A stretch of 64,000 nucleotides of DNA from Bacteroidales bacterium. GTDB lineage: Bacteria > Bacteroidota > Bacteroidia > Bacteroidales > FEN-979. Location: positions 62,001 to 126,000 of the forward strand of contig JAUXWT010000011.1 in the NCBI GenBank assembly GCA_030681475.1, in the 5' to 3' direction. The position numbers were made by a program, and so were the translations under genes. Within the stretch, counting starts at the first letter, position 1. Each line of letters opens with the position of its first letter. The notes beneath the pieces were generated by a model. It was not told the origin of the DNA. It ran no database searches and saw only the letters and a list, made by a program, of their open reading frames with translations. Shown in pieces: positions 1 through 64,000 of the stretch.

Positions 1-543
1 ACGCACACCCATTTCGACCATGCAGGCAATGCGGCCAGGATAAAAGAAAGGTTCTCCGCGGTATTCATCGTGCATGAAACGGAGAAAGAATTCCTCGAAA
101 GCGGCGACAGTCCGATCCCTCATGGAACCATCGCCTGGTCACGGCTTCTTTACAATCTTGGTGCGGAGCATGTCCCGCAATGGTTTCATGTGTCTGGGGT
201 GAATGCGGATATTGTTTTCAGGGAGCGTTATGACCTTTCGTCTTTTGGTTTTAATGCCTATATCCTTCACACCCCCGGCCACTCAGCCGGTTCCTCATCT
301 GTGGTGGTTGAGAACGAGATCGCTATTGCAGGTGACTTGTTGGCCGGCATGCCTGTTTCGATTTATCCTGCCTGGGGTGACGACCCGCCTGCGATAGTCC
401 GCAGCTGGAAAAAATTACTCGATACCGGTTGTCATATTTTTTTACCTGCGCACGGGTTGCCAGTCAGCCGGTTGCGTTTTGAAAGGGAATATACGAAATT
501 AGTGAACCTTTCAGACGGTTTCCAGCGCAAAACTCTCCTTTAG
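1..543 (+). CDS. MBL-fold metallo-hydrolase (5'-truncated by window edge)
   Basis: The reading frame is open from base 1, so the gene starts outside the window and only its last 180 codons are seen. The first residues read THTHFDHAG, the metal-binding HxHxDH signature of the metallo-beta-lactamase fold. A later HTPGHSAGS supplies the next histidine ligand, DLLAG the bridging aspartate, and PAHG the last histidine. These are the ligands of the glyoxalase II-like class, so it is probably a hydrolase of a thioester or similar small molecule. The substrate cannot be told. It ends inside the 3' end of the convergent gene that follows, which is a second, different MBL protein. Confidence 0.85.
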   Translation, partial: THTHFDHAGNAARIKERFSAVFIVHETEKEFLESGDSPIPHGTIAWSRLLYNLGAEHVPQWFHVSGVNADIVFRERYDLSSFGFNAYILHTPGHSAGSSSVVVENEIAIAGDLLAGMPVSIYPAWGDDPPAIVRSWKKLLDTGCHIFLPAHGLPVSRLRFEREYTKLVNLSDGFQRKTLL

Positions 544-1350
544 CCTTATCCCCTTCTCCGTAGCTTCCACCGTTACACATTCCCGGTAAAGATCATGTTC
601 GAGGAACAGGATATAGCCATTTTGCGCGGCTTCGGCCATAAAGGCCTCTTTCTCTTTCAGGGTGATCAGGGGGCGGGTATCGTAGCTCATCACCCAGGGC
701 AGGGGGATATGGGCAGCCGAAGGAAGCAGGTCGGCCATAAAAACAATGGTCGTGCCATTGTACTTGATGAAAGGGATCACCTGTCCGTCAGTATGCCCGT
801 TGAATATCCGGACCGATACACCTGGGAAGAGTTCCGAGTCACCTTCGATCAGCTCCAACCTGCCTTTCTCCGTGATGGGGAGGATGTTTTCTTTCAGGAA
901 AGATGCCTTTTCGCGGTTGTTGGGGTTGGTGGCCCATTCCCATTGCTGACGGCTGGTCCAATAGGTAGCATTTTTAAAGGTAACCTCATAGTCCGTCTTG
1001 TCCTTGTTCCAGCGAACAGCGCCCCCACAGTGGTCAAAATGGAGATGTGTCAGGAGTACGTCAGTGATATCATCCACAGTCAATCCAAGTACAGCCAGCG
1101 ATTTTTCAAGCGTGTCCTCCCCGTTGAGGTGATAATTCGCCATGAACCTATCCGGTTGCTTATCGCCAATCCCGCAATCGATCAGGATCCTGCGGTCGCC
1201 GTCAACGAGCAGTAAACAACGCATGGACCAATTACAGAGATTATTTTCATCACTGGAGTAGGATTTTCCCCAGATCACCTTGGGCACCACGCCGAACATG
1301 GCTCCGCCATCGAGTTTAAGGTTGCCGGTATTTATCGGGTATAAATTCAT
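511..1350 (-). CDS. MBL-fold metallo-hydrolase
   Basis: This 279-residue protein has the metallo-beta-lactamase zinc motif THLHFDHCGG near residue 101, a downstream FNGHTDGQ histidine, MADLLPS as the bridging aspartate and LEHD near the C-terminus. The order of ligands is complete, so it should be an active cytoplasmic metallo-hydrolase. There is no signal peptide. It resembles the lactonase/AttM-like branch of the family (long loop after the first motif), but the substrate is unknown. Its last 33 bases overlap the convergent gene on the other strand. The start at MNLYPINTG fits the usual family start. Confidence 0.85.
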   Translation of the reverse strand: MNLYPINTGNLKLDGGAMFGVVPKVIWGKSYSSDENNLCNWSMRCLLLVDGDRRILIDCGIGDKQPDRFMANYHLNGEDTLEKSLAVLGLTVDDITDVLLTHLHFDHCGGAVRWNKDKTDYEVTFKNATYWTSRQQWEWATNPNNREKASFLKENILPITEKGRLELIEGDSELFPGVSVRIFNGHTDGQVIPFIKYNGTTIVFMADLLPSAAHIPLPWVMSYDTRPLITLKEKEAFMAEAAQNGYILFLEHDLYRECVTVEATEKGIRLKESFALETV

Positions 1351-1362
1351 GGTGTTTTTTTA

Positions 1363-1476
1363 GGTAAAATTCAAAATGCTAAATGTAAAATGTTAAATGT
1401 TAAATGTAAGATGCAAAATTAGTATAGACACCAAATCTAAATGGTCTCGATTTTTGATTTTTGATTTTTGAATTCC
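1363..1476. repeat. Short-period AT-rich intergenic repeats
   Basis: Two low-complexity runs fill the gap upstream of the MBL gene. The first (1363-1418) repeats variants of AAATGTTAA/AAATGCAAA. The second (about 1450-1471) is three copies of TTTTTGA. Both have periods of 7-8 bases, as do the other gaps of this window, but each gap uses a different unit. Confidence 0.7.
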
Positions 1477-1478
1477 TT

Positions 1479-2555
1479 TCAGACATACTCCTGCACCACC
1501 ATCTCCCCCCTTAGCACACGCAATGCATTGCCTGCCATGGCCTGAAGTTCATTGTCGCCAGGATAGAGGAAGATCGGGGCAAATTTTTCAACATGTTCAA
1601 TGATGTTGCGTACCACAAACTGGCTGTGGGCAACATCTCCGGTGATGAGGATGGCATCAGCCTCCCCCTTGAGTACGGCAAACATCTCGCCGATGCATTT
1701 GGATACCTGGTACGCCATGGCCTCCATGATCAGTTTGGCATGGGTATCGCCATTGTTGATGCGGTCTTCTATTTCAGTGATATCCCTTGTTCCCAGGTAA
1801 GCATTCACCCCGGCACAATGGGTAAGCAGACAAACCATTTCGTCAAATGTTTTTTTTCCGCTGAAACACAACTTTACGACATCACCCATGGGTAATGACC
1901 CGCTCCGCACCATCGAAAAAGGCCCATCACCTTCAAATCCCTGGTTTACATCGATCACGCGTCCCTTGCGATGAGCGCCAACGGTTGTTCCGTTACCAAT
2001 GTGCGCCACGATAAGATTCATCTCATCGTAGTTCCGTTTGTGGGTTTCTGCATGCATTTTGGCAACAGCCTTTTGGTTCAGGGCATGGAAAATTGACTTG
2101 CGCTGGATTTCCGGCGAACCGGTGATCCGGGCCAGGTCGTGAAATTCGTCAACCACCGTGGGGTCGGCAATCATCGCCCTGGCGCCGGGTACTTCAGTTG
2201 CGATCGCATCGGCGAGCAGACCGGCGATGTTGATGATATCATCTCCTACCGGGCTGTTCAACAGATCCTTTTTCAACAGGTCATTCACCTCATAAACACC
2301 TGACTGTAAGGGTTTGATCAAGCCTCCGCGCGAAATAACGATTTTAAGTTCATCCAGGTCGAATTCATTGTTTTTGAGTTCCCTGATGATACATTCCTTC
2401 CGAAACTGAACCTGATCGTAAATGGAATTAAAAGTGGAGAGCTCCTCCGCTGGATGTTTCCGGCTGATCATGTACAGGAGCTTGTGATTCAGGTAAACAG
2501 AAATCTGTGTGAGGTAATCCTTGGGATTGACAACCAGAATATTGAACAAGGTCAT
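1479..2555 (-). CDS. Butyrate kinase family protein with degenerate phosphate loop
   Basis: The 358-residue protein aligns by eye along its length with butyrate kinase (acetate kinase/Hsp70/actin fold): SRGGLIKP, DPTVVDEFHD, the SIFHALNQKAVAK block, GAHRKGRVIDVN, SGSLPMGDVVKLC and NALRVLRG are all recognisable. The enzyme normally interconverts butyrate and butyryl phosphate with ATP. However the N-terminal phosphate loop, usually NPGSTSTK, reads NPKDYLTQ, and the later LGGG and TGG nucleotide motifs read IGNG and TGD. Activity is therefore uncertain. The start at MTLFNILVVN was chosen because it matches the family start and lies 20 bases after the mutase stop; a longer frame would overlap the upstream gene. 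No phosphotransbutyrylase gene is adjacent. Confidence 0.8.
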   Translation of the reverse strand: MTLFNILVVNPKDYLTQISVYLNHKLLYMISRKHPAEELSTFNSIYDQVQFRKECIIRELKNNEFDLDELKIVISRGGLIKPLQSGVYEVNDLLKKDLLNSPVGDDIINIAGLLADAIATEVPGARAMIADPTVVDEFHDLARITGSPEIQRKSIFHALNQKAVAKMHAETHKRNYDEMNLIVAHIGNGTTVGAHRKGRVIDVNQGFEGDGPFSMVRSGSLPMGDVVKLCFSGKKTFDEMVCLLTHCAGVNAYLGTRDITEIEDRINNGDTHAKLIMEAMAYQVSKCIGEMFAVLKGEADAILITGDVAHSQFVVRNIIEHVEKFAPIFLYPGDNELQAMAGNALRVLRGEMVVQEYV

Positions 2556-2574
2556 ACGTCTGATATTTATTAAT

Positions 2575-5500
2575 TTACATACTGCGGCGGTACTGACCTC
2601 CAACCTCGAACAAGGCATCGGTGATCTGGCCGATGGAACAGTATTTGGAGGCCTCCATCAGGCTTTCAAAGATATTATAATTTCCTGTCGCCGCCCTCTT
2701 CAGGTTTTCAATCATAGCGGCAGATCTTTCAGCATTTGTTTTGTGAAGATTTTGCAGCATGTTGATCTGGTATTGTTTTTCCTCCTCGGTGGCCCGGATG
2801 ACTTCACCGGGGAGTACGGTCGGAGATCCTTTGCTTGACAGGAAAGTATTCACCCCGATGATCGGGAGCTCCCCGGTATGCTTGAGGGTTTCATAATAGA
2901 GGCTCTCTTCCTGTATCCTGCTGCGCTGGTACATCGTCTCCATGGCGCCCAGCACGCCCCCACGTTCAGAAATTCGTTCAAACTCAAGCATGACCGCTTC
3001 TTCAACCAAATCGGTCAACTCTTCGATGATGAAGGCGCCCTGCAACGGGTTTTGATTTTTAGCCAGTCCCAGCTCATTGTTGATGATCATCTGGATGGCC
3101 ATGGCCCTGCGAACCGATTCCTCGGTAGGGGTTGTGATCGCTTCATCGTAGGCATTGGTGTGCAGTGAGTTGCAATTGTCATAAATGGCATAGAGCGCCT
3201 GCAGGGTGGTACGGATGTCGTTGAAGTCGATCTCCTGCGCATGCAATGACCTGCCGGAGGTTTGAATATGGTATTTCAACATCTGGGACCGTGCATCAGC
3301 CTTGTATTTGAATTTCATGGCTTTGGCCCAGATCAGCCTGGCCACGCGGCCGATAACCGAATATTCAGGATCAACACCGTTTGAAAAGAAAAACGACAGG
3401 TTTGGCGCAAATTTATTGACATCCATCCCCCGTGAAACATAATATTCCACGTAGGTAAACCCATTAGCGAGGGTAAATGCAAGCTGCGAAATAGGATTGG
3501 CGCCAGCCTCGGCAATGTGATATCCGGAGATGGAGACAGAATAGAAATTGCGGACATGGTTGTCGTTGAAAAACTGCTGAATGTCACCCATCATTTTCAG
3601 GGCAAAGTCGATGGAGAAAATGCAGGTATTCTGTGCCTGGTCTTCCTTCAGGATGTCGGCCTGCACGGTTCCCCGAACCTGGCTCAGCGCCTCTTTCTTT
3701 ATAATTTCATAAACCGCCGGAGGCAAAACCTGGTCGCCGGTAACCCCAAGCAACATCAAACCCAGTCCGTTATTGCCTTTGGGCAAATCTCCCTGATAGC
3801 GGGGCCGCTGCGTTCCTGCCTTTTTATAAATGGCCGCGATTTTTTTCTCCACCTCCTCAACCATGTCATGTTGCCGGATATATTTTTCACATTGCTGGTC
3901 AATGGCGGCATTCATGAAATAGCCTACCATGGTTGGCGCCGGGCCGTTGATGGTCATCGATACGGAGGTATTCGGGTTGACAAGATCAAAACCGGAATAG
4001 AGTTTTTTTGCGTCATCAAGGCAGGCGATGGAGACCCCGGCGTTACCGATTTTACCATATATATCAGGTCTCATATCTGGATCGAAGCCATAGAGGGTCA
4101 CCGAATCATAAGCTGTTGACAATCTGACGAAAGGCATTCCCAAAGAGACATAATGGAAACGCTTATTGGTGCGTTCTGGCCCGCCCTCGCCGGCAAACAT
4201 CCGGGTAGGATCCTCACTTTCGCGCTTGAACGGGAATACCCCTGCGGCATAAGGAAATTCGCCTGGAACGTTTTCCCGGAGATTCCATTTCAGGATGTCG
4301 CCCCACCCCTCGTAACGCGGCATTGCGATCTTGGGGATCTTCATCCTTGAAAGGGATTCGGTATGTGTTTCCACCTTTATCTCCTTGTTTCGGACCTTGT
4401 AAGTATAGTAGTCATCCCGATAGGATTTTACTTTATCGTTCCAGTTTTTAAGGATGTCGTGGTTGTTGGGATCAAGCAGTTTGAGGTTTTTTTCAAAAAG
4501 CAGATCCAACTCAAGCAGCATACCGGTCTTGTTGCAGGTCTGTTCTCCGTCGGGTTTGCCTGATTCGTCGTGGTGGGAACCCGCCCGTAATACTTCAATG
4601 GTTTGTGCAATGCAGTAAAGTTGCTGTGCTGTTTTGGCCTGTGTTGTCGTCCAGTGATTGTAATTACGCACAGTTTCTGCAATCTCAGCCAGGTAACGTG
4701 TTCGTGACGGCGGTATGATAAAGATCTTCTCCTTCAATTCAACATTGGCGTCAAAACTGCTTGGGAAGGCTATTCCCGTCTTTGTGCTGATCTTTTGGAT
4801 CAGCGCCTTGTAGAGTTCATTTACCCCCGGATCGTTGAACTGCGATGCAACCGTGCCGAAGACCGGCATCTCCTCCGCGGGTTTGTCGAAATATTTATGA
4901 TTGCGCTGATACTGTTTTTTTACATCACGCTGGGCATCCAGGGCGCCTCGCTTGTCGAATTTATTGATCGCCACCAGATCGGCAAAATCTAGCATGTCGA
5001 TCTTTTCAAGCTGACTGGCGGCGCCATATTCCGGTGTCATCACATAGAGTGTCACATCGCTGTGATCGACAATTTCGGTATCGGATTGTCCGATCCCTGA
5101 AGTTTCAACGATCACCAGGTCAAACCCGGCAACTTTTACAACATTGATTGCATCTTTCACATATTTCGACAGGGCCAGGTTCGACTGTCGTGTAGCAAGA
5201 GAACGCATGTACACCCTCGGGTTGAAGATCGCATTCATGCGAATGCGGTCGCCCAGCAACGCTCCCCCGGTTTTGCGTTTGGTCGGGTCAATGGAAATGA
5301 TGGCCAGGGTTTTATCCCGGAGGTCGGCCAGAAACCTGCGAACGATTTCATCAACCAGTGAAGATTTTCCGGATCCGCCTGTCCCGGTAATTCCAAGGAC
5401 GGGAATCTTTTTCTCAGCAGCCTCCTTTGCGATCTTTTCTAAAAACGATTTCCCCTTTTCCGGAAAGTTTTCGGCAGCGGAGATCAACCCGGCAATCTCC

Positions 5501-5991
5501 TTAACATCCCTTTTATAGACTTTTTTCAGGTCGAATTTTTCCTGGTCACCAACCGGGAAATCGCATTTCATGAGTAAATCGTTGATCATTCCCTGGAGAG
5601 ACATCTCTCGCCCGTCGTCGGGAGAATAGATACGTGTGATGCCATATTCTTGCAGTTCGGCGATTTCCTGGGGTAAAATAACGCCCCCGCCTCCGCCAAA
5701 GATCCGGATATGACCGCAACCCCTTTCATGAAGCAGGTCGAACATGTATTTAAAATACTCATTGTGTCCGCCCTGGTAGGAGGTCAGGGCAATTGCCTGG
5801 ACATCTTCCTGGATGGCGCAATCGACCACCTCCTGAACCGAACGGTTGTGGCCGAGGTGGATCACTTCAGCCCCGCTGGCCTGCAATATCCGGCGCATGA
5901 TGTTGATCGATGCATCGTGACCGTCGAACAGAGATGTGGCGGTAACGATGCGAATATGATTATTGGGTTTATAGACTTCAGATGTATTCAT
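2575..5991 (-). CDS. icmF: Fused isobutyryl-CoA mutase (B12 domain, G3E GTPase, mutase)
   Basis: The single 1138-residue chain carries, in order, a cobalamin-binding domain (DGHDAS with the cobalt-ligating His near residue 25), a MeaI-type G3E GTPase chaperone domain (P-loop GTGGSGKSS near residues 203-211 and the switch ETSGIGQSD) and a methylmalonyl-CoA-mutase-type TIM barrel. The segment [16 protein letters not shown] is typical of IcmF rather than methylmalonyl-CoA mutase. The enzyme interconverts isobutyryl-CoA and n-butyryl-CoA with adenosylcobalamin, and the GTPase part loads and protects the cofactor. It sits between acyl-CoA dehydrogenase and butyrate kinase in one operon. The start MNTSEVYKP was preferred; the extra ten codons upstream come from an intergenic AT-rich repeat. 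Confidence 0.93.
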
Positions 5992-6026
5992 TTTCAAATC
6001 TTCAAATCTCCAGATTTTCAAATCGT

Positions 6027-7169
6027 TTATGCAGTCGATATCGCCCTGGAGATGATCATCAGCTGGATTTCACTGGTGCCTTCATAGATCTGGGTCAGTT
6101 TGGCTTCTCTCATCAGGCGCTCTACATGATATTCTTTCACATAGCCATACCCTCCGTGTATCTGAACAGCTTCGGTGGTGACGTACATGGCTGTTTCGGC
6201 GGCATCGTACTTGGCCATCGCGCTGGCGATGCCATATGGTTTTCCCTGATCTTTAAGCCAGGCCGCTTTCAGGCAAAAATAGCGGGCAGCCTCGATCCGG
6301 GTGTGCATTTTTGCCAGTTTGAAGGCGATATCCTGGTGGTTTATCAGCTCGGTGCCAAAGGCTTTCCGGTCCTTTGCATATTGGAGGGCGCGCTCAAAGG
6401 CTCCCTGTGCGATGCCGAGCGCCTGTGCGGCAATGCCGATGCGACCTCCCTCTAATGTTTTCATGGCAAACTTGAATCCGAACCCGTCTTCACCGATACG
6501 GTTTTCCTTAGGAACGATTACATCGGTGAACATCACCGAATGGGTATCGCTGCTTCGCATTCCCATTTTGTCTTCATGAGGTCCGAGGGTTATTCCCGGC
6601 GCATGGCGGTCAACCAGCAACACATTGATCCCTTTATGCCCTTTTTCAGGGTTGGTTTGCGCGATGAGCAGGTAAGTGGATGCGGAATCCGCACTGGTAA
6701 TCCAGTTTTTCACGCCATTTACGAGGTAGTGATCACCTTTGTCAATGGCCGTGGTGCGCTGAGAGGTGGCATCAGATCCGGCTTCGGGCTCGGAAAGGAG
6801 GAATGCCCCGATTTTTTCGCCCCGGGCCAGCGGTTTCAGCCACTTTTCTTTTTGTTCTTCCGTGGCAAAAGCTTCAATTCCATAGCAAACCAATGAATTA
6901 TTAACCGACATGATCACGGAGACGGAACTGTCGATCTTCGAAATCTCCTCCATAGCGAGGACGTAGGAAACAGTATCCATGCCTCCTCCATCGTACTTTG
7001 TATCGACCAGCATCCCCAGGAACCCAAGGTCTGCAAGCGCTTTAACATGTTGTGTCGGAAATTCAGCTTTGGCATCGCGTTCCAAAACGTCTTTGATCAG
7101 TTCGCGCTGGGCATAATCCCTGGCGGATTGCTGGATCATGATCTGTTCTTCTGTAAATTCGAAATTCAT
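6027..7169 (-). CDS. Short-chain acyl-CoA dehydrogenase
   Basis: This 380-residue FAD enzyme has the family length and motifs: [11 protein letters not shown] and NGVKNWITS for FAD and substrate binding, [14 protein letters not shown] and the catalytic-base segment YEGTSEIQ, where the Glu abstracts the alpha proton. It should oxidise a short-chain acyl-CoA such as butyryl- or isobutyryl-CoA to the enoyl-CoA and pass electrons to ETF. It is first in a minus-strand operon; the mutase starts 35 bases after its stop. The set (dehydrogenase, isobutyryl-CoA mutase, butyrate kinase homologue) points to butyrate or branched-chain amino-acid carbon flow. The exact chain length preference is not readable. 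Confidence 0.92.
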
Positions 7170-7349
7170 GGCGTTTGAGTGTAAGAGGTTAATTATTAAT
7201 AAACTGTATTATGGCAGATAGATATAATTTACATCGAAGTGATCTCTCAGAATGGAATCAAAATTACAAATTAAAATGACAAAAAAAAACCCGCCAAAGG
7301 ACGAGTTTAAATAATGTAACATTAGAAGGAAGAATTTACGATTGGACGA

Positions 7350-7461
7350 TTTTTGATTTACGAATAAATTGACGATTAAGCGATTGACGATTGTCAGCAT
7401 CAATCGTCAATCGTCAATCAATAAATTCAATCGAAACTCGCCAATCGTCAAATCGTAAATC
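7350..7461. repeat. Imperfect long inverted repeat built from ATCGTCA units
   Basis: The gap holds many copies of CAATCGTCA and its complement. At the core, a 13-base arm (7381-7393) and its exact reverse complement (7401-7413) flank a 7-base loop. An outer pair, TGATTTACGA near 7350 and TCGTAAATCA ending at 7461, extends the dyad. The repeat runs up to the stop codon of the next minus-strand frame. Confidence 0.7.
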
Positions 7462-7846
7462 AGTTGATGGTAATTCCCTGTTTTGTAAACACCGATTCAA
7501 CTACGAAATAGAATTTCTTGCTGCTGAAATCTTCCGACTTGTAGCTCCAGGGAGCAACCTGTACCATTCCCTGACCGGCAGTGAACGCTGATAGTTCAGC
7601 AGATCCGATCACACATTCACTTGCGTTACCGCCTAATCGTTTCAAAATCATGTGGTTGTCGTAATCAGTAACAATTACATAAATTGAATCGGCGTTGGTT
7701 ACTGCTGAGCCCAGCGAAATGGTCGCACCGGCTGATTTTGTGATTGTTGCAGGCAGACTGTTAAATCCTGAATAATTGGGGATCGTCCTGTTGTCATTAT
7801 AACTGATGGCAGGCACAGTGGCAGATCCCGAAACATTCCAATTCAA
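7460..7846 (-). pseudogene. C-terminal remnant of an unrecognised protein
   Basis: The open frame gives 129 codons beginning MNWNVSGSATVP. The same frame continues upstream for about ten sensible codons (NYTDPLSFSTL) and then meets a TAA, so the visible start is probably not the original one. There is no signal peptide although the composition (Ser, Thr, Ala and Gly rich beta strands) looks extracytoplasmic. I do not recognise the family. It most likely represents the 3' part of a larger gene whose 5' part has been lost, but a short intact gene with an alternative start cannot be excluded. Confidence 0.45.
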
Positions 7847-7959
7847 TGTGCTGAAGGATAATGGATCGGTGTAGTTTTAATAAAGACATTCATGATTTAA
7901 AAGTTATAAGTTTAGGACACAAACATAAATTAAATTAGACCTATTCCAAATATTAAAGC

Positions 7960-7990
7960 AAAAAAAAAGGATGCAGATTGCCCGCATCCT
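7960..7990 (-). terminator. Rho-independent terminator
   Basis: Read on the minus strand, AGGATGC pairs with GCATCCT across a 9-base loop and is followed by a run of eight or more T. It lies just downstream of the lipoprotein gene that ends at 8011. Confidence 0.8.
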
Positions 7991-8010
7991 GATTTTCAGA
8001 TAATTAGAGC

Positions 8011-8526
8011 TTATAGTTGCCGCTCGTAGGTTATCTTAATATCCCCAACAGGAACATGTTCGATGACAATAATTTGTTCCTTGCTGATCTCAAGGATCTC
8101 GATCACGAACTTCATTTTATTTTCAATATTTTTGGCAACGATTCGGCTTCCCTTGCCCTTCATCTTCCAGGTTGCGTTCAGCGGTTTTCCGGGGAAGTTT
8201 TTAACGGCGGTCTTATTTGGAAAAATTTCCATGGTGGCCCGCATTTCATTCTGTATCAGCCTGTCGAGGGCAGCATCTTTTCGGGATACTGCACCTTCGC
8301 CGTCCTGTCTGCCTTCCTTTACCTGCTGCCGGCCCGAATTATCCGACATGGAAGCTGCTGCCTGCAACGCCGATGAGTCAACTACTTTTTCGACCTTGAC
8401 CGGTCTCCATATTCCTATGATGATTTTTTCGTTGGGATGCGGCGTCATTCCGCAGGAGGTCATGAAAATGATGGTTATTACAATGGTACCGAGTGTAAAA
8501 ATTCTGTTTCTGATCATTACTGTCAA
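8011..8526 (-). CDS. Lipocalin-like lipoprotein
   Basis: The 171-residue protein starts with a signal peptide ending in a lipobox (IIFMTSCG), so it should be lipidated and anchored in the envelope. After the cysteine comes IIGIWRPVKVE, which resembles the opening strand of lipocalin-like domains (G-W-x-x), followed by a variable Gln/Gly/Ala stretch (residues about 53-85) and further beta strands including NATWKMKGKGSRI and a terminal ITYERQL. Function is unknown. A -7 promoter element lies 37 bases upstream and a strong terminator follows, so it is monocistronic. Confidence 0.6.
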   Translation of the reverse strand: MTVMIRNRIFTLGTIVITIIFMTSCGMTPHPNEKIIIGIWRPVKVEKVVDSSALQAAASMSDNSGRQQVKEGRQDGEGAVSRKDAALDRLIQNEMRATMEIFPNKTAVKNFPGKPLNATWKMKGKGSRIVAKNIENKMKFVIEILEISKEQIIVIEHVPVGDIKITYERQL

Positions 8527-8562
8527 TTTAGTTTATACGGGATATGAATTAATTTCAAGCAG

Positions 8563-8570
8563 CAAAGTTA
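8563..8570 (-). promoter_or_regulatory. Bacteroidota -7 promoter element
   Basis: On the minus strand this reads TAACTTTG, matching the TAnnTTTG consensus of the Bacteroidota primary sigma factor, about 37 bases before the lipoprotein start codon. No clear -33 TTTG was found. Confidence 0.45.
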
Positions 8571-8668
8571 GGGTTAATTTTTTTTATGATGTATTACCTT
8601 TTGATGGTTTTTCCGATTAAACAATTAAAAGGATTATGCAAAAATATCATTCTGTCGCAGAGGAGTGA

Positions 8669-9040
8669 TTTCCCCATGATTTTATGTTCCGGTTGACAAA
8701 AGCAGAATGGGAAGGACTTATCACAATTTGTGATAAGTTCCCGGAAAAAATCAGGCATTATCCAACTCTTCCACTTGCATTCACCGAACAGGGAGTGGCA
8801 ATGCTTTCCAGTATTTTACGGTCGAAACGGGCAATTATTGTAAACATAGCCATCATGCGGGCCTTTATCAACCTCCGCCAATTGATCGATGCAAATAAAA
8901 ATCTGATAAGTCGCCTTGACTCTCTTGAGAAAAAATACGATAAGAAATTCCTGCTGGTTTTCCAGGCCATCAAAGAGATGATCAGGGAGGAAAACGAACC
9001 CAGAGAAAAGATCGGATACAAAATTCCGGGATCAGTGTAA
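8669..9040 (+). pseudogene. 5'-truncated ORF6N-domain protein
   Basis: After a TGA stop the frame reads FPHDFMFRLTKAEWEG and continues through AFTEQGVAMLSSIL and a C-terminal coiled coil ending EKIGYKIPGSV. This matches the middle and end of the ORF6N (phage-type DNA-binding) protein encoded intact at 24332-24874, where the equivalent block is FPEDFMFELT. The N-terminal half, containing the RDLAELYGV DNA-binding segment, is missing. The gene is therefore a remnant. Its last nine bases overlap the convergent thioredoxin-fold gene. Confidence 0.75.
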
Positions 9041-9565
9041 ACTTTTTGGAACCTGGTAGGTGTCCGGATCTATCGCCTTCACATTCCACATTTTCAGGAA
9101 GGTGACAACTTTGGTGGTATCATAGCCCTTGGCGACGCAATGCTCAAGGATGCCCGAATCCTGGATGTGCAGTAGCTTGCCTTGCCCGTCGAGGATCAGG
9201 AAAACAGGGTACCCGAACCGGTTGGGGTATCCGTAATCGCGGAAAAGCTGGTAATCTCTCTTTTTCTTATCCTGAGGGACATTGGCCAGCACATAAACGT
9301 AATCGGCCTTCAAAAGCGAGTCAATGGGCTGCGCTTCACCGGCCATCTTGTGAAATCTGATACACCACGGACACCAGTTTCCTCCCATCTGAACAAGCAC
9401 GTGCTTGTTCTCTTTTTCGGCAAGTGTAGTGGCCTTCTTCAAGTCGGCCCTCACATCCTGGTTTTCATCATAGGGTTTGACCGGGGACTGCCCATAAGCA
9501 GTGACAATTGACAAGTGACAAATGACAAATGACAGAAGGGTTATTGATTTAATGAGGTGTTTCAT
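9032..9565 (-). CDS. Secreted thioredoxin-fold protein (WCPWC)
   Basis: This 177-residue protein has a signal peptide (MKHLIKS to TAYGQ) and a thioredoxin fold with the redox motif WCPWC (Cys65 and Cys68) after VLVQMGGN. A cis-proline segment (FGYPVFLIL) follows. It belongs to the Thioredoxin_7-like group, whose members act as periplasmic disulfide reductases or isomerases. The hydrophobic core of the signal peptide is encoded by an intergenic-type tandem repeat (9501-9534). The start at MKHLIKS was chosen over an upstream Met because it gives a normal signal peptide. It lies 38 bases downstream of the DUF5916 gene and is probably cotranscribed. Confidence 0.8.
   Translation of the reverse strand: MKHLIKSITLLSFVICHLSIVTAYGQSPVKPYDENQDVRADLKKATTLAEKENKHVLVQMGGNWCPWCIRFHKMAGEAQPIDSLLKADYVYVLANVPQDKKKRDYQLFRDYGYPNRFGYPVFLILDGQGKLLHIQDSGILEHCVAKGYDTTKVVTFLKMWNVKAIDPDTYQVPKSLH
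9501..9534. repeat. TGACAAA-type tandem repeat inside signal-peptide coding region
   Basis: About five copies of a 7-base unit (GTGACAA, TTGACAA, GTGACAA, ATGACAA, ATGACA). Read on the minus strand in frame it encodes SFVICHLSIVT of the thioredoxin-fold signal peptide. Confidence 0.8.
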
Positions 9566-9603
9566 TTTGTGGATTTTCGGGCGACTAAGATAGGTAAAAC
9601 CTG

Positions 9604-12132
9604 TCAAATGTTGCTGCTCTTCTGCTTTTTTGAAAAAGCTTTTCTGATGTTAAGGTAATCGAGGTAATATAGTATCCTGACAGAAAAACTGTTGGACTGG
9701 GGTGAGTTGAGCGTGTTGCCGATATCGGTAAAATAATTGTAAACAAGCATGCTGCCGGTGGTATTTATGGCATTCTTCCACACAACGCTCATTTCACTTC
9801 CCGGGGCAAAATACCATACGAACTGCAGATCAATGGTAAATGCATTGAAGTTGATATCCCGGCCTCCGATAAAATCCGAAGAGTTTAGCGATCCGTTCTT
9901 CTCCAACGTGTAGAATGAAAGGTACTTTGCCTGCGACCAATAGTGCCGCGCCCGCAAGGTGAGCGAAGCCTTCGTGTTAAAAATATACCTTATGTTCAGG
10001 ATGTTGTTGATCGTGGTAATGTCACGACGTCCAAAAAAAATGGTCGGATCCATCAGTGAATCATAACTTGTGCGGACCCATCCGTAATTGTTCAACTCCT
10101 TTTCAAACTGCATGTCAAGTGTTGCCGAAAAACGATCACTGAATCTTACACGCGGTGTGAAACCAATAAAATAAATGAAATTGTTGTTTTCCGGACTATT
10201 CATAAACCCGAAATTGTGATGATACCGGATAGGTTTCCGGTCGTTGGAGGCGAAACGCCACTCCCCGGAAAAGTTAAACGGCATTTTATAAACGCGGCCC
10301 CATATCCTGGGTTCATAGAAGTCGTAAAAACCGAGTGGTTGGATTGCAGCATAAAGCACGTTGATCCAGTATTTTACAAACACGATTGAGTTATTCAGGC
10401 TGAAATCGAGCGTTTTAAAGTCGTAGGGCTGGTGCAGCGTAATATAGCGTGCCACCAGGTCGGTTTGTGTATTAACGATCTTTCCTTTGGGGTCATAATC
10501 ATACCATGAAAGCCTTAGCCGGTTGGTGGCCTCATTGTTGTAGGAGATGAATCCCATGTCGTTCGGGTCGTATGTGGCGCCGGTCTCCTGCCTGAGCAAC
10601 TGATATTGGAATTTACCGCCCGGCTTTGAAATTGAAATGGTGTACTGGTGCCCAAAATCGGGATTGATTCCATTCAGGTATTTCTGGCTCAGGTTAAACC
10701 GGCCGAAAACCTGGAAATTGCCTTTCCGGTTCTTAATACTGGTTTCCGCTCCCGAAACATTGGCGGAATAACCGTCGTCCGGAGTCCAGTAATTTGTGTT
10801 GATCAGGGTTACATAAGAGTTGTTCTTCAGGTTTTGGTCGAAGACCAGTACATTGTAATTCGTAAATGGTTGTGTCCTGATCCTGCGCGATTCTCCGGTG
10901 ATGGTATCCTGCAGGTTGGCCCACGTATTGATGGTCATGCCGTTGAACAACCCGATACCCAGTCCCCTCAAGTTCCTTCCTGAGATTTTCGTGGCATTGA
11001 TGATCCTGGTCTGGTCAGGATTTTTGGACACCTTCTCGTTTTGCCTGAGGCTGTCATACACTGCGTTACTGTATTTGGGAAGGCTTCCCACCCTTCGGCT
11101 GTAAAAGATCTCGCATTTGTCGAAAAGCTCCGTGGCTTCGGTAAAGAACTGCCGTTTTTCATCATAGCGGATCTCGAAAGGGGAGAGGTTGAGCACCTGG
11201 TCATCAGATTGTACCTGCCCGAAATCGGGAATCAGCATCATGTCAAGGGTGTAACTCTCATTGATCCCATAGCGGAGATCAAGGCCCCTGCGGAAAAAAT
11301 ATGACCAGTTTTTACTCTCCGGGCCCTTTTCAAGATATCCGGAAATGTATGGCGAGAATGAGAGCCTTAGCGGGGGTTTTATTGCACCAATACCGGTGAG
11401 TGTGCCATAATACCGGAATATATCCTGCGATTTGTTATCCACCCACGACCAGGTGGAATATTCGTGGAAACGGTGAATGTTCCGCCACATATTGATCCCC
11501 CAAATCTGTTCTCCGACTTTCGGGAACCTTAAGGCTGAATAGGGGATCTTCAGCTCCGTGATCCATGCCGAATCGTTGATGACCGTGGCGCTTTCCCATA
11601 CGGCATCCCAGGTAACATCCTGTCCGATGGCAGTGTATTTGCAATCGTTTTGCAAGTTTGCCGGACTCACCTTGAACTCATACATGTTGAGTCCGTCGTT
11701 ATAAGGAAGGATGTCGAAAGAGATATAATCGGTGTTCAGTGCCTCAATCTGGTCACGACGGCCAAGCTCCTTGCAAATGCTGTCGGGGTGAGGGTCGAAC
11801 ATGACCGCAAGAATATAGAGCGCCATGTCATCGTACGCGAAACGGATCTCGGTACGCAAAGCCGGCAGGGTGCCATTCCTTGGACCGTATTCAATAAAGT
11901 CGTCTGCAACCGGTGCGGTTCTCCAGACCAGATCATTGGAGTTGCCGTCGATCTTTGGGGCGGTCGTTGCACGTATGGCCACGATGTTTTTCCTTGACAG
12001 ATCTGCCGAATCAGGCAGGATTCCGGTACTTCCGGCAATGGACAATAAAGGGAACAACACCAATAACAAGTGAAATAACGTAACCGTAAAAAGTATCGGA
12101 CAACGACAGGCTGGTCTGCAATTCCTCATCAT
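9604..12132 (-). CDS. DUF5916 outer-membrane protein with CBM9-like N-domain
   Basis: The protein (about 842 residues) has a hydrophobic signal segment (residues about 14-34), then a carbohydrate-binding CBM9/DOMON-like domain (KIDGNSNDLVW, AYDDMALYILAVMFD, ISFDILPY, the WDAVWES/ITELKIPY block) at about 45-200. The rest is a long series of amphipathic strands ending in aromatic residues, as expected for the DUF5916 beta-barrel. Family members are often described as hydrolase-associated outer-membrane proteins, but no enzymatic function is established. The start could be nine codons earlier. A downstream thioredoxin-fold gene is close enough to share its transcript. Confidence 0.85.
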   Translation of the reverse strand: MMRNCRPACRCPILFTVTLFHLLLVLFPLLSIAGSTGILPDSADLSRKNIVAIRATTAPKIDGNSNDLVWRTAPVADDFIEYGPRNGTLPALRTEIRFAYDDMALYILAVMFDPHPDSICKELGRRDQIEALNTDYISFDILPYNDGLNMYEFKVSPANLQNDCKYTAIGQDVTWDAVWESATVINDSAWITELKIPYSALRFPKVGEQIWGINMWRNIHRFHEYSTWSWVDNKSQDIFRYYGTLTGIGAIKPPLRLSFSPYISGYLEKGPESKNWSYFFRRGLDLRYGINESYTLDMMLIPDFGQVQSDDQVLNLSPFEIRYDEKRQFFTEATELFDKCEIFYSRRVGSLPKYSNAVYDSLRQNEKVSKNPDQTRIINATKISGRNLRGLGIGLFNGMTINTWANLQDTITGESRRIRTQPFTNYNVLVFDQNLKNNSYVTLINTNYWTPDDGYSANVSGAETSIKNRKGNFQVFGRFNLSQKYLNGINPDFGHQYTISISKPGGKFQYQLLRQETGATYDPNDMGFISYNNEATNRLRLSWYDYDPKGKIVNTQTDLVARYITLHQPYDFKTLDFSLNNSIVFVKYWINVLYAAIQPLGFYDFYEPRIWGRVYKMPFNFSGEWRFASNDRKPIRYHHNFGFMNSPENNNFIYFIGFTPRVRFSDRFSATLDMQFEKELNNYGWVRTSYDSLMDPTIFFGRRDITTINNILNIRYIFNTKASLTLRARHYWSQAKYLSFYTLEKNGSLNSSDFIGGRDINFNAFTIDLQFVWYFAPGSEMSVVWKNAINTTGSMLVYNYFTDIGNTLNSPQSNSFSVRILYYLDYLNIRKAFSKKQKSSNI

Positions 12133-12329
12133 TACCAAAAATAAAACAAAGGTTGACAAGGAAAAAATAATTTTGACTAACCTGATAAATTATCCGTCCT
12201 AAGGAACATTATTCCCGGTAAAGCCGAAGTTGTTTCGATGATGAAAAATAATAAGCGCAAAGGACACAATATTTTTGTTGTCGAAATATCTGGAAAGAGT
12301 ATTTTTACGAAGTAAATACCTTTATTAAA

Positions 12330-15300
12330 ATGGAACTGTCATCCCGTTCAAATGTAAATCTGGATTTTGAATCATCGCCGGGCTCGAAAGGAAAATTCCT
12401 GGTTCTTGATACTGAAACTACAGGACTGCTGCCAAAAGAGCAATTGGAAGATACCGACCCGGAAACTCATCCAAGAGTGATCCAGGTTGCCTGGTTACTC
12501 TTCGATGCAGACGGTAAACTGATCGAATCACATAACCGTTATATATTGCAGGAACAACCTGTTCCGCCTTCTTCAACGCAGATCCATGGGATCGAGGATG
12601 CTACCCTGCTACAAAAAGGAGAAAAACCCACTGTTGTATGGAATGATTTTTTGACTGCCCTTGAGCAATGTGATTATCTGATTGCACACAACATCGATTT
12701 TGATTTGCCGGTCATTGAATCGGAACTGAGACGGTTACACATTCATAACCCTTTTGCCGGTAAGAGAAAGTTCTGTACCATGAAACTTGGAAGAATCTTC
12801 TGCAAAATCCCGGCGGATGATGGAAACGGATACAGGTTCCCTGCCCTTGACGAATTATATAAAATATGCTTTTTTGGCCGTCTTTCCGACCTGCAGATAT
12901 CAGGGTTGCATGATGCGTACGTTGACGCGGCAGTTACCTCAAAGGTATTTTTTCAGCTATTTACTTCGCTCCCGATCAATCTGGAAGCTGCCACCGAAGA
13001 GCCATTCAAATTGCCCTTTGTCGGGACCAGCGACAGCGTGGGCAAAGGTAAATTCTTCCTTCATATCATACTTCCGACATTCCTGACTATTTTACTTTTT
13101 TTCCTGACCATTTTCCTGATTATCATTCCAAGGTTCAAGGAAAATATCATGTTGGGAAAACGCCAGATGATTGAAGAACTTACACGATCGGCTGCAAGCA
13201 TCCTGGACAAATACGAAACTGATGAACGAAACGGGCTGATGACACGTGAAGAGGCCCAGAATACAGCTATTTCAAGAATTCAATACCTGAGATACGGCAC
13301 TGAAAACAAGGATTATTTCTGGATCACCGACCTGAAACCCAACATGATCATGCATCCTTACCGCAGCGACCTGAACGGGAAAAGTCTGCAGGACTTCACC
13401 GACCCTCATGGCAAAAAACTCTTTGTTGAGATGGTGAGTGTTTGTAATAAGAACGGCCATGGATATGTAGAATACATGTGGCAATGGAAGGATGATCCGG
13501 CACACATTGTTCCCAAACTATCCTATGTCGCCGCATTTAAGCCATGGGGCTGGATAATAGGTACAGGTATCTATGTGGAGGACGTCAAAAAGGAGATCGT
13601 ATCGTTGACGCAGCGACTGCTGGTCATATCATTGGGTATATCGCTTATCATCGCCTTGTTGCTTACCTATATCACCTATCACAGCATCAGGATCGAGCGA
13701 AAAAGGAAAAGCGCTGAATCTCAGTTGCGCATTTCACGCGAAAAATATAAAACGCTTGTTGATGCAACCACCGAGGGGCTGATCATGATGCTTGACCATA
13801 AAATGATTTTTTCGAACAATAAGGCGCTTGAACTTACAGGATTCGACGAAAATGAGTTAAACAGCCACCCTTTTTCCAAACTGATCAGTGACAAAAACAA
13901 CCCGGAAACCTTAAGGATCTTCAAGCACAGAAACCTGCCTGACGGACAATATGAGTTAATCCTGTCATTAAAAAACGGAAGCACACTCGACACAATAGTA
14001 ACGATCAGCTCCATGTTTTTTTCCGGCAAGAAAGGCAAACTGATCACTATAAAGGATGCCTCAGTCCACCAAACATCGTATGGGACCATCGAAGATATCC
14101 TGCAGATTCTGGAACTTTCAGGGCTGGGGTTTATCAGGTTTTTACTTGATTCAAAGGGTAAGATCATTTATTCAAGCAAGGCGATGGTAAGCATACTCGG
14201 CTTTGCCGATGCAAAGGAACTTTCGAACTACAGCATACTCGATTTTTTCTTTGATTCTGCCGAGAAGAAAAAATACCGGACCCGGCTTTTGGCCGATGGA
14301 AGAATCAATAATGTTACTATACGTCTTAAGCGCAGAGACGGTGGTGTTCGTGTCGTCTCAGCATCCATGGTCATAAAAAAGGATGAGTCACAGCAGTTGT
14401 TGTGCGATGGTATAATCGAAGATATTACGAAAAGGACCACTGAAATTCAGGAAAAAAACGAGTTTATTACTCAGTTGCAGGTACATTCATTGCTTTTGCA
14501 TAATTCTGTTGATTCCTTCATTGTTCCGTTCAATGAAGTCCAGATGGACATATCTGCTGCCGGCATCATTAAAATCATGAAAAATAACCACACCGACGTG
14601 GTCCTGGTCTCAAACAGGGATGGCGCAAAGGTTGGGATTGTCACGGCCGGCGACATTGTTGAAAGGATTTTACTTTCAGGCTCGGATCCCAAACGCCCGG
14701 TTTATGAAATCATGAGCGCACCACTGGTTTTTGTGAATACGAGCGATACTTTGAGCAAGGCGATAACAACCATGCAGACTGTCGGGATATCGCATCTTGT
14801 GGCCAGACACGCGACAGGATCAATTGCAGGAATGATCCATAAGCGTGATATTTCTCATTCCATGTTTAACTCCTTTTCATTTATCGAAAATGAAATTGAC
14901 AGCGCTCAGTCTGTTGGAGAGCTTTCAATCCTGTATCAACGGTTTTTAAGCTATTTGTCATTAATGATCGGGCAAACCGTTAATCCGGTCATTATTGGCA
15001 AAAGCATCGCTTCCATTTCGGGTCGTATTACCGGAAAGCTTATCGCCATGGCCATGGCGGAGATCGGAGAACCCCCGGTTGAGTTTGCATTTATAGCCAT
15101 GGGCAGCGAGGGGAGGATGGAGCAAACGCTGGTCACCGACCAGGACAATGCCATCGTATATCAGGATGTTCCCGATATTGAGGCAGACCAGGTTCAGGCC
15201 TGGTTCAACAATCTGGGGGAAATTGTATGCGATCAGCTTAACGCGGTTGGATTCAGATATTGCAAGGGCAGGATCATGGCCAAAAATCCGCTTTGGTGCA

Positions 15301-15911
15301 AGCCGCTGCAAACCTGGAAAAATTATTTTTCCCAATGGATATCAACCCCCGAACCCAAAAATCTCATGGATGTTTCTATTTTTTTCGACCTGCGTCCGGT
15401 TTTTGGCAGCGCTCACATTATTAATGAACTGCGCAGCCATATCGATATAGTCTCTGATGGCAGGTCATCCTTCTTTTACAACCTGGCGGAGAGTGTGCTG
15501 TCTTTTAAACCATCTATGGGGATAACCGGAGCTATTCATACGGAAAAAAGAGACAACAAGGAGTTGTTTGATCTGAAAAACGCGGTTACCCCTTATATCA
15601 TGTTTGCACGCATCTATGCAATATTCCATAAAATTCCTGCCGCCAATACCATTGGGCGGATCCAGGCTTTGTATGCGCTGCAGGTGATCCCGCTTGCAAC
15701 CTGCCGTGATGTCTCGTTCGGATATGATTTTCTGATGATGTTGAGATATAAACACCAGGTAGCCCGGTTGGAATCATCGGGCGAGATCAATAATTTAATT
15801 GACCTTAATGAGTTGCCGGAGGTTGAGGAAACCGTGCTGAAAAAGACCTTATCACTGGTGTCAGATTTTCAGAACAGGCTTAATATTGATTTTAAGCGAT
15901 CTATTTTATGA
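12330..15911 (+). CDS. DEDDh exonuclease-Cache-PAS-PAS-CBS-DUF294 nucleotidyltransferase fusion
   Basis: The 1193-residue chain joins, in order: a DnaQ/RNase T-like 3'-5' exonuclease (residues about 20-215) with all DEDDh residues visible (Asp27 and Glu29 in DTETTG, Asp125 in HNIDFD, His194 and Asp199 in HDAYVD); TM1 (about 241-266); a periplasmic single-Cache domain (about 270-422, with DYFWITD and the KPWGWIIGTGIY end); TM2 (about 429-450); PAS1 (471-577) and PAS2 (587-702); a CBS pair (about 731-850); a DUF294 nucleotidyltransferase (GSEGRMEQ at 925-932 and DQD at 937-939); and DUF294_C to the end. Separate CBS-DUF294 and exonuclease genes are known beside acetate-type symporters, and here the symporter follows. 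It is probably a membrane sensor that couples an external carboxylate signal to nucleotidyl transfer and removal. Confidence 0.9.
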   Translation: MELSSRSNVNLDFESSPGSKGKFLVLDTETTGLLPKEQLEDTDPETHPRVIQVAWLLFDADGKLIESHNRYILQEQPVPPSSTQIHGIEDATLLQKGEKPTVVWNDFLTALEQCDYLIAHNIDFDLPVIESELRRLHIHNPFAGKRKFCTMKLGRIFCKIPADDGNGYRFPALDELYKICFFGRLSDLQISGLHDAYVDAAVTSKVFFQLFTSLPINLEAATEEPFKLPFVGTSDSVGKGKFFLHIILPTFLTILLFFLTIFLIIIPRFKENIMLGKRQMIEELTRSAASILDKYETDERNGLMTREEAQNTAISRIQYLRYGTENKDYFWITDLKPNMIMHPYRSDLNGKSLQDFTDPHGKKLFVEMVSVCNKNGHGYVEYMWQWKDDPAHIVPKLSYVAAFKPWGWIIGTGIYVEDVKKEIVSLTQRLLVISLGISLIIALLLTYITYHSIRIERKRKSAESQLRISREKYKTLVDATTEGLIMMLDHKMIFSNNKALELTGFDENELNSHPFSKLISDKNNPETLRIFKHRNLPDGQYELILSLKNGSTLDTIVTISSMFFSGKKGKLITIKDASVHQTSYGTIEDILQILELSGLGFIRFLLDSKGKIIYSSKAMVSILGFADAKELSNYSILDFFFDSAEKKKYRTRLLADGRINNVTIRLKRRDGGVRVVSASMVIKKDESQQLLCDGIIEDITKRTTEIQEKNEFITQLQVHSLLLHNSVDSFIVPFNEVQMDISAAGIIKIMKNNHTDVVLVSNRDGAKVGIVTAGDIVERILLSGSDPKRPVYEIMSAPLVFVNTSDTLSKAITTMQTVGISHLVARHATGSIAGMIHKRDISHSMFNSFSFIENEIDSAQSVGELSILYQRFLSYLSLMIGQTVNPVIIGKSIASISGRITGKLIAMAMAEIGEPPVEFAFIAMGSEGRMEQTLVTDQDNAIVYQDVPDIEADQVQAWFNNLGEIVCDQLNAVGFRYCKGRIMAKNPLWCKPLQTWKNYFSQWISTPEPKNLMDVSIFFDLRPVFGSAHIINELRSHIDIVSDGRSSFFYNLAESVLSFKPSMGITGAIHTEKRDNKELFDLKNAVTPYIMFARIYAIFHKIPAANTIGRIQALYALQVIPLATCRDVSFGYDFLMMLRYKHQVARLESSGEINNLIDLNELPEVEETVLKKTLSLVSDFQNRLNIDFKRSIL

Positions 15912-16109
15912 CCTTTCACGGCTGATCTGTATTTTTTTTCACTTTTATTTGTTAGGTTGATACTTATTAATAACTTTATGCGCTGATAATCAGCACACAA
16001 TAAAATTTTTATTTTATTGAAAAACAGATTGTTGTGAATATTTTAACAGGTTTATTCATCCGAAATTAAGACGATTTTTTACAAATAAATCATAAACAAA
16101 GGAGGAAAC
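15912..16109 (+). promoter_or_regulatory. Intergenic region with strong ribosome binding site
   Basis: The 198-base AT-rich gap holds no gene. Just before the DUF485 start codon lies AAGGAGG (16099-16105) with a 4-base spacer, an unusually strong Shine-Dalgarno site for Bacteroidota. No confident -7/-33 pair was found. Confidence 0.5.
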
Positions 16110-16382
16110 ATGATCCACAAACCAGCAACGACTATCGGAAACGACAATGCTGCACCAAAAAAAGCGAAGTTAGGCGTGATCCTATTTATTGCATACACAT
16201 TGGTTTATTCAGGTTTTGTTCTGATCGGTTTAACCAAGCCCGAATTAATGGGTTTAGAGGTTATTGGCGGGCAAAACATTGCCATCATCTATGGATTCGG
16301 ACTGATCATACTTGCAATAGTTATGGGATTTATCTACAACTATTTCTGCACAAGGATGGAAAACAAAATGAACAAAAACTAA
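16110..16382 (+). CDS. DUF485 family membrane protein (symporter partner)
   Basis: This 90-residue protein has two membrane helices (about 26-45 and 60-82) with a short loop, and the order KLGVILFIAYTLVYSGFVL...GGQNIAIIYGFGLIILAIVMGFIYN fits DUF485. Such proteins are encoded directly before ActP-type sodium/acetate symporters and are thought to be an accessory subunit. The Shine-Dalgarno site decides the start. The symporter start codon lies 18 bases after the stop, so the two are translated from one mRNA. Confidence 0.85.
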   Translation: MIHKPATTIGNDNAAPKKAKLGVILFIAYTLVYSGFVLIGLTKPELMGLEVIGGQNIAIIYGFGLIILAIVMGFIYNYFCTRMENKMNKN

Positions 16383-16400
16383 TACTAACACCAACTGATC

Positions 16401-18323
16401 ATGATCTACGAAGTTTCAAATTTAGCTATAATAATTTTTCTGTTTATTGTTGGTTTGGTGCTGGGATTATCCTTTTATTTCGCCAGAAAAACCAAGTCTG
16501 CCGCAAGCTATTATGCAGCAGGCGGTAACATTCACTGGGCTGTTAACGGTATAGCATTTGCGGGCGATTACCTGTCGGCAGCCTCTTTCCTGGGAATATG
16601 CGGCATGATCGCCTATTCCGGTTACGACGGATTCCTTTATTCGATCGGATATCTTGCCGGTTGGGTGGTGGCCTTATTCCTTGTTGCAGAACCTTTAAAG
16701 AAACTTGGCAAATATACCTTTGCTGATGCACTGGATTCCCGGTTCAATGCCAAGTCAATAAAACTTGCAGCATCATTCAGCACGCTGGTTGTCTCGATAT
16801 TTTACCTTATACCCCAGATGGTCGGGGCCGGCGACCTTGTTGTTCCCCTTCTCGGGCTGCCACACTGGATAGGTGTTTTAATCGTCGGCGCCATCGTGAT
16901 ATTTATCGTTGCCACTGCCGGGATGACTTCTACCACCTATGTTCAGTTTATTAAAGGCGCTCTGCTGGTTATTTTTTCTACCGTACTTACCATATATATA
17001 TTAAACAACGGATTAAAATTAACGCCGGATGAAAACTATCATAAGTACGCAAAGTTAGAGGCGGTTGTTGCTAACGATACAATTGTCAGCATACCTGATC
17101 CGGACTATCTTTTAAAGGCAACGAAAGTTGTCGGCAAGCTGGTCTTTGTTCAACTGGAGAAAAACGGTTCCATCTGTTGGTATAAGTTAAATAAGGACGG
17201 AGAAAGCGCCGTGCTTGATGAAATGCTATTCACCACCGACCACCCTGACGGCAGTAAAACGTATAACGGCGCCCCAAAATCAGAAAAGAAATTCTATCAG
17301 GTAGGACACCTGAGTAAAATAATTGTTGATGGTAAAGAGGTTGACCAAACAGGTCCGGTTGGTCCGTTTGAATTTATAAAAACAATCGAATCAAGTGAAA
17401 TCGTACGCTTTACGAAAAAAGCATTCAGTAATGGGGATGATCGTGTAACAGTATGGTACCAGAATGTCACCAAAGGCACGGATGTGATGAAGCCCGGACT
17501 CCTGTACAAACTATCGAAGGCAGCGGGTGCAACATTCTGGGATAAAATGAACTTCTTATCTTTAATGCTCGCGCTGTTTTTGGGAACATCTGCATTACCA
17601 CATATCTTGATCAGATATTATACCGTTCCAAGTCAGCGGGCCGCCAGAAAATCAACCATTGTTGCGATCGCAGCCATCGGATTTTTTTATGTGCTGACCC
17701 TGTATATGGGGCTTGGCGCCATGATCAATGGTGTTTTGGATGTCGAAAGCAGCAACATGTCGGGACCACTGCTGGCAAAATCCTTTGGAGTTGGCATATT
17801 CTCTATTATTTCAGCAATTGCGTTTGCAACTGTGCTTGGAACGGTCAGTGGACTTATTGTAGCATCATCAGGGGCAATTGCCCATGACTTCATTGACATG
17901 TACCTCAAGGTTGAAATGACGGACAAGGAGAAGGTTAAAGCCGGAAAGATCGCAGCCTTCAGCGTAGGTGTATTTGCAATTATTCTGGGTATTTTATTTA
18001 AAGGCATGAATGTGTCGTTCCTTGTCGGACTCGCATTCGCAGTGGCAGCATCCGCCAATCTGCCGGCAATTTTATTCCTCCTGTTCTGGAAGAAAACAAC
18101 GGCAAAAGGGATTTCCTGGTCAATTGTCGTCGGGATTTTTTCTTCCATCGGCATTATACTGTTTTCACCTACCATGTATGATAAATATGGGTTAGTTCCC
18201 AAAGATGCGCCCATTCCACTGGATAATCCGGGAATTATTTCCATTCCATTGGCAATCATTACCCTGGTCGTAATTTCATTGCTGACACAAAAAGATAATT
18301 CAACAAAAGATTTTAGTAAGTAA
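16401..18323 (+). CDS. Sodium:solute symporter, ActP (acetate)-like, with large insertion
   Basis: The 640-residue protein has the SSS/SLC5 fold: AASYYAAGG, AGDYLSAASFLG, SIGYLAGWVVALFLVAEPLKKLGKYTFADALDSRF and GTSALPHILIRYYTVPS match ActP-type cation/acetate symporters, and 13 or so membrane helices can be counted. An extra soluble block of about 175 residues (203-378) is inserted before the PHILIRYY helix and is hydrophilic, beta-rich and probably periplasmic. The likely substrate is acetate or another short carboxylate, judged by family and by DUF485. It stands between the sensor-nucleotidyltransferase gene and an outer-membrane porin, giving a complete uptake route. Confidence 0.88.
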   Translation: MIYEVSNLAIIIFLFIVGLVLGLSFYFARKTKSAASYYAAGGNIHWAVNGIAFAGDYLSAASFLGICGMIAYSGYDGFLYSIGYLAGWVVALFLVAEPLKKLGKYTFADALDSRFNAKSIKLAASFSTLVVSIFYLIPQMVGAGDLVVPLLGLPHWIGVLIVGAIVIFIVATAGMTSTTYVQFIKGALLVIFSTVLTIYILNNGLKLTPDENYHKYAKLEAVVANDTIVSIPDPDYLLKATKVVGKLVFVQLEKNGSICWYKLNKDGESAVLDEMLFTTDHPDGSKTYNGAPKSEKKFYQVGHLSKIIVDGKEVDQTGPVGPFEFIKTIESSEIVRFTKKAFSNGDDRVTVWYQNVTKGTDVMKPGLLYKLSKAAGATFWDKMNFLSLMLALFLGTSALPHILIRYYTVPSQRAARKSTIVAIAAIGFFYVLTLYMGLGAMINGVLDVESSNMSGPLLAKSFGVGIFSIISAIAFATVLGTVSGLIVASSGAIAHDFIDMYLKVEMTDKEKVKAGKIAAFSVGVFAIILGILFKGMNVSFLVGLAFAVAASANLPAILFLLFWKKTTAKGISWSIVVGIFSSIGIILFSPTMYDKYGLVPKDAPIPLDNPGIISIPLAIITLVVISLLTQKDNSTKDFSK

Positions 18324-18383
18324 ACGTCGTTTTCTTCATGGCGTTGAATGCTAATCGTGTAACATTTAATTAAACTGGAAAAA

Positions 18384-19745
18384 ATGAAAAGAAATATCAC
18401 AATTCTGTTCGCTGTTCTTATACCTGTATTGGGTTTTACGCAAGAAAAGGACACTAAGTTCAGTGTTAATTTCTCTGGATTTATTAAAAATGACTTCTTT
18501 TGGGATTCACGTCAAACAGTTTCGATCCGGGAAGGTCATTTCCTTTTGTACCCCATGAAAATTGACCGGGACGCCAATGGCAAGGATTTAAACGCAAAAT
18601 CAAATTTTAATTTTTTGTCCATACAAACAAGGTTGACGATGAACGTAACCGGTCCCGATGTGTTCAAGGCAAAAGTATCCGGTGTTGTTGAGGCCGATTT
18701 TTTTGGCAATGAAAATGCTGCATTTGTAGATGTAAACGGTTTCAGGCTTCGTCATGGATTTGTAAAACTCAACTGGCCTAAAACAGAGCTTTTATTCGGA
18801 CAATACTGGCATCCGATGTTTAACCCCGAATGTTTTCCGGGAGTGGTCTCATTTAATACAGGCGCCCCTTTTCAGGCTTTTGCCAGAAATCCCCAAATGC
18901 GTTTAACTCAAAAACTGGGTGATTTCAAGTTGATGTTCGCAGCCTGTTCGCAAAGGGATTTCGTTAGTCCCGGCGGATCTTCCGTTTCACTGAGAAACAG
19001 TTCTATCCCCGATCTGGATCTGCAGTTCTCTTATGGATTTAAAAATGATTCAACTAAAAAGGAGTTTCTTATCGGACTTGGCGGCGGATATAAAATCGTT
19101 GCACCACGCATATACAGTGATGTTACCACAACAACAGTAGTTTCACCTTCGTACGTAGTTTATGACACACTGAATAATCCCCATGTCATTCCGGCTGTTA
19201 CCAAAACAACAACAGCTAAATATAAAGTTGACGAACAACTCGGAGGGTTTTATTCCATCTTTTTCATGAAGTATAAATGCAAAACCATTACCTATAAACT
19301 TTATGCTGCCTATGGTCAGAATATTTTTGACATTACCATGTTGGGTGGATATGCCGTCAGCAAAATTAATGATCCTGCGATATGGCAAAAGGATTATACC
19401 CCTTTCAATACATTTTCAGCCTGGACAGAACTGAATACAAATGGAAAAAAGATCCAGGCTGGCCTGTTTGCCGGATATACACAGAATATGGGAACATCCG
19501 CTGATATCCTTGATTATTCGACAACGAACCGGGGCGCTGATATCAAATGCGCATATCGTGTATCACCCCGCGTGATTTTTATTTCCGGAAAATTTCAGAT
19601 CATGACTGAACTGGAGTTGACCAGCGCATATTATGCCGACAAGGATGCCACCGGAATGTACTACAGAGATATTAAAGGCGTAATTACCCAATCTTCCGCG
19701 GCAAGCAATTTACGCATACTTTGCGCCATCCAATATCATTTCTGA
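18384..19745 (+). CDS. Outer-membrane porin-like beta-barrel
   Basis: The 453-residue protein has a signal peptide (MKRNITIL to GFTQ) and then alternating strands typical of a 16-stranded porin: FSGFIKNDFFWDSRQ, IQTRLTMNVTGPD, FRLRHGFVKLNWPKTELLFGQYWHPMF and a C-terminal ILCAIQYHF ending in Phe, as outer-membrane barrels do. It resembles DcaP-like/porin_O-type channels. It starts 60 bases after the symporter, so it is probably in the same operon and provides the outer-membrane pore for the symporter's substrate. Confidence 0.8.
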   Translation: MKRNITILFAVLIPVLGFTQEKDTKFSVNFSGFIKNDFFWDSRQTVSIREGHFLLYPMKIDRDANGKDLNAKSNFNFLSIQTRLTMNVTGPDVFKAKVSGVVEADFFGNENAAFVDVNGFRLRHGFVKLNWPKTELLFGQYWHPMFNPECFPGVVSFNTGAPFQAFARNPQMRLTQKLGDFKLMFAACSQRDFVSPGGSSVSLRNSSIPDLDLQFSYGFKNDSTKKEFLIGLGGGYKIVAPRIYSDVTTTTVVSPSYVVYDTLNNPHVIPAVTKTTTAKYKVDEQLGGFYSIFFMKYKCKTITYKLYAAYGQNIFDITMLGGYAVSKINDPAIWQKDYTPFNTFSAWTELNTNGKKIQAGLFAGYTQNMGTSADILDYSTTNRGADIKCAYRVSPRVIFISGKFQIMTELELTSAYYADKDATGMYYRDIKGVITQSSAASNLRILCAIQYHF

Positions 19746-19787
19746 TTTGCAATTTGCAATTTACTATTTGCACTTTGCATTTCCATC
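19742..19787. repeat. Short-period TTTGCAA intergenic repeat
   Basis: The gap between two convergent genes is filled by variants of ATTTGCA (ATTTGCA, ATTTGCA, ATTTACT, ATTTGCA, CTTTGCA). It starts within the porin stop codon region. Confidence 0.7.
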
Positions 19788-21035
19788 TTACATCCCATAC
19801 CGCTCAATGATCTCCTGCTTTGATTTTCCCAGGATATCATATTTCTTGCCAACCTTTCTGAAGGCATCGAGCGCTTTTTCGAGGTGATGGATCTCATGCC
19901 CGGCTGAGATCTGCGTACGGATACGCGCCTGTCCCTGAGGAACAACCGGGAAGAAAAATCCTATGGCATAGATGCCCTCTTCATACAGGTCGCGTGAAAC
20001 ATCCTGCGCCAGTTTTGCATTGAAAAGCATCACCGGCACGATCGGCGTGTCACCTGCCTTGATGATCAGACCGGCTTCGGTCAACCCTTTACGCCAGAAT
20101 TCAGTGTTCTTTTCCAGCTTGTCGCGGCGGTCGGTGGAGGCGGAAAGGATTTCAAGCACCTTGATCACACCGGCCACCACCGGAGGTGCAATGGTGTTGG
20201 AGAAGAGGTACGGACGGGCCTTTTGACGGCACATCTCGACCAGTTCCTTACGCCCGGAAACACAACCTCCTGATGCGCCACCCAATCCTTTTCCAAAAGT
20301 GGTGGTGATGATGTCGATTTTTCCCATTACCCCGTATTGCTCATGGGTTCCGCGGCCGGTCTTCCCGATGAAACCACTGGAATGGGAATCGTCAACAAAC
20401 AGCAACGCGCCGTACTTTTCGCATAATTCCACCATTTTATCCAGTTTTGCGGTATCGCCATCCATGGAGAAGACACCATCGGTGATTACCATCTTCAGGC
20501 GCTTGAGGTCGTGCAATTGCAGCTTCTCCTCCAGATGCTCCATGTCGGAGTGTTTGTATGTATCATGCATGGCGCTGCAGAGACGGATTCCATCAATGAT
20601 GGAGGCATGCACCAGCCGGTCGGAGATCATCACGTCGTCTTTGGTCAGCACTGCTTCGAATACGCCGGCATTGGCATCCATACAGGAAGGAAACAGGATG
20701 GTATCTTCCGTTCCAAGGAACTTGGTGACCATCTGCTCGAGTGTGCGGTGAATGTCCTGCGTTCCGCAGATAAAGCGCACCGATGACATGCCATAACCAT
20801 GCGAATCAAGTCCTTCATGGGCAGCCTTCACGACTTCCGGATGGCTCGACAATCCTAAATAGTTGTTTGCACAGATGTTTATGACCTTTTTTAAGGGGGC
20901 CCCTGCCGGGAATTCAACTTCGATGTCGGCATCCTGGGCTGAGTGAATATAACGTTCCTGTTTGAATAAACCGGCGCTCTGCAGTCCGGCCAGGATCTCG
21001 GTATAGATCCCGCGTGTTTTTTCCGTATAAGCCAT
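19788..21035 (-). CDS. Alpha-oxoamine synthase (Kbl-like), ACP-linked paralogue
   Basis: The 415-residue PLP enzyme matches 2-amino-3-ketobutyrate CoA ligase and relatives: [31 protein letters not shown] (the His that stacks on PLP), FVDDSHSSGF and the Lys-containing TTTFGKGLGGASGG. It condenses an amino acid with an acyl thioester. A second, more canonical Kbl is at 37916-39115, and this copy differs by lying directly downstream of an acyl carrier protein. It may use acyl-ACP, in a sphingoid-base-like or other aminoketone pathway. The start at MAYTEK is set by AAGGAGG (21041-21047), five bases upstream; an upstream in-frame GTG overlaps that site and is not the start. Confidence 0.85.
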   Translation of the reverse strand: MAYTEKTRGIYTEILAGLQSAGLFKQERYIHSAQDADIEVEFPAGAPLKKVINICANNYLGLSSHPEVVKAAHEGLDSHGYGMSSVRFICGTQDIHRTLEQMVTKFLGTEDTILFPSCMDANAGVFEAVLTKDDVMISDRLVHASIIDGIRLCSAMHDTYKHSDMEHLEEKLQLHDLKRLKMVITDGVFSMDGDTAKLDKMVELCEKYGALLFVDDSHSSGFIGKTGRGTHEQYGVMGKIDIITTTFGKGLGGASGGCVSGRKELVEMCRQKARPYLFSNTIAPPVVAGVIKVLEILSASTDRRDKLEKNTEFWRKGLTEAGLIIKAGDTPIVPVMLFNAKLAQDVSRDLYEEGIYAIGFFFPVVPQGQARIRTQISAGHEIHHLEKALDAFRKVGKKYDILGKSKQEIIERYGM

Positions 21036-21045
21036 GTTCACCTCC

Positions 21046-21288
21046 TTATTTTACATATTCCCTTACTAAAGCACATATCTTGTTCACCGAGTCGAAGGCT
21101 TCCGGGGTTGCCTTATCATCGGGGATGGCAATGTTGTACTTGTTTTCCAGAAACCGTTTCAACGATACCATTGAAAAGCTGTCAACGATGCCACCCGAGA
21201 TCAGCGGCGAATCGTAGGTTAATTCTGTGTCGTCCTCCACATATTCTTTGATCACGTAAGTTTTGATGATCTCTTGCATTTCGTCCAT
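21046..21288 (-). CDS. Acyl carrier protein
   Basis: This 80-residue protein is acidic and helical, with the phosphopantetheine attachment serine in GGIVDSFSM (DSF in place of the usual DSL). It is distinct from a housekeeping AcpP, since no fatty-acid genes are nearby and the sequence is divergent. Its stop overlaps the Shine-Dalgarno site of the Kbl-like gene, which implies translational coupling. An AAGGAG site lies 8 bases upstream of its ATG. A holo-ACP synthase gene is about 1.9 kb upstream in the same cluster and could activate it. Confidence 0.85.
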   Translation of the reverse strand: MDEMQEIIKTYVIKEYVEDDTELTYDSPLISGGIVDSFSMVSLKRFLENKYNIAIPDDKATPEAFDSVNKICALVREYVK

Positions 21289-21371
21289 GGGTTTTTCTCC
21301 TTTTCTTTAGTGTTATTAATTTATAGTGTTGAAATCTTAAAGAACCTCGCTATTTCGCTATTTCTTTTCTG

Positions 21372-23075
21372 TTAATCATCTTCCAGTGTTGATGTATCCC
21401 CGATCTCCTCTCCCCATTCCTTCGCGTGCAGGATTCGCCGCATTATTTTTCCGCTGCGGGTCTTGGGAAGGGTATCAATGAATTCGATCTCCTGCGGCAT
21501 GGCCAGGGGCGACAATTTCTTACGGACAAAATTCATGATCTCGAGGTCGAGATCCTTGCTGCCTGTAAATCCGGGTTTCAGCGTCACAAAGGCCTTAACG
21601 ACCTCCATGTTTACAAAGTCCGGTTTTGCAACCACGGCCGATTCGGCCACCGCAGGATGTTCGAGCAATGCTGATTCTACCTCAAACGGACTTACCAGGT
21701 GGCCTCCCGTGTTGATCACATCATCGTCGCGACCGACAAACCAGAAATAGCCTTCGTTGTCGATGCTGGAACGGTCGCCCGGCAGGTACCAGCCATTTTT
21801 AAATTTCTTCTGATAGGTCTCTTCGTTGCGCCAGTAAGTCCGCATCATTGCAGGCCAGCCCGGCTTTATGGCAATCAGTCCGATCTTTCCGGTTTCGTTA
21901 AATGGTTCGAAGGTTTCGGGGTGGATCACGGTGGCGGTAATTCCGGGGAAAGGCTTGCCCATAGATCCGGGTTTTATTTTCATCCCCGGGAAGTTGGTGA
22001 TCATTATCGACCCGGTCTCAGTCTGCCAGTAGGTATCGAGAAATGGCTTTCCAAAAACTTTTTCCGACCAGAGTACAGCTTCACTGTTCAGCGGTTCTCC
22101 AACTGAGGCAAGGTGACGAAGTGAAGAAAGGTCATATTTTTTAATCACCTCATCTCCGGCTTTCATCAGCGACCGGATGGCCGTTGGCGCTGAATACCAC
22201 ATGCTGATCTTGTGTTTTTCAATGAACCGGTACCAGTTGTCGGCGGAAAAGCCGGCATCCAGCACACACTGGGTCACGCCACTGCTGAAGGCTCCGATGA
22301 TGCCGTAAGATGTCCCGGTCACCCATCCCGGGTCGGCGGTGCACCAGTAGATATCACTGTTCTGCAGGTCGAGCACCCATTTTGACGTCAGGTACTGTGA
22401 GATCAGTGAATAATGAACATGCTTGACACCTTTTGGTTGTCCTGTGGTTCCTGAGGTGTAATGCAACACAGACGGGGATTCTGCATAAGTGGGATGGATA
22501 TCAAACTTTTCCGGTTTTTCAGCCTTTTCCATGTCAAAGGCGACTTCGCGGTCGAGCAGCGGTTTGGCCGGGTCGGCATCAACGATGATGAGGTGTTTAA
22601 GGTAGGGCATCTTTTCCATGATCTTCCTCACCTTGGGCGCGTGTTTTTTCTGGGTGATGATGGCAGTGGTTTGCGCATTGTCCAAACGAACAAACAGCGA
22701 TTCATCCCCGAATGCCGAGAACAGCGGCTGGGCAATCCCGCCCATCTTAAGAATTCCCAGGAACCCGATGTACAGTTCGGGGATCTTATCCATAAACAGG
22801 CATACACGATCTTCGGGTTTGATGCCCAGGCCGCGCAGAAACTGCCCGATGGCGTTGCTGTTGAGCCGAAGGTCGTTGTAGGTAAACCGCTTTTCGACAC
22901 CAGTTGATCCTTCCCAGATCAACGCAGGTTTATTGCCGTAACCTTTTTCACAGATACGGTCGGAACAATACCATCCGATGTTGATGATGTTACCAGGTTT
23001 GTAATCCAGTTCTTTCTCAGCAATTTTCCAGTCAAAGTTTTTTACGCGTTCGTCGTAGGATCCGATATTTGACAT
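21372..23075 (-). CDS. Acetyl-CoA synthetase-like AMP-forming acyl-CoA ligase
   Basis: The 567-residue adenylate-forming enzyme shows the P-loop-like YTSGTTGQPKG, the A5 block TYWQTETG, the YLPGDR block, GRDDDVINTGGH and the catalytic Lys in LPKTRSGKIMRR. Its length and N-terminus fit the AcsA group of acetyl/propionyl-CoA synthetases rather than long-chain ligases. It would activate a short carboxylate with ATP and CoA. It lies upstream of a dedicated ACP and a Kbl-like synthase, so it might also load ACP. The acetate-type symporter locus next door gives a second plausible link. The AMP-ligase call is firm, but the substrate is inferred. Confidence 0.88.
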   Translation of the reverse strand: MSNIGSYDERVKNFDWKIAEKELDYKPGNIINIGWYCSDRICEKGYGNKPALIWEGSTGVEKRFTYNDLRLNSNAIGQFLRGLGIKPEDRVCLFMDKIPELYIGFLGILKMGGIAQPLFSAFGDESLFVRLDNAQTTAIITQKKHAPKVRKIMEKMPYLKHLIIVDADPAKPLLDREVAFDMEKAEKPEKFDIHPTYAESPSVLHYTSGTTGQPKGVKHVHYSLISQYLTSKWVLDLQNSDIYWCTADPGWVTGTSYGIIGAFSSGVTQCVLDAGFSADNWYRFIEKHKISMWYSAPTAIRSLMKAGDEVIKKYDLSSLRHLASVGEPLNSEAVLWSEKVFGKPFLDTYWQTETGSIMITNFPGMKIKPGSMGKPFPGITATVIHPETFEPFNETGKIGLIAIKPGWPAMMRTYWRNEETYQKKFKNGWYLPGDRSSIDNEGYFWFVGRDDDVINTGGHLVSPFEVESALLEHPAVAESAVVAKPDFVNMEVVKAFVTLKPGFTGSKDLDLEIMNFVRKKLSPLAMPQEIEFIDTLPKTRSGKIMRRILHAKEWGEEIGDTSTLEDD

Positions 23076-23100
23076 TGATCATGGGTTAAAATAATGGTGA

Positions 23101-23167
23101 ATGGTAGAGACAAGGCATCGCCTTGTCTGTGATAAATGGTAGAGACAAGGCATTGCCTTGTCTCTAC
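23101..23167. repeat. Two tandem palindromic repeat units
   Basis: Two copies of GTAGAGACAAGGCA(T/C)(T/C)GCCTTGTCTCTAC-like palindromes stand side by side (core of the first at 23109-23127, the second at 23139-23167, a 29-base near-perfect dyad). Similar REP-like hairpins are widespread in Bacteroidota intergenic regions. A GCGAAATGG-type short repeat follows up to 23200. Confidence 0.8.
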
Positions 23168-23216
23168 AGAATGGCGAAAATGGTGAAATGGCGAAATGGC
23201 TGAATTGTCGGATTTT

Positions 23217-23633
23217 TCAGTCGGTGGGGGCAGTGGGTAATACATTGGAAGATGCACCTTCAGTTTCGATGATAACGATGGCTGTCGCCATCTCTTTTAG
23301 ATGCGATAAAGATACATGAATTTTTGAAATTGACAAGCGATCTGTTAATTCTTTAGCAATTCCGGTGGTGCGGATATGGGGCTTTCCCAGCTCATCGTGA
23401 AAAATGTCTATGTCGCCGAACCGTACGCCGAACCGCCAGCCGGTACCGATCGCTTTCAGAAAAGCCTCCTTGGCCGAAAACCGCGCGGCATAATTCTGGT
23501 ACTTGTACCTTTTTGTCTCACAATATTCGATCTCCCCGGGGGTAAAGATCTTATCCCTGAAGCCGATGTCGCGCTGCATCACCTTTTCGATGCGTGCCAC
23601 TTCGATGATGTCTGTTCCGATGCCGTAGATCAT
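23217..23633 (-). CDS. acpS: Holo-[acyl carrier protein] synthase
   Basis: The 138-residue protein begins MIYGIGTDIIEVARIEK, with the Mg-binding Asp of the AcpS family, and has FSAKEAFLKAIGTG, the second conserved block with Glu and Lys, plus the C-terminal HVSLSHLKEMATA. It transfers 4'-phosphopantetheine from CoA to the serine of ACP. The start was placed at MIYGIG, seven codons inside a longer frame, because it matches the family start. It lies upstream of the AMP ligase, ACP and Kbl-like genes on the same strand and may serve that module as well as the cell. Confidence 0.92.
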   Translation of the reverse strand: MIYGIGTDIIEVARIEKVMQRDIGFRDKIFTPGEIEYCETKRYKYQNYAARFSAKEAFLKAIGTGWRFGVRFGDIDIFHDELGKPHIRTTGIAKELTDRLSISKIHVSLSHLKEMATAIVIIETEGASSNVLPTAPTD

Positions 23634-23656
23634 ATGCGTGTGCAAATTACACATTC

Positions 23657-23989
23657 TTACTCCTGCAGTTCTTTTTCAAGTGTCGTTTCAATGAATTTAT
23701 TTAATGACATCCCTTGCTGAACTGCTTTCTGAATGGCTTTCTTGTGTAAGGCGGGTTTCAACCTGACATTGAAACTCCCTTTAAATGGTTTATCGGGGTT
23801 TACCCCCTTTTCCTTACAGAAAGCGATGTAATCATCCACAGACTCTTCAAACGCTTTTTTAAGATCATGCGCATTATCCGATTCAAAGGTTATCAAATCG
23901 TTGATATATTCTATTTTTCCATAGAAAACTTCATCTTCAGCAGAAAAACTGACAGAACCGATATAATCCATATATTTAATAGTGTTCAT
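23657..23989 (-). CDS. HicB-family antitoxin (orphan)
   Basis: The 110-residue protein has the HicB partial RNase H-like fold (YIGSVSFSAEDEVFYGKIEYINDLITFE, EESVDDYIAFCKEKG) and a C-terminal ribbon-helix-helix segment (GSFNVRLKPALHKKA...GMSLNKFIETTL). HicB normally neutralises the HicA mRNA interferase encoded just upstream. Here the upstream position holds only a 13-codon frame that looks like the start of hicA. The antitoxin therefore appears to have outlived its toxin, or to act as a stand-alone regulator. A -7 promoter element is still present upstream. Confidence 0.85.
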   Translation of the reverse strand: MNTIKYMDYIGSVSFSAEDEVFYGKIEYINDLITFESDNAHDLKKAFEESVDDYIAFCKEKGVNPDKPFKGSFNVRLKPALHKKAIQKAVQQGMSLNKFIETTLEKELQE

Positions 23990-24000
23990 GTTTAAAGTTT

Positions 24001-24042
24001 TTATAGAATTTTATTGTTTTTCAGTTTTTCCAGTCTGCTCAT
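24001..24042 (-). pseudogene. Possible hicA remnant (start codons only)
   Basis: Read on the minus strand, ATG opens a frame MSRLEKLKNNKIL followed by TAA, ending 11 bases before the hicB start. In this type of HicAB pair, the toxin begins MSRLEKLL or similar and is encoded in this position. The remaining 60-70 codons, including the catalytic histidine, are absent. This looks like an internal deletion that kept the start and removed the toxin. The match is short, so the call is tentative. Confidence 0.4.
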
Positions 24043-24058
24043 GAGTCCCGGTTTGTTG

Positions 24059-24066
24059 CAAATATA
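24059..24066 (-). promoter_or_regulatory. -7 promoter element before hicAB relic
   Basis: On the minus strand this reads TATATTTG, matching TAnnTTTG, 17 bases upstream of the ATG of the hicA relic. It would still transcribe hicB. Confidence 0.45.
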
Positions 24067-24331
24067 AAATTTTTATCATCCTGTCACTGTTATTCAGTTA
24101 CATTTGACAGTTTTAAATAATGAATTGTCGTACAAGTCAAACTTCAAAGAAAAAAAAGGTTTACAATGTCTCCTGCTTACACAGGTAACACGCATGACCG
24201 CACACGAACATTCCCCTTGTTGAAATTTTTTTTCATTTACTGTATTACCTTTCCCCTGGAAAACGGATTAAGCAGATGTATATCAGCCAAAATCTTTTTG
24301 AGGCGAAACAGTATATGTCAAGGATACAGTT
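24067..24331. other. Intergenic region, no recognisable gene
   Basis: About 265 bases between the divergent hicB and ORF6N genes. It holds AT-rich sequence and a small open frame with no recognisable product. The ORF6N start codon has no clear Shine-Dalgarno site. Confidence 0.4.
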
Positions 24332-24874
24332 ATGAAAAAACAAGAATCTTTACCGGCGATCCCGGAAGAAACAATCATCAATAAAATCTACCAAATCAGA
24401 GGTCAAAGAGTAATGATAGATCGTGATCTTGCTGAATTATATGGTGTGGAACCGAAACGGTTAAAGGAAGGTGTAAGACGTAATATTGAACGGTTTCCTG
24501 AAGATTTTATGTTTGAATTGACAGTTGAAGAGTTTCAGATTTGGAGGACGCAAATTGCGTCCTCCAAATCTGACTTGATTGGATTACGTTATCCTCCCTA
24601 TTGTTTCACTGAACAGGGCGTTACAATGCTATCCTGCATTTTAAAGAGTAAAAAGGCGATTGAAACAAATATACGTATTATCAGGGTGTTCAGTAAAATG
24701 CGTGAAATGTTGTTAACTCAAAAAGATATCCTTTTAAAACTAGAACAATTTGAAAAGCAATTAGGGAAGAACAGTGAAGACATTCAACTGATATTCAAAG
24801 CTCTAAAACAGTTCCTGAATCCCCCTCAGGAACCGCGGAGGCAGATTGGGTACAAACGGGATCAGGAAGAATGA
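24332..24874 (+). CDS. ORF6N-domain DNA-binding protein
   Basis: The 180-residue protein matches the ORF6N/KilA-N-like family in phage and bacterial genomes: IRGQRVMIDRDLAELYGVE (N-terminal winged DNA-binding part), RNIERFPEDFMFELT, GLRYPPYCFTEQGVTMLSCIL and a C-terminal coiled coil (about 125-165) before RRQIGYKR. These are presumed DNA-binding regulators carried by mobile elements. A 39-bp perfect palindrome lies in the middle of the gene and codes for QIWRTQIASSKS. A truncated relative is at 8669-9040. No other phage gene is nearby, so it probably marks an old insertion. Confidence 0.85.
   Translation: MKKQESLPAIPEETIINKIYQIRGQRVMIDRDLAELYGVEPKRLKEGVRRNIERFPEDFMFELTVEEFQIWRTQIASSKSDLIGLRYPPYCFTEQGVTMLSCILKSKKAIETNIRIIRVFSKMREMLLTQKDILLKLEQFEKQLGKNSEDIQLIFKALKQFLNPPQEPRRQIGYKRDQEE
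24535..24573. repeat. 39-bp perfect palindrome inside a coding sequence
   Basis: The 19-base arm TCAGATTTGGAGGACGCAA (24535-24553) and its exact reverse complement (24555-24573) flank a single central A. It lies at about codons 69-81 of the ORF6N gene and keeps the frame open. Such a dyad can form a stable mRNA hairpin or a DNA cruciform. Confidence 0.95.
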
Positions 24875-24956
24875 CCGTTCATTCCTTCAGATGTACCATT
24901 CAATAAAAAAGAATGACATTTGATACATTCCTTAAAATGTTGTATATTTAAAAGTA

Positions 24957-24964
24957 TATATTTG
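24957..24964 (+). promoter_or_regulatory. -7 promoter element for the LytTR regulator
   Basis: The sequence TATATTTG matches TAnnTTTG and lies 36 bases upstream of the response-regulator start codon. No convincing -33 element was seen. Confidence 0.4.
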
Positions 24965-24999
24965 TTGCTTCGTGATCAGGGGAATCGAATAATCCGCTT

Positions 25000-25794
25000 A
25001 TGAAAACCTACAAGGCCATCATCATTGATGACGAGAAGAAAATCCGTGAAGCATTAACCATTTTACTGAGCGAACACTGCCCGGAGATAATTATTTGCGG
25101 GGCGGCGGCATCAGCCGCGGAGGGCCGTGACCTGCTCAATTCAAATGATGTTGACTTCATTTTCCTGGATATTTCCATGCCTGAGGAGGATGGTTTTGCC
25201 TTTCTCCGTTCGATCCCGAAGGAGAATTACGGGGTCATTTTCGTAACGGCCTATGAGGAATATGCCTTGCGGGCATTAAAAGCCAGCGCCATCGATTACC
25301 TCTTAAAGCCGGTCAGTCCCGTGGAACTGCGTGAAGCCGCATCCAAAGCCATTCAGCAGCTTGAACTGAGGCAAAGCAGGGAGGAAGCCAGGACAATTTA
25401 CGGGGAATCGCTTGACAACCTTCATGAACATATCCGTTCGGAAGGCGAAACCATTTCAAAGATCACCGTGGCAGAGCAATTCGGGTTCAAGGTGATCAGG
25501 GTAGCCGACATCATGTACCTCCAGGCCGACGCCAACTACACCATCCTGCACCTGACGGGGATGAACAAGATCGTGGCAGCGCGGTCGCTGGGTGAATTTG
25601 AACACATCCTGAGCGAACCCGCATTTTTCCGGATCCACAAATCGACGATCGTCAACCTCAACTATTTACAGGGCTATTCAAGCTACGAGGGGAATTTTGC
25701 CGTGTTAACCGATGGGACCCGACTGAGCATTTCAAGGCGTAAACTGTCCGACTTTCGTGAAGCTGTAACACATTTCTCAAAATCATTGGAATAA
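25000..25794 (+). CDS. LytTR-family response regulator
   Basis: The 264-residue protein has a CheY-like receiver (IIIDDEKKIR acidic pocket, phospho-acceptor Asp57 in FLDISMP, Thr83 and Lys103) and a C-terminal LytTR DNA-binding domain (about 160-260, with YLQADANYTILHL and FFRIHKSTIVNLNY). It should bind DNA as a phosphorylated dimer and control nearby genes. No kinase is adjacent, but a LytS-type histidine kinase stands 9 kb downstream after a run of secreted-protein genes, and is the probable partner. DUF4907 and Kelch genes often follow this kind of regulator. Confidence 0.93.
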   Translation: MKTYKAIIIDDEKKIREALTILLSEHCPEIIICGAAASAAEGRDLLNSNDVDFIFLDISMPEEDGFAFLRSIPKENYGVIFVTAYEEYALRALKASAIDYLLKPVSPVELREAASKAIQQLELRQSREEARTIYGESLDNLHEHIRSEGETISKITVAEQFGFKVIRVADIMYLQADANYTILHLTGMNKIVAARSLGEFEHILSEPAFFRIHKSTIVNLNYLQGYSSYEGNFAVLTDGTRLSISRRKLSDFREAVTHFSKSLE

Positions 25795-25918
25795 GGATTC
25801 CCCCATTTAAACCCTCCTGACCACCTTTCCTTCACCAGTATCTGCCGTTCATACATTTGCACGGTTTCGCACCAGTTGGTTTGCTAATATTACTGCCTGA
25901 TTTCATAAAACTACAATT

Positions 25919-26302
25919 ATGGATGCAAGGAAAATATCTATTCTGTTCATCGTTGTTACGCTCATTCTTTACGGGGAAAATAAAATACCGGCTCAATCCC
26001 GGGTTCAGTTACCCGGAATGAAACAGGCGGCAGCCGATTCCGTTTCGGCAGATAAGAATAAAACCCCCGTAATAACCTATAAGCTGATCCCCGGGGTCAA
26101 CAACACCTGGGGGTATGATATTTATATGGATGGCCGGGTGAATATCCACCAGCCGTCCATCCCTGCCCTGCCCGGCAACGACGGGTTTAAAACACAGGAA
26201 AAGGCTGAAAAGGCAGCCAGACTGGCAATTAAAAAAATAAAAAACGGCGAGATGCCGCCCACCATCACCGTGGAGGAGCTGAAAAAGCTCAAAGCATTAT
26301 GA
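25919..26302 (+). CDS. DUF4907 secreted protein
   Basis: The 127-residue protein has an N-terminal hydrophobic segment and, at about 58-120, the conserved DUF4907 pattern GYDIYMDGRVNIHQPSIPALPG then GFKTQEKAEKAARLAIKKIKNGEMPPTIT. The function of the family is unknown. It is 125 bases after the LytTR regulator and 46 bases before a Kelch protein, an arrangement I recall for other Bacteroidota, which suggests the three work together. Confidence 0.85.
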   Translation: MDARKISILFIVVTLILYGENKIPAQSRVQLPGMKQAAADSVSADKNKTPVITYKLIPGVNNTWGYDIYMDGRVNIHQPSIPALPGNDGFKTQEKAEKAARLAIKKIKNGEMPPTITVEELKKLKAL

Positions 26303-26348
26303 TTCTCTTAACCAACCAATAAGTAAAAACCAATTAAAACAAAACGCT

Positions 26349-27659
26349 ATGAAAACAATTTTCAACACGTTAAAGGCCATTATGATGATTGCCTGTATGA
26401 TCACACTTTCCTCCGGAGAAGGCCGGGGGGCGCCAAGCTGGCAGGAGGCGAGATTTGGGGCAGTTGGCTTCAGCATTGGCAGCATGGGCTATATTGGAAC
26501 CGGGCTTGGGTATATCAACAATGTTTTGGCCTTTAAAAAGGATCTATGGGAATATAATCCTGCCACCGATTCATGGACACAAAAAGCTGATTTAGGAGGA
26601 GTGGGAAGGGCCCATGCCACAGGACTCAGCATCGGCAACAAGGGATATATCGGTCTTGGACAAGACGATTACGGTGTTTTTAGTGACTTCTGGGAATATG
26701 ACCCCGTCACCAATACCTGGTTGCAGAAAGCTGATTTTCCCGGATTGGCGAGAAAAAATGCTCCGGGTTTCAGCATTGGAAACAAGGGCTATCTCGGAAC
26801 CGGTCTGGTATTTTATCCTGGAGAACCTCCTTTACATCTTCAGGACTTTTGGGAATATGACCCAACCGTCAATGCCTGGTTACAGAAAGCCGATTTCCCA
26901 GGAGCAGCAAGGTTTGCAGCAGCAGGATTCAGTATCAACGCCAAGGGTTATCTTGGCACTGGCGCTACCTGGTTGAGCGACACAGAATACATCCATTATA
27001 CAGACTTTTATGAATACAATCCGGTCAATGATATCTGGATTATAAAGGCTCCTTTTGCCGGGGCAGCCAGATACTGTGCAGCAGGGTTTGGTATTGGCAG
27101 TAAAGGTTATATTGGGACGGGTTCCAACAATGTGAACTTTAACCTGCTAAAAGACTTTTGGGAATATAATCCGGCAAACAATGCCTGGATACAAAAAGCC
27201 AGCTTCAAGGGTAAAGCCAGACGTTATGCAACAGGGTTCAGCATCGGGACCAGGGGTTATATCGGGACAGGACACATGGGCAATTCTTATGAGCAGGATT
27301 TCTGGGAATACAACCAGGTGACAAATGCCTGGACCCAGAAAACCGACCTGGGCAGTAAACACAAGGGCCCTTTAAAAGAGGTTGATGCCATTGCTGAAAC
27401 AGGCCCGGCCAACAATACAGACCTGTCGGTTTATCCAAATCCATCCAATACCTCATTCAACTTTCGTTTGAATACTGCGAGTGAAGAACCGGTATCCATA
27501 AAACTATTTGATATGACGGGCAGGTTGGTCTATGAACACACTTCGCTACCTCAGGATGAGATCATTACAGCTGGAGATAACCTGGGGGCGGGAGTATACG
27601 TTGCGGTGCTGACACAAGGGGCCTGCAGGAAATCTGTCAAGTTGAACAAGGTTCGTTAA
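26349..27659 (+). CDS. Secreted Kelch-repeat protein with T9SS sorting domain
   Basis: The 436-residue protein has a signal peptide, six Kelch-type repeats of about 52 residues (each with GFSIG.KGYIGTG, a DFWEYDP.TNAW turn and QKADF), which would form a six-bladed propeller, and a C-terminal type A T9SS sorting domain (VYPNPSNTSFNF to a terminal basic tail). It should be exported through the outer membrane by T9SS and kept on the surface. The ligand is unknown. A strong terminator follows, so the DUF4907-Kelch unit ends here. Confidence 0.92.
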   Translation: MKTIFNTLKAIMMIACMITLSSGEGRGAPSWQEARFGAVGFSIGSMGYIGTGLGYINNVLAFKKDLWEYNPATDSWTQKADLGGVGRAHATGLSIGNKGYIGLGQDDYGVFSDFWEYDPVTNTWLQKADFPGLARKNAPGFSIGNKGYLGTGLVFYPGEPPLHLQDFWEYDPTVNAWLQKADFPGAARFAAAGFSINAKGYLGTGATWLSDTEYIHYTDFYEYNPVNDIWIIKAPFAGAARYCAAGFGIGSKGYIGTGSNNVNFNLLKDFWEYNPANNAWIQKASFKGKARRYATGFSIGTRGYIGTGHMGNSYEQDFWEYNQVTNAWTQKTDLGSKHKGPLKEVDAIAETGPANNTDLSVYPNPSNTSFNFRLNTASEEPVSIKLFDMTGRLVYEHTSLPQDEIITAGDNLGAGVYVAVLTQGACRKSVKLNKVR

Positions 27660-27679
27660 TTGTTGAAAATGCAGAAAAA

Positions 27680-27713
27680 CAAAGGTTGTTCCCCGGGACA
27701 ACCTTTGTTTTTT
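27680..27713 (+). terminator. Rho-independent terminator
   Basis: CAAAGGTTGT (27680-27689) pairs with ACAACCTTTG (27698-27707) around an 8-base GC-rich loop and is followed by six T. It ends the Kelch gene transcript. Confidence 0.92.
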
Positions 27714-27760
27714 CAATCAGGCAGTTGTTATGTTGAATACACTGTGAAAACAAAATAAAC

Positions 27761-27791
27761 TTGACTTTTCCCCTAAATTGTTATATCTTTC
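27761..27791 (+). promoter_or_regulatory. Probable promoter of the S41 peptidase gene
   Basis: TTGAC (27761-27765) and TATCTTTC (27784-27791) are 18 bases apart. The latter differs from TAnnTTTG only in its last base. It lies downstream of the terminator and 66 bases before the start codon. Confidence 0.4.
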
Positions 27792-27857
27792 AGAGATTTT
27801 AAATCAATTGTTTTTTCAGCATTCTGCTCAACAGGGTTGACATATTATCCGGAAAAA

Positions 27858-30314
27858 ATGAAAAGATCATTACTATGCCTGCTCTTTTTCGCAACCATCT
27901 CAGTTGCCCTTACTCAAAACCTCACCTACAAGGAAAAATTATTTTACAGCTGCAAAGTCTGGGGGTTTGTCAAATATTACCATTCAGAAGTATCCACGTG
28001 CCAGGTAAACTGGGATAGTGTTCTTCTCAGCACATTTCCCATGATTAAAAGTGCAGTTTCCAACAACGATTATAACGAGGCGCTTGCCTCCATGTTAAAC
28101 GCAGCAGGCCCGATGGCACTTGCGGCCACCCCCCCTCCCGACACCCTGCCGCCGGAGCTGAAACGAAACCTCAACTTCGGATGGATCAACGACCCTGTAT
28201 TCCGGGATGATGTAAAAGTGATCCTCGATACGATCAAAAACAACTTCAGGCCCCATCCGATCTGCTGGGTAAATGATGGTAATAATAATACCGGCTGGCT
28301 GGCTTTCCCTTATGATGATCCGATGATTCACATCTTCGCTTACACAAACTATCCCACAGAATCCAACAGGTTGCTGCTTCTTTTCAAATACTGGAACGTC
28401 ATCAGGTATTTCAACCCGTACAATTATGTCCAGGATGTCCCATGGGATAGTACCTTTTCCCATAATGTATTATCCTTGGCCTCAGCCACTGATTACACTG
28501 CTTTTTTTAAAACGATAAAAAAAATAGCAGCGGGGTGCAATGATGCGCACGTTGAAGGATTGACCAGCAGCAGTATGTATAATATGTATGGCAATTACTG
28601 CCCGAAAATTATCTTAAGATATTCTCAAAGCAATTATATTGTTGTCAAGTCAGGTTATAGTGCTATTTCCAAAGGCGACATCCTTGTTTCCGTTGATGGA
28701 AAATCGACCACTCAGTGGGAAGACAGTCTTCGGCCCTATATCTCCGCAGGCAACCCATCCGTATTCAGAAGATTCATGTGTAAGAATCTGTTGAGTGGAG
28801 CACAAAATTCCCAGTTGCAGATTGGAATTAAAGACAGTTTGGGGAATGATCATTCTTTAACGGCAAAAAGATACTACAATATTTATGATAACTGGTTTTA
28901 CAATTATTATCCAAATGATACGCTTGGAAACGTCAAATGGAAAAAATGGAGTTGCAATGCAGGATATGTCAACATGGACAATTTAGAGTCCAATGAGGTT
29001 GCTTCTATGTACGACGCGCTAAAAAATACGACCTCTATCATTTTTGATATCCGGAATTATCCTTACAGTACAGCCTGGGATATCGCAGAATATTTGTACC
29101 CTGACCGGATGTGTTTCAGTAAATTGACTGAACCCAGTATAGTTTATCCCGGAACCTGTTCCTGGTATTATGATTCCCTTGGCCATAATGGCAATCCGGA
29201 TAGCTATTCCGGAAAAGTTATAATTTTATGCAACCAGGAGTCACTAAGCATGGCGGAGTATAGCTGCATGATACTGGGAGCCATGCCGAATTCCGTGATC
29301 GTGGGAAGCCAGACCGCAGGTACGGATGGTAATGTTTCCGCGTTCCAGCTTAGCCTGGATATTCAAACCGGGTTTACTTCTTTGGGTGTTTATTATCCGA
29401 ACGGCGACAGCACTGAGCGGATCGGGATCGTCCCCGACAGCCTTGTTTATATCACTCCTGAGGGGGTCAGACAGGGAAGGGATGAGGTACTGGAGAAAGC
29501 GCTCCAGGTTGCAGGATGCCTGGTGCCCATGCTTTCGGTCACTCCCGAAATACAGTATGTTGCCTTAACAGCCGGAACTGTAACTTTTACCTTGACTTCC
29601 AACACAAACTGGTCAGCGGTGAGCGATGCAGCATGGTGTACGGTGACGTCATCCGGAAGCGGGAACGGAAAGATCACGGCGAACTTTGGTGAAAACACAT
29701 CCGTGATTGCCCGGACAGCCACGATAACCGTTACAGCAATCGGTGTCAGCGCGGTTACCATCACTGTATTGCAGGCTGCCGTGTTGCCTGTACTCAGCGT
29801 TACGCCTTCCAACCAGGACGTGCCGGCAACCCCGGCAGGATCAACCACATTCAGTGTGGCTTCAAATACTTCATGGAATGTAAGCAGCGATCAGGGCTGG
29901 TGTTCCGTATCACCTCCCGGCATTGGAAACGGGACGATTGAGGCCGGTTATACTGAAAATGACACCTATCAACCCCGTATTGCTCAAATTCATGTGTCTG
30001 TTGCCGGTCTTCCGGAACAGATCATCACGATAACCCAGGCGAAATCAACCATCGGGATTGAAGAGCGCAGGGAAAGCGCTTACCGGGTCTTTCCAAATCC
30101 AACAAAAGGATTATTCCGGTTCATCCCGCCTGAAACTGAAAAGGGGACCCTGGACGTCCATGTGCAGGATTTAAATGGTTTGATAATCCTGCAAGGCCAA
30201 TTTAAAGGAGAAAAGGAATACGAGATCGATCTTTCCTCCGCAGCACGAGGCATCTACTTTATCACGATTAAAACCGTTAACAGCCTTACAGTTCAAAAAC
30301 TGATCATCGAATGA
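27858..30314 (+). CDS. Secreted S41 peptidase with two BACON domains and T9SS sorting domain
   Basis: The 818-residue protein starts with a signal peptide (MKRSLLCLLFF to ALTQ). An S41/tail-specific protease region covers about 230-550: a PDZ-like part (SKGDILVSVDGKSTTQW), FDIRNYPYS, the nucleophile segment CNQESLSMAEYS and VGSQTAGTDGN. Two BACON (Bacteroidota-associated carbohydrate-binding) domains follow (LSVTPEIQYV, LSVTPSNQDV, each about 85 residues), then a T9SS sorting domain with FPNPTKGLF. It would be a surface protease tethered to glycan or mucin-like material. The start was placed at MKRSLL because it gives a standard signal peptide. Confidence 0.88.
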   Translation: MKRSLLCLLFFATISVALTQNLTYKEKLFYSCKVWGFVKYYHSEVSTCQVNWDSVLLSTFPMIKSAVSNNDYNEALASMLNAAGPMALAATPPPDTLPPELKRNLNFGWINDPVFRDDVKVILDTIKNNFRPHPICWVNDGNNNTGWLAFPYDDPMIHIFAYTNYPTESNRLLLLFKYWNVIRYFNPYNYVQDVPWDSTFSHNVLSLASATDYTAFFKTIKKIAAGCNDAHVEGLTSSSMYNMYGNYCPKIILRYSQSNYIVVKSGYSAISKGDILVSVDGKSTTQWEDSLRPYISAGNPSVFRRFMCKNLLSGAQNSQLQIGIKDSLGNDHSLTAKRYYNIYDNWFYNYYPNDTLGNVKWKKWSCNAGYVNMDNLESNEVASMYDALKNTTSIIFDIRNYPYSTAWDIAEYLYPDRMCFSKLTEPSIVYPGTCSWYYDSLGHNGNPDSYSGKVIILCNQESLSMAEYSCMILGAMPNSVIVGSQTAGTDGNVSAFQLSLDIQTGFTSLGVYYPNGDSTERIGIVPDSLVYITPEGVRQGRDEVLEKALQVAGCLVPMLSVTPEIQYVALTAGTVTFTLTSNTNWSAVSDAAWCTVTSSGSGNGKITANFGENTSVIARTATITVTAIGVSAVTITVLQAAVLPVLSVTPSNQDVPATPAGSTTFSVASNTSWNVSSDQGWCSVSPPGIGNGTIEAGYTENDTYQPRIAQIHVSVAGLPEQIITITQAKSTIGIEERRESAYRVFPNPTKGLFRFIPPETEKGTLDVHVQDLNGLIILQGQFKGEKEYEIDLSSAARGIYFITIKTVNSLTVQKLIIE

Positions 30315-30373
30315 ACCACAGCAGATTTAAAGAACCTTTTGAGCCACAAATACAATCAAATAAGAAACCAATC

Positions 30374-31798
30374 ATGAAAAAGATATTATTATTCCTTTTA
30401 ATGTTGCAAGCCGCAACTTTTTTGCAGGCTCAATGGGAGCCTGATTTAAGACTTACCAATGATCCAGGCATTTCTCTGACTTCTATATATAATGCATGGT
30501 GTGTGGCCGCAAGTGGCGACACAGTACATGCTGTCTGGTACGACGATCGGAAAGGGAACCAGGAGATATACTATAAACGTTCAACAGATAGAGGCCTGAC
30601 CTGGGGGGAAGACACACGGTTAACCTATGCTTTAGGTAGTTCGACATTCCCATCTATTGCAGTATCCGGATCGCTTGTGCTTGTTACATGGTCTGACGAG
30701 CGCAGCGGTAAATCTGAAATATATAGTATACGTTCGACAAATGGGGGACTTGGCTGGGAAACAGAAGTACAGTTGACTTATGCTGATGTCAGGGCGTTAC
30801 GTTCCTCTGTTGTTATATCAGGCCTGGCAGTGCATATTGTATGGCATGACAATCGTGATGGTGTTTGGGCGATATATTACATCCGTTCTGATAATGGAGG
30901 GTTAACCTGGGGAGACGATACACGTTTGACATTTAACTCGACTTACTCTGTATCTCCTTCAATAGCAGTTTCCGGTGCTTTCTTACATATTGCCTGGCGT
31001 GAACAACGTGACGGCAATGATGAAATTTATTATAAGAACTCAACGGATGGCGGGCTGAGTTGGGGTGCAGATATGCGGTTGACAAATCATCTGACGGTCC
31101 AGGACCGTCCTTCCATATCCGTATCGGAATCGGTCGTTCATGTTGTATGGCGCGACTATCGTGATGGAGACACTGAAATATATTATGCCCGTTCGGCCGA
31201 CGGTGGTATCACCTGGGGAGCAAATACCAGGCTGACAAATTGCCCCGGGGATTCACAATCTCCATCGATAGCCGTGTCAGGAAATGCTGTACACGTTGTG
31301 TGGTACGACGACAGGGATATTTTACGCGAAATTTATTATAAACGTTCTGATGATGAAGGTCTGAACTGGAGTGCTGACACGCGGCTTACCTATGCATCGG
31401 GTGATCCGCAAGATCCTTCAATAGCTGTTTCAGGACCGGTTGTACATGTTGTCTGGACCGACTTGCGTGACGGGAACCAGGAGATTTATTATAAACGGGA
31501 TCCAACGGGTGGTTTTGCTACAGGAACAGATGACATGGTCTTAAATGATTCCGGTCAGGTGATAAGCCTTAGTCCAAATCCCGCATCAACCAGAATTCAT
31601 ATTCATTTCAATGGTTTTTTAAACCCACAGTCCATTCTTTTCATACGGAATATTCTTGGGGAAGCATTGTTGAGCAGGCAAATTCAGAGTGATGAAACGG
31701 TCATTGACATTTCCAACCTGCCAAACGGGATTTATTTTGTGGAAATAACACAAGACAAGAAACAAACCGTCATTAAAAAACTGATTATTCGTAAATAA
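30374..31798 (+). CDS. Seven-repeat BNR/Asp-box propeller protein with T9SS domain (copy 1)
   Basis: The 474-residue protein has a signal peptide (MKKILLFLL to LQAQW), then exactly seven repeats of about 52 residues with the pattern RLT...PSIAVSG..VHVVWxDxRDG.xEIYYKRS.DGGLTWG, where S-x-D-x-G-x-T-W is the Asp-box. A T9SS sorting domain closes it (LSPNPASTRI to KKLIIRK). This should fold into a seven-bladed beta-propeller on the cell surface. Catalytic residues of true sialidases (FRIP arginine triad) were not seen, so it is a sialidase-fold protein without evidence for that activity. The start MKKILLF was chosen over an upstream Met. It is the first of three tandem paralogues. Confidence 0.88.
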   Translation: MKKILLFLLMLQAATFLQAQWEPDLRLTNDPGISLTSIYNAWCVAASGDTVHAVWYDDRKGNQEIYYKRSTDRGLTWGEDTRLTYALGSSTFPSIAVSGSLVLVTWSDERSGKSEIYSIRSTNGGLGWETEVQLTYADVRALRSSVVISGLAVHIVWHDNRDGVWAIYYIRSDNGGLTWGDDTRLTFNSTYSVSPSIAVSGAFLHIAWREQRDGNDEIYYKNSTDGGLSWGADMRLTNHLTVQDRPSISVSESVVHVVWRDYRDGDTEIYYARSADGGITWGANTRLTNCPGDSQSPSIAVSGNAVHVVWYDDRDILREIYYKRSDDEGLNWSADTRLTYASGDPQDPSIAVSGPVVHVVWTDLRDGNQEIYYKRDPTGGFATGTDDMVLNDSGQVISLSPNPASTRIHIHFNGFLNPQSILFIRNILGEALLSRQIQSDETVIDISNLPNGIYFVEITQDKKQTVIKKLIIRK

Positions 31799-31818
31799 AA
31801 CGCAGTAAGAATCATGTT

Positions 31819-33261
31819 ATGAAGTTTATCATTTTGTTCATTGCATTATTGTTAACAGCTTCTTTATCCCAGGCACAGTGGGAGCCTGATGTGAGGTTGA
31901 CCAATAATCCTTTCACCTCTTATCTGTCAAGAAACACCAATGCAAAGGTTATTGCTGCGACTGGTGATACGATTCATGTTGTTTGGGCTGACGACCGTGA
32001 CGGGAATTATGAGATATACTATAAGCGGTCAACAGATAAAGGACTGAGTTGGGAAGCGGATGTGAGGCTGACAGACAGCGCGGGATGGTCATATGATCCT
32101 TCAGTAGCCGTTTCCGGATCAGTCGTACATGTTATGTGGTGTGACCGGCGCACTTTGTATCAGGGAATTTACTACAAACGGTCAGAAGACGGGGGATCAA
32201 CCTGGACTGCAGATATACGGCTGACGGTTTCTTTTAGTAATTCCGAATCACCTGCGTTGGTAATAGACGGTTTAATTATCCATGTTGTGTGGTATGATCT
32301 TCGTAATGGAACCGGTCTCGGATATGAGATATATTATAAGCGTTCAACAGATGGTGGATTAACCTGGGGCCCCGATACCCGTCTCACTTATGATCCTTCT
32401 TATTCCGGATACCCGGGGATAGTTGTATCGGGTTCTTTGGTGCATATTGTATGGGAGGACAACCGTGACGGGAACGGTCAGATTTATTACAAGCAATCAA
32501 ATGATAACGGCATCACCTGGGGACCTGATATAAGGCTGACGAATACCTCAACCAATTCATGGGATCCGTGTATTTCACTCAATGGGTCTGTTTTGCATGT
32601 TGTTTGGATGGACATGCGTGATGGATTGACCTATGAGATATATTACAACCGGTCAACTGACGGCGGTACTACCTGGAGTCCTGATACACGACTGACGAAT
32701 GACAATGGTAATTCAGGTTATCCAACGATGGCAGTATCCGGTTCAATACTGCATATTGTCTGGCAGGACACGCGTGATGGAGAATGGGAGATCTATTATA
32801 AACAATCAACAGATGCCGGGGTAACCTGGGGCGAAGATTTACGCCTGACCAATGCAAATGTGGATGCAGGGATGCCTTTTATTGCATTATCCGATTCCAT
32901 TGTGTATGTTATCTGGGAAGACCTGCGTGATGGAGGGGTGGAGGAGATATATTACAAGCGCAATCCCACGGGAAATATCCCGGTTGGAACAGGGAACGAT
33001 GTAGTGAAAAACAATTGGCTACGAACCAGCATTTGGCCGAACCCGGCATCCGGCCTGCTTCATCTGGATTTTGATACCTGGCCGCAGGAAAAGGCATTGC
33101 TCGGCATACGAAATCTTCTGGGGTATGAGGTGTTTAGAGGACAAATCGAGAATATGGGAACTATGGTTGATGTTTCCGGTCTGCAAAATGGACTTTACTT
33201 CGTGAACATTTCGACAGGAAATAAACAAACGGTCAGTAAAAAACTGATCATACTAAAATAA
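31819..33261 (+). CDS. Seven-repeat BNR/Asp-box propeller protein with T9SS domain (copy 2)
   Basis: This 480-residue protein starts with a signal peptide (MKFIILFIALL to SQAQW) and again holds seven Asp-box repeats with the same RLT / HVVWxDxRDG / YYKRSTDGG motifs, followed by a T9SS domain (WPNPASGLL, FVNISTGNKQTVSKKLIILK end). It is 20 bases from copy 1 and 17 bases from copy 3. The three are clearly duplicates, yet their repeats are not identical, so duplication is not recent. Function unknown; a surface adhesin or binding propeller is likely. Confidence 0.88.
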   Translation: MKFIILFIALLLTASLSQAQWEPDVRLTNNPFTSYLSRNTNAKVIAATGDTIHVVWADDRDGNYEIYYKRSTDKGLSWEADVRLTDSAGWSYDPSVAVSGSVVHVMWCDRRTLYQGIYYKRSEDGGSTWTADIRLTVSFSNSESPALVIDGLIIHVVWYDLRNGTGLGYEIYYKRSTDGGLTWGPDTRLTYDPSYSGYPGIVVSGSLVHIVWEDNRDGNGQIYYKQSNDNGITWGPDIRLTNTSTNSWDPCISLNGSVLHVVWMDMRDGLTYEIYYNRSTDGGTTWSPDTRLTNDNGNSGYPTMAVSGSILHIVWQDTRDGEWEIYYKQSTDAGVTWGEDLRLTNANVDAGMPFIALSDSIVYVIWEDLRDGGVEEIYYKRNPTGNIPVGTGNDVVKNNWLRTSIWPNPASGLLHLDFDTWPQEKALLGIRNLLGYEVFRGQIENMGTMVDVSGLQNGLYFVNISTGNKQTVSKKLIILK

Positions 33262-33278
33262 CCTGCAGGAAAATTATC

Positions 33279-34817
33279 ATGTGGCTGACTGCGAACTTTA
33301 ACTCGGGTAATGCAAATCGGAAATTTCCGGCATTTCCCGGGCATACTTCTCTAATAAAGATATCTCAATTTTTGGCTATTGTTACATTGTTCATGGCAAA
33401 TCCACTCCCGGCCCAGTGGAAGCCCGATAATAGACTTACAAATAATCCCGGCACTTCCTGGACATCTTTTAGCAATGCAAGGAATATCGCAGCAAGTGGG
33501 GACACTGTTCATTTTGTTTGGTATGACGATCGCAATGGGAACAATGAGATATATTACAAACGGTCAACAGATGGAGGATCAATATGGGGGGGCGATACAC
33601 GGTTAACCTATGCCCCCGGTAATTCATATGCCCCCACTATTATCGTATCCGGTTCAACCGTGCATGTTTTTTGGTGCGACATTCGTATTGCGGACACAAA
33701 TGAGGAGATTTTCTATAAGCGCTCTGAAGACGCAGGTACCACCTGGGGAAAGGATACCCGGCTTACTTTTGCTCCCTGGCATTCAGAATTTCCTTCCATT
33801 GCAATATCCGGTTCCGTGTTGCATCTTGTCTGGACCGATGTCCGTAATGAAATCGGGGATTATGAGAACTACTACAAACGCTCAACAGATGGAGGATTAA
33901 CCTGGGAACCCGATATCCGGCTGACAAATAACATTGCTTACTCGGGCTTTCCATGTGTGGCAGCATCCGGTCCTGCCGTTCATGTTGTATATGAAGATCA
34001 GCGGCATGGTACCGGTGAGATCTACTACAAACGTTCATTGGACGAGGGGAGAACCTGGGGATCTGAAACCCGGCTGACAAATGATCATGCCGAATCCTGG
34101 AATCCGTGTATTTCTGTGATCGGATCTACCGTGCATGTTGTCTGGAATGACAACAGGATTGGTAGCGCCTACGAGATCTATTACAAACGTTCAACAGACG
34201 GAGGTAAAACCTGGGGCACAGATACCCGGTTAACCAATGCACCTGGCGATTCTCAGGATCCCAATATCGCTGCATCCGAGTTAAATGTACATGTAGTTTG
34301 GTACGACGATCGCACAGGGAGCGAAGAGATATACTACAAAGGCTCAACCGAAGGCGGTTTGTCCTGGGGGGCTGATGTACAATTGACAAATGCCTCCGGT
34401 TATGCTGAAAATACTTCCATAGCAATATCCGGTTCCATGGTTCATATTGCCTGGATGGACTTTCGTAACGGGAATGATGAGGTATACTATAAACGGAACC
34501 CCACAGCCAATCTTCCAACCATTTCGGGAAGCGCATTGATTTTTGACACCACTCAGCAATTCAGCATTTACGCCAGTCAGGCAGCAACCTATTTGCAATT
34601 AAAATTAAAAACTGACACTAATCAGACTGCAGGAAAACCGGATATTAAAGGGAGCCTTACCATCTGGAATGATAAAGGAAAAAAAATGTTAACCAGGCAA
34701 ATTCATAATCATGTATCCGTCATTGATATTTCAGGTTTGCAGAACGGACTCTATTTCGCCGCAATAAAAACATTAAATAAACAACCGGTTAACACAAAAC
34801 TGATCATCCTGAAATAA
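33279..34817 (+). CDS. Seven-repeat BNR/Asp-box propeller protein, degenerate sorting domain (copy 3)
   Basis: The 512-residue protein also has seven Asp-box repeats. The N-terminal part before the hydrophobic core (QFLAIVTLFMANPLPAQW) is unusually long at about 32 residues, and no internal Met gives a shorter signal peptide, so the start is uncertain. At the C-terminus the usual YPNP motif of the T9SS domain is replaced by IYASQAATYLQL, while the final strands (GLYFAAIKTLN to KLIILK) are kept. Export by T9SS is therefore less certain than for copies 1 and 2. The kinase gene follows after 18 bases. Confidence 0.8.
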   Translation: MWLTANFNSGNANRKFPAFPGHTSLIKISQFLAIVTLFMANPLPAQWKPDNRLTNNPGTSWTSFSNARNIAASGDTVHFVWYDDRNGNNEIYYKRSTDGGSIWGGDTRLTYAPGNSYAPTIIVSGSTVHVFWCDIRIADTNEEIFYKRSEDAGTTWGKDTRLTFAPWHSEFPSIAISGSVLHLVWTDVRNEIGDYENYYKRSTDGGLTWEPDIRLTNNIAYSGFPCVAASGPAVHVVYEDQRHGTGEIYYKRSLDEGRTWGSETRLTNDHAESWNPCISVIGSTVHVVWNDNRIGSAYEIYYKRSTDGGKTWGTDTRLTNAPGDSQDPNIAASELNVHVVWYDDRTGSEEIYYKGSTEGGLSWGADVQLTNASGYAENTSIAISGSMVHIAWMDFRNGNDEVYYKRNPTANLPTISGSALIFDTTQQFSIYASQAATYLQLKLKTDTNQTAGKPDIKGSLTIWNDKGKKMLTRQIHNHVSVIDISGLQNGLYFAAIKTLNKQPVNTKLIILK

Positions 34818-34835
34818 ACTGCCAAACAAATTATC

Positions 34836-37800
34836 ATGCTGCAAACTGCAAACTGCAAACTATGGATTCCTGATTCATTTCCTTCACCGGGCTTTCGCTC
34901 ACTTCTGATCCTTGCGCTGCTGGCTGACTTAAACCTTTCAGCCCAGAATCCCTTTATCCAGCAAATTACTACGAATAACGGCCTGCCATCGAACGAAGTT
35001 TTCTATATTTTCCAGGACAGTAAAAAATTCATCTGGTTCGGGACACGGGGAGGTGTTGCCAAGTATGATGGCACCACGTTCAATAATTACAAAATGAAAG
35101 ACGGGTTAAGCCATGTTTCAGTGAATTGGATTAAAGAAGATGCATTTGGAAGGATTTGGTTTAGAAGCCCTGCCGGCAAGATTGATTTTTTTTATCAAAA
35201 TAAAATATTCAATGAAAAGAACACCATTTTTTTGGACTCCTTAAAACCTGTGCCGTATAATTTCTTCCAGGATGAAGACAGGACGATGTATTTTTATTCC
35301 CCGGCCATTGACATTAAAATCATGGCGCTGGACACCGGCCACAGAATTATCAGGTACCGGCCGAATACAGAAGGATTTAGAACATCAACCGGAAAAAACA
35401 TGCGGATATGGCAAATAAAAAAGGTAGCAACCGGTGAATTCCTGTTGTGGACAAACCGTGGCATTCTGAAAATAAGGAGCCTTGCCGATACATCTGTTCT
35501 TTCCTGTAAATATGATAAATATACTTTTGATAATTTATTCTTTTCAGATGATCAGACAGCTTTTTACACTTCAGACAATAATAAGACAGGATCTGTAAAA
35601 ATTTATGAGTTCCGGAATGAATTTCTGATCGATTCCCTGGAAGTATCTCTGAATTCAATCACATCTATATCATCTGTCATTGAAGACGATAATGGAATGT
35701 TATGGGTTGCCACAATTGACAAGGGTGTGTTTTGTATCATGAACAAAAAGATCATTTATCATTTTGAAATAAAACGAGCCAGGTCAATAATTCAGGACCA
35801 CGAGCATAATATCTGGATAGGTTCTAATGACGGAGTATTTAAGATCAGCCCTTTTTTCTTTCTTGGAAAACATTACGATAAAAGCCTGTTCAAAAGCCAG
35901 GGAATTAATAAATTATCTTCAAACCCCGGCAATGGTGTGTGGTGTGCCAATAAAGAAACGGTGTATTTGCTGAAGAACAATGAATTCTATCTCCTGGATT
36001 ATCAAAGCAATGGAGGTTTTTTTTCCAATATTTTAGGATTGAAAAATAATTGCATGATTATTGGTCAATTACTGTTTACAACTTGTGACTTTCACGCATT
36101 ATCAGGCCTGAGTATTGATCCAGTCACAAAAAAAGTGAACTATGAAAATGAATATTCTGCTTCTGCAACAATATCTTCAATTATATCCAATAAAGATGAA
36201 AGTGAATTTTTTACGTGCAGCGGTTCGAACGTGTTAACAATTCTATCTCCTGAAAAGAAATTTAAGATAATTAACAGATTGAATATTAGGGATGGGACTG
36301 CAACTATTTTCTATAATGCGCATAATCAAATTATTGTTAATGCCGTAACAAAAAATTATATCATTCTCAAAAAACGGAAGGTTCCTTGTAATGAACTGTC
36401 ACCCATTTTTGGCAAGGTGATATGCAACCATGCCATCATCAGCGATATTGCTGATCTGTACTGTACCGAAGACGACAGCATATACCTGGTAAAAAATAAA
36501 AAAATGATCAACCTGTCGCATTCTTTTGATTATCCGGTTGAGGTGGAAAGGAGAAGAATTGTATACCATGACTCTTCATTATACATGCCTACACTTGCAA
36601 ATATCTACATTTGCGATGATCCGTTAAACATCTTCAGGAATGAGCCTGTAAGACTGAAAATTTTAGATGTCAACTTTAACAACATCAATGACCTCCTTAT
36701 TAATAATGATTCATTATATATTGCTTCTGAAGACGGACTGACAGTTCTTCCGGAGGAAATGACCCGCAAAATCAAGACCCAGGTGCCGATACCCTATTTC
36801 AAGTCAGTACAGGTCAATGATAACGAGGCTGATCTTTCAGGGCTTGAGATTGTACTAACAGGAACCAACAAAATCAAATTCAGTTTCGGGGCGATAAATT
36901 ATTCCTCCACCCCGGTAATTTTTTCATACAAACTTCAGGGATTTGACAGCACATGGACAACCGGTTCAACCCATGAAATTGTATATTCTAACCTTCCCCG
37001 GGGAAACTATGTTTTCCTGGTCTTGGCAGAAAAACCGGCTTCTCCGCATTGCGATCCAATAGAATACCGTATCACCATCAAAGCAACATTCTGGCAACAC
37101 CCGCTTTTCTTCCTGTTCTTATCCCTATTATTTATAGGGTTGATCCCCCTGGTTATTATCCGGAGAAAAAATATCCAGATCAAACGCAGGGAACTTGACC
37201 ACCAACTGATCACCCTGGAGCAGAAGGCTTTGCAATCGATGATGAACCCGCATTTTATCTTCAATTCACTGGGGTCGATCCAGAGCTATCTCCTCCAGAA
37301 AAAATCGGGTGAAGCCGGCCTGTACCTTACACAGTTCGCCCGGCTGATCAGGCAGAACCTCAATGCCATCAACTCCGCCAGCATCAACCTCGATGAGGAG
37401 ATCGACCGTCTGACGAATTACCTCGATCTCGAGAAGATGCGGATGGAAAACAGGTTTGATTACAGCATCGAGGTGGCTGAAAATGTGAATGCGGAGGAGC
37501 TGCAGATCCCCTCCATGATCATTCAGCCCTTTGTTGAAAATGCCATCTGGCATGGGATCTCCTCCCTGAAAGACAGGGGTGAGATCGTGATCAGGTTCCA
37601 CAGGCACGACGACAGATCTCTGGAGGTGATTGTCGAAGACAACGGGATCGGCATGAAGCGATCGAATATGTTTTCTGAAAAACGCGAAAAACATTTGCAT
37701 CTCGGAATGGAAATGACCCGTAAAAGGCTTGATATTCTTGGCAGGAAGTTTTCAGTGAAGACCTGTCTTATTTTCTCGGAGATGTTCCCCGGCAACCCGA

Positions 37801-37844
37801 ACCCGGGAACAAGAGTAGAGATGGTGGTGCCGGTTGGGATATAG
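34836..37844 (+). CDS. LytS-type histidine kinase with two-component-regulator propeller
   Basis: The 1002-residue protein has a signal peptide, a long periplasmic beta-propeller of reg_prop repeats (ITTNNGLPSNEVFYIFQDS, FIWFGTRGGVAKYDG), a Y_Y_Y domain (FSYKLQGFDSTW to YSNLPRGNYVF), one TM (about 756-778), and a His_kinase/HATPase pair with phospho-acceptor His806 in MNPHFIFNSL, an N-box (QPFVENAIWHG) and DNGIG. It senses an extracellular or periplasmic signal and should phosphorylate the LytTR regulator at 25000. The first codons (ATGCTGCAAACTGCAAACTG) are themselves a 7-base tandem repeat, and no later Met could start a signal peptide. Confidence 0.92.
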   Translation: MLQTANCKLWIPDSFPSPGFRSLLILALLADLNLSAQNPFIQQITTNNGLPSNEVFYIFQDSKKFIWFGTRGGVAKYDGTTFNNYKMKDGLSHVSVNWIKEDAFGRIWFRSPAGKIDFFYQNKIFNEKNTIFLDSLKPVPYNFFQDEDRTMYFYSPAIDIKIMALDTGHRIIRYRPNTEGFRTSTGKNMRIWQIKKVATGEFLLWTNRGILKIRSLADTSVLSCKYDKYTFDNLFFSDDQTAFYTSDNNKTGSVKIYEFRNEFLIDSLEVSLNSITSISSVIEDDNGMLWVATIDKGVFCIMNKKIIYHFEIKRARSIIQDHEHNIWIGSNDGVFKISPFFFLGKHYDKSLFKSQGINKLSSNPGNGVWCANKETVYLLKNNEFYLLDYQSNGGFFSNILGLKNNCMIIGQLLFTTCDFHALSGLSIDPVTKKVNYENEYSASATISSIISNKDESEFFTCSGSNVLTILSPEKKFKIINRLNIRDGTATIFYNAHNQIIVNAVTKNYIILKKRKVPCNELSPIFGKVICNHAIISDIADLYCTEDDSIYLVKNKKMINLSHSFDYPVEVERRRIVYHDSSLYMPTLANIYICDDPLNIFRNEPVRLKILDVNFNNINDLLINNDSLYIASEDGLTVLPEEMTRKIKTQVPIPYFKSVQVNDNEADLSGLEIVLTGTNKIKFSFGAINYSSTPVIFSYKLQGFDSTWTTGSTHEIVYSNLPRGNYVFLVLAEKPASPHCDPIEYRITIKATFWQHPLFFLFLSLLFIGLIPLVIIRRKNIQIKRRELDHQLITLEQKALQSMMNPHFIFNSLGSIQSYLLQKKSGEAGLYLTQFARLIRQNLNAINSASINLDEEIDRLTNYLDLEKMRMENRFDYSIEVAENVNAEELQIPSMIIQPFVENAIWHGISSLKDRGEIVIRFHRHDDRSLEVIVEDNGIGMKRSNMFSEKREKHLHLGMEMTRKRLDILGRKFSVKTCLIFSEMFPGNPNPGTRVEMVVPVGI

Positions 37845-37915
37845 CAGTCAGCCTGATACAAGTAAAAGGATAGCGGGATAAATCAACGGGCAGATCTAAA
37901 ATCCAAATTCGTAAA

Positions 37916-39115
37916 TTAAATCGCTCCCAGTTTTTTCCCCACCTTCCTGAACTTATCCAGCGCGAAGCCGATCTGTTCCATCGAATGTGCCGCACTGATC
38001 TGAACCCTGATCCGGGACTTACCTTTTGGCACGACGGGATAGTAAAATCCGATGACATAAATCCCCTCTTCGAGCAATTCATTGGCAAATTCCTGTGATA
38101 ATTTGGCATCGTTTGGAAGGTGCCCGAAACATACGGGAACGATGGGATGTATGCCGGGGACGATGCGGAACCCGAAATCTTCCATCCCCTTTCTGAACAG
38201 CGTTGTGTTTTCGAACAGTTTATCCCGCAACGCGGTGGTTTCCGACAGCATATTCAGCACTTCAAGCGTGGCGCCGGTGATGGCCGGGGCAAGGGTATTC
38301 GAGAAGAGATAAGGCCTTGAACGCTGGCGAAGGATCTCCACGATCTCTTTTTTCGCCGAAATACAACCGCCCGAAGCGCCGCCAAGCGCTTTACCAAAGG
38401 TGGTGGAGATAATATCAACCCTTCCCTGGGCATTGCAATGCTCGATGGTTCCCCGCCCGGTTTTACCGACAAAGCCTGTGGCATGCGAATCGTCAACCAT
38501 CACCAGGGCATTGTATTTATCAGCCAGGTCGCAGATCTTGTCGATCTTTGCTATGATGCCGTCCATGGAAAATACGCCATCCGTAACGATCAGCTTGAAC
38601 CTGGCCTGACGGGCATCCTGGAGTACCTCTTCGAGGTCTTCCATGTCATTGTTCTTATAACGGAAGCGCTGTGCCTTGCACAGCCGTATCCCGTCGATGA
38701 TGGAGGCGTGGTTGAGTTCGTCGGAAATGATCGCGTCCTGTTCGCCGAGCAGTGGTTCAAACACCCCGCCGTTGGCATCAAAGGCCGAAGAATAGAGGAT
38801 GGTGTCTTCCATGCCAAGGAATTCGCTCAGCTTTGCCTCAAGATCCTTGTGAACCTGCTGCGTGCCGCAGATGAACCGAACCGATGACATCCCGAACCCA
38901 TAACGGAAAAAGGTGTAGTTGGCGCCGGCCATCACCCTCGGGTCGTTGGACAATCCAAGATAGTTGTTGGCACAGAAGTTAAGTACCTTATGACCTTGAT
39001 CGGTCTTTATTTCGACGCCCTGCGGCGTGACTAAAACGCGTTCCTTTTTATATAATCCTTCTGAGATGATCGAATCAAGCTGTGTCTGAAGATGGTCTTT
39101 GAATGTTCCGTACAT
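37916..39115 (-). CDS. kbl: Glycine C-acetyltransferase (2-amino-3-ketobutyrate CoA ligase)
   Basis: The 399-residue PLP enzyme is close to canonical Kbl: [62 protein letters not shown] and the PLP-Lys block [13 protein letters not shown]. It makes 2-amino-3-oxobutyrate from glycine and acetyl-CoA, or the reverse in threonine breakdown. The start at MYGTFKDHL was chosen because it fits the family and because a -7 promoter element lies upstream, inside the longer frame's first codons. No threonine dehydrogenase is adjacent; it diverges from an alcohol dehydrogenase gene. Confidence 0.9.
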
Positions 39116-39163
39116 GTTTGCGGCATTTCGGGTTAATGGTACATTGATCTGTTTTACAGGTTG

Positions 39164-39171
39164 CAAAGGTA
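39164..39171 (-). promoter_or_regulatory. -7 promoter element for kbl
   Basis: Read on the minus strand this is TACCTTTG, matching TAnnTTTG, about 48 bases before the kbl start codon. It supports the shorter start. Confidence 0.5.
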
Positions 39172-39204
39172 CGATGTTCGCTGGAAAATCTGGATGGATT
39201 TTCG

Positions 39205-39212
39205 TACTTTTG
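39205..39212 (+). promoter_or_regulatory. -7 promoter element for the alcohol dehydrogenase
   Basis: TACTTTTG matches TAnnTTTG, 30 bases before the start codon, in the divergent kbl/alcohol dehydrogenase gap. Confidence 0.45.
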
Positions 39213-39242
39213 AAGCATACATGCACTGCTTAAAATGCATTT

Positions 39243-40385
39243 ATGGAAAATTTCATCGCATATAACCCTGTGACCCTTCATTTTGGGAGAAACATACTCT
39301 CCACACTCGGATCAACCCTGAAGGAATATGGCAACCGTGTGTTGCTGGTTTACGGAAAAGGATCGGTAAAGAAAAGCGGGCTGTACGACCGGATCATGCA
39401 GGATCTGAAATCGCAGGGATTCGAGGTTTGCGAATATGGCGGGATCAGATCAAATCCGGTGATCGAAGATGTTGATGCCGCTGCTGCTTTGGGCAGGGAT
39501 CGCCGGGTTGATGTAATCCTTGCGGTTGGTGGTGGAAGTGTGATCGACTCATCCAAGATCATCGCTGTGGCCATCCCGACTTCCGACCCGGCATGGGATT
39601 TTTTCACCGGGAAAGTAAAACCTGTTTCGGCAATTCCTCTGGTAACAGTACTCACCCTGGCGGCAACAGGTACTGAGATGAATCCATTTGCCGTGGTTTC
39701 AAATCATGCCTTGGGACAGAAATCGGCATTCGGTTCGCCGCTAACATTCCCGAAACATTCCTTCCTGGATCCGGAATTTACCCTCACCGTACCAAGGGAT
39801 TATACAGCGTATGGTATCGCTGATCTGATCGCCCATTGTTTCGAAGCCTGGTTCGGCGTCGGGGAGACCACGCTCACAGACCGGTTCGTGCTCTCCATCG
39901 TGAAAGAGGCTATGGAATACGGGCCAAAGCTTCTCGAAGACCTTGATAATTATAAGTACCGTGAAAAGATCATGTTCGCCGCCACCATGGCGCTCAACGG
40001 CATGACCATGTATGGCCGTTCAACCGGCGACTGGGGCGTGCACAGCGCCGGTCATTGCCTTTCGTTGTTGTACGATGTACCGCATGGCGCTTCTTTGACG
40101 ATCATCTATCCGGCATGGATGCGGCGCTTTGAAAACCAGGTCTCTGGCCGGATATCTCAACTCGGTTCCGGGCTTTTCGACGAGGCGCTCACTGCCGGCC
40201 AGTCCATCGACCGAATTGAAGCATTTTTCAAATCACTCGGTTGCCCGACCCGTCTGTCGGATATGAATATTCAGGGTGAACTCCGCAGGCCGATCTACGA
40301 TTCAATGGTACATAACAAAGTGAATGGCGCAAATGTGAAAATGAAGGAAGGGGATTATTCCGGTCTGATTGAATTGTTTTTGTAG
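39243..40385 (+). CDS. Iron-containing alcohol dehydrogenase (butanol dehydrogenase-like)
   Basis: The 380-residue enzyme belongs to the group III Fe-ADH family: nucleotide-binding AVGGGSVIDSSK, then metal ligands in DLIAHCFE, SAGHCLS and VPHGASL. The sequence is nearest the NAD(P)H-dependent butanol/aldehyde reductases of the YqhD/BdhA type, reducing short-chain aldehydes. It is divergent from kbl. With the butyrate-linked operon at the start of the window it may help dispose of reducing power, but that is inference. Confidence 0.92.
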   Translation: MENFIAYNPVTLHFGRNILSTLGSTLKEYGNRVLLVYGKGSVKKSGLYDRIMQDLKSQGFEVCEYGGIRSNPVIEDVDAAAALGRDRRVDVILAVGGGSVIDSSKIIAVAIPTSDPAWDFFTGKVKPVSAIPLVTVLTLAATGTEMNPFAVVSNHALGQKSAFGSPLTFPKHSFLDPEFTLTVPRDYTAYGIADLIAHCFEAWFGVGETTLTDRFVLSIVKEAMEYGPKLLEDLDNYKYREKIMFAATMALNGMTMYGRSTGDWGVHSAGHCLSLLYDVPHGASLTIIYPAWMRRFENQVSGRISQLGSGLFDEALTAGQSIDRIEAFFKSLGCPTRLSDMNIQGELRRPIYDSMVHNKVNGANVKMKEGDYSGLIELFL

Positions 40386-40737
40386 ATGAGGTCTTCCAAT
40401 GGCTTGACATAGACCCAGTCGTGTAGAAAGAATATCTTGTTTGGGTATAAGGAAAGTACTGAAAATAGTATTGCTGATAGCCATAGTTCGTCAATAATTG
40501 TTGGGTGTAATTTTTGAATCATTGTCGATGTATATGGCTGGTGCATGGTACCTGTTCTTCAAAAGTAACATGAACTTCGTGACCAGCAGCGGCAAGGCGT
40601 ACGGTTACTCTGTCCGCTGCGTTCGAGAATAATTCATTTGAAAACATTACCCGTTTTTATCATAATCGATGATGGTGCCAGAAGAAGAAAATCCAACAAA
40701 TGCACCAATCAAGATCAGGATCAGTCCTGAAAGATAA
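40386..40737. other. No recognisable gene; start of a decayed region
   Basis: About 350 bases without a supportable gene. A minus-strand open frame (40355-40546) overlaps the end of the dehydrogenase gene and has no recognised product. Base composition drops and neighbouring genes to the right are broken, so this may be decayed sequence. Confidence 0.4.
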
Positions 40738-41024
40738 AACCATGATAAAGGCATTTACATAATAGTTGAAGATATTGACACTGACGAAACAATGGTTATA
40801 GAAATCCCCAGCCATGAGTGTTTTGAAGTCCAAAAGACCCGTAGATACAAGGTGTTTAAGGATTTGGAAGAATGGTTTATTAAAAACATCGGAGCACCGG
40901 CGTCTAAGTTCGTTTATCTTAAAAAGCACATCCCGTTGACTATTACGGGAGTTGGCTTTTTTGATATTCATACACCCCGTTCGGACTGGCAGGAAATTGC
41001 AGGGAAATTCACCCGGTATTATAG
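40738..41024 (+). pseudogene. Frameshifted small protein (GVGFFD...EIHPVL family)
   Basis: Frame 1 reads NHDKGIYIIVEDIDTDETMVIEIP through ITGVGFFDIH (to 40971). It then runs into an unrelated tail, while the frame one base back from 40971 continues TPFGLAGNCREIHPVL and stops at 41022-41024. This restores a pattern I recall from a small hypothetical family (VxxIPDP ... GVGFFDxxHGxTGxAPN...E(I/L)HPVL). The start is also not recoverable, because a TAA precedes the conserved N-terminal block. Two lesions suggest true decay. Function of the family is unknown. Confidence 0.55.
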
Positions 41025-41364
41025 GTCAAATTTCTTAAAACAATTTGGAATTGAGAAATATTGTAACTTTATCTCATCAAGCCCCATCCGTTTTTTTTAA
41101 AATATCTCACAATGGTTCACCGTGAAAGGAAACTACACCGGATTCGCAGAGATAACACGAAGTACCACAGAGAAAAGTGTAATTTCCATCTGTGCTTATT
41201 CCTAAATTGCAAGAGAAACCTGCAATCTTCAGGGAGGATAATGAGGAAATAAACGGAAGGAAGGGATGGTTATGGGTTATTTACAAGTTATGCCCAATGC
41301 AACGAAAAAAAACGGCCTAATGCTAAATTAAAAATGATGACCATTTTTTTTGTAACTTAGCAAC
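41025..41364. other. Intergenic region with interspersed repeat-like sequence
   Basis: About 340 bases without a gene. The stretch near 41140-41180 (CGCAGAGATAACACG, ACCACAGAGAAAA) resembles the common Bacteroidota CACAGAG-type intergenic repeat. AT-rich sequence with TTTTTTTTGTAACTTAG lies just before the next start codon and may be a weak promoter. Confidence 0.4.
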
Positions 41365-41885
41365 ATGAAGCCACGAAAAGAATTCGGACTTGACTTTGAG
41401 ATTGACAAATTAACCAACTCAATCGAAAATGTGGTTACTGGGGATAGTTTTGCAACTGATATTTCTTTTGTGCTTCAAAGTGATTTTAAAACGGTGAGCA
41501 GAAGTAAGGATGGTTATTCAATTGGCGAAATGAATACAAAGAACCTGCACGAGATGTTTACAAACTGACGATAATTAACAATCCGACTATCATTCAGGGA
41601 CTTATCAGTTTGGAAGTTAAGTCAGATCATGTATATATGCAGTTGGTGGAAAGCGCTTCTTTCAACAAAGGAAAACCTAAAATGTATTCTGGAGTGCTTG
41701 GGAACTTGGTTGCTTTCGCCTGTAAACTATCATTTCAACGTTGTCATGACGGAAATGTTGCTTTCCTCTCAAAAACCCAACTCATTGAGCATTATGAAAA
41801 AACTCTTGGAGCAACTCACTTTGGAGGACGAGTAATGATTATTGAGACCGAAGCAGCATTAAAATTAATCAACAAGTATTTCTAA
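41365..41885 (+). pseudogene. Frameshifted conserved hypothetical protein
   Basis: The first frame (MKPRKEFGLDFEIDKLTNSIENV to about 41511) is followed, one frame over, by LFNWRNEYKEPARDVYKLTIINN and then MEVKSDHVYMQLVESA to the stop at 41885. Joined, they give one protein of about 170 residues that matches a conserved hypothetical I recall from Bacteroidota. A single-base indel near 41510-41520 separates the two parts. The function of the family is unknown; the following small gene with antitoxin-like features is its usual neighbour. Confidence 0.75.
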
Positions 41886-41900
41886 ATAGAATCAAAAACG

Positions 41901-42116
41901 ATGAATAAGGTCGAATTAGAGAATGATTTTTTGGGAGGACAAGGCCCTTTAACACGTGAAGAAGAAAAAGCGCTCAGCGAATTTCTGAAGAAACGGAAAA
42001 TTATCAAGAAGCCTTCTCGTCTTTTCGATTTATCTGCATTTGTCGTGCAACAGTTACAGGCAAAGCGTGAGGGTCAAGGCAATAGTAAAAGCCATGAACA
42101 AAATAGCCTATTGTGA
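41901..42116 (+). CDS. Chimeric small protein, antitoxin-like N-terminus
   Basis: The first 36 or so residues (MNKVELENDFLGGQGPLTREEEKALSEFLKKRK) look like a conserved small Bacteroidota protein that pairs with the preceding gene. After that the frame reads through sequence that, one frame over, encodes the signal peptide of the next gene (SLLVFSIYLHLSC). The tail SRLFDLSAFVVQQLQ is therefore probably not native. The gene seems to have lost its own 3' end in a deletion that fused it to the TPR gene near 41990-42005. Whether the 71-residue product is made is unknown. Confidence 0.5.
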   Translation: MNKVELENDFLGGQGPLTREEEKALSEFLKKRKIIKKPSRLFDLSAFVVQQLQAKREGQGNSKSHEQNSLL

Positions 42117-43464
42117 TGAACCAAAAAAATATCATGCAGGTAATTGGGAAGAGAAAACTGATGTCATAGACCTCTACTTACATTCTTTCGATAAGAACGA
42201 CAGCCTGCTTACTAAAAAATCGCTGGAGTTGATTGCTTATTTTAAAAGACAAAATGAGGATGTCGGAGTGGATTATGCTCATTTGTTCCTGGCACACAGG
42301 GCTTACACCAGAAACGATTATTCCACTGCATTGCATATTGCCTTACCTGTTTTATCAGCATGTAAAACAAGGAATGATACAAATGGAATACTTCAGGCAA
42401 CTTACATTATAGGTGCTGCTTACGAAGCAACAAAGAATTATACAGAAGTACTAAAATACGTGAAGGATGCAATTCCGATTAATTTGGCAAAGAGAGATAA
42501 ACGGCAATTGTTAGGCGGTTATAATTGGATTGGCGCTATCTATGCAGAAGCTTTTTTGCCCGATTCGGGATTGCTATATTCCCAAAAATCATTATATATT
42601 GCCTACGAGTTAAAGAATGACTCTGTTCTTTGGGCTCCGCTTAGTACTGTCGCTGAAAATTATATTGCCAAAGGAGATTATGACCTTGCCATGCCTTTTT
42701 TACGGAAATCAATGCTGTATCTGAATGCAACCGTAGAGAAGGATGATGGGATTACTTACTTCAGTTGACTAAACAATGATTTTGCACAGGCATACCTGGG
42801 AATGAAACAATATGACAGCTCCATTTACTATGTCCATCGCTCGCTTTCTTTTTCTATTCCATCAAGTGATCTCCCGCAGCAATTGCGCACTTACGAATAC
42901 CTGTATAGAAGTTTTGATGAAAAGGGCAGGCAGGACAGTTCAAATAAATACTTCCGTTTGGCAGCAACCGTGAAAGATTCTCTTTTCAGTATGGAGAAAG
43001 TAAAAGCTATTGAGGCGGCAAGTTTCAGTGCATTGCTTCGACAGCAGGAACTGGATGCGGATAAAGAAGTAGCGGAAGAACAGCGCAAACAAGACCTTGA
43101 GTTTGTATTGATGGCTATCGGTATTGTCACTTTCATTGTTTTATTTTTCCTTCTCAGCAGAAGTATTATCGTCAACGAAAAATGGATCTCTTTTTTTGGA
43201 ATATTGGGTTTGCTGATTGTATTTGAATTTATCAACCTGTTTATTCATCCATACTTGGAAAGTGTCACTCATCACACACCTGTGTTAATGTTGCTTGCTA
43301 TGGTTGCGATTGCATCATTGCTTATTCCCTTGCATCACCGAATTGAAAAATGGATTAAAGAAAAAGTGACGGAGAAGAATAAAAAAATACGGTTGGAAAA
43401 TGCAAAAAGGACGATTGAAATGTTGAAGGAAAAACCAAGTCAAACTCAAGAAGAGAAAGAGTAG
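41998..43464 (+). pseudogene. TPR lipoprotein interrupted by an in-frame TGA
   Basis: In this frame KLSRSLLVFSIYLHLSCNS reads as a lipoprotein signal peptide without its start codon. TPR-like repeats follow (LQATYIIGAAYEATKNYTEVLKYVKDA, LGGYNWIGAIYAEAF, STVAENYIAKGDYDLAMPFLRKS). At 42766-42768 a TGA interrupts ITYFS*LNNDFAQAYLGMKQYDSSIYY, after which the same frame stays open to 43464 with a coiled coil, three TMs near residues 315-400 and a charged tail. The gene has thus lost its start and carries a nonsense codon. Tryptophan (TGG) would fit at that position. Confidence 0.75.
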
Positions 43465-43586
43465 AATATGTTCATTGATCAAAATATTATCAGCTTATTG
43501 AAAGAATTCTGCTTGTTTTTGTAAAACCGATTTGAATTGCCCTTGAATTTTGTCCGGGGTTTCACTGAGAAATTACCATTTACTTC

Positions 43587-43594
43587 TATCTTTG
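43587..43594 (+). promoter_or_regulatory. -7 promoter element for proline dehydrogenase
   Basis: TATCTTTG matches TAnnTTTG exactly, 34 bases upstream of the start codon. It argues for monocistronic transcription separate from the pseudogene to the left. Confidence 0.5.
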
Positions 43595-43628
43595 CGAAAA
43601 ACATGTCACAATCAAATATGATGTGCTT

Positions 43629-44540
43629 ATGATCAACCTATTGATAACAAAGATGCTCCCGCTGATGCCCAAAAAGCTGGTGTGGATTTTTTCCCGAAAA
43701 TATATAGCCGGTGAGTCACTTGACGATGCCATCCGGGTATGCCGGGAGTTGAACACGCACAAGATTAAAATCACCGTTGACCTGCTGGGTGAATTCATCA
43801 CCCGGCTTGATGAGGCAACGGCAAATAAAAACGAATACCTGGCGATCATCGAACGGTTCGAGAAAGAAAAGATTGACGGTAATTATTCTCTCAAACCTAC
43901 CAGTTTCGGTTTGTTGATCGACCAGGGGGCCTGTTACCGGAATATTCGTGAAATAGTCGCCAAGTCAGCTTCCTGCGGCAATTTCGTGAGGGTCGACATG
44001 GAAGACTCCCAATGCACCGATCTGGAAATTGATCTGTTCAGAAGGTTACACCATGAATTTCCCAAAAACGTAGGATTGGTTTTACAAGCCTATATGAAGC
44101 GTACTTTGGAGGATATCAGGAACATGAAAGACCTTCATACCGCCGAAACACCTTTGACCTTCAGATTGTGCAAGGGCATTTATGTGGAACCTGCAGCCAT
44201 CGCATATAAAAAATATCAGGAGATCAATGATCATTTCCTTGAGGACCTGGAGTATATGTTTGAGCAGGGGATGTATCCCGCTATTGCAACCCATGACCGG
44301 ACGTTGGTGGATGGCGCTTACAAACTGATAGAAAAATATGGGGTTCCCGATAACATGTATGAATTCCAGATGCTCTATGGCGTTACACCGGAATTGCGGA
44401 AATCGATCGTTGAAAAGGGACACATTATGCGGGTGTATGTACCCTTCGGGAAGGAGTGGTTCGGTTACTCGACCCGCCGACTGAAGGAAAACCCCAGTAT
44501 GGCGACACATATCATCAAAGCGTTGTTTGTCAGGGGATGA
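43629..44540 (+). CDS. Proline dehydrogenase (FAD)
   Basis: The 303-residue protein fits monofunctional PRODH of the PutA family: KPTSFGLLID with the FAD-contacting residues, VRVDMEDS, LVLQAYMKRT, FRLCKGIYVEP, IATHDRTL, FQMLYGVTPELR and the terminal YVPFGKEWFGYSTRRLKENP with the catalytic Arg residues. It oxidises L-proline to P5C and passes electrons to the quinone pool. The start MINLLITK is preferred over an upstream GTG. The next gene, convergent, is also a likely amino-acid (proline-type) dehydrogenase, so this looks like a proline-degrading locus. Confidence 0.92.
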   Translation: MINLLITKMLPLMPKKLVWIFSRKYIAGESLDDAIRVCRELNTHKIKITVDLLGEFITRLDEATANKNEYLAIIERFEKEKIDGNYSLKPTSFGLLIDQGACYRNIREIVAKSASCGNFVRVDMEDSQCTDLEIDLFRRLHHEFPKNVGLVLQAYMKRTLEDIRNMKDLHTAETPLTFRLCKGIYVEPAAIAYKKYQEINDHFLEDLEYMFEQGMYPAIATHDRTLVDGAYKLIEKYGVPDNMYEFQMLYGVTPELRKSIVEKGHIMRVYVPFGKEWFGYSTRRLKENPSMATHIIKALFVRG

Positions 44541-44575
44541 TCCCCTCCCCCGTGGGGGAGGGGCAGGGGTGGGGG
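44541..44575 (+). repeat. Hairpin and G-quadruplex motif between convergent stop codons
   Basis: CCCCTCCCCC and GGGGGAGGGG form a perfect 10-bp stem with a GT loop (44542-44563). Five-, four-, four- and five-base G tracts at 44554-44575 separated by 1, 2 and 1 bases also meet the strict G-quadruplex pattern. It occupies the whole gap between the two stop codons and could act as a bidirectional terminator. Confidence 0.85.
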
Positions 44576-47500
44576 TCACTTAAATGCTTTCTCCAACAGC
44601 CCGTCGCCACCCAGTTTCAGCCGTTCAAAATATCCGGGCACGGCCTTGCCTGTAATTTTTTCGACATACAACTTTGCAAGGTACTGGCCCAACATGAAGC
44701 CCTGGCCACGCAAACCAAGGAAGAGCCCGAGCTCCGGGTCAATGATCATGCGGGGTTCCACATAATGACCGGCCCAAACGGCCTGGAAACCAACCGAAGA
44801 AAGGCCGGGTATCCAGTTGGTAAAAATCTCCGATACGATCTCAATAAACTCCTGAGAGTTGATCTTGAGATTTTTATCCGCTTCCATCGATTCAATGGCC
44901 GGGGAAGCACAACCAATGATCTGTCCGGTTTCAGCCAACTGTTGACCATAAACGGCAGAGAATCCTTTATATCTGCGGCGGTCGATGAGCATGGACAAGG
45001 GCATGCCATTCCGGCCAAGCATGGGCAGCCGGCGCGTGATAAAGGCCTGGTGCTTCACCGGAAAAAGACCGGTTTCGATGTTCAGTTGGTTGGCAAACTT
45101 CTCCCCTTCAGGGCCAAGGGCATTGATAAAGATTCCTGTTTCGTATTCAATAAACTGACGCTGATGGTTCTGAACCAGGATGTAATAACGTCCGTTGACT
45201 TTCCTCACATCAATCAGCTTGCAATCCTCCTCCACCTTCCCGCCTTTTTCAATCCCTATCCTGCGGATCAGGTCGATGACACGCCCCGGGGTGGCTTGCC
45301 AGCAATCGCGGGTGATCAGCGCCGACCGGTATGTGGTGAGACCGGGGTTGATGTGCGGGGAGATCTCCCTGACAAAATCTGCCGGTTCAACCATCCGGGC
45401 ATCCGACCACGACATCGATTCAACCAACGCTTTATACATGGTCTCATCATGGGCAAACGTAACGTAACAGATCGGGCGGTAATCAATGTTGTGAATGGAC
45501 TGGAGTTCTTTGAATATTTCGTGGTTATGCCTGGCAATGTCAGACAATTCCGGCAGGGAGAAGTTGGGCCGGCCTCCGGCGATGTTACGCCAGGATGCTC
45601 CGCGGCCGTAATTCAGCAAAACCGGATCCATCCCGGCTTCGCCCAGGTAACGGAACAATGCACTGCCGCCGATGCCGCCCCCTGCGACCAGCGATTTCAC
45701 GGTGATCTTCTTCGGCTTCTGTCCGTTCACGTACGGAATTACATTTTCATGCACCAGCCGGGGATAGAGTTCTCCCATTGACACCTGGTTCGACAACGGC
45801 CCGCGTGGCGTTGGTTCACCTACAACAGCGATCCCCGAACCGTAAAGTGTCGATTTCAGCCTTTTAATGCAGCGTTTACCCCGGCAGGCTCCCATGCCAA
45901 GCCGGGTGGTGTGCTTCACCTCATCCACCGAAATGAATTTCCGGTCGCCAATAGTCTCCATTACCTCATCAAGGGTTACATCATCGCAATGGCAAACATA
46001 GGTGGTCTCCCGGGGTTCCATGATATATGGTTTGAACTGAATGGGCTCAGGGTAATTTTCCCTGACAATGAAACCGCGAACTTTGCAGAGTTCTTCTCCT
46101 TGCACCGTGAGGGAAAGTACCCTGGCAATGTTCGTCTTGTTGGGTTTCCGGAGAATCTTCTCCACGATCCCTTCACCAAGTTTATTTCCCTGATTGTCTA
46201 CAAGATAACAGGCCGATTTTTCCGCCACTTCATATTCTATCGGCAGGAAGAGCCAGCTTTTCTTTAAATTATATCCGAAGATGGCAAGTCCCGGGCACTG
46301 ATAAACACAATCCATGCAACCGATACACTTCTGGAAATCAACTTCAGGCACGGTACTGGTCGATGATTTCGTGATGGCGTCATGCGGACAGACAAAAGCA
46401 CACGGATTGCAGGCAAAACCATAAAGACAGTCGATCAGGACAAACCCCTTTTCATTCATCCGTTCGATGTTGGGGGTGGCTGGTTCCGCGATCACCTTCA
46501 CAGGGTGTTGCTGAGAATCAATATACTCCTTCGACAAGGCGAGATATTCATTATAATCATACCGCTCACCCATCTCCTGCATTACGTCAAAAGCTGCCTG
46601 TCTTCCCCGCAGAACAGCGCTGGTACCTTCGCCAATACGTACTGCGTCGCCCGCGCCAAAACAGCGGCGTCCGAACACCTCATTGCCCTTGATCAGCAGT
46701 TGGTCGTCGGGAACAAGTCCGGTACAGATGTTAATGGCATCAATGCCATCGATGATCTTTTCTGTTCCGGGAATCGGTTTGAAATCTTTACACTCAGCAA
46801 TAACAGCCCCTGTAATGCCGTCGCGATGTTCGTTCGGAATGGCCTTCAGCAATATATGGGAAGTAAGGATAGGAATACCCAGTCGCCTCACCCGGTTGGC
46901 CTGCACCGGAAACCCTCCTTCACCCGGCATGGCTTCAAGAATGGTCTTGACCTTGGCCCCTGCCTGCATGAGCTGGTACGAAGTAAGATATCCGATGTTA
47001 CCGGCACCCACGGTCAGTATGTTTTTTCCGAGTAAGGTAAATTCCTGGTTCATCATCTTCTGTACCACTGCTGCGGTATAGACCCCGGGAAGGTCATCGT
47101 TTTCAAATGCAGGCATAAAGGGTACTGCGCCGGTAGCGACGATCATGTATTCTGCATCAACAAAACATATCTCGTTGGTACGAATGTTTTTTACGGCGAT
47201 CCGCCCCCCTTCAAGGATGTCCCAAACCGACGAATTCAAGAAAATACCTTTTTGGTTATCGCCGGCAAGTGTTGTGGCTATATCAAACCCCCGCATGCCG
47301 CCAAATTTCAGCTCCTTTTCAAAAAAGAAAAACTGGTGGGTCTGCATGAGGAATTGACCGCCTGTTTTTTCATTGTTATCGATCACGATGCAGGCTACCT
47401 GGTTTTTAATGAGTTCTTCCCGTGCAGCCAGTCCAGCAGGCCCAGCCCCGATGACAGCCACGGTGGTTTTAAATATATTCAGCGGTACATTCTTATTAAC

Positions 47501-47809
47501 AGGTATATTAACGGGGGCATGGTTTTGCGGTATCTCCCGTACCTCTTTTACCCCATCGATGCCGGTGATGCAGATGCGCTTGATCGCACCATCGACCAGC
47601 ATTTCACAGGCGCCGCATTTGCCAATACCACATTCAAGACTGCGTTCGCGGTTTCTCAGGCTGTGGCTGTGCACCGGGTAGCCAGCCTGGTGAAGCGCCG
47701 CCGCTATTGTGAATCCCGTATCACCCGTAACTTTTTCTCCTTCAAAGAAAAATTCGGCCGGTTGACTGGCCGGTATATCAAGGATTGGATGCGCTGCGAT
47801 TTTAAACAT
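44576..47809 (-). CDS. Fused Fe-S/FAD amino-acid dehydrogenase
   Basis: The 1077-residue protein unites four modules. Residues about 15-100 are a [2Fe-2S] Fer2_4 domain (Cys60, 65, 68, 80). A pyridine nucleotide-disulfide oxidoreductase (GAGPAG at 121) follows to about 440. Two [4Fe-4S] clusters use Cys461, 467, 470, 474 and 495, 498, 501, 505. A BFD-type [2Fe-2S] domain (CHC at 606, C642, C647) precedes a DAO/glycine-oxidase domain (GGGIGG at 710) with an ATGAVP-type second site. The order matches the alpha and beta subunits of dye-linked proline/hydroxyproline or sarcosine-type dehydrogenases joined in one chain. It is convergent with a proline dehydrogenase, which supports an imino-acid substrate. 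Confidence 0.85.
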   Translation of the reverse strand: MFKIAAHPILDIPASQPAEFFFEGEKVTGDTGFTIAAALHQAGYPVHSHSLRNRERSLECGIGKCGACEMLVDGAIKRICITGIDGVKEVREIPQNHAPVNIPVNKNVPLNIFKTTVAVIGAGPAGLAAREELIKNQVACIVIDNNEKTGGQFLMQTHQFFFFEKELKFGGMRGFDIATTLAGDNQKGIFLNSSVWDILEGGRIAVKNIRTNEICFVDAEYMIVATGAVPFMPAFENDDLPGVYTAAVVQKMMNQEFTLLGKNILTVGAGNIGYLTSYQLMQAGAKVKTILEAMPGEGGFPVQANRVRRLGIPILTSHILLKAIPNEHRDGITGAVIAECKDFKPIPGTEKIIDGIDAINICTGLVPDDQLLIKGNEVFGRRCFGAGDAVRIGEGTSAVLRGRQAAFDVMQEMGERYDYNEYLALSKEYIDSQQHPVKVIAEPATPNIERMNEKGFVLIDCLYGFACNPCAFVCPHDAITKSSTSTVPEVDFQKCIGCMDCVYQCPGLAIFGYNLKKSWLFLPIEYEVAEKSACYLVDNQGNKLGEGIVEKILRKPNKTNIARVLSLTVQGEELCKVRGFIVRENYPEPIQFKPYIMEPRETTYVCHCDDVTLDEVMETIGDRKFISVDEVKHTTRLGMGACRGKRCIKRLKSTLYGSGIAVVGEPTPRGPLSNQVSMGELYPRLVHENVIPYVNGQKPKKITVKSLVAGGGIGGSALFRYLGEAGMDPVLLNYGRGASWRNIAGGRPNFSLPELSDIARHNHEIFKELQSIHNIDYRPICYVTFAHDETMYKALVESMSWSDARMVEPADFVREISPHINPGLTTYRSALITRDCWQATPGRVIDLIRRIGIEKGGKVEEDCKLIDVRKVNGRYYILVQNHQRQFIEYETGIFINALGPEGEKFANQLNIETGLFPVKHQAFITRRLPMLGRNGMPLSMLIDRRRYKGFSAVYGQQLAETGQIIGCASPAIESMEADKNLKINSQEFIEIVSEIFTNWIPGLSSVGFQAVWAGHYVEPRMIIDPELGLFLGLRGQGFMLGQYLAKLYVEKITGKAVPGYFERLKLGGDGLLEKAFK

Positions 47810-47887
47810 GGGGAAATACGTTTTGGAGCGACAAAATTACTTAAATTACCAATTTCCCGGCAATATTATTGTTAATATTTTCACAAA

Positions 47888-48832
47888 TCATAGCGCAATA
47901 TAAAACCCCAGGGTGATCAGGTTTTCGAACTGTATTTTTTTGCTTAAATCCCGTTCGTAAAACAGGCGGGTTTGAACGGTCGTCATTAAAAATCTGTTGA
48001 TCCTTATCCCGATCAGGTTCTTCATAACCAGGTCAATGGGTTTCTTGTAATTCTTAAAGACCAGCAGATTGCAATTCCAGTGAACACGCTTCAGGAACTG
48101 TCTATCAACCAGCAACTGCACACTGAGCCCATATTCTAAAATATGGCGTTTTTCCCGCGGCACACCATAAAACACAAAAATGTCCGGTTCCCGGAATACC
48201 CGTCTGTCGCGAATCCATGTAAACCTGGCGGCAGATAACCCCAGACTGAAGGTTGCTGATTTTGGAACAGTAATCCCAAACCCAATTGAAAATGTCCAGA
48301 TCAGGGGAGTCAAAAATGTGGAACCGAGTATCTTCCCGTGACTTCCGTTATGGTCTGTTACATTTAGATAAGCGTTGAATAAACGCGTTGTGAGGTTTGA
48401 TAAGGTCGAAAAGCAGAATTTCCTGGCAATTTTAATCTCCATTCGGGTATCCAGCATATTTTCATCAGGCTGATACCGGGAGATACTGTCAAAGTAGTAT
48501 TGGATCCCCAACTCATGAGTAAAGGAGTTGCTTATTTTAACCCCGCGATTGTTGGTAATGAGCGACATGTACTTCAGACGGTGGAAAAATGATACAAGGT
48601 CAGGATTATCTCCATGCCGCCAGTTTAAGACATGCAGGGCGTTGGCGGATAGTGAATATTCTACCTCGTGCGACAGTCTTATTTTCACCGGTGCTGCGTC
48701 TGAATCTGCGGGATGAGATAATGAGTATAAAATAATGGAATCGGACAGGAGCAGATCCTGTCCAACCCCGATTACTGATAAAAACCAGGCACAACCCACG
48801 ACAAATCCCATCTTTTTCCCTAAAACCTGCAC
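47888..48832 (-). CDS. Secreted DUF3078-like outer-membrane protein
   Basis: The 314-residue protein has a signal peptide (MQVLGKKMGF to VGVGQ) and repeated amphipathic strands: LSANALHVLNWRHGDN, VKISNSFTHELGIQYYFDS, DTRMEIKIARKFCF and a final ENLITLGFYIAL typical of a barrel C-terminus. It resembles DUF3078 proteins found in Bacteroidota outer membranes. Function unknown. It stands apart from the preceding gene by about 80 bases and from the next lipoprotein by 60, so the two may be cotranscribed. Confidence 0.6.
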   Translation of the reverse strand: MQVLGKKMGFVVGCAWFLSVIGVGQDLLLSDSIILYSLSHPADSDAAPVKIRLSHEVEYSLSANALHVLNWRHGDNPDLVSFFHRLKYMSLITNNRGVKISNSFTHELGIQYYFDSISRYQPDENMLDTRMEIKIARKFCFSTLSNLTTRLFNAYLNVTDHNGSHGKILGSTFLTPLIWTFSIGFGITVPKSATFSLGLSAARFTWIRDRRVFREPDIFVFYGVPREKRHILEYGLSVQLLVDRQFLKRVHWNCNLLVFKNYKKPIDLVMKNLIGIRINRFLMTTVQTRLFYERDLSKKIQFENLITLGFYIAL

Positions 48833-48893
48833 CGGATATTTGTTTGAAACGATCCATATTTTGCATGGGCGCTGTGAGTATGAAAAACCTGTT

Positions 48894-49514
48894 TTATTTC
48901 AGTGTCAATTTCTGGTCTTTTGTTAATTTCCAGCTTTCCTGCATATCGGTGTTAAGCCAGATCAGCCTGATCCGCGACTTTTGATTCAGATTCACCGCCT
49001 CTGATAACACAAATAGCCGGGAGTTGTAAGTACCGAGAAATTTCGCCCAGGTTACGACGATCGTAAAATCAGGTTCCGATAAAACATCATTTTGGTATAG
49101 ATTTTTCCCGAACGACTGAATATTCTGCAGGATCTGGTTTAACTTCAAATCGTTGCATTCATCATAGGTCGAATCGGGATCCAATGATGCGATTTTATCA
49201 TACCCAGACCACTGACACTGTGTGGTATCACGCTGCAAAAGTGTTCCGTCACGTCTAAAAATAAGATGGTTAAAAAGATATTTCCGAAATAATGGGTTTC
49301 TGATTGCCTTGGTGTAGGCTGATGAGTCTGTAAACAGATATTGGTTATTGCATGGGAAATGGCGCTTCTCGAGAAAGGCAAATAGTTTTTCCGGATTTTC
49401 TTCTTTAGGTTGTGTAAACCCGTATTTAAAATACATATAGGTCTTGCAACCGGATGACATTAGTATCAACAGGGTCAAGACAGACAATTTGAGAAGTGAT
49501 GCAATTGTTTTCAT
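48894..49514 (-). CDS. Lipoprotein of unknown function
   Basis: The 206-residue protein has a signal peptide with lipobox LMSSGC (cysteine 23), so it should be lipidated. The mature part contains short hydrophobic segments and ends DMQESWKLTKDQKLTLK. No family was recognised. It lies between two other envelope proteins of unknown role on the same strand, with gaps of 61 and 86 bases. Confidence 0.6.
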   Translation of the reverse strand: MKTIASLLKLSVLTLLILMSSGCKTYMYFKYGFTQPKEENPEKLFAFLEKRHFPCNNQYLFTDSSAYTKAIRNPLFRKYLFNHLIFRRDGTLLQRDTTQCQWSGYDKIASLDPDSTYDECNDLKLNQILQNIQSFGKNLYQNDVLSEPDFTIVVTWAKFLGTYNSRLFVLSEAVNLNQKSRIRLIWLNTDMQESWKLTKDQKLTLK

Positions 49515-49600
49515 TTTACATTTTTTTAATGTCAGGAATGAAATGACCCTTAAAGGGCAGGTCAGCCTGAGCTAACCTGACCCGAATAAGGGTGGAATTT

Positions 49601-50077
49601 TTATAACTGAAACACAATTGTGTACGTTCCATTTTGGTATGAAACGGGATAGTTTCCAGGTTTAATGGTTAATGGAGTATTTGCCCCCAATGCCCTGCAC
49701 GTTGCATCGGGTATGGTATAAGGATCCATGATAGGAATCGACGTTTTATCCTTGAAATAGGGTACAGATGAGCCCCCTTCATAATTAATAAGTGTAGTCT
49801 CATCAATTTCGATCACAAGTTGATTCCTTTCGTTTAACTGTCCTCTCACGAGACATAAATTCTTTTCGGAAGGACTGCTTATTTTGTCAAATCCAGCGGT
49901 AACAAAGGCGCAAATACCAAAACCTCTTTCACAATCAAATTTTGGGCGATGCAGGTTTATGTGTAATTTTATCCATATGCCTGCTGGAGCACAAATACAT
50001 GGTTTAATTTCAGTAGCATTTGACAGTTCTGAAAAGAGGACCATGCCTAACATTGATAACAACATAATTTTTTTCAT
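49601..50077 (-). CDS. Small secreted protein of unknown function
   Basis: The 158-residue protein begins with a clear signal peptide (MKKIMLLSMLGMVLF to NAT). The mature part has six cysteines (CICAP, FDCERG, GICAF, NLCLV, ATCRAL), which suggests disulfides, and ends in a strand YTIVFQL. No family was recognised. It is probably periplasmic or secreted. It could belong to the same unit as the two lipoprotein/barrel genes to its left. Confidence 0.55.
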   Translation of the reverse strand: MKKIMLLSMLGMVLFSELSNATEIKPCICAPAGIWIKLHINLHRPKFDCERGFGICAFVTAGFDKISSPSEKNLCLVRGQLNERNQLVIEIDETTLINYEGGSSVPYFKDKTSIPIMDPYTIPDATCRALGANTPLTIKPGNYPVSYQNGTYTIVFQL

Positions 50078-50439
50078 AGCATTAAATTTTATGGTTGACT
50101 AGGATCCGCTGCATGATCATTCCGTTGACAGCTTACGGAAGGCCGACAATGTTTTGGAAGTCCGGCCAGACTACCGAAAAAAGGTTCCCCATTGAGGTTC
50201 ATTCTTTCCTGTACCATTAAACATTCATGTTTGTCTACCCCCTTTACCTGTTTTAATGCTTAATCGGAGAAGGTGGCAAAAGGTAATACATCAAAAGGAA
50301 TTTATTTTTCCATCTACGCTGTAAAAAAATATAATCAGATATAAATCATTATTTTACACTTTGTGCTTGGAAATTATCTGAAATTTTTTTACTATCTTTG
50401 CAGCCGTATTTCAAATGGGATAAAATCGAGGAGAGAAAC
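50078..50439. promoter_or_regulatory. Divergent promoter region upstream of the glycogen synthase gene
   Basis: The 362-base gap holds no gene. At 50393-50400 TATCTTTG matches the -7 consensus TAnnTTTG, with TTGG (50367-50370) as a weak -33 at 22 bases. It lies 40 bases before the start codon chosen for the glycogen synthase gene and rules out the longer start, which would overlap the -7 element. Promoters for the minus-strand gene are not clear. Confidence 0.45.
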
Positions 50440-51267
50440 ATGGAAAAAGCGAAAGTTTTGTTTGTTGCGCAGGAGATCACACCATATCTGAAAGAGAGTC
50501 CGATGGGCACCATCGGGCGGTACCTTCCGCAAGGTATCCAGGAAAAGGGCAGGGAAATCCGTACATTTATGCCCCGTTACGGTAATATCAATGAACGGAG
50601 GAATCAGCTTCATGAGGTGATTCGCCTGTCGGGCATGAACCTGATCATCGATGACACCGACCACCCGCTTATCATAAAAGTCGCCTCAATTCAGCAAGCG
50701 CGCATGCAAATTTATTTCATCGACAATGAGGATTATTTTCACCGGAAATACACCATGCATGATAAAAACAACAAGTTCTATACTGACAACGATGAACGCA
50801 CAATCTTTTTCTCAAGGGGGGTATTGGAAACGGTTAAAAAATTAGGATGGGGACCCGATGTGGTTCATTGCCATGGATGGATGACAAGTCTGATACCGAT
50901 CTATATTAAAAAGGCATATTGTGATAACCCGCTGTTCAGCGATACAAAAGTCATCTATTCCATATATGACGACGATTTTGAGGAGATCATGAACAAGGAC
51001 TTCAGCGCTAAAATTAAACTTGAAGGCATTTCTGCCAAAGATCTTAAACACTATAAAACGCCGAACTACGTTAATGTCATAAAGGCGGCAATCGATTTTT
51101 CTGATGGCGTGATCATCGGGTCACCAAAGATCAACCCCGAACTCATCAGCTATCTGAAGGAACTCGATAAGCCCTACCTTGAATACCAGACCATGGATCG
51201 TTACGTTGATGCCTACAATGATTTCTATGAAGAGGTTATCGTAAACGACCCTGTAACGGTTGGCTAA
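50440..51267 (+). CDS. Glycogen/starch synthase catalytic N-domain protein
   Basis: The 275-residue protein aligns with the N-terminal Rossmann domain of GT5 glycogen synthase: VLFVAQEITPYLKESPMGTIGRYLP, FIDNEDYFHRKY, FSRGVLETVKKLGWGPDVVHCHGWMTSLIP. The family enzyme is about 480-550 residues, so the C-terminal ADP-glucose-binding domain is missing. The short form is common in Bacteroidota, where it stands before a DUF4270 gene and glmS, as here. It may be a regulatory or non-catalytic glycan-binding protein. The start was set at MEKAKVLF because a -7 promoter element overlaps the upstream codons. Confidence 0.82.
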   Translation: MEKAKVLFVAQEITPYLKESPMGTIGRYLPQGIQEKGREIRTFMPRYGNINERRNQLHEVIRLSGMNLIIDDTDHPLIIKVASIQQARMQIYFIDNEDYFHRKYTMHDKNNKFYTDNDERTIFFSRGVLETVKKLGWGPDVVHCHGWMTSLIPIYIKKAYCDNPLFSDTKVIYSIYDDDFEEIMNKDFSAKIKLEGISAKDLKHYKTPNYVNVIKAAIDFSDGVIIGSPKINPELISYLKELDKPYLEYQTMDRYVDAYNDFYEEVIVNDPVTVG

Positions 51268-51288
51268 CAATACATTAATTCGAACCGA

Positions 51289-52650
51289 TTGAACTCTTCC
51301 TTGTCAAAACTTCCGGTTGTCCTGCTGATCGGCATACTGCTTATCCTGGCCATTTTCTCCTGTAAAAAAGATCCGTATGAAATCGGGTTTGACCTGCTGC
51401 CCCCAAGCGACACGCTGAATGTAAAATCAACCGACACCATCACCGTTGAGGCGTTTTCTGTAATACAGGATTCTGTCCGCACCGATAAAGTATTCACCCT
51501 GATCATGGGGTCCATGATGGACCCGGTTTTTGGCAGGACTACTGCAGGTTTTTATTCCCAGGTCAGGCTTTCCTCCGAAGGAGTTGATTTCGGCAGCAAT
51601 CCGGTGCTCGACTCCCTGGTGCTCATGTTGCCTTATAACGGGTATTACGGAGATACGCTTTCCAGGCTGAATGTGAAAGTTTATGAGATCAGCGATGAAT
51701 TTTCTTACGACAGCCTTCGTTATTCAAATCAAAGACTGGCCACCTATCCAACTGTGGTGGCCGACCAGGATTTTATTCCCCGTATCTCTGACAGTGTTTT
51801 GGTGTATAGTGAAAAACTTCCTGCACACCTTCGCATCAACCTGAGCAAAAAGTCGAACTACCTTGGGCAAAAGATCCTGAATGCTCCGATAGATGCATTG
51901 GCCACCAACCAGGACTTTATAAAATTTTTCAAAGGTGTTTACGTAACGGCAAGCCCTGTCAGTAACAACGGAGCGTTGCTGAAATTCAACATCAACAGCG
52001 GACTTTCCAAAATGGTTGTATATTTTCATGACGGCAACGACCCCCAAAGAGATTCACTATCCTTTGACTTGTTACTCAATCCGAATTGTGCCCGGTTCAT
52101 ACATATTGACCACCATGGGTACCTGGATGCCCGTGAGGATTTGAAACAGCAGATCCTTAACCATGATTCTGCCCGGGGCGCCAACAACCTGTTCCTGCAG
52201 GGAATGGGAGGCGTTAAAATCAAATTGAAATTTCCTTATCTGAAAGATTTTGGGAAAGGAAAGAATATTGCAATCAACGAAGCAATACTGCAACTCAAGA
52301 ACCTGGATCCTGACACCACCCTGGCGCCTCCTCCTTCATTGATCATGATCCGGCAGGACAGCGCAGGCCGGGTAGGTTACCTGGTGGACGACAATGAAGG
52401 CGCCGCTTATTTCGGCGGTACTTACGATCAGAAAAAGCGCTCCTATTTCTTCCGCCTGACACAACATATGCAAAAGGTATTGCTAAATGCCTATACCACT
52501 AAATTTGACCTTTACCTGATGGTGAATTCACCGATAACCAGCGCAGCCTCACCAAACCGGGTCATGCTTCATGGAACAAAACCATTGATGCCTGGTGATA
52601 ACAGCAGTCATTTCCAATTGAAAATGACCTATACAGTTTTGAATCAATAA
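51289..52650 (+). CDS. DUF4270 lipoprotein
   Basis: The 453-residue protein starts at a TTG codon with a signal peptide ending AIFSCKK, a lipoprotein cysteine. The mature protein follows the DUF4270 pattern: DPYEIGFDLLPPSDTLNV, TDTITVEAFSVIQDSV, LIMGSMMDPVFGRTTAGFYSQVRL and SLVLMLPYNGYYG. The family is Bacteroidota-specific, cell-envelope located and of unknown function. It sits 21 bases after the glycogen synthase homologue and 7 bases before glmS, so it is cotranscribed. The missing ATG is a point to check, but no better start was found. Confidence 0.85.
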   Translation: MNSSLSKLPVVLLIGILLILAIFSCKKDPYEIGFDLLPPSDTLNVKSTDTITVEAFSVIQDSVRTDKVFTLIMGSMMDPVFGRTTAGFYSQVRLSSEGVDFGSNPVLDSLVLMLPYNGYYGDTLSRLNVKVYEISDEFSYDSLRYSNQRLATYPTVVADQDFIPRISDSVLVYSEKLPAHLRINLSKKSNYLGQKILNAPIDALATNQDFIKFFKGVYVTASPVSNNGALLKFNINSGLSKMVVYFHDGNDPQRDSLSFDLLLNPNCARFIHIDHHGYLDAREDLKQQILNHDSARGANNLFLQGMGGVKIKLKFPYLKDFGKGKNIAINEAILQLKNLDPDTTLAPPPSLIMIRQDSAGRVGYLVDDNEGAAYFGGTYDQKKRSYFFRLTQHMQKVLLNAYTTKFDLYLMVNSPITSAASPNRVMLHGTKPLMPGDNSSHFQLKMTYTVLNQ

Positions 52651-52657
52651 CAACGAA

Positions 52658-54496
52658 ATGTGTGGAATTGTTGCCTATATCGGTCCCCGCGATGCTTATC
52701 CCATCCTGATCAAGGGGTTGCACCGGCTTGAATATCGCGGCTACGACAGCGCGGGAATCTGCCTGCTGAGTGATGACATCCGGATATTCAAATGCAAAGG
52801 GAAGGTTTCCGACCTTGAAGCGCATGTTGAAGGAGAAAATATCGCCGGGAACATCGGCATGGCACACACACGATGGGCAACACATGGCGAACCCAGCACC
52901 ATCAATGCCCATCCCCATTTTTCGCAGAATAAAACCATTGCCCTTATACATAACGGTATTATCGAAAATTATTCGGTGTTGCGAAGTGAGTTGAAAAACC
53001 GCGGATTCAAATTTACAAGCGAAACCGACACAGAAGTGCTTGTGCATCTGATCGAAGATATCATGATCAACGAACGGGTTGCCGTTGAAGATGCCGTTCG
53101 CATTGCACTTAACCAGGTGGTGGGCGCCTATGCCATCGTCATTCTGGCTAAAAACTCCCCCGACAAGATCATTGCCGCCCGAAAGGGAAGCCCCATGGTG
53201 ATCGGGATCGGGCAAGGTGAATTTTTTGTTGCCTCAGATGCAACGCCGCTTATTGAATACACCGAGAATGTGGTTTATCTGAACGATGAGGAGATTGCGA
53301 TCATCGAACGCGGCAAAGAGCTGAAAATCAAGACTATCAAAAATCAAAACCACTCTCCTTATATTCAAAAACTCACCCTTAGCCTGAATGAAATAGAAAA
53401 AGGCGGCTTTGAACACTTCATGCTGAAGGAGATTTATGAACAGCCACGATCCATCTTCGATTCTATGAGGGGCCGTCTTCATGTCGACCTGGGAATCGTT
53501 ACACTGGGAGGAATTCGTGATTATCTCCAGAAAATACTGAATGCCAAGCGCATTATCATTATTGCCTGTGGAACTTCGTGGCATGCGGGTCTTGTTGGAG
53601 AGTACCTGATAGAAGATCTTGCCCGAATTCCTGTCGAGGTAGAATATTCATCGGAATTTCGCTACCGCAACCCCATCCTGAATGAAGATGATGTGGTTAT
53701 CGCCATCTCGCAATCGGGGGAAACCGCCGACACGCTGGCTGCCATTGACCTGGCAAAGTCAAAAGGCGCCACTGTGCTTGGAATTTGCAACGTAGTTGGC
53801 TCCTCCATTGCACGGGCCACCCATGCCGGGGTTTATACCCATGCCGGTCCCGAAATAGGTGTAGCCTCAACCAAGGCCTTTACCGCCCAGGTGGCCGTTC
53901 TTACGCTTTTAGGATTGCTGCTTGCTCAAAAGAAAGGCACCTTGCCCAACTCCCGGTTCCAGAAGATCCTGATCGAACTTGACTCGATTCCTGCCAAAGT
54001 GGAAAGGATCCTTAAGCTGAACGAGAAGATCAAGGATATCGCGACCATCTATAAGGATGTGAGGAACTCCCTTTATCTGGGTCGTGGATATAATTTTCCG
54101 GTTGCCCTGGAAGGCGCGCTGAAACTGAAAGAGATATCATACATCCATGCCGAAGGATATCCTGCTGCGGAGATGAAACACGGACCCATCGCCCTGATCG
54201 ACGAACACATGCCGGTCGTCTTCATTGCCACCCGCCGAGGAATCTATGAAAAGGTGATCACCAATATCGAAGAGGTCAAAGCCCGGAAGGGTAAAATAAT
54301 CGCCATCGTTACGGAAGGCGATGAATCGGTAAAACAACTTGCCGACCACTGCATCGAGATCCCCGACACCGAGGAGATGCTGATCCCGATGCTGGCCACG
54401 ATCCCCCTGCAGCTACTCTCCTACCACATCGCCGTCATGCGCAACTGCAACGTTGACCAGCCCAGGAACCTGGCGAAGTCGGTGACGGTGGAGTAG
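52658..54496 (+). CDS. glmS: Glutamine-fructose-6-phosphate aminotransferase
   Basis: The 612-residue enzyme starts MCGIVAYIG, with Cys2 as the N-terminal glutaminase nucleophile, and has the RLEYRGYDSAG block, THTRWATHG and two SIS isomerase domains (GTSWHAG, SQSGETADT, RGYNFPVALEGALKLKEISYIHAEGYPAAEMKHGP) with the terminal VDQPRNLAKSVTVE. It makes glucosamine-6-phosphate for peptidoglycan and other amino sugars in the cytoplasm. It is the last gene of the glycogen synthase homologue-DUF4270-glmS operon. Confidence 0.97.
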   Translation: MCGIVAYIGPRDAYPILIKGLHRLEYRGYDSAGICLLSDDIRIFKCKGKVSDLEAHVEGENIAGNIGMAHTRWATHGEPSTINAHPHFSQNKTIALIHNGIIENYSVLRSELKNRGFKFTSETDTEVLVHLIEDIMINERVAVEDAVRIALNQVVGAYAIVILAKNSPDKIIAARKGSPMVIGIGQGEFFVASDATPLIEYTENVVYLNDEEIAIIERGKELKIKTIKNQNHSPYIQKLTLSLNEIEKGGFEHFMLKEIYEQPRSIFDSMRGRLHVDLGIVTLGGIRDYLQKILNAKRIIIIACGTSWHAGLVGEYLIEDLARIPVEVEYSSEFRYRNPILNEDDVVIAISQSGETADTLAAIDLAKSKGATVLGICNVVGSSIARATHAGVYTHAGPEIGVASTKAFTAQVAVLTLLGLLLAQKKGTLPNSRFQKILIELDSIPAKVERILKLNEKIKDIATIYKDVRNSLYLGRGYNFPVALEGALKLKEISYIHAEGYPAAEMKHGPIALIDEHMPVVFIATRRGIYEKVITNIEEVKARKGKIIAIVTEGDESVKQLADHCIEIPDTEEMLIPMLATIPLQLLSYHIAVMRNCNVDQPRNLAKSVTVE

Positions 54497-54562
54497 TTTT
54501 CTTCAGAACCATTGTCACACGAATCGGGAACCATGAGTTGAGGGGTATAATCCTATAATAAT

Positions 54563-54570
54563 TACCTTTG
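54563..54570 (+). promoter_or_regulatory. -7 promoter element for the transporter gene
   Basis: TACCTTTG matches TAnnTTTG and lies 19 bases before the transporter start codon, in the gap after glmS. Confidence 0.45.
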
Positions 54571-54589
54571 AATTTTATTTATTACCCCA

Positions 54590-55477
54590 ATGATGACGAG
54601 TGCAAACCGGGGATACCTTTATGCCCTAATTGCTACTATTTGCGGATCGCTGGTTTACCTTTTCAGTAAAGCAGCCCTGAACGAAATCAGTCTGCCACAG
54701 TTTGGTTTCTGGTGGTTTTTTACCGCCATTTTCTGGAACAGCCTCATGGCGGTTCATCCAAGGGGCGGCTTCTCAATAAAATCGTTCACACGGAAGGATT
54801 ACAGAACTTTGTTCTATATCGGTTTGATTGAGATTGTCGCAACCACATCATTTTACGCGGCCATTGACGTTTCCCCCAACCCGGCCATACCCTCGTTTCT
54901 CCGAAATCTTGAGTACCTTTTTGTTACCGTATTTGGATTCGTATTGCTGAGCGAGCGGTTTGGCAAAGTCGCTTTCGCAGGCGCCATCCTCACCCTTGCA
55001 GGAGCGTTTATCATCAGTCTGCGGGCAACTTCCGCCGATAGCTTTTTTACAGCGGCTTCCGGACTTATGCTGATTTCCACATCATTTTATGCCATCCGTA
55101 CCATTACCGCTAAAAAGCATATTCGTGAAATCAGCCCGGTAGTGCTGGCAATTAACAGGGCAATTTTCCTGCTTTTTTTTGCACTTATATTTTTGATCGC
55201 CGAAAGGCACACCTTTAAAATCCCCACACAGGCATTTTTAAATATTCTGGTAGGTTCTTTTGTCGGTCCGTTTCTCACTTCCATATTTCAATACTCCGCT
55301 CTCCGGTTTATCGAAGCCTCCAGGGCAGCAATAATTCAAAGCGCCACAGGCTTGTTTGTGCTGGTGGGCGCATTTTTACTTTTTGGCACCTTTCCCACAC
55401 CGGTCCAGATTTTCGGAGGATTGATCACCATGGCCGGCGTTGTGCTCATGATGCGAAAAAGCCTGAAACAGGATTAG
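54590..55477 (+). CDS. EamA/DMT-superfamily transporter
   Basis: The 295-residue protein has ten predicted membrane helices arranged as two EamA repeats (first IATICGSLVYLFSKAAL, second beginning SGLMLISTSFYAI). The conserved motif near the end of each repeat (NPAIPSFLRNLEYLFV, EASRAAIIQSATGLFVLVGAFLLFG) fits drug/metabolite transporters. It exports or imports an unknown small metabolite across the inner membrane. It follows glmS after 90 bases with its own -7 element. Confidence 0.85.
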   Translation: MMTSANRGYLYALIATICGSLVYLFSKAALNEISLPQFGFWWFFTAIFWNSLMAVHPRGGFSIKSFTRKDYRTLFYIGLIEIVATTSFYAAIDVSPNPAIPSFLRNLEYLFVTVFGFVLLSERFGKVAFAGAILTLAGAFIISLRATSADSFFTAASGLMLISTSFYAIRTITAKKHIREISPVVLAINRAIFLLFFALIFLIAERHTFKIPTQAFLNILVGSFVGPFLTSIFQYSALRFIEASRAAIIQSATGLFVLVGAFLLFGTFPTPVQIFGGLITMAGVVLMMRKSLKQD

Positions 55478-55492
55478 TCTTTCCCGACATCT

Positions 55493-56068
55493 TTAGAGCC
55501 TTCCCGCTACCGCGTTCCAGTCGATCAGCTTCCAGAAATCGGCGATGTAATCGGGACGGACATTCTGCTTGTCGAGGTAATAGGCGTGCTCCCACACATC
55601 GCAGGTGAGCAGCGGCGTTGCGCCATGCTTCAGTGGATTGCCGGCATTGCTTTCCTGAACGATTTCAAGGCTGCCGTCATCCTTTTTGATCAGCCAGGCC
55701 CAGCCGGAGCCGAATAAAGTGGCTGCTGCGGCTGAGAATTTCTCCTTGAATTCGGCCAGGGATCCGAAGTTCTTTACGATGGCTTCTGACAGTGGCCCTG
55801 AAGGTTCGCCGCCACCCTGCGGCTTCATGCAGTTCCAGTAAAATGTATGGTTCCAAACCTGGGCGCTGTTGTTAAAAATTCCGGCGCCGGCTTTCATCAC
55901 GATGTCGTCGAGGGAGGCATTTTCAAATTCGGTCCCGACGATCAGTTTATTCAGGTTGTTTACATAAGCCTGGTGATGCTTGCCATAGTGAAATTCGATG
56001 GTTCGTTTCGAAATATAAGGTTCCAATGCATCAAGTGCGTAAGGTAACCGGGGAAGTTCGTGTGTCAT
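55493..56068 (-). CDS. sodB: Iron superoxide dismutase
   Basis: The 191-residue protein has the Fe/Mn SOD signature: [13 protein letters not shown] start, metal-binding [24 protein letters not shown] (Gln in the AQ pair points to the iron form), [10 protein letters not shown] with the Asp and His ligands. It converts superoxide to hydrogen peroxide and oxygen in the cytoplasm. It is convergent with the transporter gene, 15 bases away, and separated from the protease gene by a short-period repeat. Confidence 0.95.
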
Positions 56069-56105
56069 GATATTAAAAATTAAAGGTTAATACTTGGTTA
56101 ATAAA

Positions 56106-56150
56106 AAGTAAAATGCAAAATGCAAAGTCAAAATGCAAAAGTCAAATATA
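56106..56150. repeat. Short-period AAATGCA repeat
   Basis: A run of AAAATGCAAA/AAAGTCAAA units with a period near 7-8 bases fills the gap between the dismutase and protease genes. Confidence 0.65.
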
Positions 56151-56151
56151 A

Positions 56152-57759
56152 CTAAAATTTTGCTTCGCCTTTTTTCAGGAGTTCGATGGCTTTTAAAAAT
56201 CCGGGGTCGATGGTGTTCAGGATCGGAAAAAAACCGTTGTTATCCAATATGTTCCGGCCGATATATGCCTTGAGCATGGTTTTTACGTAATGGTCTGATT
56301 TCGAAAGATCGTTGCCCTCATGCCGAACACCTTTATCACGGGCATATTTGATAAAATCATTATATGTCGCATCATTGACAACAAACCCTTTGATAAACCG
56401 GTCTGCGTTTTTAAAACGCAACAGTTGTGCCCTGTTCCGGTCGGTATAATCAAATGCAAACTGGTAAACCAATCCCTTGTTGATGCATTGGTTATAATAA
56501 AGCAGCGCTGAATCCTTCTCCAAGGGGATAAAAACGTCGGGCATGATACCGCCGCCGCCGTAAACGGTTCTCCCTTTCGGCGTTTTATATTTCAGGGAAT
56601 CAGGAAATTTGATCGAATCGGGATGCTCAAATTCCCCGTTCACAAACCGATGGTAATAATCGCTGTTATAGGTATCCAGGCCATCTTTATAGGACTTCTG
56701 GATACAACGGCCGGTTGGCGTATAATACCTTGCAACAGTAAGCCTCAGTGCACTACCGTCTTTAAAATCAAACTGTTCCTGCACCAATCCTTTGCCAAAT
56801 GAACGACGCCCAAGGATCATACCCCGGTCATGATCCTGGATCGCCCCCGAAACAATTTCAGCCGCCGAGGCAGTGCCTTCATCAACGAGGATGATGAGTT
56901 CGCCGTTTTCAAATAATCCTCTGGATGTTGCCCTGGCAACCTCCTTCCGGTGATGCATCCCTTCGGTATATACAATGAGTTTGCCATTGCCGAGAAATTC
57001 ATCAGCCACATCAATAGCAGCCTGCAGGTAACCACCGCCATTTCCCCGGAGGTCAAGGATAAGTTGTTTCAGTCCATCTTTGCGGAGGGTTTTTAGCGTC
57101 TCGTGGACTTCATCGAAAGTTGTAGCCGAGAAATTGTTCAGGCGGATATACCCGATCCCGGGTTCCGGCATGTAGGCAACGTCCAGGCTGTAGGTGGGAA
57201 TCACGTCGCGGGTGATGTTGAAATCGAGCAACCCTTTTACCCCTCTTCTGAAAATGGATACCAGTACCTGTGTTCCCTTAGGACCTTTGAGTTTCCGCAT
57301 GACATCGTTGTTGGATATCTTGATACTGGCGATGTTTTGCCCGTCAACCTTCACGATCCGGTCGCCGGCGCGAATGCCAAGCTTTTCCGACGGACCGCCC
57401 GGTACCGGGCTTATCACGGTGACCGTATCGCTTTCCAGCCGGAATTGTACGCCAATCCCTTCAAACTTTCCAAGCAACGGATCATTGGCTTCATGAAACT
57501 CATCCGTTGAAATAAATACTGAATGGGGATCTAGTTTTTCAAGCAGACCTGTGATCGCTTTGAGCTCCAATTTCTTCCGGCTGAGCGTATCTACGTAATT
57601 ATCTTCAACGTAGTTGAGGATCTCCTTTAATCTGTCTTTGTCAGATGACACAAAACTGAAATTCCCTGTCCGGTTTGCTAAAAAGATCCCCAGGATGATC
57701 CCTCCAATCAGTACCAGGGAAAACCAGACCGGCAAATAGGGGTTGTTCTTCCTTTCCAT
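56152..57759 (-). CDS. C-terminal processing peptidase (S41, Ctp)
   Basis: The 535-residue protein has an N-terminal signal anchor (PVWFSLVLIGGIILGIFLANR), a PDZ domain (LGIRAGDRIVKVDGQNIASI) and an S41 catalytic domain with the Ser in GTASAAEIVSGAIQDH and the general-base Lys in RSFGKGLVQE. It is a periplasmic tail-specific protease that trims or degrades envelope proteins. It diverges from the alpha/beta hydrolase. A -7 promoter element lies 5 bases from the start codon, so the mRNA may be leaderless. Confidence 0.93.
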   Translation of the reverse strand: MERKNNPYLPVWFSLVLIGGIILGIFLANRTGNFSFVSSDKDRLKEILNYVEDNYVDTLSRKKLELKAITGLLEKLDPHSVFISTDEFHEANDPLLGKFEGIGVQFRLESDTVTVISPVPGGPSEKLGIRAGDRIVKVDGQNIASIKISNNDVMRKLKGPKGTQVLVSIFRRGVKGLLDFNITRDVIPTYSLDVAYMPEPGIGYIRLNNFSATTFDEVHETLKTLRKDGLKQLILDLRGNGGGYLQAAIDVADEFLGNGKLIVYTEGMHHRKEVARATSRGLFENGELIILVDEGTASAAEIVSGAIQDHDRGMILGRRSFGKGLVQEQFDFKDGSALRLTVARYYTPTGRCIQKSYKDGLDTYNSDYYHRFVNGEFEHPDSIKFPDSLKYKTPKGRTVYGGGGIMPDVFIPLEKDSALLYYNQCINKGLVYQFAFDYTDRNRAQLLRFKNADRFIKGFVVNDATYNDFIKYARDKGVRHEGNDLSKSDHYVKTMLKAYIGRNILDNNGFFPILNTIDPGFLKAIELLKKGEAKF

Positions 57760-57763
57760 GGTG

Positions 57764-57771
57764 CAAAGATA
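57764..57771 (-). promoter_or_regulatory. -7 promoter element next to the protease start codon
   Basis: On the minus strand this reads TATCTTTG, matching TAnnTTTG exactly, only 4 bases before the ATG (57759-57757). Transcription from it would begin at or within the start codon. Confidence 0.5.
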
Positions 57772-57845
57772 CCATATTTAAAAAATAAGTGTTGATGTAA
57801 AATATCCCGTAAAAAATCCGACTTTTGTATGACAAACCCTGATCA

Positions 57846-58793
57846 ATGCGCCACCCGGTTCTGCTGTTTCTCTTTCTAAATGTCCTGATCGTATCGGGAG
57901 GGGTGCCGTACACCGACATACCGGAGAAACCCTATGAGAACAGTCGTTTTGCTGTTATTGATTCGCTTCGTATCCACTACCGAGTATGGAATGAAGATCT
58001 GAAACATCCCCGGGGGAAGGTGTTGCTGATCCATGGTTTCTGCGGCTCTACATTTTGCTGGAGAAACAATTATGATACATTGGCAAACGCCGGTTATATG
58101 GTGGTGGCCATTGATCTGCCCGGATTTGGATATAGCGGGCGCAATGCAAAACTGAACCAGTCACAAAGCAACCGTGGCCGGATGATCTGGAAGCTGCTTG
58201 ATATAATTGACGATAGCGATACCACGAAATGGAACATTGCCGGACACTCCATGGGCGGCGGAACCGCCGAAGCAGTTGCGTTGATGAAACCGGAACGTAC
58301 GCAGAGCCTGACCATCGTTGCTGGTATGATCTTTCTTAAAAATGGCAATATCAACCAGACGGTTGTCGGATTGGTAAACCATCCGGTTTATAAAAGACTG
58401 CTTCTTTCCTATACTGAGAACAACTATCTCTCATTCAATAACTTCAGGCGTGAATTGAAAGGCACTTACGGATTTCTGCCCGACACCGTAACCGTAAGAG
58501 GCTACTGGGAACCGTTGCAGATCGATGGCACTTCCGAAACCGTTGTCAACATGCTGGCGAATTCCAATGAAATTCAAAAACTTGACGCCCGCGGATTAAG
58601 CCGGCTGCCTGTACAGGCCATCTGGGGAAGGAAGGACCGGACGATCAGGCTGAGCAACGGAAGGAAACTGAAAAGAGTGGTTCCCTCCGTTGAACTCAAA
58701 GTGATCCCCGATGCACGTCACATGCCGATGGAGACCCATCCGGAGGAGTTTAACCAGATGTTGATTGAATTTTTGGACAGGAATAATAAATAG
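57846..58793 (+). CDS. Secreted alpha/beta hydrolase
   Basis: The 315-residue protein has a signal peptide (MRHPVLLFLFLNVLIVSGG) and an alpha/beta hydrolase fold: oxyanion-hole HGFCGS, nucleophile elbow GHSMGGG, an Asp in WGRKDRTI and the catalytic His in DARHMPMETHP. It should be an exported esterase or lipase-like enzyme on an unknown substrate. It starts divergently from the protease. Its stop codon lies inside a short-period repeat (TAGCGAAA). Confidence 0.88.
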   Translation: MRHPVLLFLFLNVLIVSGGVPYTDIPEKPYENSRFAVIDSLRIHYRVWNEDLKHPRGKVLLIHGFCGSTFCWRNNYDTLANAGYMVVAIDLPGFGYSGRNAKLNQSQSNRGRMIWKLLDIIDDSDTTKWNIAGHSMGGGTAEAVALMKPERTQSLTIVAGMIFLKNGNINQTVVGLVNHPVYKRLLLSYTENNYLSFNNFRRELKGTYGFLPDTVTVRGYWEPLQIDGTSETVVNMLANSNEIQKLDARGLSRLPVQAIWGRKDRTIRLSNGRKLKRVVPSVELKVIPDARHMPMETHPEEFNQMLIEFLDRNNK

Positions 58794-58826
58794 CGAAATA
58801 GTGAAATAGCGAAATAGCGAAATTGG
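58791..58826. repeat. TAGCGAAA-type short repeat overlapping a stop codon
   Basis: Five copies of an 8-base unit (TAGCGAAA, TAGTGAAA, TAGCGAAA, TAGCGAAA, TTGGG...) start with the TAG stop codon of the hydrolase gene and fill the gap to the convergent gene. Confidence 0.8.
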
Positions 58827-58840
58827 GTTATTTCGTTATG

Positions 58841-59955
58841 CTATTCGAGGGCGAATTTGATCGGGAGGGCGAATTCCACATTAACCGGTTTACCCTTTTC
58901 CAATCCGGGCTCCCATTTCGGCATCATTTTTACCACACGCCAGGCTTCTTCATCACATCCGCTTCCGATTCCCCGGAGGATCTTCACGTCGGTTACTGAA
59001 CCGTCGGCCCTGATAATAAAAGCTACAAAGACTTTTCCTTGTACAGTGTCTTTTATTGCAGCTTCAGGGTATTTGATGTTCTCCATTAAAAACTTGATCA
59101 TTTCCTGTTCTCCTCCGGGATAGGAAGGTGGTTTCTCCACTGTTTTATATACTTTGTTATCTTTATCCTGCTGTGTGATTTCAGCTTGTTTTTCCTTCTT
59201 CATTTTTTCCTGGATAACCGGGTCAGAATCTGAAAGTAACTTCACCGGAGAATAAACCAGGCCGTCAGCAACCTTTAACATGTCAGATTTACTATATGTG
59301 CCGGCCGTCAGAACGAACAACAGGCCAAGAAGTACAGGCAGGGCGATCAGCGCCTTGCTTTTCGCCCATTTTTTTGATTTTGGTTTTGTCATCATGGTTA
59401 TACGTTTTTTAAGCAATGAAACATTAAAATTATTGGTCAGGTTATTCACCTGAATGCCCATGGATTCATTCAGGATCATTTGCTGGTATGTAGATCGGCT
59501 GATGCCGTTCTGCAGAACGCCCTCATCAGCCAGGTATTCATGGATGGATTTTATTTCGCGGCTTGTCAGCCAGATGATCGGATTGAACCATTGCAGAATG
59601 GATGCCGGTTCGATCAGGATCATATCGAAACTATGGAGCTGCCGGATGTGGACCCGTTCATGTTCAATGATGGCCGGCAGGCTTTCTTGTGCCAGGACTG
59701 CTTCAGCATGGATTGTTCCACTTTGGCTGGTGTGATCAGCGCCGGTTCCAGCAGGATCAGCATGGAAGCTGAAGGACCTGTTGGTGTCCAGTGAAAAGGC
59801 ATGAGTGGGATCAGAAAGGAGAAAAGAACCATCGAAAGCAGGTAAAATCGGTTCATCTGGAAAAAAGTGTCCCGTTTCAAAAAAAACCAATAGATGCTGT
59901 AAAGCGCCGAAACACAAATAGTTGACTCAAATAAATACATTAACAGGATTTTCAT
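58841..59955 (-). pseudogene. BlaR1/M56-TonB sensor, deleted and frameshifted
   Basis: The frame starting at 59955 gives a membrane N-terminus (MKILLMYLFESTICVSALYSIYWFFLKRDTFFQMNRFY...PLMPFHW). Near 59700 the coding sense jumps to another frame, which reads ESLPAIIEHERVHIRQLHS (the zinc HExxH motif of M56 peptidases) and then QWFNPIIWL, a TM, and a C-terminal TonB domain (PSYPGGEQEMIKFLMENIKYP to LPIKFALE). Intact members have about 110 more residues with two TMs between these parts. The gene thus has an internal deletion and a frameshift. Its BlaI partner directly upstream is intact, with a 4-base ATGA overlap. Confidence 0.75.
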
Positions 59956-60365
59956 GGTTCAGCCTCCTTTTTTTTCCTGATCTCTTCGTCAATGGCCTTC
60001 TGGATCTCCTCAAGTTCTCTAATACTCAAATTTTCACCTGAGGCAAAAAATGATGCCAGCGATTTGTAGGAATTGTCGAAATAATTGTTCATGAAGCCTC
60101 TGAACGAGGATTTGGTATAATCCTTCTTGCTGATCACCGGGAAATACTCATGGGTCCTTCCATAGGCTTTATGCCCGGCGAATCCTTTTTGTTCAAGGAT
60201 GCGGACAATGGTAGAAACTGTATTGTAGGCTGGTTTCGGCTCCGGGAACTTTTCCAGAATATCATGAACCACCCCTTTTTTTATTTCCCACAGGATCTGC
60301 ATGATCTCCTCTTCGGCCCGCGTGAGCTGAAGGGGGGAGGGGGTGGTGGCTTTGTTAGTTGACAT
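59952..60365 (-). CDS. BlaI/MecI-family transcriptional repressor
   Basis: The 137-residue protein has the winged-helix BlaI fold: LTRAEEEIMQILWEIKKGVVHDIL, then AYNTVSTIVRILEQKGFAGHKAYGRTHEYFPVISKKDY and a C-terminal dimerisation helix pair. It represses its own operon until the membrane sensor BlaR1 cleaves it. The sensor here is broken, so induction by that route should be lost unless the fragments work. Upstream is a palindrome (60452-60471) overlapping a promoter, the likely operator. Confidence 0.88.
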   Translation of the reverse strand: MSTNKATTPSPLQLTRAEEEIMQILWEIKKGVVHDILEKFPEPKPAYNTVSTIVRILEQKGFAGHKAYGRTHEYFPVISKKDYTKSSFRGFMNNYFDNSYKSLASFFASGENLSIRELEEIQKAIDEEIRKKKEAEP

Positions 60366-60380
60366 GGGTCTTATTTAATG

Positions 60381-60426
60381 GTGACAGGGTGACAGGGTGA
60401 CAAGGTAACAGGGTGACAAGGTGACA
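60381..60426. repeat. GTGACAGG tandem repeat
   Basis: Six imperfect copies of the 8-base unit GTGACAGG/GTGACAAG lie upstream of blaI, between its start codon and its promoter. Confidence 0.85.
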
Positions 60427-60434
60427 TCAGGGGA

Positions 60435-60471
60435 CAAAGATACAACTATAAATTTAGTTTGTCAACTAAAT
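60435..60471 (-). promoter_or_regulatory. blaI promoter with overlapping operator dyad
   Basis: On the minus strand, TATCTTTG (60442-60435) is a -7 match, and TTGACA lies 17 bases further upstream as a -33 element. The perfect dyad ATTTAGTT-TGTC-AACTAAAT (60452-60471) covers that -33 element. This is where an autoregulating BlaI dimer would block the promoter. Confidence 0.55.
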
Positions 60472-60611
60472 ATTTAATTTTATGCCGATTATTTTGGGTG
60501 TTTCGTCGAAAAAATAGTTAATAAACAGAATTTTTCGGAACTTAGCGATTCAAATCCCCGCTTTGGTAACAATTTTAATGAAATTATTAATACACTCTAA
60601 CCCATTATGTC

Positions 60612-61163
60612 ATGGAAACACAACGTTTTAAAAACTGGTGGTTTTTAGCAGTCAACGGATTTATTTTTGCGCTGTTCGGATTTCTGATCCTCTGGTTCTC
60701 CGAAGATTCCATTAAAACGATCCTGCGTTATTTCGGATTCGTCATGCTTGCAGGCGGGGCGATCATGCTGGTGGCCGGAATAAATAATATCAGGCGGGAC
60801 AAATCAGGCGCCATGATCCTGGTCGAATCCATTATGGCCATTGCCATCGGAATAGCCCTTCTGTTATTTCCCCAGGCATCGGTCGAGCTGTTTTTAATCA
60901 TGATCGGCATCTGGGCCATCATTATCGGGATTGTCCAATTGGTAATCATTGTGAATATCAAGGGAGCAATTGCCAGTAAAAATCTTCACCTGGTCAATGG
61001 TCTGTTGATCATCGCTCTGGGAGTTGTCCTGTTGTTCAACCCCTTTCAGTGGGCGCTTTTTCTGATCAAGATGATCGGCGCTTTTGCTGCGCTGTTCGGC
61101 ATTTTGCTGATATACTTTGCGTTTGTTATACGCATAGTTAAACAGGTTGACGAGCAACACTAA
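60612..61163 (+). CDS. HdeD/DUF308-family membrane protein
   Basis: The 183-residue protein has six membrane helices in three pairs (WWFLAVNGFIFALFGFLIL, LAGGAIMLVAGI, MILVESIMAIAIGIALLLF, FLIMIGIWAIIIGIVQLVII, LLIIALGVVLLF, FAALFGILLIYFAFVIRIV). This matches the acid-resistance membrane protein HdeD (DUF308 repeats). Function in Bacteroidota is unknown. It is monocistronic and diverges from blaI. Confidence 0.8.
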   Translation: METQRFKNWWFLAVNGFIFALFGFLILWFSEDSIKTILRYFGFVMLAGGAIMLVAGINNIRRDKSGAMILVESIMAIAIGIALLLFPQASVELFLIMIGIWAIIIGIVQLVIIVNIKGAIASKNLHLVNGLLIIALGVVLLFNPFQWALFLIKMIGAFAALFGILLIYFAFVIRIVKQVDEQH

Positions 61164-61313
61164 AAATAAACTTGCTTTCAGCATTATATTTCCTTAATAT
61201 TGTCTCTTGAAATCAGAGATCGGCGCTTGGGTCTGAGTTTCATTCACATGGCCGTACTTCTCTGCATTACAGATGATTACATCAATGATAAACCAACCAT
61301 TAATTCTAATGTC

Positions 61314-61694
61314 ATGAATACGAACAATGTTGCCGGTGCAACCGATCAGGCAGATCCTTCCAATGGGATTGAATTGATTTCTGTTGAAGAAGCAAAGAAT
61401 TTGCTTCAACATTATCTCACTACTGCTGATAGTCCGGATACTCCTGTCAAAGGGGTTTTTCTGGACAGAAACCATTTGGATGCCATGAATACAATCAAGG
61501 CTGAAACTCCGGCGCTCACTGGGTTCATGGTCCTTTTCGGAAAAGTGGAAACCGGCGCAACTGTTGGAATTGTTGTTGGCGTTGACAATAAAAACCAGGA
61601 CGAGGCGGTAAAAAAGATTTATAAAACACAGTCAGTGGGAACGGGTCCATGTCCCCCATTTTGCGATATGGATAGCCCGATTTTTACGGATTAG
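61314..61694 (+). CDS. Small conserved protein with Cys-containing C-terminal tail
   Basis: The 126-residue product starting MNTNNVAGATDQ (chosen over an upstream in-frame start with no family support) has an N-terminal helix block (ISVEEAKNLLQHYL), then GVFLDRNHLDAMNTIK, a beta segment GFMVLFGKVETGATVGIVVGVDN and a terminal GPCPPFCDMDSPIFTD. I recall this end (GPCP..CD) from conserved hypothetical Bacteroidota proteins. Function unknown. It is convergent with a TPR-adenylate cyclase gene, about 40 bases away. Confidence 0.6.
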   Translation: MNTNNVAGATDQADPSNGIELISVEEAKNLLQHYLTTADSPDTPVKGVFLDRNHLDAMNTIKAETPALTGFMVLFGKVETGATVGIVVGVDNKNQDEAVKKIYKTQSVGTGPCPPFCDMDSPIFTD

Positions 61695-61730
61695 ACATGT
61701 ATCGCATTTGCCGGAAGTGATCGTCATGTA

Positions 61731-63977
61731 TCATACATTCTCTGTGCCAACAAAATACATGTCAACCTCTCCTTTGTGTTTTGCCGGAACTTTTCCCCGA
61801 TAGGTGCAACTAAACCGGTCTTTTACCTTTTCAAAAGTTGCCCCGCTGATGTTCACTTTATTTGGCGCTCCGGCATTTTCCATCCGTGATGCGGTGTTAA
61901 CGGTATCGCCCCATATGTCGTAGGCAAATTTTTTCAGGCCAACGATCCCGGCAACCACCGGTCCGGTATGAATACCGATGCGAAGTTCAAAAAAAGATTT
62001 TCCAAGGCCTTGTCTCTCAACTTTCATGGCAATCATAAATTTCTGGAATTCCAGCGCTGCGGCAACTACATCGTATGCATGTGTTTTATTGACAACCGGC
62101 AACCCGCCGGCGCACATGTAACTATCACCAATGATCTTGATCTTCTCAATATTATGTCGTGAGATGATGTGATCAAACTCGCTGAAGTAAACGTTGATCT
62201 CATCTACGAGTTCTTCGGCGCTCATAAGTTCGCTGGCCTGGGTAAAATCCTTGAAGTCGGTGAACATAACTGTAACTTCATCAAATCGTTTTGCTTTTGC
62301 CTTACCGGTTAACTTAAGTTCTTCGGCTGTTTCATGCGGCAGGATATTCAGCAGAAGATGATCGGATTGCTTCTTGGCAGCATCAAGCAATTTGTTTGAT
62401 CTCTTCTGGTTCCGGTAGTTCCGGTAAACCAGCAAGGAAACAATAATAAAAAAACCAACAATCCCTGTCATAATATTGCGCTGGTTTTTGCCTTGTCTGA
62501 TTTTTTGCCTGTCTTGTTCAGCCGCGTTCTCTTTTTGAACTCTCTCCCGCTTAAGTGATTCATTCATAAGCTGATCCTTTTTTGAATTCAAATTGATGCT
62601 GTCGTTTATCCGAATGCTCGCTACCGCATAGTACCAGGCATTTTTATAATCTCCGACCTCCTGGTATAACTTTTCAAGGTGAGTGGCCGCGGTTAAGATG
62701 TATTCAAACCTTTCAAATAATACATCCGCTGTTCCAATGTTATAAGATCTTGAAAATTTTTCTATCGCTTCTTTATTACGACCATGCCTCATCAGGAACT
62801 GGCCATACCTGTTATAAAAATTTGACAGGTATATTTTTACGATCCCTGGATCCCTGGAAAGTATCTGTTGTGCTTTATTAAAATAATAATCGGCTGAATC
62901 AGGCAGTTTCTCCAGTTCTTTGAAGTAGGCCATAATCCTGAAATATATATCCGGATTTGTTACCTTGAGTCGTTCAAATTCATCAGGATAGGATTGTTTA
63001 TAAAATTTGCATAGTGTCTTCAGTTGGTCCGTCTCAAGTAAATAGAGGCGGTAAAGGCTGAATTCCCAGAATTTCAGTCTTTTTATTCGCTTTCGGATCG
63101 AAAAATCAATAATATTCTTAACACTGTTTTCATCCAGCTCAATTGTTTTCTGCCGGACTTTAATATACTGAACATACAGATGTGTCCATAACAGGGCAAC
63201 GGAATCGACCGGTTTAATGGTTTCGATTATTTCGCACTCCTTTTGCTTACTTTCAATGGCATCATTGAAAAGCTTGTTTTCATCGTAAAATTTGAACAAC
63301 CGGGAATAGCACTTTATAAGTAAAGCAGGGGCTTCGATCATTTCGGCCATTTCTCTCGCCCGGAGATAATATGTGTAAGCCTCTATCTTTCTCTTTATAA
63401 CCTCATGGCTTTCTCCGATATACAGGTAACTTTCGGCGATCATGGTGTCATTCTTCAATATTTTCGCCATGCCCTGCGCACTTTTGCTGCTCGACATTGC
63501 CATTGTATAATTATTCCGGGACAGGTATGCCCCGGCAAGATTTCGGTATGTACGCCATCGCAGATCAAGGATATTTGATTTCCGGCAGATTAGAAGCGCC
63601 TTGCCTGCATATTCAATACACTTTGTATAATAAATGGCATTGTCGGTTGATTCAAGGTAATTATTATACGCGATGATCTGCAACACAGGACGATTTGCTT
63701 TTTCAGCCACCCGTATTGCTGCTTCGGCCAGGCTGTCGGCTTTATCATAATCCTCGAGATAGTCATTGTAGAAAAATGCCAGCCGTGATAAATAAACGAC
63801 CCGGGAGCTGTCATCGTGCGAATGATTGTATTTGATCCACAAAGAGGCGATGGTGTCCGGCAGAGCATCTTGGGCGGCCAACTGTCCAGGCATCAACAGC
63901 GCGATAAGCAGAAATAAGGCAATGATGAAATGAGCGGTATATGGATCCTGTCCCCTGAATTTTGGCCTTTCTTGCAT
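61731..63977 (-). CDS. TPR-linked class III adenylate cyclase
   Basis: The 748-residue protein has a signal peptide, about ten TPR-like repeats in the periplasmic part (residues about 60-460), a coiled coil, one TM (about 500-520) and a C-terminal class III cyclase domain: DEVTVMFTDFKDFT with the first metal Asp, KIIGDSYMCAGG with the second Asp, and YDIWGDTVNTASRM. The Lys in KIKIIGDS and the Asp in YDIWG are the adenine-specifying residues, so the product should be cAMP. It senses a periplasmic signal through the TPR scaffold. The start codon is inside the window, 23 bases from its end. Confidence 0.9.
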   Translation of the reverse strand: MQERPKFRGQDPYTAHFIIALFLLIALLMPGQLAAQDALPDTIASLWIKYNHSHDDSSRVVYLSRLAFFYNDYLEDYDKADSLAEAAIRVAEKANRPVLQIIAYNNYLESTDNAIYYTKCIEYAGKALLICRKSNILDLRWRTYRNLAGAYLSRNNYTMAMSSSKSAQGMAKILKNDTMIAESYLYIGESHEVIKRKIEAYTYYLRAREMAEMIEAPALLIKCYSRLFKFYDENKLFNDAIESKQKECEIIETIKPVDSVALLWTHLYVQYIKVRQKTIELDENSVKNIIDFSIRKRIKRLKFWEFSLYRLYLLETDQLKTLCKFYKQSYPDEFERLKVTNPDIYFRIMAYFKELEKLPDSADYYFNKAQQILSRDPGIVKIYLSNFYNRYGQFLMRHGRNKEAIEKFSRSYNIGTADVLFERFEYILTAATHLEKLYQEVGDYKNAWYYAVASIRINDSINLNSKKDQLMNESLKRERVQKENAAEQDRQKIRQGKNQRNIMTGIVGFFIIVSLLVYRNYRNQKRSNKLLDAAKKQSDHLLLNILPHETAEELKLTGKAKAKRFDEVTVMFTDFKDFTQASELMSAEELVDEINVYFSEFDHIISRHNIEKIKIIGDSYMCAGGLPVVNKTHAYDVVAAALEFQKFMIAMKVERQGLGKSFFELRIGIHTGPVVAGIVGLKKFAYDIWGDTVNTASRMENAGAPNKVNISGATFEKVKDRFSCTYRGKVPAKHKGEVDMYFVGTENV

Positions 63978-64000
63978 TGTTCAACGATGTTTAACCGCTT

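Follow-up and report, generated by a model that had tools for sequence, protein, structure and literature searches.

In GlnD, a bifunctional uridylyltransferase/uridylyl-removing enzyme, nucleotidyl addition and removal are carried out by one chain under sensor control, and the substrates of GlnD and GlnE are proteins. On tRNA, the CCA-adding enzyme and RNase T provide a precedent for nucleotide addition and trimming. The usual substrates of DEDDh exonucleases are nucleic-acid 3' ends; these enzymes are not known to act on protein-linked nucleotides. Predicted nucleotidyltransferases of the DUF294 family occur with CBS domains in many genomes beside a gene for a DnaQ-like exonuclease, and we take the PA3232-PA3233 pair of Pseudomonas aeruginosa to be an example; its cluster, PA3232-PA3235, also includes an acetate permease. 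For a Pseudomonas fluorescens relative of this type, the published report annotates a cAMP-binding domain and describes a negligible effect of deletion on acetate growth (PMC5715377). In the open-licence literature covered we found no demonstrated activity or function for any DUF294 protein, and that literature gave nothing combining DUF294 with an exonuclease. Matches to DUF294 are nevertheless widespread, being present (weak matches included) in 125 of 395 Bacteroidota genomes, 121 of 150 genomes in the phylum of locus L031, and 51 of 99 in the phylum of locus L027.

Results

A sensor with two predicted nucleotidyl enzymes in one chain

We analyzed a stretch of 64,000 nucleotides from a Bacteroidales genome (hereafter the window), in which a gene for a fused receptor precedes a set of putative uptake genes (Table 1).

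Table 1. Features of the fused receptor gene and of the region downstream, in window positions.
Feature	Position	Strand	Evidence
Fused receptor, 1193 aa: exonuclease-TM-Cache-TM-PAS-PAS-CBS pair-DUF294-DUF294_C	12330..15911	+	ORF, Pfam, 59% full-length homologue in G010
DEDDh 3'-5' exonuclease domain (predicted), aa 24-207	12399..12950	+	RNase_T, E 1.9e-15
Membrane helix 1, aa 240-273	13047..13148	+	Kyte-Doolittle hydrophobic stretch
sCache_2 sensor, aa 275-425, expected periplasmic	13152..13604	+	Pfam and pocket residues
Membrane helix 2, aa 423-455	13596..13694	+	Kyte-Doolittle hydrophobic stretch
PAS domain 1 (PAS_9), aa 485-576	13782..14057	+	Pfam
PAS domain 2 (PAS), aa 602-689	14133..14396	+	Pfam
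CBS pair, about aa 724-845	14499..14864	+	Pfam CBS 791-843 and profile match to solved CBS proteins
DUF294 nucleotidyltransferase core (predicted), aa 874-1010	14949..15359	+	Pfam, E 3.1e-45
DUF294_C helical domain, aa 1047-1187	15468..15890	+	Pfam
AT-rich gap of 198 bases between receptor and DUF485 genes, with stem-loop and T-rich stretch; possible separate transcription unit	15912..16109	+	Such matches at chance level in region
DUF485 small membrane protein, 90 aa	16110..16382	+	Pfam
SSF symporter, ActP/MctC-like, 640 aa	16401..18323	+	Pfam SSF; below curated ActP and MctC cut-offs
Porin-like protein, 453 aa	18384..19745	+	Without Pfam/NCBIfam family

The initial annotation had placed an exonuclease, a Cache sensor, two PAS domains, a CBS pair and DUF294 in one polypeptide with two membrane helices. 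Pfam and profile matches agree with hydropathy on this layout, with Pfam itself giving one CBS motif and the pair following from the profile match to solved CBS pairs. The gene is a single intact reading frame, and because the draft assembly comprises 111 contigs, we considered whether an assembly or sequencing error had joined two genes. This is refuted by a genome of the same genus (G010, loci L002/L049), in which the whole chain, from residue 1 to 1193, recurs with 59% identity, identical domain order and no stop. The fused receptor is thus, on sequence grounds, a real chain, and a joining error has a negligible probability. Across genomes, the Cache-bearing fusion appears in the window and in G010. 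Fusion of an exonuclease to DUF294 as such is not unique, since sensor-less fusions are common in one pseudomonadotal order (25 of 150 genomes). The L133-type protein is one chain with an N-terminal exonuclease and a C-terminal DUF294 (exonuclease-CBS-CBS-DUF294-DUF294_C), but it is 705 residues long, has no Cache or PAS match, and belongs to different exonuclease and nucleotidyltransferase branches.

The Cache domain of the fused receptor has all seven residues of the solved C2/C3-carboxylate pocket of PscD: Y329, W331, H342, F365, Y382, W384 and K396, positioned by hand on an alignment, correspond to the propionate contacts Y90, W92, H103, F126, Y143, W145 and K156. This supports the proposed carboxylate-type sensor and suggests that the protein probably senses acetate-like acids. 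The pocket is shared with PscD/McpP-type chemoreceptors, whereas the domain is here attached to nucleotidyl enzymes instead of a chemotaxis signalling domain.

The catalytic residues predicted for both enzymes are intact, as had been claimed. At the C-terminus, DUF294 (153.9 bits) and DUF294_C (106.2 bits) are accompanied by G925-S926, D937, D939 and D1020, the GS, DxD and third-carboxylate residues of a GlnD/GlnE-like group, which are conserved in 132 to 135 of 135 DUF294 sequences. One study assigns DUF294_C to the same clan as the C-terminal domains of GlnD and GlnE (PMC3710099). A sequence-profile search gave no solved relative of the nucleotidyltransferase, the best match being a designed helical bundle (E 0.035). 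The fused receptor would resemble GlnD in its mode of action if the model below holds; it differs in being a membrane receptor and in having a DEDDh exonuclease as its second enzyme, with no HD or ACT match (Pfam, E 0.001). At the N-terminus, RNase_T scores 58.2 bits against a cut-off of 24, and all five DEDDh positions are present (D27, E29, D125, H194 and D199). Among 68 aligned exonuclease domains, the D, E, H and D columns are invariant, while 49 have D as the third carboxylate and 19 have E. The chain therefore probably combines a carboxylate sensor, a nucleotide-attaching enzyme and an enzyme that may remove nucleotides. We also considered an anti-phage nucleotide system: PADLOC gave no match over the nucleotidyltransferase, for CBASS or other known systems of this kind, and matched only the exonuclease part, with generic DEDDh and PDC-S48 models.

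In the exonuclease tree, which is midpoint-rooted with some long branches and an unsure deep order, the fused domain clusters with stand-alone Bacteroidota exonucleases (98/94 for a starred 4-row set and 100/99 for a starred 11-row set). The 11-row set includes two class I partners (defined below), those of L072 and L075; the remaining 47 of 49 adjacent class I partners belong to a group outside which the fused domain falls. The tree does not support an origin of the fused exonuclease in this main partner group, and it indicates that the exonuclease partners of DUF294 derive from more than one lineage. In L072 and L075 the exonuclease gene lies upstream of the DUF294 gene, matching the domain order of the fusion, and the fused receptor may descend from a pair of this type.

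The kind of phosphoesterase follows the DUF294 class

We divided DUF294 proteins into those without (class I, n=92) and those with a Cache sensor (class II, n=43) and found that the phosphoesterase encoded beside them depends on the class. A DnaQ-like exonuclease accompanies 66 of the 92 class I genes (58 adjacent on the same strand, 7 two to three genes away, 1 fused), and 26 have no such partner; metallophosphoesterases were found beside none of the 92. Among class II genes, a metallophosphoesterase is adjacent in 20 (19 on the same strand), an exonuclease is fused in 2, and 21 have neither nearby. For genes more than two away (n=1106), the background was one exonuclease and no metallophosphoesterase of these families. 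The metallophosphoesterase profiles were built from the first-found neighbours, so for them this count is not independent, and the held-out set is the independent test. In that set, with frozen profiles, a metallophosphoesterase lies within three genes of 28 of 38 class II genes (for 23 it is the adjacent gene, on the same strand; 27 of 37 without L188, apparently the same contig as L015), 10 have no partner, exonucleases number 0, and the background is 0 of 227. These 38 come from 40 loci, of which L208 gave no DUF294 gene and L210, at the edge of its contig, belongs to class I; the held-out genomes may in part represent families that had already been sampled. Excluded before counting were second copies (L002, L018, L019 and L021, of L049, L054, L052 and L053), loci with only a Cache match (L025, L027, L029, L030, L032, L033), lone exonuclease loci (L051, L055) and short loci (L001, L037-L048). 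The near copies L034/L035 and L003/L004 and the fragment L036 were kept, and the window entered as 24 kb around the gene.

The pairing is far above background, and what is new here is its dependence on class: exonuclease without Cache, metallophosphoesterase with Cache. Two unrelated folds occupy one slot beside DUF294. The statement in the initial annotation that other bacteria have separate exonuclease and CBS-DUF294 genes holds for class I, but no class II gene has a separate exonuclease gene beside it (0 of 43 and 0 of 38 held-out); there the neighbour is a metallophosphoesterase in about half or more. The fused chain therefore has an unrelated phosphoesterase where class II otherwise has a metallophosphoesterase or nothing. 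It resembles class I in bringing these two enzyme families together, whereas class I has no Cache match, separate genes and mostly exonucleases of another lineage. Closer are the class II proteins of L053, L076 and L174 (Cache-PAS-CBS-DUF294), which share the receptor chain from about residue 238 to 1193 at 32-45% identity over long matches, with the same pocket and a similar symporter neighbourhood; their phosphoesterase is a separate calcineurin-like protein, without an exonuclease. The search that gave these matches scored two candidate places in each genome at E 1e-40, and it bears on the fused chain and not on separate exonuclease genes. The seven-residue pocket is complete in 41 of the 43 class II proteins.

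The metallophosphoesterase is dedicated to class II genes. Of 395 Bacteroidota genomes, 7 have a match at E 1e-20 or better, and all 7 carry a class II gene. Within the window's family, 3 of 43 genomes match at 1e-10 or better, and all 3 carry a class II gene that lacks the exonuclease. In the nucleotidyltransferase tree, the nearest well-supported relatives outside the genus (L028 and L105) have no phosphoesterase partner nearby, and support is weak for a link to rows paired with a metallophosphoesterase. That the exonuclease replaced a metallophosphoesterase is therefore no more than a possibility.

Two side observations concern individual metallophosphoesterases. One of a different kind, unmatched by the family-wide search, is encoded on the opposite strand in G042, the genome of L050, and the metallophosphoesterase of L013 matches PDC-S10 in PADLOC (E 3.9e-10).

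Linkage to symporter genes

The initial annotation placed the receptor with an acetate-type uptake operon. The DUF485, symporter and porin-like genes do follow on the same strand, but the 198-base gap leaves co-transcription with the receptor unsupported. The symporter scores under the curated cut-offs for ActP (408.7 versus 750 bits) and MctC (456.8 versus 670 bits), and its substrate assignment is therefore unproven. Homologues of the porin-like protein occur in L049, about 5 kb from the second fused gene (43%), and in the class II locus L050, which comes from another genus (42%). The expected linkage to symporters is frequent, with an SSF gene within four genes of 29 of 43 class II, 41 of 92 class I and 20 of 38 held-out class II genes. 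The symporter type nevertheless differs between the two fused chains: in G010 the nearest symporter, an SSF protein 26-30% identical to that of the window, is accompanied by a DUF4212 gene and is read towards the receptor gene from the opposite strand.

Discussion

We propose, with slightly more confidence than doubt, that the fused protein receives short carboxylates at the membrane and responds through two opposed nucleotidyl enzymes in the cytosol, which tune the adjacent symporter. The Cache domain would bind a carboxylate of the acetate/propionate class, DUF294 would transfer a nucleotide to an acceptor or make a nucleotide product, and the exonuclease would hydrolyse that phosphodiester again. 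The signal would pass through the second membrane helix and the PAS domains to set the balance of addition and removal, the CBS pair would act as an internal gauge of nucleotides, and this balance would tune carboxylate uptake. Antagonism on one substrate, the direction of the signal, the function of the CBS domains and the control of uptake are our inferences; the class-wise pairing of phosphoesterases favours such a carboxylate-gated switch. By analogy, we would favour a protein as acceptor, given the kinship with GlnD and GlnE, over a small messenger, and a messenger over an RNA end. The two fused chains lie near different symporter types, which argues against a covalent target specific to one symporter. 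Also counting against the proposal are the many DUF294 genes with no phosphoesterase partner nearby, the nucleic-acid substrates for which DEDDh enzymes are known, and the negligible effect on acetate growth of deleting the P. fluorescens relative, which lacks this sensor. It is possible, though we hold this only tentatively, that external acetate-type carboxylates prompt DUF294 to make a diffusible nucleotide messenger, and that the fused exonuclease, or elsewhere the product of the exonuclease or metallophosphoesterase gene, would destroy it.

The two enzymes may also not be antagonists: the nucleotidyltransferase might modify and control the phosphoesterase, or the phosphoesterase might be a separate output, such as RNA trimming, that the receptor also switches. 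Tight coupling, with many paired genes overlapping by 1 or 4 bases and others fused, would be expected for an enzyme and its regulator too, and in L124, L128 and L136 the exonuclease ends a longer protein two genes away with a membrane-like N-terminus (by eye). However, a metallophosphoesterase in the place of an unrelated DEDDh exonuclease is easier to reconcile with a common chemistry than with conservation of a modification site, and we judge the non-antagonist reading unlikely. We give still less credence to a switch at RNA 3' ends, at which DUF294 would add nucleotides and the exonuclease would trim them. The exonuclease profile does match the structures of DnaQ, PolC, RNase T and Cas2-DEDDh, in keeping with the usual DEDDh substrates, but DUF294_C groups with domains of enzymes that modify proteins, and Pfam gives no RNA-binding domain in the fused receptor besides the exonuclease.

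Returning to the carboxylate-gated receptor, the pairing rule suggests which enzyme undoes the work of DUF294, and the pocket indicates the class of ligand. If the messenger version were true, it would describe a multi-phylum pathway coupling the sensing of short-chain acids to uptake, independent of the type of symporter nearby. Since sensor, writer and probable remover lie in one protein, the substrate can be sought directly, which makes the fused chain a useful lead to the function of the widespread and unexplained DUF294 family.

The fused receptor and its gene neighbourhood

The initial annotation described a single chain joining an exonuclease, a Cache-PAS-CBS sensor and a DUF294 nucleotidyltransferase, and we find it encoded in one uninterrupted frame. 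Its domains (RNase_T, sCache_2, PAS_9, PAS, CBS, DUF294 and DUF294_C, in that order) all exceed the curated Pfam cut-offs; Pfam detects one CBS motif, and the profile of this region (residues ~724-845) matches solved CBS pairs. The Cache domain is flanked by two hydrophobic stretches (residues 240-273 and 423-455), so both enzyme domains are expected to be cytosolic, on the same side of the membrane. The same chain, without a stop, is present in another genome of the window's genus (G010, locus L049; 59% identity over residues 1-1193), which argues against a sequence error joining two genes. DUF485, symporter and porin genes follow as proposed, spaced by 18 and 60 bases, but a single operon that includes the receptor is uncertain, because an AT-rich gap of 198 bases with a stem-loop and a T-rich stretch precedes DUF485. 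The window symporter has ~150 additional residues (205-355) compared with 514-519-residue relatives (loci L076-L079 and L092); this long form is present at many loci of Cache-bearing DUF294 proteins (class II, as opposed to the sensor-less class I).

Positions of genes in the window and at collected loci
Locus	Feature	Position	Strand
Window	Divergent neighbour gene, matches to DUF5916 and CBM9_1	9604-12159	
Window	Fused receptor, 1193 aa	12330-15911	+
Window	DUF485, downstream of receptor gene	16110-16382	+
Window	SSF symporter, 640 aa, downstream of DUF485	16401-18323	+
Window	Porin-like protein, downstream of symporter	18384-19745	+
L012 (Spirochaetes contig)	Region with two class II receptors, face to face	5978-14867	
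L049	CitMHS-type transporter gene	9857-11314	
L066	AP_endonuc_2	9142-9981	
L068	AP_endonuc_2	5358-6239	
L124	Exonuclease, C-terminal in longer protein	9486-11597	
L128	Exonuclease, C-terminal in longer protein	4639-6762	
L136	Exonuclease, C-terminal in longer protein	5101-6513	

The kind of phosphoesterase partner follows the DUF294 class

DUF294 loci were collected from Bacteroidota, from the phyla of loci L031 and L027 and from a genome-contig scan. Strong matches were taken, usually a single one per genome, and neighbours were typed by profiles. The 131 loci hold 135 DUF294 genes (92 class I, 43 class II). Class I proteins, mostly of 600-700 residues, have a DnaQ-like exonuclease adjoining on the same strand in 58 of 92 cases, two to three genes away in seven and fused in one; none was seen for 26, and no metallophosphoesterase lies near any of the 92. 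In class II, a calcineurin-like metallophosphoesterase adjoins 20 of 43 genes (19 on the same strand), the exonuclease is fused in two (the window and L049), neither partner was seen for 21, and a separate exonuclease gene is near none of the 43. Class and partner kind are associated (Fisher's test, p = 8e-18, a value to be read with caution since the loci are related by descent). Of the 1106 genes in these loci that lie beyond the second neighbour, one is an exonuclease and none belongs to these metallophosphoesterase families. DUF294 and partner genes lie close together, and many overlap by 1 or 4 bases. The anticipated synteny thus holds for class I, with an exonuclease alongside and an SSF symporter often near, but the separate exonuclease does not extend to Cache-bearing relatives; an SSF gene lies within four genes of 29/43 class II and 41/92 class I genes, so symporter co-occurrence stands.

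The metallophosphoesterases fall into two groups: 14 proteins encoded mostly upstream and 6 encoded downstream. The motifs DxH, GD, GNH and HxH are invariant within each group, and no significant similarity was seen when one example of each was compared. In 40 further loci from the window's order, with profiles frozen beforehand, the metallophosphoesterase adjoins 23 of 38 class II genes on the same strand and two on the other, and is two or three genes away in three; ten have no partner, no exonuclease is near any of the 38, SSF is within four genes of 20, and the background is 0/227. The metallophosphoesterase is tied genome-wide to class II receptors: it is matched in 7/395 Bacteroidota genomes, all seven with class II genes. 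Within the window's family it is matched in 3/43 genomes, all three having an exonuclease-free class II gene, and is unmatched in the two fused-gene genomes; in G042, a fourth class II genome of the family, the opposite strand encodes a metallophosphoesterase of another kind.

Other arrangements were seen. AP_endonuc_2 (xylose-isomerase-like TIM barrel) genes lie on the opposite strand near partnerless class II genes at L066 and L068, in one family, possibly by mere shared descent. Near other DUF294 genes, the exonuclease forms the C-terminal part of proteins of 470-707 residues with N-termini that look membrane-like by eye (L124, L128, L136); at L124 and L128 a gene that, by eye, resembles a response regulator intervenes. 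The L012 contig also carries two DUF485 genes and a pair of symporter genes, one of the pair truncated where the locus ends.

The catalytic residues are conserved in homologues. All 68 exonuclease domains keep D, E, H and the last D, with D as third carboxylate in 49 and E in 19, the window having D. In 135 DUF294 domains the GS motif keeps G in 134 and S in 133, DxD its first D in 132 and second in 133, and the third D is kept in all. The exonuclease profile matches solved PolC, DnaQ, RNase T and Cas2-DEDDh; for the nucleotidyltransferase profile, no natural protein of known structure matched at E values up to 5.

A conserved carboxylate pocket and a proposed mechanism

The closest solved relatives of the window Cache domain are 5g4y/5g4z and 4k08, and we take 5g4y to be PscD. 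PMC5062169 lists glycolate, acetate, propionate and pyruvate as PscD ligands and Tyr90, Trp92, His103, Phe126, Tyr143, Trp145 and Lys156 as propionate contacts, with numbering that fits the 5g4y chain. Positioned by hand on the alignment to the solved relative, all seven are present in the window (Y329, W331, H342, F365, Y382, W384, K396) and in 41/43 class II proteins; of the exceptions, L014 is cut by a contig end and starts inside the Cache domain, and L149 differs at a single position. The window ligand is therefore likely to be a short carboxylate.

PA3232 and PA3233 are presumably the exonuclease and the CBS-DUF294 protein. PA3232-PA3235, with an acetate permease, are reported to rise ~16-fold on propionate (PMC9765439); DUF294_C is grouped with the GlnD/GlnE C-terminal domains (PMC3710099); and the CrbS/R acetate regulon includes a cAMP-binding/CBS/nucleotidyltransferase protein, predicted to nucleotidylate protein, whose deletion had negligible effect on acetate (PMC5715377). 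In the public annotation of a Hymenobacter plasmid, a single match covers both a DUF294 protein and a 3'-5' exonuclease. Searches of open-licence papers yielded no account of the fused receptor or of the pairing with metallophosphoesterases.

That one nucleotidyltransferase family is accompanied by a different, unrelated phosphoesterase fold in each class suggests that the phosphoesterase may undo the transferase product, and the pocket and symporter linkage suggest that the receptor may control short-acid uptake. The symporters near the two fused chains differ (ActP/MctC-like with DUF485 versus SSF with DUF4212), which disfavours a modification site found in a single transporter type; the target might instead be a general protein or a diffusible product. 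At L049 the CitMHS-type gene separates the symporter genes from the porin gene. We give the model of a carboxylate receptor with opposed nucleotidyl enzymes a shade better than an even chance, a rating held down slightly because no partner gene lies near the receptor's closest relatives outside its genus, L028 and L105.

Origin and rarity of the fusion

In the nucleotidyltransferase tree the window falls within a 50-row set (support 99) of all 43 class II and seven class I proteins; beyond the genus, its closest relatives with good support are L028 and L105, and support for a wider connection to metallophosphoesterase-paired rows is weak (85-87). In the exonuclease tree the fused domains group first with a solitary exonuclease from the same family, then with other stand-alone Bacteroidota exonucleases, one of them encoded by the genome of the window itself, and with the partner exonucleases of class I loci L072 and L075; the other 47 adjoining class I partners fall elsewhere. 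Both trees suggest that a Cache-class receptor, which may or may not have had an earlier metallophosphoesterase, gained a Bacteroidota-type exonuclease at its N-terminus. L133 represents a separate, sensor-less fusion (exonuclease-CBS-CBS-DUF294), matched almost end to end in 25/150 genomes of its order, the query's included, and free of inner stops in 22; exonuclease and DUF294 have thus probably been joined on more than one occasion.

Within the genomes sampled, the fused sensor is rare and restricted to one genus. It occurs in 2/43 genomes of the window's family. The window protein is matched at E 1e-40 or better in 64 of 393 genomes drawn from the order, reaching into residues 1-220 only in its own genome; the second fused-gene genome is absent among the matches and was evidently not drawn. 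The fusion is real, intact and rare, a variant of a widespread, uncharacterised enzyme pair, and the more useful results are the pairing rule and the pocket common to nearly all of the Cache class examined.
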